A stretch of DNA of 35,473 bases from a virus. Under the pieces are notes generated by a model. The model made no database searches. It saw nothing but the letters and a program-made list of their open reading frames with translations, and was not told the origin of the DNA. Made by a program: the position numbers and the translations under genes. The number at the start of each line of letters is the position of its first letter. Position 1 is the first letter of the stretch. Positions 1 through 35,473 of the stretch are shown in pieces. The stretch covers positions 1 through 35,473 of the IMG/VR virus record IMGVR_UViG_3300028393_000189. The stretch is one strand, 5' to 3'.

Positions 1-144
1 CCGTGGTGTCAAAGAGTTGGGTCTCCCTATCAAGGTTCGGCCCGATCTGCTTGTTGAGGATGTACGATTTCCTCGGCATGACGTAGGTGGCAAGGTTCTG
101 CCACATGCTCATCCAATAAGCGCGGGATGCTTCCAGTGCCGACC
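1..144. repeat. Terminal overlap, copy 1
   Basis: This stretch repeats 35330-35473 with two differences, at position 8 (g here, a at 35337) and position 131 (t here, c at 35460). It shows that the contig closes to a circle of 35,329 bp. Both differences fall at third codon positions of the portal gene and are silent (GAC/GAT for Asp, GAA/GAG for Glu), which fits strain variation in a population better than sequencing error. Confidence 0.95.
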
Positions 145-238
145 AACGGGCAAGGACTGCTGTGGCGACAGAAGTTTTGCTGGTTGCCTCCTTCGGTGTC
201 TTTACACCCGACGAGGCAATTGCTCCTTGTTGCTCCAT
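1..238 (-). CDS. Portal (head-tail connector) protein, N-terminal part
   Basis: This is the first part of the portal gene, whose remainder is at 33813-35473; joining the two through the terminal overlap keeps one frame and gives a 584-aa protein. The ATG at 238 follows the stop of the preceding gene (242-244) by 3 bases and has no Shine-Dalgarno. The N-terminus reads MEQQGAIASSGVKTPKEATS and then runs through an Ala-rich helix (VATAVLARWSALEASRAYW) into the MSMWQNLATYVMPRK segment typical of T7-like connectors. Codons 11-15 (GVKTP) are encoded by an exact copy of the GGTGT-N4-ACACC dyad. The dodecameric portal forms the DNA channel at the capsid vertex. Confidence 0.9.
   Translation of the reverse strand, partial: MEQQGAIASSGVKTPKEATSKTSVATAVLARWSALEASRAYWMSMWQNLATYVMPRKSYILNKQIGPNLDRETQLFDTT
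195..208 (-). promoter_or_regulatory. Dyad site 1, inside portal 5' end
   Basis: In gene sense GGTGT-AAAG-ACACC, a perfect 5+5 dyad. It lies 30-43 bases inside the portal gene and encodes GVKTP. It belongs to the 12-member directional family described in the findings. Its role is unknown; operator, promoter part and RNA hairpin are all open. Confidence 0.7.
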
Positions 239-241
239 GGA

Positions 242-616
242 TTACTTGCCAAGCAGTGATCCCGATCCGGTTGCCGTGTTGGTGGTCGGATCATTGCCTT
301 TAAGGAGACTTGCCTTAAATCCAAACCCTTTTTGGGCATTGGCGTATCCCTGCTGCTGTGCCGCGGCGACATCGGCACTCGATGCCGTGGGAGGTGGTGG
401 AGGCGTGGGAGGTGTTGGAGCAGGGGGAATGTTGATCACCGGAGGAAGCGGCATCTTAAATGATGGCATCATCTGACCACCTCCACCCTTGTGCATGGAG
501 AGGGTCGGTTTTTCCTCACGGGAAGCAGGGGGAAAGGACACTCCTCCGGCGAGTGCCATTTCTGGGGTGAGAAAAGAAGAGATGTCCGTTATGAAACGTG
601 CGAGTGCCTTAAACAT
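242..616 (-). CDS. Proline-rich small virion-type protein (124 aa)
   Basis: Not recognised as a named family. The protein starts with a hydrophobic amphipathic stretch (MFKALARFITDISSFL), has a Gly-rich patch, a long proline/threonine run around residues 60-80 and ends in SGSLLGK. Small proline-rich proteins ending in a short LLG-type tail often sit beside portal genes in podovirus-like phages, which suggests a structural or packaging-linked role; that is inference. It overlaps the preceding 120-aa gene by 28 bases and ends 3 bases before the portal start. A dyad site ends 16 bases upstream of its ATG, supporting this start. Confidence 0.75.
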   Translation of the reverse strand: MFKALARFITDISSFLTPEMALAGGVSFPPASREEKPTLSMHKGGGGQMMPSFKMPLPPVINIPPAPTPPTPPPPPTASSADVAAAQQQGYANAQKGFGFKASLLKGNDPTTNTATGSGSLLGK

Positions 617-951
617 GCTGCGTAAATAACCTCGCGTCTATACACCCGCAATCTGTTTTTCCTTTCAAAAGAAACATAGGGCAACCATGTGCTTGACTGA
701 AAGAATGCGGACATCATCTCGCCACTGTAGAGGTAGACATGCCAGCAGTCCGGTTCGTTGTCCCATGTGTTGTGCCATGAGTTCACAATCTTATCTCCCG
801 ATGCGTCATGGGATACGGGTCGCGCCATAAGGAAGAGATCGGGTGTGGAGATTACCAGACCGTGGAGAAGGTGTGCTTCCAGATCCTGTGCAAAAGGTCT
901 GACGCACTCCTCCTGCTCGTAGACTGCTGCGGCTTTAAGAACGGGCCTCAT
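589..951 (-). CDS. Conserved phage protein near terminase (120 aa)
   Basis: The sequence resembles a small protein seen next to the terminase and portal genes in T7-like and other podoviruses: an early segment with an acidic helix (FAQDLEAHLLHGLVISTPDLFLMARPV), a central DCWHVYLYSGEM motif, and a FERKNRLRVYRRE motif near the C-terminus. Its function is not established. The gene follows the large terminase stop by 59 bases and its 3' end overlaps the next gene by 28 bases, with a dyad site inside that end. The ATG at 951 is the only ATG that keeps the whole conserved region. No catalytic motif is apparent. Confidence 0.85.
   Translation of the reverse strand: MRPVLKAAAVYEQEECVRPFAQDLEAHLLHGLVISTPDLFLMARPVSHDASGDKIVNSWHNTWDNEPDCWHVYLYSGEMMSAFFQSSTWLPYVSFERKNRLRVYRREVIYAACLRHSHVS
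633..658 (-). promoter_or_regulatory. Extended dyad site A upstream of the 616 start
   Basis: In gene sense AAACAGATTGCGG followed by GGTGT-ATAG-ACGCG (dyad part 633-646, second half degraded). It lies in the 3' end of the upstream 120-aa gene but out of frame with the GV-coding phase, and ends 16 bases before the ATG at 616. It shares the AAACAGATTG extension with the sites at 3874, 17463, 27921 and 32336. Confidence 0.65.
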
Positions 952-1010
952 GTCAATGTCATCAACATGTTGATGCGGTCGTGTTCAGATTTGCGGGGTT
1001 TGTAAACATG

Positions 1011-2309
1011 TTACCCGCGGAACCCCATGCGGGCTTGCCTCGGTCGCTCACGCTCAAACCCAAAGTCGATGCGCTTCGGGATGGCGCGACGATCCACCAC
1101 CAGACCGTGGCTAATCGCTTGAAATGCCATGGAGAATGCGTCCGCAGCGTGGGAGGCATGATCGTGCACCGGAATGTCCCGAATCGTTATGCCATCCGTC
1201 TCGCTCTTGGAATGGTACTGGTCGAGGGCATCGATGCCGTCACGACACCCTTCCTCGTTAAATGAAACCCGTGGAAAAGCCTCCAGTGCCAAGTTGATGC
1301 CATCCCACACCGAGTTTTGACGGGGTACTGCGACCACGTTCTGCAGGCCCGCGGTGAGTAGGTTGCCTTGGAAGAGTCCACCATTCACTGTGGCAGCGTC
1401 ATGGGGCACAAAGTGCGAGGCATAGTTGTAGGCTTTTGCCTGCAGGCGGGCGACCCACTCAGCCGGAGTTCCGCACTCGTGGGATCCAAAGAGACTTTCC
1501 AGCATGACGATGCGGTCACCGACCATCTGCCAGACCCAGACCCGTTGGTTCAGAGGGGCACCAATGTCCCAAGAGGTGAAGACGGGCACCTCTCTGTGCC
1601 ATAGGATGTCGTTACTCACTCGGCGTTGATTGCGGGCATCCTCAAGCAAGCGCGAGTAGATTGCTCCTGCCTTTCCGACCGTGAAGTCGCACTCCATTTC
1701 CTGCCTGTAGAGGTGTTCCGGTGTTCCGGCTTGGATCGATGCCAGTTCCTTGGAGTCGATGATTCCCGACTCGCTCGCCTTCAGCATGAGGGAAAACCAC
1801 TCTGGGTCATTGAGAGACTGCTGCCACATGCGCCACAGGAACCCGCGCCCCTTTGGGGTTCCGGTAAAAACGCACCAACCTTGGTAGTCTAGTAGGGTGG
1901 GACGGATGACCGAGTACCATGCCTGCGGATCCAGATCACTGACCTCATCCAAGATCACCCCATCAAAGAACCCTCCGCGCAGTCGCTCATACGCATCACC
2001 GGAGTAGAGTCGGATCGTCGCCTCATTGGGAAAGGTCACCATGAGTTCCTGTTCGTTGTAGCGTGTGCCCTCAACGGTCGCAGTGAACTGCTTCAGATAC
2101 ATCCACGCGATGTTCTTGATCTGATCGCGGGTCGGGCCGACCAGTGCGTAGCGTGTGGGTGGGCCTTCCCGTTTGTATTTTAGCGCACGGGTGACCATGT
2201 CCATGATGGCATGGAAGGACTTGCCGCTACGACGATGCGCCACCACACACCCAAACCTCTGCTTGCGGAACAAGTATCCCTTGAACTGATCCCGCGGATC
2301 GAGTCGCAT
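1011..2309 (-). CDS. terL: Terminase large subunit
   Basis: ATP-driven DNA packaging motor and nuclease. Walker A-like VAHRRSGKS is at residues 23-31, Walker B GVILDEVSD at 117-125 with D121-E122, and the TGTPKG coupling motif at 149-154. A C-terminal RNase H-like nuclease is marked by TSWDIG (D248), VPHDAA (D304) and HASHAADAF (D390). At 432 aa it has the usual size for a phage TerL. The ATG at 2309 sits one base after the previous stop (TAACATG) with AAAGG upstream; a longer in-frame extension to 2492 would only translate the neighbouring gene out of frame. It acts with the small subunit at 2592-3089 and docks on the portal. Confidence 0.97.
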   Translation of the reverse strand: MRLDPRDQFKGYLFRKQRFGCVVAHRRSGKSFHAIMDMVTRALKYKREGPPTRYALVGPTRDQIKNIAWMYLKQFTATVEGTRYNEQELMVTFPNEATIRLYSGDAYERLRGGFFDGVILDEVSDLDPQAWYSVIRPTLLDYQGWCVFTGTPKGRGFLWRMWQQSLNDPEWFSLMLKASESGIIDSKELASIQAGTPEHLYRQEMECDFTVGKAGAIYSRLLEDARNQRRVSNDILWHREVPVFTSWDIGAPLNQRVWVWQMVGDRIVMLESLFGSHECGTPAEWVARLQAKAYNYASHFVPHDAATVNGGLFQGNLLTAGLQNVVAVPRQNSVWDGINLALEAFPRVSFNEEGCRDGIDALDQYHSKSETDGITIRDIPVHDHASHAADAFSMAFQAISHGLVVDRRAIPKRIDFGFERERPRQARMGFRG

Positions 2310-2310
2310 G

Positions 2311-2595
2311 TTAACCTTTAGCTTCTTTGGTCGCATTGGTGAGTTTGTCCAACCTGTTGAGAAGTCTTGCAAACTCAACCGCGGTGATCTCGTTGTCGAA
2401 ATTGATCTCCATGGGCCAATCATCGGTGTCTCCGCAGTTCTCACGGATGAAAGCGCAGAACCGGATCGCTGCGTTCCGCAGCTTGTCGGCATTCAAGAGT
2501 TCCCGTTCTAACTTTCTAGCGTGTTCCAAGATGTTGATCGCCAGTGCCCCATTGGGTCGCAGGAGTGCGTCCGTTCTGGGGGTTTTGCCACTCAT
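2311..2595 (-). CDS. Small helical protein between terminase genes (94 aa)
   Basis: Not a family I can name. It starts MSGKTPRTDALL, a TPRTDAL start common in small phage proteins with a HARKLERE helix, and is predicted to be mostly helical. The ATG at 2595 overlaps the small terminase stop as ATGA, and its stop is one base from the large terminase start, so it is translated between the two packaging subunits. A role in packaging is possible from position only. An upstream in-frame ATG (2706) would lie inside the small terminase gene and is less likely. Confidence 0.75.
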   Translation of the reverse strand: MSGKTPRTDALLRPNGALAINILEHARKLERELLNADKLRNAAIRFCAFIRENCGDTDDWPMEINFDNEITAVEFARLLNRLDKLTNATKEAKG

Positions 2596-3089
2596 TCCAT
2601 TTTGACACCACCAATGTAGACATCCACCTCGACCTCGGTCTTGCCGGAGTGCTCGATGTCCAGTTTGTCCCCGTACTTTTTGGGGGCGAGTTTGCTCATG
2701 ACCCACTTGAGAGTGTCCACACGCAGTCGGGATCTCTGCACATGCTCGGCGTGGAGAACAATGCGATCCTGTTTGGTGCGTTCACATTCCTGTATTTCCC
2801 AATCGTTGCGACCGTCATGGGCAATCTCCTGTATCTGATCGAGGAATGCATCTGCCTGCTTCTCCCGCGCATGCGCGTATTGCTCCCGAAAGGATTTATT
2901 CTCATCCAACCACCTGTAAATCATGGACTGCGAAGGCATGCCTTCCAGCAAACAGATGTGTCGCATGCTTTCACCTTCTGCGATGCGTCTGCAAATCTCT
3001 TCGGCCTTTTCCTCGGTAAATGCGGAGGGTCTGCCTATCTTTTTTGGGACGGGCACCAGTGCCGTAGATGCTTTCTTTTTGGCGGGCAT
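2592..3089 (-). CDS. terS: Terminase small subunit
   Basis: DNA-recognition subunit of the packaging motor. After a basic N-terminus (MPAKKKAS, KKIGRPSAFT) there is a helix-turn-helix region around residues 25-65 (EEKAEEICRRIAEG, SMRHICLLEGMPSQSMIYRW), followed by helical FREQYAHAREKQADAFLDQI and a charged C-terminus typical of terminase small subunits. The ATG at 3089 overlaps the DUF3310 stop (TAATG). Length is 165 aa, normal for this family. It lies immediately upstream of the 94-aa gene and the large terminase. Confidence 0.88.
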   Translation of the reverse strand: MPAKKKASTALVPVPKKIGRPSAFTEEKAEEICRRIAEGESMRHICLLEGMPSQSMIYRWLDENKSFREQYAHAREKQADAFLDQIQEIAHDGRNDWEIQECERTKQDRIVLHAEHVQRSRLRVDTLKWVMSKLAPKKYGDKLDIEHSGKTEVEVDVYIGGVKME

Positions 3090-3301
3090 TAGCGTGTCAA
3101 CTCGGTGATCTCGCGTTGGATAAACCACAAGGCTTTCTTGAGGTCTTGCAGTTCAGTGTCTGGGCCACCTTTTTTGCCTGCACGATAGATGTATTTGATG
3201 GCAGCACCGCGGGTGAATGGCAGGTGACCGATCATGTCGATCAACTCAATGCCTTTGGGGTTGTCAGTGTAGTGCTGGGGGTGAGTGACGGGGTCATTCA
3301 C
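3089..3301 (-). CDS. DUF3310 small protein
   Basis: A 70-aa protein with the DUF3310 signature: VNDPVTHPQHYTDNPKGIELIDMI, then AAIKYIYRAGKKGG and a C-terminal LQDLKKALWFIQREI helix. In other phages the domain occurs alone or attached to nucleotide-modifying enzymes; its function is not settled. I chose the GTG at 3301 because AGGA lies at suitable spacing (GAGGAATGAAACC before GTG) and because the longer reading to 3472 would run through the 3' half of the SSB gene in another frame. This is one of the few genes here with a clear Shine-Dalgarno. It ends in a TAATG overlap with the small terminase. Confidence 0.85.
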   Translation of the reverse strand: MNDPVTHPQHYTDNPKGIELIDMIGHLPFTRGAAIKYIYRAGKKGGPDTELQDLKKALWFIQREITELTR

Positions 3302-3344
3302 GGTTTCATTCCTCGTGACCTTCTGAATTGCTCGTTTGATTGCA

Positions 3345-3647
3345 TCAAAACGGGATGTCGTCGTTCTCGGTGGAGTCTTGGTGGACGATGCGCTCGACCT
3401 TGGGCGCGGGGGCAGGTGCGTCACCCTTGACCTTGTAGTTGCCGAGGATCTGCACCTTGGTTCCAGCATCACGCTGCTCCTTGGACAGTGACTGCTTCAC
3501 GGTGCCATCGTTGTCGTACTTGTCCTTGCCGTGCTCGTTCTCCCAGCAGATGAGGTTCAAGTAGATTGCCTTGGTGCCGTCCTGCTTGGTGACTTCTTTG
3601 AGGAGGGACTTGTCGATCTTGAGAACGTCGATGGATAGGGTGAACAT
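3345..3647 (-). CDS. ssb: Single-stranded DNA-binding protein
   Basis: A 100-aa protein with an OB-fold-like pattern (MFTLSIDVLKIDKSLL, AIYLNLICWENE, VQILGNYKV), a proline/alanine linker (DAPAPAPKVER) and an acidic tail ending DDIPF, the classic SSB C-terminal tip that contacts host replication proteins. It coats single-stranded DNA in replication and recombination. The start is preceded by CATAACCAACC with no Shine-Dalgarno, and it lies 8 bases after the preceding small gene. It is grouped with the loader and initiator genes upstream and packaging genes downstream. Confidence 0.85.
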   Translation of the reverse strand: MFTLSIDVLKIDKSLLKEVTKQDGTKAIYLNLICWENEHGKDKYDNDGTVKQSLSKEQRDAGTKVQILGNYKVKGDAPAPAPKVERIVHQDSTENDDIPF

Positions 3648-3655
3648 GTGGTTGG

Positions 3656-3826
3656 TTATGGGTATTTGATGACTGTGCGGTTGTGTTTCTTTAGGAAAAC
3701 CTCACCTCTGGGGGTGGAGTCTGCCTTGAGATTCGGGAAGTTGGCGCGGAACACAGGGAAATTGTCGTGACGGGCATCTCCTTTGCCGACTCGTTTCTCG
3801 GAGTGCTGGTTGCGTTGTACGGACAT
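3656..3826 (-). CDS. Small basic protein (56 aa)
   Basis: Unrecognised short gene filling the space between the loader and SSB genes. It reads MSVQRNQHSEKRVGKGDARH, contains FPVFRANFPNLKADSTPRGE and ends HNRTVIKYP; it is basic with no membrane segment. Support is its position in an otherwise empty gap, good codon texture and the extended dyad site about 47 bases before the ATG. Its stop is 8 bases before the SSB start. The function is unknown. Confidence 0.6.
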   Translation of the reverse strand: MSVQRNQHSEKRVGKGDARHDNFPVFRANFPNLKADSTPRGEVFLKKHNRTVIKYP

Positions 3827-3873
3827 GTGTTCGGTCTTGATCTATGACAGGTGACAGGTGGAGATTTTACCGA

Positions 3874-3899
3874 GGTGTCAATACACCCGCAATCTGTTT
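3874..3899 (-). promoter_or_regulatory. Extended dyad site B after the loader gene
   Basis: In gene sense AAACAGATTGCGG, then GGTGT-ATTG-ACACC (dyad 3874-3887, exact). The loader stop codon TAA overlaps the first bases of the element. It continues TCGGTAAAATC, similar to the tails of the sites at 17463 and 27921. The next ATG (3826) is 47 bases downstream. Confidence 0.7.
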
Positions 3900-4584
3900 A
3901 TGCCTTCACGATGTGGGAAAACTCCTTGAGCCTGCGGAGGATTGCAATGGATCGATCATCGGAAAACATCTTGTGCAACGATTCGGCATCCGAATTGCTC
4001 GTCCAGATGGTCGGCAACCTTCGACTCGTCCGGTACTCCAGCAGGTCGTAAAGTTCGCTTTCGGCGCGGTCGGTCATCCGGCCCTTGCCAATATCGTCGA
4101 GGAGTAGCACCTCGGCACTCCGGCACATGGTGAGAATCGAAACCGCAATCGACTTGGTTGCCGGATTGTCCGCAAACTGGTTGGCACTGTTAAGGGCCAG
4201 ATCCGTTGCCGATATGTAGAAAGTCGTGTGCCCGTCATCGTGCATCCTTTCCAGCAGCAGCACCGCGGATCGGGTCTTGCACCTTCCCGATAGTCCAATG
4301 AGTCCGATCCCCATGGGGTTGTATTCCCACATTTCGGTCGCCTCGCGTAAACGGGCAGGAATGCGTTCCGGTAGGGTGTCGAGGTAGATCGGAGGGATCA
4401 TCTGCTTAAAACGATCCCTGCGGGCATTCTCGCGCCGTTTTGCGGCATCCTGCTCCGCATAGGCGATGGACTTTTCGGTGCAGGGGTCGCACTTGGTGGG
4501 GGAGAAGACCACTTTGTTGCCAAAGGTGATCGGCTCAAAGGTGAAGGGTGTCGCGCAATCGGCGCATGTGGATGTCTTGGTCAT
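3898..4584 (-). CDS. DnaC-type helicase loader ATPase
   Basis: A 228-aa AAA+ ATPase expected to load the host replicative helicase, since no phage helicase is present. A four-cysteine zinc-binding site lies at the N-terminus (CADC 7-10, CDPC 32-35). Walker A is GLSGRCKT at residues 97-104, Walker B VLLLDD at 159-164, a sensor-like WTSNSD near 194-199 and a possible arginine finger at RRL 217-219. The Walker A carries Cys where GKT proteins usually have Gly. The ATG at 4584 overlaps the initiator stop (TAATG); an upstream in-frame start at 4791 would lie inside that gene. The pair initiator-loader is a common phage replication module. Confidence 0.87.
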   Translation of the reverse strand: MTKTSTCADCATPFTFEPITFGNKVVFSPTKCDPCTEKSIAYAEQDAAKRRENARRDRFKQMIPPIYLDTLPERIPARLREATEMWEYNPMGIGLIGLSGRCKTRSAVLLLERMHDDGHTTFYISATDLALNSANQFADNPATKSIAVSILTMCRSAEVLLLDDIGKGRMTDRAESELYDLLEYRTSRRLPTIWTSNSDAESLHKMFSDDRSIAILRRLKEFSHIVKA

Positions 4585-5309
4585 TAAAATGCGTACTCGG
4601 CGGGTAGGGTGGAAACGGTGGGTTGCTTGGATTTGGCGCGGATGATGCAGTCGTTCCACTGGTTCAACAGAGTGGACAGGTTCTGCTTCCGGTACTTCAC
4701 GGTGTCTGGATCGGTAGATGAAAAGACCTGCTCCAGTGCAAGCCAATCCTCCTCCGGTGTATCCATAACCAGATTCTTTGCTGCCTTCCATGCAGCAGCC
4801 TGTGCCTTGTCCAGTGGGGTGGACTCCCTCATCCGAAAGAGTGATCTTGCCCTCATCAGTGCATTAGCCTCTTTCTCATCCCCCTTGGGGGTAGGGGGTA
4901 CGGTTTCGGTTACGAATCCGGTTTCGGTTACGGTTACGGGCGCATTTGCTTGCAGATGCATGCATTTGCTTGCAGATGCTTGCAAGTTGCTTGCAAGTGC
5001 AGGAAACTTGCTAGTTTTTGCCCTTGGGGTATTCCCAAACTTCACAATCTCTAGGTAGACCTTTCCTTCGGATTCGTAGGTGGCAATCAGTCCGGCTTTC
5101 TCGCACTCGGCAAGATCACGGGAGATGTCGGCATCACGAACTCCGTCTCGGATAGGAAACAGGAGACTGCGGAGAAGTTTAGGGTTTGCGGAGAAACGAC
5201 CGTAGTCATCGACCTTCATGATCAAGCGGGTGAAAAACACCTCGGCCTGCCATGAGATAGCGTTGATCGCATCAGAGTCTGTCCAATCGCGGAGGATTCG
5301 GTTTGGCAT
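4584..5309 (-). CDS. Replication initiator (replisome organiser-like)
   Basis: A 241-aa protein with an N-terminal winged-helix-like region (MPNRILRDWTDSDAINAISW, EVFFTRLIMKVDDYGRFSAN, KLLRSLLFPIRD, LAECEKAGLIATYESEGKVYLEIVKF), common in phage origin-binding proteins. Residues about 103-136 are a low-complexity linker encoded by tandem repeats that may themselves be the origin. The C-terminal part (AAAWKAAKNLVMDTPEEDW, KQNLSTLLNQWNDCI) resembles the loader-contact part of such proteins. The ATG at 5309 follows the nuclease stop by one base. It is immediately upstream of the DnaC-type loader. The family assignment rests on pattern and context only. Confidence 0.75.
   Translation of the reverse strand: MPNRILRDWTDSDAINAISWQAEVFFTRLIMKVDDYGRFSANPKLLRSLLFPIRDGVRDADISRDLAECEKAGLIATYESEGKVYLEIVKFGNTPRAKTSKFPALASNLQASASKCMHLQANAPVTVTETGFVTETVPPTPKGDEKEANALMRARSLFRMRESTPLDKAQAAAWKAAKNLVMDTPEEDWLALEQVFSSTDPDTVKYRKQNLSTLLNQWNDCIIRAKSKQPTVSTLPAEYAF
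4901..5000. repeat. Iteron-like tandem repeats within initiator gene, candidate origin
   Basis: Two sets lie side by side. On the plus strand cggtttcggttacg occurs at 4901-4914 and 4919-4932 (18-base period). Then GCATTTGCTTGCAGATGC occurs at 4942-4959 and 4962-4979 (20-base period), followed by a third related unit (tgcaagttgcttgcaagtgc, 4981-5000). The core TTGCTTGCA appears three times at 20-21 base spacing, about two helical turns. An origin inside the initiator gene is the lambda O and many-phage arrangement. Confidence 0.6.
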
Positions 5310-5310
5310 A

Positions 5311-5643
5311 TTAAAAGGTTTCCTCCACCCACATGCCGCGCTTGCGGGTGAATGCCTTGAACAAGAACATCGGGAAAATCTCCGCGGCGACCTTGACCTT
5401 GACCCTAGCATCGTCCTCCCAGAATCCTTTGACCTCGTGCAATTCGATGGTCATGTCGTTGGTCACGACCATGAAGTCGGGGGTGTAGGTTGTCCGGTCG
5501 GCAAGCCGGATCTTGATGGGTTCGTACATGAACGACCGGATCTCGCCCGCGGCTGCCATCAGCGCAAGAGAGTCCCTGTACGCGGTCTCTAACTTGTTCA
5601 TGGTGCCCGCGACCCGCGGTGCCCGTGCTCGTGCGTATCTCAT
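5311..5643 (-). CDS. DUF1064-type PD-(D/E)XK phage nuclease
   Basis: A 110-aa protein with a basic start (MRYARARAPRVAGTMNKLE), a conserved Glu in an early helix (ETAYRDSL), then YTPDFMVV (PD at 55-56) and IELHEVKG (E70-x-K72), the PD-ExK nuclease core. The C-terminus (ARVKVKVAAEIFPMFLF) fits DUF1064, a family of small phage nucleases suspected to cut branched or recombination DNA. The ATG at 5643 overlaps the previous stop (ATGA pattern). It sits with ERF, initiator and SSB, consistent with processing recombination intermediates. The substrate is not shown. Confidence 0.82.
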   Translation of the reverse strand: MRYARARAPRVAGTMNKLETAYRDSLALMAAAGEIRSFMYEPIKIRLADRTTYTPDFMVVTNDMTIELHEVKGFWEDDARVKVKVAAEIFPMFLFKAFTRKRGMWVEETF

Positions 5644-5957
5644 TGATCCATCTCCTGTCCCTGCGCTTCTCGGATCTCCAAGATGCAGTTTTTGAGCAGC
5701 AGGCACCTCTCGTCATCCTTGGAGTGGAACGTCTTGAGGGTCTGGTACTGGTGGTAGAGCAAGCCGATTGCAATTTCGGTTGCCTCGTGCTTTCCCTCTG
5801 CCACCCCATCGGCATGGCCCAGACCGTACCCGTGCTTAAACCCGTACTCGCACCGATCCTTGGGGGTGGGGATGTATTCTTCGGGCGGGACACCAAGGTG
5901 CCTCAGTCCAAGGGTTTGCCAGAACTGCTTCCATTTCGCGTGGATCTTTTCAGTCAT
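5640..5957 (-). CDS. Hypothetical protein (105 aa)
   Basis: Not recognised. It starts MTEKIHAKWKQFWQTLGLRH, contains a Gly/His-rich helix (GFKHGYGLGHADGVAEGKHE) and a leucine-rich C-terminal helix (CLLLKNCILEIREAQGQEMDQ). The ATG at 5957 lies 20 bases after a dyad site (5978-5991) and overlaps the upstream gene by 8 bases; the more upstream ATG at 6059 would run antiparallel to good sense of the neighbour and is rejected. No enzyme motif is visible. Context suggests an early, recombination-region gene. Confidence 0.7.
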   Translation of the reverse strand: MTEKIHAKWKQFWQTLGLRHLGVPPEEYIPTPKDRCEYGFKHGYGLGHADGVAEGKHEATEIAIGLLYHQYQTLKTFHSKDDERCLLLKNCILEIREAQGQEMDQ

Positions 5958-6258
5958 TGTTTTCGGGGGTTTGGGGTCGTGTATATACACCAAGGACACT
6001 AGCGTGTCTTTCGGGTCTCTTTGCCTGCCTGTATCCAATTCGGGTGACGATCCCTGCACGGCATGCCGTTAGGAAAAGCGCACCCATGGCGTTAGGTGTT
6101 GGGGGTTCTCCGATCCATTGCCGGACATCCTCCGCGGTAATCTCGTTGCCGTTGGCGACAAGGGTCATGATCACGGAAATACCGGAGTCCCTCCATGACT
6201 GCGGGGTGTTCTTACTCACTCGGTAGACACCGAGGTCTCGTAGGGTGGTGCCGTTCAT
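5950..6258 (-). CDS. Small winged-helix-like hypothetical protein (102 aa)
   Basis: It starts MNGTTLRDLGVYRVSKNTPQ and continues WRDSGISVIMTLVANGNEITAEDVRQWIGEPPTPNAMGALFLTACRAGIVTRIGYRQAKRPERHA. The helix-helix-wing rhythm, the EITAEDVR segment and the PPTPNAMGALF motif match a small domain often seen in phage early regions; I believe it is a winged helix of unknown function. The ATG at 6258 overlaps the upstream stop as ATGA. The last residues include GVYTR, encoded by a dyad site. DNA binding is possible but not shown. Confidence 0.75.
   Translation of the reverse strand: MNGTTLRDLGVYRVSKNTPQSWRDSGISVIMTLVANGNEITAEDVRQWIGEPPTPNAMGALFLTACRAGIVTRIGYRQAKRPERHASVLGVYTRPQTPENND
5978..5991 (-). 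promoter_or_regulatory. Dyad site F before the 5957 start
   Basis: In gene sense GGTGT-ATAT-ACACG. It sits in frame near the 3' end of the 102-aa gene, encoding GVYTR, and ends 20 bases before the next gene's ATG. The intervening ACCCCAAACCCCCGAAAACA contains no Shine-Dalgarno. Confidence 0.6.
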
Positions 6259-6581
6259 TTCAACGTGCGCTTGAACTTCCGGCTTTTGAAACCAAGTCGG
6301 GCGCGGATTTGGCACGGTGGCACCCCGACAAGCCTGCAGAGGATGTCGAGTTGTGGGGAGTTGAAGAACCAGATGAGTTCCTCGACCTGCTGCGGGCTTT
6401 CGATGTTGATCGGACGGTTCCAACTGCCATCGGCGCGGCGTGACCAGAACTTGCTGTTGACCGAGTGGTCGGGCCGGATGACGGTGAGTCTTCGCAGGTA
6501 GCGGAAATCATCCACTGCCTGCGCGATAATTTCACTGGCAAGCTCGCGGTAGTTATCGAGTAGGTGGGTTTCATCGGGCAT
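6255..6581 (-). CDS. Hypothetical early protein (108 aa)
   Basis: Not recognised. The protein begins MPDETHLLDNYRELASEIIA, has a helical AVDDFRYLRRL segment, a possible short beta region (KFWSRRADGSWNRPINIESP), then EELIWFFNSPQLDILCRLVGV and a basic C-terminus (RARLGFKSRKFKRTLK) that could contact nucleic acid. Start and stop overlap both neighbours (11 bases upstream, ATGA downstream), so it is co-translated with the early gene set. No catalytic motif is seen. Confidence 0.7.
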   Translation of the reverse strand: MPDETHLLDNYRELASEIIAQAVDDFRYLRRLTVIRPDHSVNSKFWSRRADGSWNRPINIESPQQVEELIWFFNSPQLDILCRLVGVPPCQIRARLGFKSRKFKRTLK

Positions 6582-6930
6582 ATTGGGTGTAATCGGGGTC
6601 TGCGTAATGCCATTCAGTGCTCATGTTTAAAAACCCGCGCAGTCGCGTGATCTCCGCATTGCACTCGTCGAGCAACGAGTCCTTGTTTTTCAGCATGTCG
6701 GTGAGGTGTCTGTTCTCGCGATCCAAAGACAGGTTTTGCTTCTCTAGGCGGGCGCAGTCGGTCATAAAACACTGCAACGAATCGAACATCTCTGCTGGTG
6801 TTTTGAACGTGTAGTGCTCCGTGAAGCGGTCGTGCTTCTGCACCCGTTCCTCATGCGCGACGATTTGCTGCTGGATCTCCTCATGCTCGCCTTCGGGGGA
6901 GATGATCTTTGAGACAACCTTGGTGCTCAT
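6571..6930 (-). CDS. Coiled-coil hypothetical protein (119 aa)
   Basis: The reading from the ATG at 6930 gives MSTKVVSKIISPEGEHEEIQ and then a long heptad-like region (LEKQNLSLDRENRHLTDMLK, NKDSLLDECNAEITRLRGFL), so a coiled coil is likely at about residues 62-105. The longer reading to 7098 runs through the ERF and 36-aa genes in the wrong frame. Start overlaps the 36-aa gene stop (ATGA) with GAGGAGGAGG just upstream as a strong Shine-Dalgarno. The function is unknown; small coiled-coil proteins like this are common in phage early operons. Confidence 0.72.
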   Translation of the reverse strand: MSTKVVSKIISPEGEHEEIQQQIVAHEERVQKHDRFTEHYTFKTPAEMFDSLQCFMTDCARLEKQNLSLDRENRHLTDMLKNKDSLLDECNAEITRLRGFLNMSTEWHYADPDYTQYAR

Positions 6931-7037
6931 TGTTCCTCCTCCTCGTCGATGCGGTTGAGTTCTTCCTTTAAAGCCTCGCGGATCTTTACAATCTGCTCGG
7001 TGACCCAATCGATGTCGTTGATGGTTGGGTCTTTCAT
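6927..7037 (-). CDS. Small acidic protein (36 aa)
   Basis: A short gene exactly tiled between ERF and the coiled-coil gene, with ATGA overlaps at both ends (7034-7037 and 6927-6930). It reads MKDPTINDIDWVTEQIVKIR and ends in a run of glutamates (IDEEEEQ). The Glu codons GAGGAGGAGG double as the Shine-Dalgarno of the next gene. The tiling argues that it is translated; the function is unknown. Confidence 0.6.
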   Translation of the reverse strand: MKDPTINDIDWVTEQIVKIREALKEELNRIDEEEEQ

Positions 7038-7645
7038 GCTGCGAGCGACATGGAATGGGCGACAACGTCCTCAAAGACTTCGCAAAGACGTTTTGCAAAA
7101 GCCGGAGGAAGATCCTTCAGAGAGTCCAGATCGGCACCCTTTTTGCGGGAAAACTCAATGACATCCTCTGGGGTGACCTTGTTCTTGGTCATGAGATCCG
7201 CGAGTTCTTTGTTCCAATCTTTGGTCGGTGCCTGCTTCTTCACCGAAGCAAACTTTTCGTTGCTCGGTTTGCTGGCCTGCTGACCGTCATCGTCATCGTC
7301 GGCTGCGATCCCAAGCACCGAGGACACCGCGTATCGTCGGGCATAAGTAAGGGCACTACCGACTCCCTGCGCGGATTGATCCCGAAGTGGAAGCAGAAGA
7401 GTTGACTCCCTGCTCTCTCCACCCGTGTGGATGATGCGGGTGATCACTCCGGCGAGACCGTCTTGGAAGACGGGTTCCTGCGAGAGTGCCAGACCGTGCT
7501 TGCTCAGTACGGGACGTGCTGCGTCGAGGATCGCGTCGAGCGATGCGTAGCGGTTCTTGAAATGCGGGTTCACCGCGTTCTTCGCCACGTTTCGGAGTTC
7601 TCCGAGACAGGCGACCAGTGCTGCATTGATACCAGTGTTGCTCAT
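7034..7645 (-). CDS. erf: ERF-family single-strand annealing protein
   Basis: A 203-aa member of the ERF superfamily, which anneals single strands for phage recombination and genome circularisation. The family signature is clear: NPHFKNRYASLDAILDAARP, LSKHGLALSQEPV, then GSALTYARRYAVSSVLGIAA followed by an acidic DDDDDG stretch, and a variable C-terminal tail. The ATG at 7645 follows CCCCAAAAACACC with no Shine-Dalgarno, as with several first genes here. Neighbouring SSB and DUF1064 nuclease genes complete a recombination module without a RecT/exonuclease pair. Confidence 0.93.
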   Translation of the reverse strand: MSNTGINAALVACLGELRNVAKNAVNPHFKNRYASLDAILDAARPVLSKHGLALSQEPVFQDGLAGVITRIIHTGGESRESTLLLPLRDQSAQGVGSALTYARRYAVSSVLGIAADDDDDGQQASKPSNEKFASVKKQAPTKDWNKELADLMTKNKVTPEDVIEFSRKKGADLDSLKDLPPAFAKRLCEVFEDVVAHSMSLAA

Positions 7646-7667
7646 TGGTGTTTTTGGGGTTGTGTCC

Positions 7668-7781
7668 TTACGGACGGGTTGTTGACCGAATCTTTGGTTC
7701 CGTGCCGGAAAAGGGGCATGGGCGCGGGCGATAACCGACGAAACGCAGGTAGGCTTCCCAGAGGCGCAATAGGTACTTCAT
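7668..7781 (-). CDS. Small protein (37 aa)
   Basis: A short reading, MKYLLRLWEAYLRFVGYRPR then PCPFSGTEPKIRSTTRP, whose ATG overlaps the stop of the 33-aa gene as ATGA. It ends 22 bases before the ERF start. The amphipathic N-terminus and basic end are compatible with a small membrane-surface or regulatory protein. Support is tiling and coupling only. Confidence 0.5.
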   Translation of the reverse strand: MKYLLRLWEAYLRFVGYRPRPCPFSGTEPKIRSTTRP

Positions 7782-7879
7782 CGGGTGAAGCGGGTGATGA
7801 CCCATGTGATGAGTTCCGCTGCCTCCTCGCGGCATAGGACGAGGGTTGCGGTGGTGACGAGTAGGATGAGTGCGATCAT
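7778..7879 (-). CDS. Small single-TM protein (33 aa)
   Basis: The reading MIALILLVTTATLVLCREEA then AELITWVITRFTR has one membrane helix at residues 2-16 and a basic C-terminus. Its ATG lies 16 bases after a dyad site, the same geometry seen before larger genes, and its stop couples to the 37-aa gene (ATGA). That context is the main reason to believe it is translated. The function is unknown. Confidence 0.5.
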   Translation of the reverse strand: MIALILLVTTATLVLCREEAAELITWVITRFTR

Positions 7880-7895
7880 GTGTTGGTTTGGTTGA

Positions 7896-7909
7896 GGCGT
7901 GTACACACC
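7896..7909 (-). promoter_or_regulatory. Dyad site G before the small TM gene
   Basis: In gene sense GGTGT-GTAC-ACGCC, ending 16 bases before the ATG at 7879, with TCAACCAAACCAACAC between. It is just downstream of the HTH gene stop, in the control region, one of three sites within 515 bases. Confidence 0.65.
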
Positions 7910-7947
7910 TTGAGGCAATAAAAAATAAAATGGGGGGGGGTGGGTTG

Positions 7948-8229
7948 TTAGGCAGCCGATATAAGAAGTTGATCAATGTCTGCCCTTGCGATAAGCCTGC
8001 TCCCCATAACCTTGCGGGACTTAAGGACACCTGTCTTCATCATCTTGTAGATGGTTCCTCGTGAGAGATTCATGTGAGTCGCTGCCTCTGCTGGTTTCAA
8101 GAACTTGGGTTCTGTGTACACACCTTGCGACAAAACAGCAAGGAGGTTGCGTTTAAAAGATTCAACGAGTTCCTCGCGTGTGGTAGCAGGGAACTCAATG
8201 TCGATGGGGGTCTTATTGTTTTGGTTCAT
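7948..8229 (-). CDS. Excisionase-type HTH (MerR-like) DNA-binding protein
   Basis: A 93-aa protein. After a 40-residue N-terminal segment comes KFLKPAEAATHMNLSRGTIYKMM and then a short wing VLKSRKVMGSRLIARADIDQLL, the layout of the helix-turn-helix 17/excisionase family. Proteins of this type act as Xis or as small transcription regulators. Position two genes downstream of the integrase fits either role. The dyad site at 8111-8124 lies within this gene (encoding GVYTE, residues 36-40), so autoregulation is possible. The start at 8229 overlaps the upstream gene by 17 bases. Confidence 0.83.
   Translation of the reverse strand: MNQNNKTPIDIEFPATTREELVESFKRNLLAVLSQGVYTEPKFLKPAEAATHMNLSRGTIYKMMKTGVLKSRKVMGSRLIARADIDQLLISAA
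8111..8124 (-). promoter_or_regulatory. Dyad site H inside the HTH gene
   Basis: In gene sense GGTGT-GTAC-ACAGA; the second half is degraded. It is in frame and encodes GVYTE. It shares the GGTGTGTAC core with the sites at 7896 and 8396, making a control-region subfamily. Confidence 0.55.
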
Positions 8230-8377
8230 TCTTTTCGATGTACTTGGTTACTTCTTGTTTTAGGTATGCAGACACAGTCATGCCAGACTGTGCTGCAAGT
8301 TTTTTTAAGACAGACTTCTCCACTGGCGTTAGCCAGAGAGTAGCCTGCTTGTTGCCCTTTTTACGTTGGTTTGGCAT
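8213..8377 (-). CDS. Small RHH-like DNA-binding protein (54 aa)
   Basis: The sequence MPNQRKKGNKQATLWLTPVE then KSVLKKLAAQSGMTVSAYLK and a C-terminal helix fits a ribbon-helix-helix or MobC/Arc-like fold: a basic N-terminus, a short beta strand (QATLWLT) and two helices separated by GMT. I chose the ATG at 8377, which lies 18 bases after a dyad site; the in-frame ATG at 8395 would start within one base of it. It overlaps the HTH gene by 17 bases. In this control region it is a candidate for the factor that binds the dyads. Confidence 0.68.
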   Translation of the reverse strand: MPNQRKKGNKQATLWLTPVEKSVLKKLAAQSGMTVSAYLKQEVTKYIEKNEPKQ

Positions 8378-8382
8378 AGGGG

Positions 8383-8469
8383 TTAAAGTAAGCACGGAGT
8401 GTACACACCTTCAAGATAATTTTTACAAGTTTGACCAACTATGAACCAATACAAGATCAAACTGGACAT
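8383..8469 (-). CDS. Possible leader peptide (28 aa)
   Basis: An ATG 8 bases after the integrase stop opens a short reading, MSSLILYWFIVGQTCKNYLE then GVYTPCLL, ending 5 bases before the RHH-like gene. Its first four codons (MSSL) are identical in DNA to those of another mini-reading before the capsid gene (32332-32376) because both lie in a shared 15-mer. It may be a translated leader or only a by-product of the repeated DNA. Confidence 0.3.
   Translation of the reverse strand: MSSLILYWFIVGQTCKNYLEGVYTPCLL
8396..8409 (-). promoter_or_regulatory. Dyad site I before the RHH-like gene
   Basis: In gene sense GGTGT-GTAC-ACTCC, ending 18 bases before the ATG at 8377; the spacer is GTGCTTACTTTAACCCCT. 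It lies between the integrase and the two small DNA-binding proteins. Confidence 0.65.
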
Positions 8470-8471
8470 CT
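8457..8471 (-). repeat. 15-base repeat shared with the capsid control region
   Basis: AGATGTCCAGTTTGA in gene sense, identical to 32364-32378. Both copies sit just after the end of an upstream gene or terminator and upstream of a dyad site (48 and 15 bases). Confidence 0.7.
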
Positions 8472-8477
8472 TATTTT

Positions 8478-9554
8478 TTAAAGGTTCCACCAGTTTGCAG
8501 CGTCTCGACGGGAAACTGAGTTGGCATACGTTTCGTAAATGAGGCGAGGTGAGGTGTGCCCCATCTCAAACGCGGTCTTCATGGCATCTTGAAAGTGGGC
8601 TAGGTGGTACGAAGCAAACGAATGCCGCAACGCATTTTGCGGAAACCTATCGCTTCCCTGCTTGGCTTCCATGGGCATTCCGCGGTGGCACCTCCATTCC
8701 TTGCTGGCACCCATCAAAGACCCTTGTCCTTTTGGCATATGCCGCAACACTGCGTCCTGCAGGGTCACCGAGCGAGGGCGCATTGCTTTTCCCTGCTTGG
8801 ACTGTTCTTTGGTCACCATGATTTCCTTGTACTCGTGGTCGATGCATTCATAGGACATTTTTGCCATCTCGCAGGTGCGTAATCCTGCAAACCCTCCCAG
8901 CACGATCTTGCATTTGATCCAAGGCTCGACATCCAATTTCAGCAAGTCACCCATTTGCTCCGGCGAGAGGATCTGCTTGCGGGCATCGGCATTGGTCTTG
9001 TCCGGTGCCTCTACTTCTTGAAATGGAGATATTGGCACCAACCTGCGAACATCCCTCCAGTTAAAAAACTGGCGGGTCTGCGAGTAGTGGTTCCAGACAG
9101 TTCGGGTTCCATAGGGTAGACTGTTGAACCATGCCTCAATGTTCTCTGGGTCGATGTCCTTGGGAGACAGGTGACCAAAGGTCTGGGAAAAGCGTAGCAG
9201 GCAGGTCTTGGCCTGCTTGATCCCATCGTCACTCAAAGATCGGGACTCCATGGTGGCAAGGTAGGTATCGACAAGACCCGCGACCTTTTCACTCACCTTG
9301 TCCTTGGAAACGCGAGTTTTGACTGCCTGCAGGGTGTGCTGTTTGGTGTGTTTTGCTATCCATGCAAAGGCACTTGTTTGGTCAGAAAAGAACTTTCTGC
9401 CCCTGTTTCCTGCGTTCATGTCTGGTGGAAGGTCTACTGCCCACCGTTTGCGAGATTTGTAAAACCGCGGGATCAGTCTTTTGGATCGTTGGTAGTCCGA
9501 TGCATTGGTCAGTGCCATATCGTGCCACATTGCCAATTTGTTCGTACTTGTCAA
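8478..9554 (-). CDS. int: Tyrosine recombinase (integrase)
   Basis: Catalyses site-specific integration and excision of the phage. A core-binding helical domain spans about residues 85-175 and the catalytic domain follows: GGFAGLRTCEM with R226, the NALRHSFASYH box with R310, the MGH motif with H333, and the nucleophile Y343 in IYETYAN. The first His of the HxxR box is Asn (N307), a substitution I associate with integrases of Verrucomicrobiota-like bacteria. The longest reading uses TTG at 9554; ATG at 9530 or 9518 are alternatives, none with a clear Shine-Dalgarno. attP lies about 60-150 bases upstream. Length is 358 aa. Confidence 0.95.
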   Translation of the reverse strand: MTSTNKLAMWHDMALTNASDYQRSKRLIPRFYKSRKRWAVDLPPDMNAGNRGRKFFSDQTSAFAWIAKHTKQHTLQAVKTRVSKDKVSEKVAGLVDTYLATMESRSLSDDGIKQAKTCLLRFSQTFGHLSPKDIDPENIEAWFNSLPYGTRTVWNHYSQTRQFFNWRDVRRLVPISPFQEVEAPDKTNADARKQILSPEQMGDLLKLDVEPWIKCKIVLGGFAGLRTCEMAKMSYECIDHEYKEIMVTKEQSKQGKAMRPRSVTLQDAVLRHMPKGQGSLMGASKEWRCHRGMPMEAKQGSDRFPQNALRHSFASYHLAHFQDAMKTAFEMGHTSPRLIYETYANSVSRRDAANWWNL

Positions 9555-9611
9555 TCCTCGTTCACAAACCTGTTAAAGCCTGTATTTATGCCGTTTTCCG
9601 GTCGGTTGCCA

Positions 9612-9667
9612 TCTACACTGTAGAGTGGCGGTGAGGGAGGGATTCGAACCCTCTCTTTCTACACTGT
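9612..9667. other. attP: attP core region with tRNA-Ser 3' end
   Basis: The minus strand of 9626-9653 reads GAGGGTTCGAATCCCTC then CCTCACC-G-CCA: a T-arm with a 5-bp stem and TTCGAAT loop, acceptor 3' strand, discriminator G and encoded CCA. E. coli tRNA-Ser(GGA) ends the same way apart from T-stem bases. No 5' part of a tRNA is present, so this is the crossover core borrowed from a host tRNA-Ser gene. Direct repeats TCTACACTGT flank it at 9612-9621 and 9658-9667, 46 bases apart, as candidate integrase arm or Xis sites. It lies immediately upstream of the integrase. Confidence 0.88.
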
Positions 9668-9710
9668 TAAAATGGCACTAAAATGCTTTTTTGCGCCACT
9701 TTAGGTGCGG

Positions 9711-9733
9711 GAGGGTTTTGTACCCTCCCTCAC
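9711..9733 (+). repeat. Inverted, loop-altered copy of the tRNA T-arm
   Basis: GAGGGTT-TTGTA-CCCTCCCTCAC on the plus strand matches the minus-strand attP segment (9631-9653) at 18 of 23 bases; all five differences lie in the T-loop. The stem is kept, so it forms a hairpin (gggagggt/accctccc, 9709-9729). It overlaps the stop codon of the GNAT gene and may also serve as a terminator; on the plus strand it is followed by a T run. Confidence 0.7.
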
Positions 9734-10170
9734 AATTTTTTTTGGAAATAGTACGCTTTGTTTCCGGCATATTTTGACTCCGGTATATATAACCGAAACC
9801 CGCAAGCGATGAGGGAGTTTGCACTGGCAAGATTCCAATCGAGCACATAGGTCACGATCTGCTTGAACCCGTTTCGTTTTGCCATAGCGATGCGGGCGCG
9901 GATCAGTCTTTTCTGCATGCCTTGACCGCGGTGCTTCGTCAGCACCCCGCTGCGGATCATAAAGCAGAGTCCCTTATTGCTTTCGTGGTGGCAGGGCCGG
10001 AGTCCGGCAAAGGCAATGCCCTTGCCTCGGTAGTCTCGGATAATCCACCACCACCCACCCTCCGGCTCGACCGCTACGTCCTCACCAAAAAGGGTCTTGT
10101 CGAGCTTGAGAACGTCCTCCCGTACCCGCGCAGGCAGATGTTCTGGTCGAGCCTCGCAGCGCAGGATCAT
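9730..10170 (-). CDS. GNAT-family N-acetyltransferase
   Basis: A 146-aa protein with the GNAT pattern: a WWWIIRDYRGKGIAFAGLRP strand pair, the acetyl-CoA-binding motif A VLTKHRGQGMQKRLIRARI (R/Q-x-x-G-x-G type), then FKQIVTYVLDWNLASANSLIACGFRLY, where the asparagine helix and GF motif close the fold. The acceptor is unknown; phage GNATs may modify host proteins or small molecules. It overlaps the winged-helix gene start-stop as ATGA and sits next to attP, a usual place for accessory genes expressed from prophages. Confidence 0.88.
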   Translation of the reverse strand: MILRCEARPEHLPARVREDVLKLDKTLFGEDVAVEPEGGWWWIIRDYRGKGIAFAGLRPCHHESNKGLCFMIRSGVLTKHRGQGMQKRLIRARIAMAKRNGFKQIVTYVLDWNLASANSLIACGFRLYIPESKYAGNKAYYFQKKL

Positions 10171-10427
10171 TTTACGATTCGGTAGTGGGGCACCAAGTAG
10201 GTTGCTTTGTGACCAGTTTTGATCCGGTACTTGCGTTGCTCGATGCTACCTTCTTCCAACGCCGCGGATAATAACCTGCGAGTCTGGCTTTCAGAACGAC
10301 CCGTCTTTTTGGCAATGGTGCGACAAGATTCCCAATCTTTCGGCACCTCGTCGGTTTTGAGTGATCCGGCTTGAACCAGTATGGCAAGCCACTCGTTTGC
10401 GGTCTTGGTCACAATGGTAGCCTCCAC
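10167..10427 (-). CDS. Winged-helix DNA-binding protein (86 aa)
   Basis: The sequence TANEWLAILVQAGSLKTDEV then WESCRTIAKKTGRSESQTRRLLSAALEEGSIEQRKYRIKTGHKATYLVPHYRIVK has a helix-turn-helix core (RTIAKKTGRSESQTRRLL) and a basic beta wing, the usual winged-helix layout. It could be a regulator of its accessory operon or of phage genes; it is the best candidate for a transcription factor outside the int region. It overlaps the metallophosphoesterase gene by 19 bases and the GNAT gene by 4. Confidence 0.72.
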   Translation of the reverse strand: MEATIVTKTANEWLAILVQAGSLKTDEVPKDWESCRTIAKKTGRSESQTRRLLSAALEEGSIEQRKYRIKTGHKATYLVPHYRIVK

Positions 10428-11170
10428 GGTTCATTCGGGCACCTTGTGATGAGGTGGACGGATGAGGCACCCAACTCGTTGCAATACTCAAAATAAGCCC
10501 ATCCCTGCATCCATGCCGCGGTCGATTTCCGGTTCTTTGCGTACTCAAGCGACCCGCGACTTGTGAGGGTGCCAATGTTGTACCCGATCCCCCCGTGGTC
10601 GGAGGATGAGGCAGCAACCGCACATTTGTGGGTGTGCCCAAAGATCACTTTTCGGACATCGGATCCGTTGCAGTAGTGCTCTGCCATCGTCTTGGTTGCT
10701 TGTTCGTTGAACCATGTCCCGTGGGTGAGGAGGATGTCGGACTGCTCAACCTTCACCTTCTGCCAGATACCCGTGTAGGGAGTGAGGCGAGCGCGGAGTC
10801 CATTGCAGCATTCCTCAATGGATTCGTATGCCTTGTGTGCCGCGTATCCGAGCACCCCTTCGCCTTTTCTGAGGCGATCTAGACGATCTTCGTGATTGCC
10901 AAGCAACACCTCGTATGTGGCCTTGCTGTCTTTTGGCATCATCTCCTTGAGGTGCATGAGTCCGGTCTCGATGTCCGGCGAGACATCTCCCTCGCCCGTA
11001 CCACCACCCATGAATGCGGACAGGTCGGTGAAGTCACCAAGGCAGGCCACGAACTGCGGTTTCCACCTCTCGCGGAATGCCATCATGGTTTCCATGGCAA
11101 CCTTGTCGGCATAGATCGCATGACTGCAACTCCATGCCATCCCCCGCTTCCACTTGTGGGTGATGTTCAT
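10409..11170 (-). CDS. Calcineurin-like metallophosphoesterase
   Basis: A 253-aa phosphoesterase with GDFTD at 45-49, GNHEDR at 91-96, LLTHGTW near 148-153 and FGHTHK at 177-182, the metal-binding motifs of the MPE/MRE11-like family. The usual first motif DxH is CSH here (C15, H17), so one metal ligand is replaced by Cys. Such phage proteins may act as nucleases, phosphatases or 2',3'-cyclic phosphate hydrolases; the substrate is not shown. It is coupled to the endolysin gene upstream (ATGA) and heads the accessory set before attP. Confidence 0.88.
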   Translation of the reverse strand: MNITHKWKRGMAWSCSHAIYADKVAMETMMAFRERWKPQFVACLGDFTDLSAFMGGGTGEGDVSPDIETGLMHLKEMMPKDSKATYEVLLGNHEDRLDRLRKGEGVLGYAAHKAYESIEECCNGLRARLTPYTGIWQKVKVEQSDILLTHGTWFNEQATKTMAEHYCNGSDVRKVIFGHTHKCAVAASSSDHGGIGYNIGTLTSRGSLEYAKNRKSTAAWMQGWAYFEYCNELGASSVHLITRCPNEPWRLPL

Positions 11171-11616
11171 ACAACGGATCGGCCCGCGTCATGCAGATCC
11201 CTCATTTCCGCAAGGGTGTGGGATGTCCTCCACTGAATGTGCGGTTCGTCCTGTATCGACTTCCAACTTCCGCCCCATTCTAGTTCTGGGTGAAGGGCAA
11301 CAACATCACCGATCTGACGATAAAACGGGGTGTCCTCTAGGTAGCGGTTGGGAAGGAACAGACCGCAATCGACCGCAATCCCAAAGTTATGGTTGGAGTA
11401 ACCTCCGCGGGCATTGGTAACGATTGGGCCACCCGTTGTGCGTCCTTTTGCGTAAAGGGCATCTTGTTCCGCATAGCTGCGGGTGCCGGAAATGTAGCGT
11501 ATATCTAGACCCTTCTGCTCAAAGTGCTTCTTGAGGTCGAGGAGACACTGCGTGAAAACTGGTTGAACCTTGAGAAGCAGGGTGGCGATGACACCCGCTG
11601 ATCTTTGGTCGATCAT
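11167..11616 (-). CDS. Endolysin, M15 peptidase (L-alanyl-D-glutamate type)
   Basis: A 149-aa zinc peptidase of the VanY/CwlK M15 family that cuts peptidoglycan stem peptides for host lysis. Key residues are visible: SGTRSYAEQDALYAKGRT, then SNHNFGIAVDCG (H76, D83) and EPHIQW (H126), the SxHxxGxAxD and terminal His metal ligands. No signal peptide is seen, so export depends on the holin next to it. Its start overlaps the holin stop as ATGA. An imperfect GGTGT hairpin lies near codons 5-9 but its spacer is one base longer than the dyad family and I did not count it. Confidence 0.92.
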   Translation of the reverse strand: MIDQRSAGVIATLLLKVQPVFTQCLLDLKKHFEQKGLDIRYISGTRSYAEQDALYAKGRTTGGPIVTNARGGYSNHNFGIAVDCGLFLPNRYLEDTPFYRQIGDVVALHPELEWGGSWKSIQDEPHIQWRTSHTLAEMRDLHDAGRSVV

Positions 11617-12017
11617 TTGGTTACTCCTCTGATCTTTTCAAAAGTTCTGTACCCACCAAGACCAAGCATTCCAATGAGCACGGTCATAAGAGCATCGGAC
11701 TGCAATGCTACGACCGGAGCAGGTTGGTGAGTGACCAGTATATACACCCAAGAAAAAAATGGTTGTCCGACGAATTGCCAAGCAAATGCGACCGCACACA
11801 CCCACCCAACCGATGGCCTCCATCCCGAAACAAAGAGGCTAGGGGATGCAGCTTCGACCGCGTTCACATCGGTCTGGGCTTTTGCCATGGTGGACTCAAA
11901 CTCGATAAGTTTGGCTTGCAACTCTGCTTCAATTTTTACCTGTGCATCCCTATCTGGAATGAACTTGTTTACGATCTGACCGACCGTGCTGACCATTTGT
12001 GGTATGTCCCAGAGCAT
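11613..12017 (-). CDS. Holin of 3TM type
   Basis: The reading MLWDIPQMVSTVGQIVNKFI is followed by a charged coiled helix, then WRPSVGWVCAVAFAWQFVGQ and a C-terminal LIGMLGLGGYRTFEKIRGV. This matches the 3TM holin family also known from gene transfer agents. It permeabilises the membrane to release endolysin. I use the ATG at 12017, 5 bases after the preceding stop, rather than the upstream ATG at 12095, which is inside that gene. A dyad copy (11735-11748) lies within it, out of frame. 134 aa. Confidence 0.88.
   Translation of the reverse strand: MLWDIPQMVSTVGQIVNKFIPDRDAQVKIEAELQAKLIEFESTMAKAQTDVNAVEAASPSLFVSGWRPSVGWVCAVAFAWQFVGQPFFSWVYILVTHQPAPVVALQSDALMTVLIGMLGLGGYRTFEKIRGVTK
11735..11748 (-). 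promoter_or_regulatory. Dyad site J inside the holin gene
   Basis: In gene sense GGTGT-ATAT-ACTGG, the weakest second half of the family. It lies in coding sequence and is not in the GV frame (the protein reads WVYILV here), so coding constraint does not explain it. It is 119 bases before the endolysin start. Confidence 0.5.
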
Positions 12018-12021
12018 AAAA

Positions 12022-12303
12022 TTATCGGAGCAATTTGTCCTCGATCCGCTTGGTGCGTTGATCAATCTGGGCAAGTGTCGCCAGTGCTGCGGCAAGCATC
12101 TCGCGCCTTTGGACGTTGTCGGATTCCATCACGGCGATTTTGGCATCTTGAATTTTGTTTGCGTCTTCAACTCGATCCATCCGAGTAGGAAGCACCGCGT
12201 AGATTGTGAAATATGTGATAAGTGAAACAACGCTTGCGCCGGTTGCCAGTAAGCCAAGAACAATTGTAGCAGGGTGAGGTAAAGGTGCGTGGTCAGTTGT
12301 CAT
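12022..12303 (-). CDS. Single-TM coiled-coil lysis-region protein (93 aa)
   Basis: The protein has one membrane segment (TIVLGLLATGASVVSLITYF, about residues 13-32) and then a helical charged region (VEDANKIQDAKIAVMESDN, REMLAAALATLAQIDQRTK). One TM plus periplasm- or cytoplasm-side coiled coil resembles small holin partners or i-spanin-like proteins, but no signature residue decides this. Its position directly before holin and endolysin supports a lysis role. It overlaps the upstream gene by 11 bases and ends 4 bases before the holin ATG. Confidence 0.65.
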   Translation of the reverse strand: MTTDHAPLPHPATIVLGLLATGASVVSLITYFTIYAVLPTRMDRVEDANKIQDAKIAVMESDNVQRREMLAAALATLAQIDQRTKRIEDKLLR

Positions 12304-12631
12304 GTCTCAGAATCGGTAAGGGGTTAGCAATTCCGCGTGTCTCGTAGAGGTACACGAGGGAGATCACTAGGAAGACAAGAGCGACTAGGTCATCGTCTTT
12401 TATCCCCTGCAGATTCAGTTCATACTTCACCCGTTGCATGGCAATCTGCGTACGGGTTGCGCCAAAAAATTGGCTATCGTTGAGTTCCTTCACGACTTTG
12501 CTGGCAATCGGCAACGCCGACCGGATCACCTTGAGATCGGCCTTGATGATCTCACGATCGCGCCACACCGCATCGACTTGGGATTTCCAAGTCTTTAGTG
12601 TTGCAATGAAAGCGTGGATCTTTTGCTTCAT
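12293..12631 (-). CDS. Membrane protein with C-terminal TM (112 aa)
   Basis: From the ATG at 12631, which overlaps the previous stop as ATGA, the protein is MKQKIHAFIATLKTWKSQVD, then long amphipathic helices, and a single C-terminal membrane helix (LVALVFLVISLVYLYE). The upstream in-frame ATGs at 12727 and 12649 lie inside the previous gene. Its position before two lysis proteins suggests a membrane-linked lysis or virion role, but I do not recognise it. Confidence 0.65.
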   Translation of the reverse strand: MKQKIHAFIATLKTWKSQVDAVWRDREIIKADLKVIRSALPIASKVVKELNDSQFFGATRTQIAMQRVKYELNLQGIKDDDLVALVFLVISLVYLYETRGIANPLPILRHDN

Positions 12632-12936
12632 GCCTTTAGGCTTTCCCATGCGGTTTCCAAAGTTGCCGCTAGTTGTTCCGGTAGTTTGTCCTGCGTTACC
12701 ACAAAAGTGCGTTCCCCTTGGGAGCAAGCAACGGAGACCGCTGCAGTAATCTGGTCGCCTTGTTCAATAACGACATTGCTAATTGCCTCGCTTTCAACCA
12801 TGAAAGAAGAGCACCATGACAAAAGTGCGTTGCAGACCTCCTTGATGTCGCCTTGAAACGGAACATCAGACGCAAAACTGTACCCGTTGCGGATGTCAAA
12901 AAGCGTGATGGCGTTATTTTGAAAGGTAAGCGTCAT
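12628..12936 (-). CDS. Hypothetical protein (102 aa)
   Basis: Not recognised. MTLTFQNNAITLFDIRNGYS is followed by an alternating strand region and VSVACSQGERTFVVTQ, then a C-terminal helix. The mix of strands and a final helix suggests a small globular protein. It overlaps the appendage gene end (ATGA region at 12933-12936) and the next gene start, so it is translationally coupled to both. It may be an accessory of the appendage protein, inference from order only. Confidence 0.6.
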   Translation of the reverse strand: MTLTFQNNAITLFDIRNGYSFASDVPFQGDIKEVCNALLSWCSSFMVESEAISNVVIEQGDQITAAVSVACSQGERTFVVTQDKLPEQLAATLETAWESLKA

Positions 12937-14357
12937 ACAAGTTTTGTGAATGATGCAACCGCACCAGCAAGCAAAGTTGCTCCAGATGCCACCGAAGTGT
13001 TTTGTTGAGAAAACTGGATCTTGACCGTTGGGGCAGTTGATCCCGTGACCACATAATACATTGCCGAAGACGGGTTGTTAGTGGCAGACCCTGCTTTTTG
13101 CATGAAGTAATAATTTGTTCCAGAAAGGTTGCCAAATCCGTTGTCGGTTCGTGTTCCTGTGGACAAACTCCATCCAGACATGGACGGGTTTGCTAGTGCA
13201 GCAGTAGAAGAAAGAATGACTTGAAACGAACAGGAACCAGCAATGGTCATGCGTCCCGTAAACTCAAACCGATAGGTTGTGTTTGCTTCTAATGAAAACC
13301 CTGTCAAACCCGTGACATCTGCGAGTGTTGTGTTGGATGAAACGGAATCAGATGAAGATTTTTTTGCAATCACCGCATATCGAGCATCTGCAAGATCCCT
13401 TGTGAGGATAGAAGTCCCGCTTGATGCGGTTTGGTTCGGCGCAATTATGTTTGTTGCGGTAAGCGTTGATGCAGGATTTGAAAAAGGAAGTCGTGCTGAA
13501 TTGAGTGTTCCAGAACTAATATCGGATGCCGAAATAACAGGGTGTGTATGATCTAATCGTGAAGCGTACCGAAATGTTCCAGCACTTAAAATTGAAGTGG
13601 GTGTAATTACCGTGTTCCCATGAGTAAATGTTATGGAACGAGTATAGGTATTCCCATCGGTGTTGCTGACTCCCGTTATGGTAAAGTTTGTAGGATACCC
13701 ACTTGAGTTGGAAGTTGTGTATTCTGGGTAATCACCCCCACCACCCGTAGCAACTATATGCCAAAGGTTGTCTGTTGTTGAATAATATACTTTTAAATGT
13801 GAATTAGAACTATCGTTGGGTATATAAACCGCAGTAGTCGTGCCGTATGTTCCACTTTGTAAAAACCAATATCCCGCCGTGATTTGTGGAACATCAAGGT
13901 CAGTAGCATTGTTGACGATGTTGATCCATGCAGGAGGAACAAAAGTTGCTACATCTAAAACAACTGAACCTGTGTTGCCATTAACGGAAGTTACGGGAAA
14001 AGTGATGCTTTCTGTTGTTGCTAGTGTTCCAGAGGCAGGAGGAAGTGCGTAAGTCTTCTGCGTTCCACCAGAAGGGGTGTAGGAAATCTGACCAGCAGTA
14101 AATGAGGTGGATGTATCTGTGACTTGGAAACCAATTCCATTGCCATTTAAGGAAAAAGAACTATCTGATCCTGCTGAATTTCCAATTCCATTTGCTGATA
14201 TTGTTGTAGTTGCATCTGGATTCCCATCGGGATTATTAAGGGCAACACTAACAAAGCGCGGAGAATCTGTCTTATTAAGGTCTTGGTCAAACGGGTTCCC
14301 TCCACCTCCCCCAACCAGATCAAAATTCCCTGTCAGTGGATTGAATTGGTAGCCCAT
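12933..14357 (-). CDS. Tail appendage/adhesin protein (474 aa)
   Basis: A beta-rich, Ser/Thr/Asn-rich protein that starts MGYQFNPLTGNFDLVGGGGG, a start shared by many phage appendage proteins. Later it has VTSVNGNTGSVVLDV, a HPVISASDISSGTLNSARLP shaft-like repeat and a C-terminal beta-sandwich-like region (TYRFEFTGRMTIAGSCSFQV, VTGSTAPTVKIQFSQQNTSV) typical of fibre tips. Probably a receptor-binding or decoration appendage. The gene is AT-richer than the virion core, consistent with exchange of host-range genes. It is the last structural gene before lysis. Confidence 0.75.
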   Translation of the reverse strand: MGYQFNPLTGNFDLVGGGGGNPFDQDLNKTDSPRFVSVALNNPDGNPDATTTISANGIGNSAGSDSSFSLNGNGIGFQVTDTSTSFTAGQISYTPSGGTQKTYALPPASGTLATTESITFPVTSVNGNTGSVVLDVATFVPPAWINIVNNATDLDVPQITAGYWFLQSGTYGTTTAVYIPNDSSNSHLKVYYSTTDNLWHIVATGGGGDYPEYTTSNSSGYPTNFTITGVSNTDGNTYTRSITFTHGNTVITPTSILSAGTFRYASRLDHTHPVISASDISSGTLNSARLPFSNPASTLTATNIIAPNQTASSGTSILTRDLADARYAVIAKKSSSDSVSSNTTLADVTGLTGFSLEANTTYRFEFTGRMTIAGSCSFQVILSSTAALANPSMSGWSLSTGTRTDNGFGNLSGTNYYFMQKAGSATNNPSSAMYYVVTGSTAPTVKIQFSQQNTSVASGATLLAGAVASFTKLV

Positions 14358-14359
14358 AA

Positions 14360-14749
14360 CTAGGACTTGGTTACAGAAGTGACATTTCCAGATCCATCAT
14401 AGGTCAAAGCAAGTGTGGCTACCGTTGAGCCAGAGGCACCTCCCGTCTTGTAGACAACTCCCGTTAGGTTGGAACCCGTGTAGGATAGGGAAACGTAGTC
14501 GTATGGGGCAATGTTGAGTCCGGCAACCTTGATGGTCAGTGGTGCCTGCAGGTCTGCCTCGATGGAATGCAGGAGACCATTGGTCGTGTTGGGGTCTGAG
14601 TAGGGAGGCAGATCCACAAGCAGTCGACCCGTGGATGAATCGCAGAGCAGGGGCATGCTGTTGCCCGTCTGCTCCACCGCGGGAAGGGCAGACCCACTAG
14701 TCCACCGCAGAGCAGGTCTCTGCAAGTGAGGATTTAGGAAATCACTCAT
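14360..14749 (-). CDS. Small tail-associated structural protein (129 aa)
   Basis: It reads MSDFLNPHLQRPALRWTSGS and ends in a repeated strand pattern (YDYVSLSYTGSNLTGVVYKT, STVATLALTYDGSGNVTSVT). The C-terminal pattern (YVSLSYTGSNLTGVVYKTGG, then TLALTYDGSGNVTSV) appears in proteins next to tail fibres in many phages; I infer a virion role. It overlaps the preceding 60-aa gene by 8 bases and ends 2 bases before the next start. No enzyme motif. Confidence 0.65.
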   Translation of the reverse strand: MSDFLNPHLQRPALRWTSGSALPAVEQTGNSMPLLCDSSTGRLLVDLPPYSDPNTTNGLLHSIEADLQAPLTIKVAGLNIAPYDYVSLSYTGSNLTGVVYKTGGASGSTVATLALTYDGSGNVTSVTKS

Positions 14750-14924
14750 TACGCAGGAACTTGTCTACCGCAGTCCAAGCATCCTTCACGACACCCTCAA
14801 CCTTTTTGGCAATGGTCTTTTCCAGTGCCTGCGCTCGCTCAAAGTGCACGTTGGAGTGGTGCGTATCGAGTGTCAGCGAGTGATCGTTGTGATCACGGGT
14901 TGAGAGTGTCGGCTCAGTGTGCAT
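14742..14924 (-). CDS. Small helical protein (60 aa)
   Basis: The reading is His/Thr-rich at the start ([20 protein letters not shown]) and ends in a helix (ALEKTIAKKVEGVVKDAWTA). It fits as a small structural or assembly protein among fibre genes. It starts in a TGATG overlap with the upstream gene and overlaps the next by 8 bases. The function is unknown. Confidence 0.6.
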   Translation of the reverse strand: MHTEPTLSTRDHNDHSLTLDTHHSNVHFERAQALEKTIAKKVEGVVKDAWTAVDKFLRNE

Positions 14925-15358
14925 CAGTCATTACCGATCACCGAGGTTGGATAAGCCGTTGAAGTAATTGCACCAATGGTGGTCTGGTTTGCGTAACTTT
15001 CCTGCGCCGTGTTGCGTGATGGCAGGATGCCTTCACTAAATGCCAAAGGGCCATCGATAGGGGTGCCAGTGTCCACCCACTGCGTTTGAAGCGGGGACGA
15101 GATACGAACCACAAAAGTTCCGGTGATCGTGGTCGATGAAACGGTCTGGGAGGCAGAGACGGTGTAGGTTCCTGCGCCACCAGTGCCTGTGCCGTATGCT
15201 GTGATGGTTGTTCCGGTGGTGACTCCGCTACCGGAGAGCACCGATCCGACAAACAGGGAGCCGGATGTGACCGATGCAATGGTCAGCGTGGTGGTGGTGA
15301 TGGATCCGGTGCCAGTAAAGGAACCGGAGACGGATTCAGCTTGTGGGGAAACACTCAT
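14924..15358 (-). CDS. Beta-repeat tail protein (144 aa)
   Basis: The core is a Gly/Thr/Ser repeat domain common in phage tail proteins: [40 protein letters not shown], then [20 protein letters not shown]. The C-terminal third ([20 protein letters not shown] and following) is unlike it. The domain is thought to be a surface or trimerisation module; here it likely decorates the tail or helps the fibre. Its start is preceded by CCAATTACC and no Shine-Dalgarno. It follows the putative fibre chaperone by 12 bases. Confidence 0.7.
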
Positions 15359-15370
15359 GGTAATTGGGGG

Positions 15371-15781
15371 TTAGGGGTTCAGAATATCGGGCCAGACTTC
15401 TTTGAGTTCGGGCAGGGTGTCGGGTAAGGGGGTCTTCGTGACATCCCGCAGTTCCTGCTTTTTGACTGCGATCTCTGCGGCTTTAACCGTGTCTTCGGTT
15501 TCCAATGCCCTCATGTATTGGACATCGAGTGACTCCAGCAGGGGCTTGCGAGCCTCGCGGAACTTGTCGAGGTGGATTGCCTTTGCTTTATTTATATTTA
15601 CTTCTGCCCCATTTTTGGGGTGAAACTCATATGCATTGAAATAAGCGTCATCAATATTTAGCAAATCAACAATCTTGTATGGAAATCCTGCTGGCACATC
15701 TTTAATACCATCAGTTACATTCCCCGTTGGAATAATCACTGCAACTTGCCCGTTGGTTTGTGGGTAGGTGATAAATGGCAT
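15371..15781 (-). CDS. Possible tail fibre assembly chaperone (136 aa)
   Basis: It begins MPFITYPQTNGQVAVIIPTG, a start like phage fibre chaperones and tail-fibre accessory proteins, and continues with a helical C-terminal region (KAIHLDKFREARKPLLESLD, MRALETEDTVKAAEIAVKK) ending in a LPELKEVWPDIL motif. This KFREARKPLLE...AEIAVKKQELRD pattern matches proteins encoded directly after fibre genes. I chose the ATG at 15781, 4 bases after the fibre stop. The role in fibre folding is inferred from position and pattern. Confidence 0.65.
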   Translation of the reverse strand: MPFITYPQTNGQVAVIIPTGNVTDGIKDVPAGFPYKIVDLLNIDDAYFNAYEFHPKNGAEVNINKAKAIHLDKFREARKPLLESLDVQYMRALETEDTVKAAEIAVKKQELRDVTKTPLPDTLPELKEVWPDILNP

Positions 15782-15785
15782 AAGA

Positions 15786-17444
15786 TTAGTTTCCAAAAAT
15801 CTGTATTGCAACTATAGTTGGATCTGCATTTATAGGATTTGCACCACCACCATCTATCATAACTTCAATTCTAACATTTGTAGTTGATGGAGATGTTGTT
15901 CTGTGGTAATTCACCGAAGTTTGACAAAAATTTCCACTTCTGCTTGTTACGGTTCCAGCACCAGATAAAGCATAATTGGTATCAGCAAGTGCTGTTGTAA
16001 AATTTACGGTGTAGTCTCCAGTTCCGTGTTTTGTTACTGATGAAACATTATATTGAGACCGAATAGAACTTACTTGAAAAGTAATTGCAACAGATGAAAG
16101 AACGGTTGTGGCAATAGTTGTTATAGTAAATGTGGTAGTTGTTAAAACCGTGATTTGATATGTACCAGCAGCTACCCCGCTAAGAGCATAAACATACTGA
16201 CCTGTAATCAAACCATGTGCTGACGTTGTGGTAATGGTTGCCGATGTGCTGCCTGCTGTTCTAGAAACTGTTGATGCTCCTCCAGCAAATGTTCCAGCAG
16301 TGGTTCCGTCAAAACTCACCCATGCTTTTGCTGTGGTTGGACAATTCGTGATTGGGTTAGTTTGTGCGTTGATTGTGCCGTCCGCGGCAATAGATAGTCT
16401 CTGCGCATTTGCAGTATTATCTGTAAAATAAAGACCTCCAAGGCCCGCAGATCCCCATGCGTTAATGCTCCAACTCCTTCCGCTAGTATTGTTATTAACT
16501 AAAGCTAGTGAAGCAAGATTGCCACCACCCAGATTTTGAATATATGCTGTAGTGTCACCGTTATTTGTTACATTTAAATTCCCTGCGTTTACATGAAGTT
16601 TTGCTGCAGGAGCACTCGTCCCAATTCCTACATTGCCATTGTTGTCGATTCGTACCTTTTCTGAACCACTGGTGGCTAACAATAAAGCATTTGATCCATA
16701 CGAAGACACAACAGCATTGTTGCTGGTTCCAGAACCAAGCCACGATGCTTCATTGGACAAAATTGCAATGTTGGTATTTTGGTTTGAAACAAGAATAGCA
16801 GAATTAGTGTTGCTAGGGCCGTTCACATGCAGTTTTACAACAGGAGAACTTGTGCCGATTCCTACATTCCCACTTGTGGTCAAGTTTCCATTTGCGTCCC
16901 AAGCAGGCCCACCCGTGGAAAGTTTTGCTGTTGTAATTGCACCGTTTGCAATTTTTGTTGTTGTAATTGCACCGTCAGCAATTCCGCTTGAAGATTGTGG
17001 AATCCATGATGGTGTTCCTCCAGCAACTCCCACACCTAACACATAGGGAGCAGAACCCGTTGTTGCCGAAGTATCGGGAAGGGTATTCCGGCTTAACTGC
17101 TGGGTCTCCATTGTTAATTTGTCCAGTGCCGTTTCAATACTGTTTGCAGGCAACCGATCTCCGGTCGTAAACGAGGTAAGTTGGGTATAGGGAACCGTGC
17201 GGTTGATAAGAACCGTGTTGGTTGATGGGATCGCCGCAGTTGTTGTAACTGATCCTGTAGAACCGCCACCACCGGACACCGTGTAATTTGTGGTGATTGT
17301 TAAAAGAGTTGAGGTGCCGGAAGCATCCACCGAATAGACCTTTAGGTCAGAGGCATCGTAGAAATTAAACGGCACCGTGTACGCGGTGCTGGTTGAGCCA
17401 TTGCCCGCGTATGAAATGGTGGATGTAGAGGACGATACGGACAT
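15786..17444 (-). CDS. Tail fibre with T7 gp17-like N-terminus
   Basis: A 552-aa fibre. Residues about 1-120 resemble the T7 fibre tail-attachment domain: ISYAGNGSTSTAYTVPFNFY, DLKVYSVDASGTSTLLTITT, VLINRTVPYTQLTSFTTGDR and LPANSIETALDKLTMETQQL. After that come a DGAITTTKIANGAITTAKL shaft repeat, two GNVGIGTS-P-KLHVN modules (about residues 193 and 271) and a beta-rich C-terminus. Only the N-terminus is likely to be fixed in the tail; the rest binds host. Start at 17444 is preceded by a dyad site 18 bases upstream and no Shine-Dalgarno. GC is low through the middle (37 of 100 bases at 16501-16600). Confidence 0.9.
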   Translation of the reverse strand: MSVSSSTSTISYAGNGSTSTAYTVPFNFYDASDLKVYSVDASGTSTLLTITTNYTVSGGGGSTGSVTTTAAIPSTNTVLINRTVPYTQLTSFTTGDRLPANSIETALDKLTMETQQLSRNTLPDTSATTGSAPYVLGVGVAGGTPSWIPQSSSGIADGAITTTKIANGAITTAKLSTGGPAWDANGNLTTSGNVGIGTSSPVVKLHVNGPSNTNSAILVSNQNTNIAILSNEASWLGSGTSNNAVVSSYGSNALLLATSGSEKVRIDNNGNVGIGTSAPAAKLHVNAGNLNVTNNGDTTAYIQNLGGGNLASLALVNNNTSGRSWSINAWGSAGLGGLYFTDNTANAQRLSIAADGTINAQTNPITNCPTTAKAWVSFDGTTAGTFAGGASTVSRTAGSTSATITTTSAHGLITGQYVYALSGVAAGTYQITVLTTTTFTITTIATTVLSSVAITFQVSSIRSQYNVSSVTKHGTGDYTVNFTTALADTNYALSGAGTVTSRSGNFCQTSVNYHRTTSPSTTNVRIEVMIDGGGANPINADPTIVAIQIFGN

Positions 17445-17455
17445 CGGTAAAGGTT

Positions 17456-17509
17456 TTAGCGTGGTGTCAATACACCCACAATCTGTTTTCTGGTCATCTT
17501 GGGGGGCAT
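17456..17509 (-). CDS. Possible leader peptide (17 aa) before fibre gene
   Basis: An ATG directly after the giant gene's stop (TAAATG) opens MPPKMTRKQIVGVLTPR and stops 11 bases before the fibre ATG. The second half is encoded by the dyad element, so it may be a coincidence of that DNA. Two other mini-readings (8383-8469, 32332-32376) share this arrangement. Confidence 0.3.
   Translation of the reverse strand: MPPKMTRKQIVGVLTPR
17463..17488 (-). promoter_or_regulatory. Extended dyad site C before the fibre gene
   Basis: In gene sense AAACAGATTGTGG then GGTGT-ATTG-ACACC (dyad 17463-17476, exact). It ends 18 bases before the fibre ATG; the spacer ACGCTAAAACCTTTACCG has no Shine-Dalgarno. It lies between the giant virion protein and the fibre gene and so may drive or tune host-range gene expression. 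Confidence 0.72.
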
Positions 17510-20500
17510 TTACTCGGTGGAAGATTCGGGTTCTGCTGCAGGAACCCCATGCAGTCCATGGAATCGTCGTAATATCTCTTTCCTGCGCTCAACCGCTGCC
17601 TTGTAGCGTTGCTGGTCATCCTCATTGAGAGATTTGTAGAACTCCTTATCGTGTTTTGCGCTGCCTGTGAATGGATGGTTCACACTGGATCGGAACCCTG
17701 TGGCTACATCGTGTTTTTTCATGCCTCCTTTGACGAGTTTGTCGATTTCGTGCTGGGCTTTTTCAGCATCACCATCCTCTAGTGCATAGCGCAGTTGCTG
17801 GTATTTGGATACAGGGTAACTACCCTTTTGAACATCCTCTGGATAGTTTGCTTTTACCCAATCATGGGCCATTGGGTACACTTTGGTGATTGGAGAGTAT
17901 CGATGGATCTGAACACCACCGGATGCCAAAACCTGCTCCCACCATGAAAGGTCATGGGCGCGACCAGTTGCCGTCCATTCACTGATTAGTGGTTGAAATG
18001 CCATGGGAACAACACTTGCCATAATGTCGGCAATAGCATCTCCAACACTGGTGCGCTCCCCTCGGTAGTTTACACCAAAAATTCCTTCCTGCACAAACTT
18101 ACCAAACATTGGGGATATGCGTCCTCCAATGAATGCGGTGGGTTGCTTGACCAGTTTATACATGTCTTCGGGCACTGATCGAAGTCCGTAATACTTATTT
18201 CCAACTCGGATCTCAAAAGGGTGATCCAGTTCAACGTCATCGTTGAGTAGTGCTTTAAAGATACTGGCACCCACAAACTGAACAATTGCTAGGAAACCAA
18301 GTGCTTGTAATTGTTCTGCGCCGACTTTTCCACCCATAGCACCTTTGATTGCTTGACCAACAAAACGGGATCGAGCCTCCAAGAAATCCGGTGCCAGTAA
18401 GATTAACTGCAATGCATGTCGTATTGTTGGGTTATGACCCATGTCGGTATAGTTCAAGTGACCGTATGCTGCATTGGCCTGCCTCGCGGTGAGGTTTTTA
18501 ACCTGCCACTCACTGACTTTGCCAGATGCCAATTCTGCCTTGTACCGATCCTTGTTACGCTCAAGCATATGGACATAGGTCTGAAACTTGAGTGCAGGGA
18601 TGTATTGCGAAAACAGGTAGTGTTGGTAGGCATCCACGGCATCTGCTGCCTTGGTGCTCATGCCCCATCCTATTTTTCTGAGTCCTAGCGTGATGAGGTT
18701 GGAACTATTGTCGCCAACACCCTCCATGAATAGGGACTGACTGAGACGATCATGCGCCAGCATGAGACCGTGTTCCGCGGCATCCCTTTGCGCCGGATCG
18801 CGCATATCAATTTGTTTAAGTCCAAAGAACGGGTTAATCCTGTGACCGATTGCATGAATCCCTTCTTGCACTTGGTGGAAAGGGGACAGGGAAAGCATTG
18901 TTCCCTTGAAATAACTTTGCAGCTTGATAGCCCCACCAATGGTGGACTTGGTCAAGTTTAGGAACGGGTTCTCACCGCGGGCATTGATCCACTTGGAAAT
19001 TGCTGACGAGGAAAGTGCGTTGTTGAGATGGGATGCAACCTCTGGGTGGACGGCAAGGTCTCCAAGGGTGAGCACCATATTCCCGTCAGCATTCTTTCCG
19101 GCAAACTTCCAATCGTGGAGTGCTGGTTGGTCAAGCGTCTTGTAGTCTGAAGTGCCTTCATCGGATGCATCGGGGTAGACAAGATGCGTCGTGCCTTTAT
19201 CGGTCACCGTATCCTTGCCCATTCCCCGCGGAGAAACTATTGGGCGACCATCACTTGCTTTCAATCCGCGGAGTTCCTCAACGAACCTGCGCGAGTTGAT
19301 CGCGTTGTTCATGTCGTTCATGTAAAGACCTAGCAGCTTGGCAATGTCCTTGGTTTCGGGTTCGTACCCGTTTTGTTCTCCCTCGTGGTAGGTATCAAAA
19401 GTGCGTTCCTGCGAAAACTTAAAGAACTCGTCAAGTCTCTTGGGTGTAGAACCCGAAGGTGCTTGAGGTTCTGTCTTGTAGACATGGGGGACGTAGTTAT
19501 CTCTGTATCCCATTTCAATCCCATATGCCTCTGCCCTCTTCTTGAGAACGTCAAATGTCTGTTGGATTTTGCCTGCTAGTTTTTCCTGCTCCGGCGTGAA
19601 CTTCAATGCTGCCTCGTATCCGGCTTTGAGTTTTGGATCGGTGGTAGCATTGGCCCGTAATTTTAGCAGGGACTTATCACCACCTGCCTCAATCCAGTTG
19701 GTGATTCCTTCGCGGGTTTCTTTCTGTGGAGCAACTTTTTCAATGTCATGCTGCGCCCTTTCAATGTCATTGGTGGATCGTTGGGAACGTGCCGACCACT
19801 TGAGTAGGGATTTCTTGAATGGGCTATCCGCAGGGAGATCGCGCATCGTTCCCTTGAGACGTTTAAGTGACTCCGCAGTTTTTTCGCGGAGGGTAGGGGG
19901 TGGTGGAGTGACACCCCTAATGATAGGGGTAATGTTGATTGATCCTGCCTCCGATGCAAACCTAGAACCCTTGTAGGTATCCCACAGTTTCTGAAGCACC
20001 CCAGCAACATGGTTGCCGAGGTCGGAAAGCATCTGCTTGGCAAAGTCTACGAACTCGACACCTTTTTTGTAGATGTCTTCACCGTAGTAATAGATGTCCT
20101 TGAGGATAGTAGGGTCAATGAACCCGCCTTGGGACTTTAGGCGAGACCGGATGTTGGCTGCCTGTACGGTCTTCGATGGGACTCCACCCGCCTGTTTTAC
20201 TTCCTCGCCATGGGCAGCGAGGATGGAATCACGCTGCTCTTCGGTTACTCCGAGGGCGCGGAGTTGGGCTTTGTTTGCTGATCCCAACTCCTCGATAAAT
20301 CTACTAGCTCCTCTGGAAAGTCGTGCTTCACCATCAGAAGGAGATTCTGAAGACCGTCCTCTGTCCACTCCGACTTCCGCGCTGCCAGTTCCACTAGCAG
20401 TTTCGCTTGCTTGTCCCCTAGCTGCCTCAACTGTTCTGGTTCCCACGCTTTCGACATGAGGGTCTCTAAATTGGATGCTGGCTGGCTCATACTTCATGTA

Positions 20501-23500
20501 TACCACAGTGGGCATCTCTTGTCCATCCCAACCCTGCTGTTTCCAAACATCCTTTAGGGCATTGACTTTGGCTTTGCGTTTGGCTGCGGTGTCGCCAAGG
20601 TCTTTATGATTTGGATCAAACGGGTGTTCGGCATAGACCGCAAACCCATGAACTCCGTAACTAGTTGGAAGTATGCCATTGGGTTTGTCTTTTGTTTTAA
20701 CAGAATAGCAATCCAAGTGAGTAGCGCCCTCTTGTAATGCCTTGGTCATCATAGGATGCAGCATTCCTCCTATGCCCGTGTTATTCATGACACCAACCAA
20801 CTCTCGCCCGCCATCTTCACGATCCTTAATAGCAAACCAGACATCATTGTCTGTCAGTTGATAGACTATTATCTTCCCAGCCTTTCTGTCCTCATTCAGT
20901 TTCTTTGGGTCGTACTTGGTTAGGGTCTCTGCTGCATCATTCCGAGAAACGGCATGAACGAACTCTGCTAATCCCTTGCCATTGCCCTTATCATAAACTG
21001 TCCAATTATCTGTTAGGGCATCTCGGAAAAGGCGGGCCTGCCCAACATGTGTTTCGATGGATTGAATGCTATTGATTTCTGCATGCACCTTATCAGTGAG
21101 AACCTGTGCCTTGGTTACTGTGCCCTCTGGTGTGTTTGGATATCGACCACCCCACGCATAGTCTGGTCTGATGTTGTATTTTGTCTGGAAGTAATCGAGG
21201 GATTTTTGTGCCTCTTGCCGTTGCTCCTCGGTCTTTGCAGTTTCTAGTGCTTGCTTTGCCATTTGTATTCCCTCTGCCTTTCTGCGCTCGACCTCTGTGC
21301 GAAGCTGGGCAAGACCATCTGGCAATGCTACATCGAATGGGACGGGGTTTTTGAAATATGAAACCACATAACTTGGTAGAACTGTATCGTACGAGAGATT
21401 GGTAATTCCCCCAAAGTCCTCTGCAGAAAGGTCGTTGCGAAGGTTCCAATTGCCGTTTTCATCCTGTGTAGCAAGCCGATCAATATCCACCTTGAGCAAA
21501 CTGGTGATGCTTCCTACTTCCGATCCGAGCAGGGACGGTTCTGTAGTGTGTCTAATCGTTCGCTCGATATTTGGAACCCCAAGTTCCTGCGCCTGTTTAC
21601 TTTTCAGCACATCGGCAATTGCTGCACGGTCTTCAAACGACGATTTGGAGTATTGATCAACAATGTCGGCATGCGTAAACCCAACAAAAGAAGGAACTTT
21701 CTTGCGGATTAACTCATCCACCTTTGCCTCGTTCTCTTTGGTAATGATCCCCTTTTTAACGGCATCTCGGATATCTCCGACAAGGACGCTGCTCGTGTTG
21801 TTATTAGACTTGTGCGTATCGACTGCCATTGTAAACGGAGCAACGAGTGCAAAGTGTTTCCCGTTTTTATCCGTTTGAATAACTCCATGCTTCTCCAACA
21901 TTGTAAGGATGGTCTGGATTCCCATTCTTTTGGACTTCCAAGCATCCGTTACAACTCCATCCCCCTTATGCTTGAGCAATGAATGGATTGAACCTCCCTC
22001 AAGGGGAACACCGCGGAGCGTTCCACCACCAAGTCGATCTGCCATAATAGGCAAGTATGGCATGCCCTTGTATTCATCTGGGATCGTGCTAGGTATCCCC
22101 AGCTTTTCGGCATAAGCAGTTGCGTTGATCAACTTCTCTACGGGCCTTGCTTGGGCAATTTCTGCAATCTGATCCGAAGCAGATTTTTTCTTTTTGGTAT
22201 TAACTTTTGCAGCAAGATCATCTGCCTTGCCACCAATCGCGCCAGTGTTGCCAAGTGACTTGTAGGCATTCCAAATTTTGGAAAGCACATCCTTAACCTT
22301 GTCTCCAAAATCCGAGATCATGCGCTTTGACCAATCCGCAAATGTCATACCCTTTTCGTAAATCGCTTTCCCGTACTCGGATAGTTTTTCGTAGATAGGG
22401 GTAAAATCCACAAATGCGCTTTCTCCACTTGCACGGTTTTTTAAGAAATCATTGATCTCCTGCTGGGCTTGAGACATTGCATCGGACTGTTCTTGCTTTG
22501 TTGTTTCAGATACAAGTTCATCGGGAAGAGTGTCTTCTGGTTGGACTTCGGGGATTTCTGCTGGTGTTTTTTCGGTATCTGACACCGTCTTTGCATCCTC
22601 GGTAGTAGAATCAGTCCAATCATTTCCTTCACTGGTCTGCTTTGATTCTTTGGAAAGCATGTGATCCTGCATTGCCATCGTGTAGGCATCCTGTGCTGCA
22701 TCTTTGTCGGAGAATGTGACCGTGTGCTCCTTGCCATTTGAATCCATGGTAATGACATGGAAGGTGCCATCAAAATTGTTGACCAGTTTGGGAGCATCTG
22801 GTGCTTGAATCGCATCAACGATCTTTTGGTTGTTGTCCTTTTGTAGCTGCTTGCCAAGTTCGATGTCTTCCTTGGTGCGTTCATTCCAACCGTCCTTAAT
22901 GGCTTGCACCCTTTCGCTTTCGTGGAGTTCTGCGATACGAGTTGCTTCCTCGTGTGAAAATCCTTGTTCCTTGAGTGCCATGGGGTCGGCTGCATTCTTT
23001 GCCGCCTGCTTTTCTACCTCTGGATCAACCTTTCCACCGCGTGATAAAACGTGTCCGGCTGCACCTAAAATACCCAACTCCGCAAACATGTAGGGCATTT
23101 CTTTAAGAATGCCCCAATACTCCTCTGCAAAATCCCGTCCGGCATTGATGTCTTTGTTCCACGCATTTTCCAGTTGTGCGTAGAGGGTTTTGACACCTTC
23201 CGCGGTGGACAGGAAGACCGTAGCACCTGCCATGTGTTTGAGTGCCCCGACAACGGTGGGAGCCACTTTACCAAGCAAAAGGATCCCCTTGGTTCCGATA
23301 GCAGTTGATACTGCTGCAGGAACAGTTGATCTTTCATACGCTTCGCGGGCAGACATGTTGGGGTTGTCCTGCATGCGTTGCAGTGTCTGGTTGGCAATTT
23401 CGTTCATGCCATAGGCAGCAGTACCGATTGCCGGAACAATGAAAGGGGCAACCTGCGGGATCATTCCAGAAATCCCATTGGCGATATGGGAAACAGCACC

Positions 23501-24649
23501 CTTCCACCCGTAATGAACGGGTGCCGCATCAAAGGTAGCTTGCGAGAATTGGCGAACCTTTTGGGCTAAAAGGATGTCGTTGTATTGGTCGGAGAGTTTT
23601 TGTTTCTCCTCTGGATCGACTGCTGCGTCACGACGAAATTCTAGGTCGAGCAGGTTGTGGACATCGTCGTAGCGGTTAAAGCTCTCGGCACTGCTGGTAA
23701 ATGATTTTTGCAGGGCATACATTTCATCAATGGCACCTCCCTTGCTCTTGCCGTACACGGATTTAAAATACTGCTGGGCAATAGAAAGAACTGCAGTTTG
23801 ATGCTCTGGTGTTAGTCCTTTAATAAACTGCTTGGGGTCAATCTGCTGCTGAAACTCCGGTGATGCGTTTTCTGTGGCACCGTCCACGGGTTTGGTCTTT
23901 CCGGCAACCGCATCAACAAACTTTTTTGCCAGTTGCCCATCTGGAGTGTTGAGTGCCTGCTGGATCGGTTTATAGACCGAGTTGAAGGCATTGAGCCTGT
24001 CTGACTCTGGAAGTCCCTTAAGGGCATCCTCGTGCGTTTTTTGCCAATTCTGAAATCGGGCGAGGGAAGGCACCGACATTCCCTTGTCTGCATCCTCAAA
24101 GGCATCTCGGATTGCCTGCGACTTGAGGTTGTCGATGGCAACAGTCCTAGCGTCATGTTTTTCAAAAAGACCCTGCAGGTTTTTGCGAAAAGTTCCGACA
24201 TCATCAGATGGGTCAAAACCGTAGTTTTTTTCTAGTGCTGCTTGGTAAAAACCAAAATTATCCACCACATCGTTGAGTGGGGTTCCCGTGAGGTGCGACA
24301 CCGCGGCAAACGCAGCAACTTGGTCACGATATTCCTGCGAATCGGTAGTCTTTTGGGAATTAGCAACTGCTTGATCGGCCTGCCCTCCGAGGTTTATTGG
24401 ATCGTATAGCATTGCCTTTACACGAGATTCTTGCTCGGTGTAGGCAGGGGTATGCGTTAGGTCAGTGCCAAATGGGTTGAAATTTCCACCATTGTCTTGG
24501 ATTGCTTGATTAACGGGTGCCGCGGGAGCTTCAGAAAGATCATTAAATTTGTTTACCAGTTGCTGTTGCTGAAGGTCGTCGGGACTTGTAATTGCGTGGA
24601 TGCTCTGCAGTTCTGATGACTGAGGCAAATAGGTGAGAGACTCAGCCAT
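17510..24649 (-). CDS. Giant ejected virion protein (internal core protein D-like, 2379 aa)
   Basis: About 20% of the genome, in the place of T7 gp16. Residues 1-380 are Asn/Gln-rich helical sequence; about 385-545 contain Ala/Gly-rich hydrophobic stretches (IANGISGMIPQVAPFIVPAI, LLLGKVAPTVVGALKHMAGA) that may insert in membranes. Two related modules occur at about 745-800 (YGKAIYEKGMTFADWSKRMI) and 1506-1560 (YGEDIYKKGVEFVDFAKQML), flanking a long central region. Residues about 1280-1350 look like an acetyltransferase-type fold (GRELVGVMNNTGIGG, ALQEGATHLDC, YGVHGFAVYAEHP). The last third (about 1590-2379) resembles large polyvalent phage proteins. It is probably injected with the DNA. No transglycosylase motif is evident. 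The start has GGAG 12 bases upstream. Confidence 0.85.
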   Translation of the reverse strand: MAESLTYLPQSSELQSIHAITSPDDLQQQQLVNKFNDLSEAPAAPVNQAIQDNGGNFNPFGTDLTHTPAYTEQESRVKAMLYDPINLGGQADQAVANSQKTTDSQEYRDQVAAFAAVSHLTGTPLNDVVDNFGFYQAALEKNYGFDPSDDVGTFRKNLQGLFEKHDARTVAIDNLKSQAIRDAFEDADKGMSVPSLARFQNWQKTHEDALKGLPESDRLNAFNSVYKPIQQALNTPDGQLAKKFVDAVAGKTKPVDGATENASPEFQQQIDPKQFIKGLTPEHQTAVLSIAQQYFKSVYGKSKGGAIDEMYALQKSFTSSAESFNRYDDVHNLLDLEFRRDAAVDPEEKQKLSDQYNDILLAQKVRQFSQATFDAAPVHYGWKGAVSHIANGISGMIPQVAPFIVPAIGTAAYGMNEIANQTLQRMQDNPNMSAREAYERSTVPAAVSTAIGTKGILLLGKVAPTVVGALKHMAGATVFLSTAEGVKTLYAQLENAWNKDINAGRDFAEEYWGILKEMPYMFAELGILGAAGHVLSRGGKVDPEVEKQAAKNAADPMALKEQGFSHEEATRIAELHESERVQAIKDGWNERTKEDIELGKQLQKDNNQKIVDAIQAPDAPKLVNNFDGTFHVITMDSNGKEHTVTFSDKDAAQDAYTMAMQDHMLSKESKQTSEGNDWTDSTTEDAKTVSDTEKTPAEIPEVQPEDTLPDELVSETTKQEQSDAMSQAQQEINDFLKNRASGESAFVDFTPIYEKLSEYGKAIYEKGMTFADWSKRMISDFGDKVKDVLSKIWNAYKSLGNTGAIGGKADDLAAKVNTKKKKSASDQIAEIAQARPVEKLINATAYAEKLGIPSTIPDEYKGMPYLPIMADRLGGGTLRGVPLEGGSIHSLLKHKGDGVVTDAWKSKRMGIQTILTMLEKHGVIQTDKNGKHFALVAPFTMAVDTHKSNNNTSSVLVGDIRDAVKKGIITKENEAKVDELIRKKVPSFVGFTHADIVDQYSKSSFEDRAAIADVLKSKQAQELGVPNIERTIRHTTEPSLLGSEVGSITSLLKVDIDRLATQDENGNWNLRNDLSAEDFGGITNLSYDTVLPSYVVSYFKNPVPFDVALPDGLAQLRTEVERRKAEGIQMAKQALETAKTEEQRQEAQKSLDYFQTKYNIRPDYAWGGRYPNTPEGTVTKAQVLTDKVHAEINSIQSIETHVGQARLFRDALTDNWTVYDKGNGKGLAEFVHAVSRNDAAETLTKYDPKKLNEDRKAGKIIVYQLTDNDVWFAIKDREDGGRELVGVMNNTGIGGMLHPMMTKALQEGATHLDCYSVKTKDKPNGILPTSYGVHGFAVYAEHPFDPNHKDLGDTAAKRKAKVNALKDVWKQQGWDGQEMPTVVYMKYEPASIQFRDPHVESVGTRTVEAARGQASETASGTGSAEVGVDRGRSSESPSDGEARLSRGASRFIEELGSANKAQLRALGVTEEQRDSILAAHGEEVKQAGGVPSKTVQAANIRSRLKSQGGFIDPTILKDIYYYGEDIYKKGVEFVDFAKQMLSDLGNHVAGVLQKLWDTYKGSRFASEAGSINITPIIRGVTPPPPTLREKTAESLKRLKGTMRDLPADSPFKKSLLKWSARSQRSTNDIERAQHDIEKVAPQKETREGITNWIEAGGDKSLLKLRANATTDPKLKAGYEAALKFTPEQEKLAGKIQQTFDVLKKRAEAYGIEMGYRDNYVPHVYKTEPQAPSGSTPKRLDEFFKFSQERTFDTYHEGEQNGYEPETKDIAKLLGLYMNDMNNAINSRRFVEELRGLKASDGRPIVSPRGMGKDTVTDKGTTHLVYPDASDEGTSDYKTLDQPALHDWKFAGKNADGNMVLTLGDLAVHPEVASHLNNALSSSAISKWINARGENPFLNLTKSTIGGAIKLQSYFKGTMLSLSPFHQVQEGIHAIGHRINPFFGLKQIDMRDPAQRDAAEHGLMLAHDRLSQSLFMEGVGDNSSNLITLGLRKIGWGMSTKAADAVDAYQHYLFSQYIPALKFQTYVHMLERNKDRYKAELASGKVSEWQVKNLTARQANAAYGHLNYTDMGHNPTIRHALQLILLAPDFLEARSRFVGQAIKGAMGGKVGAEQLQALGFLAIVQFVGASIFKALLNDDVELDHPFEIRVGNKYYGLRSVPEDMYKLVKQPTAFIGGRISPMFGKFVQEGIFGVNYRGERTSVGDAIADIMASVVPMAFQPLISEWTATGRAHDLSWWEQVLASGGVQIHRYSPITKVYPMAHDWVKANYPEDVQKGSYPVSKYQQLRYALEDGDAEKAQHEIDKLVKGGMKKHDVATGFRSSVNHPFTGSAKHDKEFYKSLNEDDQQRYKAAVERRKEILRRFHGLHGVPAAEPESSTE

Positions 24650-24655
24650 GAATCG

Positions 24656-26620
24656 TTATGCTCCAGTTACTTTTTTAAAACCAACAACCGCTAAATCACT
24701 GCGCTTATCTGGCCCGTCTGGAGAATAAAAATCAAACCGACCAGAGTAATTACGCAGTCCCAATTTCCTTGCTTGCTCTGGTGTGGCACCTCGGTCGTGC
24801 CAAATCTTTACCACTTTTTCGCCATTTGATAGGGTCAACTCTACTTTGTCGTTGGGTTTTATTCCAGAATCGCGCAGTTTTTGTTCAATATCGTAAGAAG
24901 TGCCAAAACTTTGGCCTGCAATTAAGTGTTTTGTAAAAGCACCAATCCCAGCAGAAGAGTTTGCGTCTGGAGTTGTGTCACCTTTGTAACCATAAGAAGT
25001 AACGCGACCAATAGGTGTCGAAAAACTCATGGTAGTTTCATTTTGTGGTAATTCTGAACTTGATGCTGATGCAGGAGCAGATGGGTGAAAGAACTTCCAT
25101 ATAGCACCGTGTTGTTCTTTTTTCTTAAATAGCTCATTAGCATCGGATGCTTGAATCCGTTTCTGCATGGCAGATTCTAGCCTTTGATAAGCCTCGTGCG
25201 ATGTTGCAGGAGGGCCGGATGGGTAGGTTGTATTGCCAATTTTCCCGCCCTTCATGACTTGATCTTTTACACTGTTGGCTGCATCTGCTGCTTTGGTGGA
25301 GGCTTGTGATTCCAGACTGTCAGTTGGACTTTCAGTGTAATCGCCAAACATCTGTCCTTTGAGGTATGCGTTGACACCCCTTGAAAGGTTGGTCGAAACT
25401 TCCGTCTCTGGCTTGAGCCTCCCGTTATTTCCGACCATTTCAGCAAACTTCTCATCAAGTTGTTTGATCAAAACAGGTGCCGTTGCATCCGAGACGTTGC
25501 CAGTGATCCAAGTTTTTCGGTCGAGAAGTTCCTTGGAAGCGTTGTTCAAGTCCTTGGGAAACGTGTCCACAAGGTTCTGTCCTGCTTTATCGTAGACAAC
25601 CGCTTCGTCTCCAGTGCGTGTGTATGCTGCCCTCATGCGTAGCATCTGCTTCTGCTCCTCCGGCGCGGATTGAAACTCTGGGTATTGCTCTAATTGTTTT
25701 GGGTCAATGATGTGGTTGGCTTGAATCTTTAAGAGCATCGGATCCACATTTTTGGCCCAGATGTTTTGGTAATGAATGGACTCACCGATCTTTGCCATCT
25801 TGACCAAGTTTTCGGGACTGAGGTCTGGATACTTTTTGAGCACTTCACCGGACTCTCCAGCAGCTTTGACACTTTGGTATAACTCTCCTTTGGGCGAATC
25901 GTTTGCAAACTCTGCAAGCAAACCATCCTTTTGCTCACCAATCTTGAACATGGATTCATATCGTTGCCCATCCTGTGGGGTGATTGCTCCGGTTTGGACG
26001 GCATTGTCGCGAACTTTGCGCGCTTCCGTGTAATTCTTTCCCTGCGTTAAGTTGTCAATGATGGCAGTCTGCGTGGAAGCGAACTCCTGCTGCTGGAAAG
26101 CGTGTGCCGTGTTTGCGGTGGAAGCTAAACCCTTGGTGAAGGCATTGGTTGCCTCTCCCATGTAGGCTTGCTGCTGCATGGGGGTCATTCCTGCCATGAA
26201 GCGTCTGCCTCCATCGGTGATTCTCAACCACTCGGCGGGTTGTTGCGCCACAGAAATCTGGTTCTTGGGATTGTTGACCCGTTCATTGAACTCATTCTCG
26301 ATGTTGAGTTTGTTGATGTAGAAGTTCTGCATGCCAGTGACTTCTGCCTCTTTGAGTTGTGCGGTCTTTTCTCCCTTGGCAACGTAGAAAGCACCGGATG
26401 CCACGTTGCCCGCTGCGGAAATCATGTCGCTTCCAAAACCTGCCTGTGCGCGACCAACGGCACCCGCGGCCTGCGGGTTCACCATCAGTCCCTCAAACCC
26501 CTTGTTGATTGCGGCTTTTGCCTCTCCACCCACCACATCCCCCGTGTATTGCGGGTTCATGGTGTAGTTGGCTACCGCCTGCGGTGCATTGGGAATCTCG
26601 GAGAGCTTGATGTTTGCCAT
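24656..26620 (-). CDS. Internal virion protein C-like with C-terminal double-psi barrel domain (654 aa)
   Basis: Most of the chain is helical and Ala/Gln-rich (QAAGAVGRAQAGFGSDMISA, IQANHIIDPKQLEQYPEFQS), as in phage internal core proteins. The last ~110 residues differ: GRVTSYGYKGDTTPDANSSA, AGQSFGTSYDIEQKLRDSGI, KVVKIWHDRG and GRFDFYSPDGP resemble an RlpA/3D double-psi beta-barrel, a fold found in wall-cutting enzymes, so a peptidoglycan-active tip is possible. That portion is lower in GC (39 of 100 bases at 25021-25120 against 64 at 26401-26500), consistent with domain replacement. The ATG at 26620 follows the upstream stop by one base; the longer start (26653) is out of frame with that gene. 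Confidence 0.82.
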   Translation of the reverse strand: MANIKLSEIPNAPQAVANYTMNPQYTGDVVGGEAKAAINKGFEGLMVNPQAAGAVGRAQAGFGSDMISAAGNVASGAFYVAKGEKTAQLKEAEVTGMQNFYINKLNIENEFNERVNNPKNQISVAQQPAEWLRITDGGRRFMAGMTPMQQQAYMGEATNAFTKGLASTANTAHAFQQQEFASTQTAIIDNLTQGKNYTEARKVRDNAVQTGAITPQDGQRYESMFKIGEQKDGLLAEFANDSPKGELYQSVKAAGESGEVLKKYPDLSPENLVKMAKIGESIHYQNIWAKNVDPMLLKIQANHIIDPKQLEQYPEFQSAPEEQKQMLRMRAAYTRTGDEAVVYDKAGQNLVDTFPKDLNNASKELLDRKTWITGNVSDATAPVLIKQLDEKFAEMVGNNGRLKPETEVSTNLSRGVNAYLKGQMFGDYTESPTDSLESQASTKAADAANSVKDQVMKGGKIGNTTYPSGPPATSHEAYQRLESAMQKRIQASDANELFKKKEQHGAIWKFFHPSAPASASSSELPQNETTMSFSTPIGRVTSYGYKGDTTPDANSSAGIGAFTKHLIAGQSFGTSYDIEQKLRDSGIKPNDKVELTLSNGEKVVKIWHDRGATPEQARKLGLRNYSGRFDFYSPDGPDKRSDLAVVGFKKVTGA

Positions 26621-26621
26621 A

Positions 26622-27452
26622 TTAGTGGTTTCCCAATGAAAATTGTCCCCCACCGTAGTATTGGGAGGCAGGGTTCAAGCCTGCTTGAAATTGAGAAGAC
26701 TGCTGGTTGGGTGTGATGCCCGCAGGAGTCTTGAGTGCGTTGTAATTCATGTAGGCATATCCCGCGTTGGAAATAGCACTGCCAATGGAACTAATTGCAT
26801 TGCCGTAGCCGGAGATCATCGAGGCATCGGCAACATTATTGGCTGAGTTTTGTTGCACTCCTGCAGAAGCAATGCCCATTTTTTCTGACCAGTTCGCCAT
26901 TTGTTCGGCATACTGGTACTGCTTTGCGGTTTCACGGGTGACTGCGGCTTGATAGGACTGCATGGTTCCGGCCCAATCCTTTTCTCCTGCGGCAACATTG
27001 GTGGCGTATAGGGCATCCATGCGACCGAGTTGCTGCATTCCTGCGTTGTAAGAATTGACCACAAGAGGGGATCCAGAATCTGTGGTGACACCACTGGATC
27101 CGATGGATGCACGGTTGGCAGAGTTCTGTGCGTCCTGTCCCTCAATCATCCGATTGATGCCTTCTCCGCCGATCTTTTCTGTGACCCGTGCCTGCTGGTG
27201 GAGGTTTGCGGCATTCTTATCACCGACTTCGGCCTGCGCCATGGCGACCTTGTAATTGAGTTGTGCTTGGTAGCGGGCAACGGCTGCGCTTGCCTTGGCT
27301 TGCTGCATTTGCAATGCGGCATTTTGTTGTGCTGCTGCCTTTTGTGCCGCGGAGGATTGTGATGATCCGTACAGGGAGACTCCTGTTCCTGCGACACCAA
27401 CAACGAGCGATGCGCCACCAATATAGAGTGCTGCTGTGGCTAAAGAACTCAT
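26622..27452 (-). CDS. Internal virion protein B-like (276 aa)
   Basis: The N-terminus has a hydrophobic segment (ALYIGGASLVVGVAGTGVSL), then an Ala/Gln-rich helical region (AQKAAAQQNAALQMQQAKAS, NYKVAMAQAEVGDKNAANLH), the pattern of podovirus internal core protein gp14. It is probably ejected to help form a DNA channel through the envelope. It starts in an ATGA overlap with the cupin-like gene and is followed immediately by the larger internal protein. Confidence 0.82.
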   Translation of the reverse strand: MSSLATAALYIGGASLVVGVAGTGVSLYGSSQSSAAQKAAAQQNAALQMQQAKASAAVARYQAQLNYKVAMAQAEVGDKNAANLHQQARVTEKIGGEGINRMIEGQDAQNSANRASIGSSGVTTDSGSPLVVNSYNAGMQQLGRMDALYATNVAAGEKDWAGTMQSYQAAVTRETAKQYQYAEQMANWSEKMGIASAGVQQNSANNVADASMISGYGNAISSIGSAISNAGYAYMNYNALKTPAGITPNQQSSQFQAGLNPASQYYGGGQFSLGNH

Positions 27453-27901
27453 GTGAGCAAAAGATCGTTTTTGCCTCCGAGGTATCCTTGTCGAAAATTC
27501 TTGGGAAGCAGTTCGTTTTCCATGCAGGTGATCTCGTTTTCTATTTCTACGGGATCGGTCTTTTCGGTGATGTGGAAAGTTGACCAGATGGTGTCTTCAT
27601 GAATGAGAAGCACCCTGCGGGTTCCGATATTGGTGATGCCCGTGTGGGGTGCCTTGAGCAACTCCCTGCTGCCGTCTTCTTTGACCACTTCAACGACACC
27701 TTTGGAGATCACAAACGGGTGCTGGGTTTTGTGAGTTCGCGAGGTGACAATGATGCCTGCGGGCATGTGAATTTCGCGGATATACATGCCGTCCGTGAAA
27801 CGATGGACAAGGGGGCACTCGACCTGCGGGAGCTTTGCATTTTCCGCTTCAAAGATGTCCATCTTACTCTTCTGGGAAAGGGTATCGAGGGGGAGATCCA
27901 T
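27449..27901 (-). CDS. Cupin-like virion-region protein (150 aa)
   Basis: The middle resembles a small beta-barrel of the cupin/RmlC type: GMYIREIHMPAGIIVTSRTH, HPFVISKGVVEVV, then TRRVLLIHEDTIWSTFHI. No complete metal-binding set is obvious, so catalysis is doubtful; phage proteins of this type occur beside tail genes. I use the ATG at 27901, which is 19 bases after a dyad site with CGTGATAAAACCCACCAAC between; a GTG at 27919 would begin beside the dyad. It sits between tail tubular B and the internal proteins. Confidence 0.78.
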   Translation of the reverse strand: MDLPLDTLSQKSKMDIFEAENAKLPQVECPLVHRFTDGMYIREIHMPAGIIVTSRTHKTQHPFVISKGVVEVVKEDGSRELLKAPHTGITNIGTRRVLLIHEDTIWSTFHITEKTDPVEIENEITCMENELLPKNFRQGYLGGKNDLLLT

Positions 27902-27920
27902 GTTGGTGGGTTTTATCACG

Positions 27921-27946
27921 GGTGAATATACACCTCAATCTGTTAT
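27921..27946 (-). promoter_or_regulatory. Extended dyad site D after tail tubular B
   Basis: In gene sense TAACAGATTGA then GGTGT-ATAT-TCACC (dyad 27921-27934). The first TAA is the stop codon of the tail tubular B gene. It ends 19 bases before the cupin-like ATG and its tail (CGTGATAAAACC) resembles those of the sites at 3874 and 17463. Confidence 0.68.
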
Positions 27947-30582
27947 TGGCTTGCCTCCGAGGAGTCCCAACTCGCCACAATTGCCGCAATGGTAAGGGGC
28001 ATTGGAAGGGTTTGCCGAATGGAAATGTCCACCCCGTCCTTCCAATTGGAGGCAACCGTCACCCTCTCGTATCCCATGAGCACGGGGGGAAGGGCATCCA
28101 TGTCATCGGTCAAATGACGGGCAACAAGAGGGAACCAGTTGGTGCCATCGGTGGAGTATTCTCCGGCGAGGGATTGGTAGACCTTCACATTCATTTTGTT
28201 GATTTTCATGCGGCGGCCTGCGGAGGTGCCGTCTTGCATGTCGCGCACGAGGGGTTCGGGCACCAAGGTCGATTTGAATGGGATGCCGACAAGCACATTG
28301 GTTGCGGGTGCTTGGAGTGTAATGGATCCACCAACAACGGTGGGTTGGGTGACGATTGTTGAGCCGACCGCTTGATCGGCCCAGACCAAGACCGTCTTGC
28401 CGTTCAAGTGCGAAAGTCCGGTGATGGTTGTGGAAGGTGACCCAAGCACCACACGTTTGGCGCAGTCGAGATACCACCAGTTTGCCGTGTCCGCGGTGTC
28501 AAGTGCCTCACGCATGCCCGTCTTGAAACGCTCGATGTAGCGCACGGTAGACCCGCCAATGGTGCGATTGACCAGAACATATACCTCGTCTTCGCTGCCT
28601 AATCCGTTGATACAGGCGACCGACTCAAAGGTGCCATCGGTAACGTGCCTGCTAAATCCTACAACCTGTTGTTCCCGTTCATAGGTCATGGAAACGAGTT
28701 GCCCGTCTGAGCGCACCATCCAGAGCAGCGCATCGGGCACCCTTTGGTAAGCGAGTTCCACGATTCCTCCGCGGGTGGTGTGTTCTGCAAGTGCCGTGAT
28801 GTCGTTACTCACCCAAGTTTCCGAGTTCCATGCGTAGACAAACTCTCGGATCTTTCGGGACATTTTTTGCAAGTAAACAACGGTGTCATTAAGGATGAGG
28901 GCAGGAAGTCCACCGGAACCGTAGCGCGACTGTTTTTTGGCAAGGACGTTGGTTGGGGTGAGGGGTCGGGTGCCGTCACTAGAGGAAAGACTCCATTCAT
29001 CTTGGGTTGTTCCTATGAGCAGTGCCGTTTTGCTGATGATCCACTTAATCAAACCACCCGACGAAGAAGACAGGGTAAAGGAGTAGGAGTCCGAGTCGTA
29101 GGCACCCTGCTTAAAGTTTTCAAAGTCGGAGGTGTAGCTTCCCCAGATGGTTGTCGGGGAATCACTGGTTCCAGCGTAAATGATGCGGGACTCGTGGAGG
29201 GCGCAGGAGGTGGGGTATCCCCGCACTGCGGAAAATGCTCCCTCACTCCATGTGGATGTTGCGGTGGTGTCTCCGAGGTCAGCAATGACTTTTGCCGTGA
29301 CACTTGTGGCACTGGTGTATCCGGTGATGCGAACAAACCCTTTGAGAGTGGCATCAATTGGGGAAAGCATGGCCCGCGGAGCACCGTAGGAAAACGTGAT
29401 GGTTCCTGTTGGGACGGTTGTGCCGGATGGCACTTGGTAAGTGATGGTGGTGGCGTTTCCTGTTTTGACTGTAAAAATACCGAGTGCCTTGTTTGCACTT
29501 TGGGTTGAATCACTGGATACAACAGTGATCTGGTCTCCTGCTCCTGCCGCGTAATCTGATCCCGTGAGTTTTGCCGTAGTGCCAGAAATGGTGAGGGTTG
29601 CCGTTGTCGGTATGGAGGAAGTTCCACTGACCACCATGCGAAGGAGGCACTGCTTGGTGCTTTCACCGGATGAGACCGTGTTGTAATCGTCGCGGGACTT
29701 GTAGGTGCGGATGGTGCTCCAGTTGGTGCCATTGTCATCGGACTGCTGGAGGGCTAAATCTGCCGTCCAGATGCCAAAGGTTTGCAATGACCATTTGCCA
29801 AGCACCTTCAAATTGGAAGAGGTGGCGTTGGCGTTGAGGTTTTGGGTGATGTATTGGGTGGGGTTTTTGTGGTTGAGTTGCCAGTAGCTTCCCACATGGG
29901 TGGATTTAAAGATGCCCGATGATGCTGTGAGTGTGATGGAAGAACCTGTAAGTGCCGAAGGGGTGATTGTGGTGGAGGTAATGTTCTGGTCGAGCATCGG
30001 TGCCCATGACCATGGGACTTCTCCGATGGTGAAAGGAGGGTTGTAGGTGTTGGTGCCCCAATAGGACAAACGCATCGGGACATACGATGGGTGGGTGATG
30101 TAGACCACATTGTTGACTTGCAACACTTGGATGTTGCGGAGGTCACTTTCTGTGTACGGGTGTGGTGTGCCTACAGAACCAGAGGATGCCGCGTAGACGG
30201 GTGCCGTGCTAGTGGAGGCATAGGTGATCCCGATAGCCTCAAGTATGGAGGAAGTGGTGTAGGAGACACCGTTCCAAGTCGCAGACACCGGATGAGTCAT
30301 GAGGGAACCGTTTTGCCAGAACCTCATGTATCCGACACCAAGTTCCATGACGATGCGGTTGTCATCCGAAAGGTTCAGACCAAAGAGACGGCAACGGGTG
30401 GAAGAGGACTTGGCAGCACCCAGATACTCGGTGCCACTCCTGCGGTTGGCAGGCCCGTAAGGGGTGATCAAATAGTTTTCTAGGGTCTTGCAGCCACTGC
30501 GGTACTTGTCGAGGGTTGTCCGGCTTTCTAGGTAGGGGGAAAGTTCGCCTGCGTTGAATGAGGCGATGATGTCGTGGATCAT
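27943..30582 (-). CDS. Tail tubular protein B-like (gp12-like, 879 aa)
   Basis: The nozzle of the short tail. The start MIHDIIASFNAGELSPYLES then RTTLDKYRSGCKTLENYLIT and GPANRRSGTEYLGAAKSS is characteristic of the podovirus tail tubular B family, whose N-terminal region reads N-GELSP-L-GR and then PYGG-RRPGT. The long Ser/Thr-rich beta region and the RLSYWGTNTYNPPFTIGEVP pattern agree. Its length of 879 aa is close to the usual 700-900. It overlaps tail tubular A by 4 bases, and its stop codon lies in a dyad element. Confidence 0.93.
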   Translation of the reverse strand: MIHDIIASFNAGELSPYLESRTTLDKYRSGCKTLENYLITPYGPANRRSGTEYLGAAKSSSTRCRLFGLNLSDDNRIVMELGVGYMRFWQNGSLMTHPVSATWNGVSYTTSSILEAIGITYASTSTAPVYAASSGSVGTPHPYTESDLRNIQVLQVNNVVYITHPSYVPMRLSYWGTNTYNPPFTIGEVPWSWAPMLDQNITSTTITPSALTGSSITLTASSGIFKSTHVGSYWQLNHKNPTQYITQNLNANATSSNLKVLGKWSLQTFGIWTADLALQQSDDNGTNWSTIRTYKSRDDYNTVSSGESTKQCLLRMVVSGTSSIPTTATLTISGTTAKLTGSDYAAGAGDQITVVSSDSTQSANKALGIFTVKTGNATTITYQVPSGTTVPTGTITFSYGAPRAMLSPIDATLKGFVRITGYTSATSVTAKVIADLGDTTATSTWSEGAFSAVRGYPTSCALHESRIIYAGTSDSPTTIWGSYTSDFENFKQGAYDSDSYSFTLSSSSGGLIKWIISKTALLIGTTQDEWSLSSSDGTRPLTPTNVLAKKQSRYGSGGLPALILNDTVVYLQKMSRKIREFVYAWNSETWVSNDITALAEHTTRGGIVELAYQRVPDALLWMVRSDGQLVSMTYEREQQVVGFSRHVTDGTFESVACINGLGSEDEVYVLVNRTIGGSTVRYIERFKTGMREALDTADTANWWYLDCAKRVVLGSPSTTITGLSHLNGKTVLVWADQAVGSTIVTQPTVVGGSITLQAPATNVLVGIPFKSTLVPEPLVRDMQDGTSAGRRMKINKMNVKVYQSLAGEYSTDGTNWFPLVARHLTDDMDALPPVLMGYERVTVASNWKDGVDISIRQTLPMPLTIAAIVASWDSSEASQ

Positions 30583-31172
30583 ACGAGCACCCCGCTAAAA
30601 CGCGAGTTGACAAGGGGGGAGTTGACCCAAGGTTCGATCTTCCTTGGTCGGGTGGAGTTGGCATCGATACGTCCTGCCTCGGCGACCGAACGTTCAAACT
30701 GCTGCAGGAGTTGACTCTTCAAGTCAAGGGATCCGGCAACGGGTTTGGCGAGGTCACTGGCGAGTTTGAGGGTGAGGATTGAGATGAAACTTGATGTGAA
30801 GGTGGAGGGATCGGGATTGTTGGAAATGTAGGCGATGGAGGCATAATCATCGTCGGTGAGCAGGGTATTGCCGTTGATCTCGTAGTTAGAAATTCGGTCA
30901 CTGGTTTCAAAGGAATTGAACTTGGTGATGCGGTTGAAATCCGAAGGCAATTGGTACGCATACGTCCAATCAAAGAGGGGGGCGTTTGTGAGCAGGGAAA
31001 GGTTTGCGAGCTTGGTCGCAAAATTCCAAGTGTTGAGCATCAAGCACTCGGAAAGGACAACGGGGTAGAAGAGCTTGCAGAAACGTGCCTCCAGCGTGTT
31101 GTCGTCGAGGGAGGTGATGGATTGGTCACCGATCTTGCTGAGAGCGAGATTGCAGATAGTTGTGGAATCCAT
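30579..31172 (-). CDS. Tail tubular protein A-like (197 aa)
   Basis: The gatekeeper between portal and nozzle. MDSTTICNLALSKIGDQSIT, then ARFCKLFYPVVLSECLMLNT and WNFATKLANLSLL, match the gp11-like tail tubular A pattern (ICN-ALS-IG-I...YP-R---L---WNFA). I chose the ATG at 31172 (preceded by AATTGTAACC); the upstream ATG at 31226 would translate a terminator hairpin. It lies just after a terminator that follows the capsid gene and is coupled to tail tubular B. Confidence 0.92.
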   Translation of the reverse strand: MDSTTICNLALSKIGDQSITSLDDNTLEARFCKLFYPVVLSECLMLNTWNFATKLANLSLLTNAPLFDWTYAYQLPSDFNRITKFNSFETSDRISNYEINGNTLLTDDDYASIAYISNNPDPSTFTSSFISILTLKLASDLAKPVAGSLDLKSQLLQQFERSVAEAGRIDANSTRPRKIEPWVNSPLVNSRFSGVLV

Positions 31173-31190
31173 GGTTACAATTTTTGGGTT

Positions 31191-31231
31191 GAACAAGAAA
31201 GGGGGTGGCAGCAATTGCGCCACCACCCCCA
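31191..31231 (-). terminator. Hairpin after the capsid gene
   Basis: GGTGGC (31204-31209) pairs with GCCACC (31219-31224), with GGGGG/CCCCC extending the stem; on the minus strand it is followed by TTTCTTGTTC. It sits between the capsid stop and the tail tubular A start, so it would set the abundant capsid transcript apart from the tail genes, with readthrough for the latter. Confidence 0.75.
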
Positions 31232-31244
31232 GCCTTGAAACGGA

Positions 31245-32171
31245 CTACTGCTTGGTCGTGTCCGTGAGGATCGTCACCACACCGTTGTCGAGCAGACGGG
31301 TGGCACCGACAATCGCGGTGGAACGGATCTGCAGACCGTGTGAGAGGTCGGCGCGGATATCCATGTAGCTGCGGCGACCACCGTCACAAAGAACAGCACT
31401 GTTCTTCTGGTAGGCGATGCAGGTACGCACGTTGCTGGAAACTCCAAGCAACTCGGTGCGGACAACCTTGAATCCGAGGAACGAATCAACCGCACCGTCC
31501 ACCAGTGCGCGAACACTGTTGTAGAGTTGGTTGGTGACCTCGGTCGTGCTGAGCAGGTCGGCAATCTCCGCTGCGCTGACAACCAAGATACGGTCTTCGG
31601 CGGGAGCCTCAGCCTTATCGAGTTTGTATTTGGCATAACGCACCTTGTCGATGGTCAGACCAGAGTTGGTTGCGGTTCCACCGAATGGCACACGGTTGAC
31701 GGCAATCTGCTGATTGGTGGTGTCGAATGCCTGCGTGGTGGTCGTGGGGATGCCCTTGTCGGTCGTGTTGGTAACGACCGCGGAACCCGTGAGGGCAGCG
31801 ATCAAGATACCGTCAACGGTACGATTGTAGGCAGCGAGTTGGGACTGCATGATCTCGCTGGAGGGATTGCTGACGCTACCGAGGAAGAACTCGTCGAACT
31901 CGTCCACGATGTTTGCAACATCATAGGCGGTTGGATAAGCCCAGCGGGTTGGCATCGTGATGTCGCTTGTGGGTGTCGCGGCATTCTTAGTGGAAACGGC
32001 TGCCATGCTGGTCAGACCGAGTTGGTTGAAGCGGACTGCTGCGCCTTTTGCGGCGACGAGCTTGGTGCGCTCCTTGAGGCGGGCATCCTGCTGCTGGAGC
32101 AAGTGCTGCCATGAGTTTTCGTAAGCGATCACATAGTGATCAGCAACTTTTGTGAGGTTGTCTTGGGCCAT
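31245..32171 (-). CDS. Major capsid protein (308 aa)
   Basis: The shell subunit. The reading MAQDNLTKVADHYVIAYENS has the N-terminal YENSWQHLLQQ segment and then ERTKLVAAKGAAVRFNQLGL, DITMPTRWAYPTAYDVANIV, DEFDEFFLGSVSNPSSEIMQ, typical of one podovirus/siphovirus HK97-like capsid lineage; the C-terminus (VRTCIAYQKNSAVLCDGGRR, DLSHGLQIRSTAIVGATRLL) also fits. It follows the scaffold gene across a terminator and a 277-base control region containing an extended dyad, and is itself followed by a terminator, a strongly isolated transcription unit as expected for high expression. It lacks a Shine-Dalgarno (CCATTACC before ATG). Confidence 0.93.
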   Translation of the reverse strand: MAQDNLTKVADHYVIAYENSWQHLLQQQDARLKERTKLVAAKGAAVRFNQLGLTSMAAVSTKNAATPTSDITMPTRWAYPTAYDVANIVDEFDEFFLGSVSNPSSEIMQSQLAAYNRTVDGILIAALTGSAVVTNTTDKGIPTTTTQAFDTTNQQIAVNRVPFGGTATNSGLTIDKVRYAKYKLDKAEAPAEDRILVVSAAEIADLLSTTEVTNQLYNSVRALVDGAVDSFLGFKVVRTELLGVSSNVRTCIAYQKNSAVLCDGGRRSYMDIRADLSHGLQIRSTAIVGATRLLDNGVVTILTDTTKQ

Positions 32172-32331
32172 GGTAATGGGTGGGTGTGTCTCCGCAGGGG
32201 TTGGTTAGCGGGGACGGATTTGGATTGATGTCCGGTTTGCTCTGATTGTCCCTAATGGGGTCAGTCTCAATCGGGTCACTCCACCTACATGGGCCGAAGA
32301 TTGGTTATCCTTCGATGGCGTTGGTTCCTTT

Positions 32332-32376
32332 CTATGGTGTCAATACACCATACGCAATCTGTTTCAAACTGGACAT
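32332..32376 (-). CDS. Possible leader peptide (14 aa) before capsid
   Basis: ATG within the shared 15-mer opens MSSLKQIAYGVLTP and a TAG stop. It covers the extended dyad exactly. Translation of such a leader could couple ribosome movement to the hairpin, but the reading may only reflect the repeated DNA. Confidence 0.3.
   Translation of the reverse strand: MSSLKQIAYGVLTP
32336..32364 (-). promoter_or_regulatory. Extended dyad site E upstream of capsid
   Basis: In gene sense AAACAGATTGCGTAT, then GGTGT-ATTG-ACACC (dyad 32336-32349, exact). Compared with sites A-C it has a few bases inserted between the extension and the dyad. The 15-mer repeat (32364-32378) adjoins its upstream edge. It is 164 bases from the capsid ATG, the only extended copy far from a start. 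Confidence 0.72.
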
Positions 32377-32378
32377 CT
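32364..32378 (-). repeat. 15-base repeat shared with the int control region
   Basis: AGATGTCCAGTTTGA in gene sense, identical to 8457-8471. A chance 15-base match in a genome of this size would be rare (about 0.6 expected for any pair counted over both strands), and both copies occupy similar places, so shared regulation is likely. Confidence 0.65.
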
Positions 32379-32380
32379 CA

Positions 32381-32428
32381 CAAAAAGAAACCCCTCCCGC
32401 GGAGAACACATAAACTCCGTGAGAGGGG
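32381..32428 (-). terminator. Intrinsic terminator after scaffold gene
   Basis: CCCCTCTCACGGAG (32428-32415 in gene sense) pairs with CTCCGCGGGAGGGG (32404-32391) in a 14-bp stem with one GU pair and one A-C mismatch and a 10-base loop; TTTCTTTTTG follows. This is a strong Rho-independent terminator placed 20 bases after the scaffold stop, and it isolates the capsid unit. Confidence 0.9.
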
Positions 32429-32448
32429 TGATCGTGACGGGCGAGCAA

Positions 32449-33402
32449 CTACCCGTTCTTGATCAAATCGAGGACGAGCTTGTTGATCTCTTGATCCCCG
32501 TCCATGTACCTCTGGTGGTAGGGGTTCTGGGGATTCTTCTGGATGTCGGTTGCTTTGGCGCGGCCTGCCATGAAGGTGGCAGTCGAGTCGGCTGAGACGA
32601 TCTTATCGTCGCTCACCATCCGACTGAACCTTTCCAGTGCCACAATGACATTGGGGTCAGAAAGTCCCTTGCTGTTTGGGTCGAGTCCGGTGACTTGGCA
32701 GGCTCTCTTAACGACTGCCATGTTGGTGTCGAACTTTTCTCCCCACGCCTCCGCGAGTGCCTTCTTGCCGGCATCGTATTCCTTGGCAGCGATCTGCGCC
32801 TGCTCCGCGGCTTGCGCTGCACTGCGCTGTGCATCCCACGACATGATGGCCTCCGCCTGCGCGGGGGTGAGACCCTTCTCATGGGCAAATGCGTTGAACT
32901 CTTTGGCCTGCGCTTCGTTCCATTCAAATCCCTCTGGGAGATCGGCGGGCTTGGTAGGGTAGGAGTCGGGGGTTTCGGGCACACCGATTTTGGATCGGAA
33001 CGCGGCCCACTCCTCTGGGGTGGACTTGTCGTTAGGCAAAATCACCGCATCGGCTTTCTTTCCCAAAAGTCGTTGCTGATTGATCAAGGTTTTTGCCATG
33101 GCAGCAGGATCCTTGAACTGACCGAGGATCTGCTTGGAATCGGCAAACTCTTCGGGGAGACGGTCAAGCCACCCCTCACCGAATTGACCCTTCTCGTTGA
33201 GACTCCACGGGGAACTATCCGTCTGAGTCGAGGTCTGTGTGGTTGAGGTACTCGCGCCAGTGGGATCGATGAGACTTCCACTGGTTGGTGCGCTCGTCGA
33301 ACTGTTCGTCGTGCTTGTTACTACTGGGTCGGCTTGACTTGCCAGTGCCGCGTTGCCGTCTACTGCAATTGCGGTCTGTCCTTCGCCTGTGATCATTGTC
33401 AT
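32449..33402 (-). CDS. Capsid scaffold/assembly protein (317 aa)
   Basis: Acidic, helical protein placed between portal and major capsid, with a Ser/Thr-rich disordered N-terminus (TSTTQTSTQTDSSPWSLNEK) and helices such as QILGQFKDPAAMAKTLINQQ and EAIMSWDAQRSAAQAAEQAQ. The pattern LPEEF...PKT..NQQRLLGKKADAV...WAAFRSKIGVPETPDSY is found in podovirus scaffold proteins. It guides shell assembly and is later lost. The start at 33402 overlaps the 62-aa stop region (GAATGACAATG). A terminator follows. Confidence 0.85.
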   Translation of the reverse strand: MTMITGEGQTAIAVDGNAALASQADPVVTSTTNSSTSAPTSGSLIDPTGASTSTTQTSTQTDSSPWSLNEKGQFGEGWLDRLPEEFADSKQILGQFKDPAAMAKTLINQQRLLGKKADAVILPNDKSTPEEWAAFRSKIGVPETPDSYPTKPADLPEGFEWNEAQAKEFNAFAHEKGLTPAQAEAIMSWDAQRSAAQAAEQAQIAAKEYDAGKKALAEAWGEKFDTNMAVVKRACQVTGLDPNSKGLSDPNVIVALERFSRMVSDDKIVSADSTATFMAGRAKATDIQKNPQNPYHQRYMDGDQEINKLVLDLIKNG

Positions 33403-33587
33403 TCGGTTTCATGGGGTTGGTTGTTTACTGCTTCGGAAAGAGGTGGCAATACACCTCCGGCCAAAAACTCGGCATGCTCAACCGGAGAAAAGTTCTCCTT
33501 GTGCCATGCGATAAAGAGTGGGTTCTCCCGAAGGGTTTCGGGGGTGAGTTCAGTCTTTCCTTGCGGTCGTTTTCTTTGGTGTTTCAT
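33399..33587 (-). CDS. Small protein (62 aa)
   Basis: Reading MKHQRKRPQGKTELTPETLR, then ENPLFIAWHKENFSPVEHAE and FLAGGVLPPLSEAVNNQPHE. I do not recognise it. The position between the Bbp19-like and scaffold genes suggests an assembly role. It overlaps the previous gene by 38 bases, large for this genome, and its stop overlaps the scaffold start. GVLPP is encoded by a dyad copy. Confidence 0.6.
   Translation of the reverse strand: MKHQRKRPQGKTELTPETLRENPLFIAWHKENFSPVEHAEFLAGGVLPPLSEAVNNQPHETE
33442..33455 (-). promoter_or_regulatory. Dyad site K upstream of scaffold
   Basis: In gene sense GGTGT-ATTG-CCACC, inside the 62-aa gene in frame (GVLPP) and 39 bases before the scaffold ATG at 33402. 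Confidence 0.6.
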
Positions 33588-33813
33588 GAATGGCGCGGTG
33601 GACGCAGGACTCGATGTGGAGGATCACCTGCCTTTGTCCGTCTCGGATCGCGGCCTTGAGTGGGTCGTAGCTCCCGTCCGGTGCGGCAATGAATGCGGGG
33701 GAATCAAATCCAAAGGACTTCTTGAGGTGCTCGATGACCTCCTTGCCTGCTTCGGTAGTAAGAGTCCCGTAGGAAAGGATCGCCTGCGGGATCGTTGCGA
33801 CTTGCTCGCTCAT
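33550..33813 (-). CDS. Bbp19-like structural protein (87 aa)
   Basis: A small protein found between portal and scaffold in related phages. The central DGSYDPLKAAIRDGQRQVIL and HIESCV pattern fits the Bbp19-like family (D...GxRxVxLxI), and EHLKKSFGF resembles its N-terminal helix. The role is structural, perhaps in the head vertex. It begins in a TAATG overlap with the portal stop. Family assignment is by pattern only. Confidence 0.65.
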   Translation of the reverse strand: MSEQVATIPQAILSYGTLTTEAGKEVIEHLKKSFGFDSPAFIAAPDGSYDPLKAAIRDGQRQVILHIESCVHRAIHETPKKTTARKD

Positions 33814-35473
33814 TACCTCATCATTTGGCTGAGTTGGGCACCCGCTGCGGTGTCCGGCTTCACGCTACCGAGTTTTTGTGCAATGTCGGCTTGATGGGCC
33901 TGCTGCGCCATCATCTGCTGCTGCTGGGATGCCTGTGCCCGTCCCTGCCTTATCTGGGCAATCTGTTGGGGATTGCGCAGGAACTCAGCGTCTCCACCAT
34001 TTGCAAGGGTCTTTTCGCGCACAATCTTGTCGAAGTCAAAGTTGTCGAGTGGTGACATGTCTCCGGTGGCTTGAGCCACCTGCACCGCGCCGGAGATCAC
34101 CTCATCGATGACTTGCACCGAGCGTGTGCCAACGGCAATGGACATGCGGTTGTTGAAGATCACTTGCGGTTCGGGGATGAAAGGTTCCCCGTTGGGGGCG
34201 AGTTGGATGAGGGACTGAGGTGGAGGGGGGAGCAGTCCGCGGCGGGCGAGGATTCCGTAGACCCGCTTCACAATGGGAATCAACAGTTCGGTGGTCAGTC
34301 GGCTATAGGTCGGGGAGATGAGTACGAGTTTCTCACTCTCCATGGCCCGCACTTGGGTTGCGGTGATGGGGGTGCCACCGCGCTGGGCTTCCTCCTGTGC
34401 AAACATCTGGAAGAGGGGCACATTAAATGCGTCCTCAATGTGGGCCTGCTTTTGTTTGACCCGATCCTGCCCAATGTCATAGCGACCCTGTGTCGCCCAC
34501 TCACGCGGTATGGAGTTGGGGTCTGCGGCTGAGTAGTAGGTGATCCCTCCGGCGCGGAGATCGACATCCCCGTTCATGTCTTCGGGGACAAGCAGGCGAG
34601 GGAATGCCGCAAGTTCCGCTAAGGCATCAAGTTGTTTCTGGAGGAAGTTGAGTTGCTTGGCATCGGGAAGTGCCACCCAAGAGGGAGACCACCCGTAGAC
34701 CGAGTCCTGCCACTTGAGGAAGCGCGAAACAAAGACGGGTTGCTCATCAAACCCAGAGTTGCGGAGAACGTGCTTGGTCGCCCACTCCACATGGGTTGAT
34801 GCAAAGGGTTTGTTCGGGCCATCCTTTTTGCCTTTGGTGCGCTCTTTCTCGGTGCGTGGACGGATCTCCCAGACTACCTCAATCTTGGTGTCCCAATTTT
34901 TGCCATCTCCGGCTTCGTACATTTTGGCAACCGTGTCCGAGACGTTTTCAATCCCGTATGCTTCCACAAGTTGACGGACACTCATCTCGCGTTTGACGAG
35001 CACCGTATCGACGTATCCCTCGTGGTTTTCACTGGCGACAAAAGAACCGACATCAAAAGTCTTGAAGAGAAGTGGGCAATACTCTCCCTCATCCACGAAG
35101 ACCGCGGTTGTTCCGAAGGCACCCCTATCGAGGTGGCTTTCATGGATCACGTTGTAGAAGTTACTGCGCCCCAACTCTTCAAGAATGATTTCGGTGCACT
35201 CGGCAAAGTATTCCGCGACTCCCTCGTCCTCTTCGATGTTTTCTGGGGCAGCCAGTTGAACCCAATTGCTGTGAGGATCGTTCACATAGCTCATGATGCC
35301 CGCTGCCATGATCTGGTTGGCGCGGACTGCCGTGGTATCAAAGAGTTGGGTCTCCCTATCAAGGTTCGGCCCGATCTGCTTGTTGAGGATGTACGATTTC
35401 CTCGGCATGACGTAGGTGGCAAGGTTCTGCCACATGCTCATCCAATAAGCGCGGGATGCCTCCAGTGCCGACC
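33813..35473 (-). CDS. Portal (head-tail connector) protein, main part
   Basis: Head-tail connecting protein of podovirus type. The visible chain includes ETQLFDTTAVRANQIMAAGI, HSNWVQLAAPENIEEDEGVA, FYNVIHESHLDRGAFGTTAV, then YGWSPSWVALPDAKQLNFLQ and a Gln/Ala-rich C-terminal helix (QASQQQQMMAQQAHQADIAQ) used as the portal barrel. It is open at the window edge; the N-terminus is at 1-238 and the complete length is 584 aa. It stops in TAATG with the next gene. It is the attachment point for terminase and tail tubular A. Confidence 0.95.
   Translation of the reverse strand, partial: SALEASRAYWMSMWQNLATYVMPRKSYILNKQIGPNLDRETQLFDTTAVRANQIMAAGIMSYVNDPHSNWVQLAAPENIEEDEGVAEYFAECTEIILEELGRSNFYNVIHESHLDRGAFGTTAVFVDEGEYCPLLFKTFDVGSFVASENHEGYVDTVLVKREMSVRQLVEAYGIENVSDTVAKMYEAGDGKNWDTKIEVVWEIRPRTEKERTKGKKDGPNKPFASTHVEWATKHVLRNSGFDEQPVFVSRFLKWQDSVYGWSPSWVALPDAKQLNFLQKQLDALAELAAFPRLLVPEDMNGDVDLRAGGITYYSAADPNSIPREWATQGRYDIGQDRVKQKQAHIEDAFNVPLFQMFAQEEAQRGGTPITATQVRAMESEKLVLISPTYSRLTTELLIPIVKRVYGILARRGLLPPPPQSLIQLAPNGEPFIPEPQVIFNNRMSIAVGTRSVQVIDEVISGAVQVAQATGDMSPLDNFDFDKIVREKTLANGGDAEFLRNPQQIAQIRQGRAQASQQQQMMAQQAHQADIAQKLGSVKPDTAAGAQLSQMMR
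35330..35473. repeat. Terminal overlap, copy 2
   Basis: Second copy of the 144-base overlap described for 1-144, differing at two silent sites. True phage direct terminal repeats are normally identical, so this is more likely assembly overlap of a circular or circularly permuted genome drawn from two closely related variants. Confidence 0.95.

What the first reader, a model, noticed from the sequence alone, without database searches (positions are those of the whole stretch)
7778..8477. Temperate genome on one strand with no visible repressor
A temperate phage with integrase and attP normally has a divergent repressor/Cro switch. Here every gene is on the minus strand, and the control region holds only an RHH-like 54-aa protein, an excisionase-type HTH protein and three GGTGTGTAC dyads within 515 bases. 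Repression may work by sites scattered along one transcription direction, like mycobacteriophage stoperators, rather than at one switch.
Basis: inference. Interest (0 to 1): 0.7.

Follow-up and report, generated by a model that had tools for sequence, protein, structure and literature searches.

The report
Phage-wide operators for a tiny repressor
This temperate phage, with all recognisable genes on one strand, seems to be silenced not at one switch but at about ten copies of one short mirror-image DNA site spread along its genome, probably bound by a 54-amino-acid repressor; the principle is known from phages with unrelated repressors but was not found described for this protein fold.

Summary
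In detail: every recognisable gene is on the minus strand of a circularly complete ~35.3 kb podovirus genome, and three GTGTACAC dyads lie at 7896-8409 around a 54-aa ribbon-helix-helix (RHH) gene and a xis gene, next to int. They are only the visible part. The true motif is GGTGT-N4-ACACC: the most over-represented 5-bp inverted repeat of the window (rank 1 of 9,216 arm/spacer combinations; 4 exact copies, 0.04 expected), recurring at conserved places genome-wide. All 13 near-complete syntenic genomes (window included) encode the RHH and carry dyads. Three distantly related or unrelated viral contigs with a homologous RHH carry them too (2-5 exact copies; spacer 4, 3 or 2); five genomes without the RHH have none. 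RHH is the only window gene found in every dyad-bearing genome. Dyads inside genes fall in all three frames and fix codons, so selection acts on the DNA. Best reading: the RHH protein is the missing repressor, autoregulated, acting at operators spread over lytic promoters and inside genes. 'Scattered repression' is supported; 'no visible repressor' is probably wrong; a block to elongation is untested. Precedents: L5 stoperators and SPbeta MrpR/SPBRE, with unrelated repressors.

The parts
8213..8377 (-). 54-aa ribbon-helix-helix protein, proposed master repressor
   Evidence: Pfam NikA-like above cut-off; AF2 and Foldseek RHH fold; only gene shared by all dyad-bearing genomes
8396..8409 (-). 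Dyad P, GGTGTGTACACTCC, in the RHH gene's own promoter region
8111..8124 (-). Dyad B, GGTGTGTACACAGA, inside the xis N-terminal part
   Evidence: position kept in relatives
7896..7909 (-). Dyad A, GGTGTGTACACGCC, before the small-ORF/Erf operon
   Evidence: position kept in relatives
7948..8229 (-). 93-aa excisionase-type HTH_17 protein
8478..9554 (-). tyrosine integrase
   Evidence: phrog_1 E 4e-25, Pfam Phage_integrase
9626..9652 (-). putative attP core, tRNA-Ser-like 3' end
195..208 (-). Dyad GGTGTAAAGACACC inside the portal gene N-terminus (circle closed)
633..646 (-). Dyad-like GGTGTATAGACGCG after AACAGATTG, 16 nt before the 242-616 gene; TTGCGG-17-TATTTA
3874..3887 (-). Dyad GGTGTATTGACACC in TTGCGG-17-TAAAAT
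5978..5991 (-). Dyad GGTGTATATACACG, 20 nt before the 5640-5957 gene, overlapping the end of the preceding gene
17463..17476 (-). Dyad GGTGTATTGACACC in TTGTGG-17-TAAAAC, 18 nt before the tail fibre gene
27921..27934 (-). Dyad GGTGTATATTCACC in TTGAGG-17-TAAAAC
32336..32349 (-). Dyad GGTGTATTGACACC upstream of the major capsid gene
33442..33455 (-). Dyad GGTGTATTGCCACC, 39 nt before the 32449-33402 gene

Best explanation
The 54-aa RHH protein (8213-8377, minus) is the phage's master repressor. By analogy with other RHH repressors it would bind as dimers to the dyad GGTGT-N4-ACACC. Its own promoter region holds a dyad with an intact upstream half and a weaker downstream half, which would give autoregulation at lower affinity. 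Perfect or near-perfect dyads lie (a) in the spacer or -10 region of sigma70-like promoters of lytic operons (3874, 17463, 27921, 32336 and probably 633), where bound protein would stop initiation, and (b) inside or at the edges of genes (xis N-terminus 8111, before the Erf operon 7896, portal N-terminus 195, 5978, 33442). Because the repressor gene is transcribed towards xis and the lytic genes, class (b) sites downstream of it may stop read-through of its transcript. Shown: the sites, their statistics, conservation, DNA-level constraint, RHH fold and co-occurrence. Inferred: binding, repression, role in lysogeny, roadblock.
For: Rank 1 of 9,216 inverted-repeat arm/spacer combinations in the window, G001, G007, G005 and G006, and in G011, G016, G017, G020, G021, G023. 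Zero exact copies (spacers 2-4) in five genomes without the RHH: HTVC010P, HTVC203P, MW202510, P26218, G027. RHH is the only window gene with a homologue in all dyad-bearing genomes, including G005 and G006, which share no other gene with the window at E 1e-3. Dyad just before the RHH start in many lineages, e.g. G024 TTGACA-GGTGTATATACTTCTAC-TAGTTT. Eight backbone sites identical between window and G007 (112/112 bases) while flanks are 88% identical. 11 of 11 GVxTP peptides use GGT...ACA codons (background 0.26 x 0.18), and coding dyads fall in all three frames (11/8/5). AACAGATTG occurs 6 times on the minus strand (0.14 expected), 5 of them directly before dyads. Intergenic dyads score higher as sigma70 promoters than random intergenic positions (p 0.023). 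RHH fold: AF2 model, Foldseek top hits ParG, NikA, CopG, Arc. Single-mismatch sites are broken in the downstream half 24 times against 8 (p 0.007).
Against: No binding or expression data. No lysogen or cultured host is known. Coding-region dyads do not score as promoters (p 0.10), so promoter occlusion cannot explain all of them. G020/G021/G023 have no dyad just before their RHH genes. G004 has one exact GGTGT dyad and instead repeats GGTGG arms. Single-mismatch counts include about one chance match per genome, and orthologous sites are not independent. A xis-type HTH gene follows the RHH gene in most lineages (also G002 and G005) and could bind some sites; only G006 lacks it.
Confidence: 0.68

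Rival explanations
1. The dyads are promoter elements read by a phage-modified or virion RNA polymerase (as N4 hairpin promoters or T7 promoters), and the RHH gene simply has such a promoter too.
For: Several sites lie 16-20 nt before a gene start, and each can be drawn as a 5-bp hairpin. Two giant virion-region ORFs (2379 and 665 aa) have no Pfam or PDB match.
Against: No RNA polymerase among the PHROG or Pfam hits. Unrelated G005/G006 share only the RHH with the window. Dyads lie inside coding genes in three frames, some deep in a 3,000-aa gene. Five window sites already sit in TTG-N17-TAAAAT type promoters.
Confidence: 0.1
2. RHH binds the dyads but not as a lysogeny repressor: it is a lytic timing regulator (Arc/Cro-like), or it organises or partitions DNA (ParG/MatP-like).
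For: P22 Arc acts in lytic growth (own knowledge); ParG and MatP are RHH proteins that appear in the fold and sequence searches.
Against: Sites sit before capsid and tail genes as well as early genes; no ParA/ParF partner was found among the hits; the gene always lies between int and xis in this group.
Confidence: 0.15
3. The Xis/HTH_17 protein (7948-8229) or a host protein binds the dyads and is the repressor.
For: A xis-type gene follows the RHH gene in nearly all genomes, and dyads flank both.
Against: G006 has RHH plus dyads (spacer 3) and no xis-type neighbour; Xis has no tblastn homologue in G002, G005 or G006. Podoviruses without RHH lack dyads, although they may have other hosts.
Confidence: 0.07

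Closest known systems
Stoperators of mycobacteriophage L5 / Cluster A (gp71-type repressor)
   Same: More than twenty repressor sites over the genome, in promoters and short intergenic spaces, oriented with transcription (PMC9283540); here about ten sites, partly in promoters, partly elsewhere, with the upstream half kept intact more often.
   Different: L5 sites are asymmetric 13-mers bound by a monomer with two DNA-binding domains; here the site is a 14-bp dyad and the candidate protein is a 54-aa RHH. Many sites in the group lie inside genes. Elongation block untested.
SPbeta MrpR repressor and SPBRE repeated element
   Same: A repeated element at many phage promoters, first noticed in silico, bound by one master repressor that maintains lysogeny (PMC10516654).
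   Different: MrpR is a tyrosine-recombinase-fold protein with a 15-bp motif; here an RHH protein and a palindrome.
P22 Arc and Mnt (RHH phage repressors)
   Same: Same fold and size class (Arc structures among the top matches; PHROG 'Arc-like repressor'); from own knowledge Arc binds between -35 and -10 of Pant.
   Different: Arc and Mnt act on one control region (own knowledge); here sites are spread over the whole genome. Sequence similarity to Arc is very weak (PDB profile E 0.66).
phiC31 repressor and its conserved inverted repeats (own knowledge; no paper found)
   Same: Inverted-repeat operators spread over a temperate phage genome.
   Different: Different repressor and host; not compared by sequence here.

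Membership tests
RHH (Arc/MetJ/CopG) DNA-binding proteins | strand followed by two helices, fold matching Arc/CopG | tested here: met
   AF2 pLDDT 80, helices 18-30 and 35-50; Foldseek ParG, NikA, CopG, Arc, prob 0.95-1.0, TM about 0.65-0.72; CopG by profile E 6e-4. The dimer and its strand pairing were not modelled.
RHH (Arc/MetJ/CopG) DNA-binding proteins | binds a short inverted-repeat operator, usually in its own promoter | tested here: inconclusive
   Dyad (<=2 mismatches) just before the own start in 10 of 16 family members, half-site in two more; binding not testable.
Stoperator systems (L5 type) | multiple repressor sites across the genome | tested here: met
   for the sites; that they are repressor sites is inferred
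Stoperator systems (L5 type) | asymmetric 13-bp site, orientation fixed to transcription | tested here: not met
   Site is a 14-bp dyad; only an orientation bias is seen (24 against 8 broken downstream halves; purine at -1 in 94%).
Stoperator systems (L5 type) | repressor halts elongation at non-promoter sites | not testable with these tools
   needs transcription assays
lambda-type CI/Cro divergent switch | divergently transcribed repressor and anti-repressor with a shared operator region | tested here: not met
   All recognisable genes on one strand, no CI-type match.
SPbeta MrpR/SPBRE | repressor with tyrosine-recombinase fold | tested here: not met
   Candidate is RHH.

The most novel reading that the evidence does not exclude
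A ribbon-helix-helix protein runs a genome-wide stoperator system: dimers on dyads inside genes physically stop transcription elongation in the prophage, so that a phage with all genes, including its repressor, on one strand can express the repressor without reading into its lytic genes; lineages tune the dyad spacer (2, 3 or 4 bp) together with their RHH protein.
Probability: 0.35. Interest if true: 0.85.

Novelty: new variant of a known kind. Interest (0 to 1): 0.7.

Why it matters
It gives a testable answer to how podoviruses that carry an integrase but no recognisable CI-type repressor could keep lysogeny. It would add another, unrelated protein fold to those used for genome-wide scattered repression, with a very small protein, a simple readable site and a conserved layout in at least 13 syntenic genomes. 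The motif offers a signature for temperate lifestyle in this uncultured group, and the in-gene sites, kept at the cost of codon choice, make the initiation-versus-elongation question directly testable.

Tried and rejected
GGTGTGTAC with mismatches as the motif: not significant. Chance: rejected by Markov simulations and by ranking against all arms and spacers. Peptide-level selection for GVxTP: rejected by codon use and by the other frames. Intrinsic terminators: no run of T after the window dyads, and broken downstream halves would spoil a hairpin. tRNA-Ser attB as a host clue: the 27-nt core is in at least 119 genome stretches of several phyla, no host inferred. RHH relatives in bacterial genomes: none found with the MPNQRKKG pattern. 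RHH in cultured phages: no match. 86-aa winged HTH 10167-10427 as repressor: present only in the two closest relatives. Site 19902: inside the 2379-aa gene, not among the G007 sites, probably chance. My automatic hexamer scoring of RHH promoters mis-sliced the -35 box; the hexamers quoted were read directly. Searches failed on wrong coordinates.

Full report
Observation. The window is a virus record of 35,473 bases whose ends overlap by 144 nt with two mismatches, so it is a complete circle of about 35.33 kb. All genes with a PHROG or Pfam match are on the minus strand: int, RHH, xis, Erf, a replication initiation protein, a DnaC-like loader, terminase, portal, capsid, tail and lysis genes. 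The ten plus-strand ORFs examined have no convincing Pfam match. The three dyads are real: GTGTACAC occurs only at 7899, 8114 and 8399. The closest relative (G001) keeps all three.

The wider motif. Distant homologues of the 54-aa RHH protein (MPNQRKKGKK family) have GGTGT-N3/4-ACACC just before their own start codon. Searching the window for GGTGT-N4-ACACC gives 4 exact copies (0.04 expected) and 10 with at most one mismatch (1.4 expected). Among all 1,024 five-base arms and nine spacers it ranks first in the window. Sites: 195, 3874, 5978, 7896, 8396, 17463, 27921, 32336, 33442, plus 633 and 8111 with two mismatches. Site 19902 is probably chance.

Relatives. A capsid search and whole-record retrieval gave, with the window, 13 near-complete genomes with the order int-RHH-xis-(Erf)-DnaC-terL-portal-capsid, all in one direction; Erf has no tblastn match in G020, G021 and G023. 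Every near-complete record (34-39 kb) of this group encodes the RHH; fragments without it are 31 kb or shorter, while the more distant G027 (44.7 kb, capsid 35% identical) has no convincing RHH and no exact dyad. The group has 1-7 exact dyads per genome. Distantly related or unrelated records with the RHH have the same arms, some with other spacers: G005 spacer 2 (5 exact), G006 spacer 3 (3 exact), G002 spacer 4 (2 exact). Five genomes without the RHH have none. tblastn of all window proteins shows that RHH alone is shared by every dyad-bearing genome. In G006 no xis-type gene follows the RHH, which points to the RHH rather than Xis as the binder.

Selection on DNA. Between the window and G007 eight backbone sites are identical in 112 of 112 bases while flanks are 88% identical; int, RHH and xis in G007 are a diverged cassette (about 35-46% protein identity) with its own dyads. 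Across nine genomes exact dyads are intergenic 17 times and coding 24 times, in all three frames (11/8/5); all 11 GVxTP peptides in the predicted proteins use the GGT...ACA codons that make the dyad, against a background of 0.26 x 0.18 (orthologues are not independent).

Layout at the lysogeny module. Site P lies 16-36 nt before the RHH start, upstream half intact and downstream half often degraded; site B lies in the xis N-terminus; site A lies before the Erf operon. P is present in most of the group except G020, G021 and G023; G014 and G016 keep only a half-site there; B and A are not always both present. In several genomes a -35-like box abuts P and a -10-like box follows 17 bp later, e.g. 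TTGACA-GGTGTATATACTTCTAC-TAGTTT in G024 (read).

Promoter context in the window. Five sites share AACAGATTG directly upstream. Read on the minus strand, 3874 is TTGCGG-17-TAAAAT, 17463 TTGTGG-17-TAAAAC, 27921 TTGAGG-17-TAAAAC, 32336 TTGCGT-17-TAGAAA and 633 TTGCGG-17-TATTTA. AACAGATTG occurs six times on this strand and never on the other. With an E. coli matrix, intergenic dyads score above random intergenic positions (p 0.023) but coding dyads do not (p 0.10). So part of the sites look like promoter operators, and part, such as the portal N-terminus (195, inside the portal gene when the circle is closed), do not.

Protein. The AF2 model shows helices 18-30 and 35-50 and matches ParG, NikA, CopG and Arc; a profile finds CopG at 6e-4. 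PHROG labels are Arc-like repressor / transcriptional repressor.

Mechanism. The best reading is a small autoregulated repressor acting at many operators. The one-strand layout puts the repressor gene upstream of xis and the lytic genes, so sites B and A downstream of it are where a roadblock would be useful; that step is inference.

Comparison. L5 stoperators (PMC9283540) and SPbeta MrpR/SPBRE (PMC10516654) work alike in outline, with different proteins and sites. The paper searches run here did not surface an RHH protein with genome-wide operators; this is a limited open-access library. No cultured relative is close: capsid at most about 33% identical to Pelagibacter-type and similar podoviruses.

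Noticed in passing
window 1-144 and 35330-35473: Ends overlap by 144 nt with 2 mismatches, so the record is a complete circle although classed as linear.
   Followed up: yes
window 7948-9554 against G007: Int, RHH and xis form a cassette that differs strongly between two phages whose backbone proteins are mostly 80-99% identical, while the backbone dyads are unchanged; suggests module exchange with kept operator specificity.
   Followed up: partly
G002, G020, G021: Two tandem RHH genes before xis.
   Followed up: partly
G004 (L026, L027): Operators may have shifted to GGTGG-N4-CCACC arms (5 exact, second-ranked inverted repeat).
   Followed up: partly
window 33967: Sixth AACAGATTG copy, inside the portal gene, with no dyad found after it.
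   Followed up: no
window 10167-10427: 86-aa winged-HTH-like protein next to a GNAT acetyltransferase, only in the two closest relatives.
   Followed up: partly
window 9631-9653 and 9711-9733: A 23-nt inverted repeat couples the tRNA-Ser-like attP end with the end of the acetyltransferase gene.
   Followed up: no
A and B sites of several relatives: A conserved TTTTGCCCAAA-like stretch precedes GGTGT at sites A and B without a matching -10; function unknown.
   Followed up: partly
window 17510-24649 and 24656-26653: 2379-aa and 665-aa virion-region ORFs without Pfam or PDB match.
   Followed up: partly
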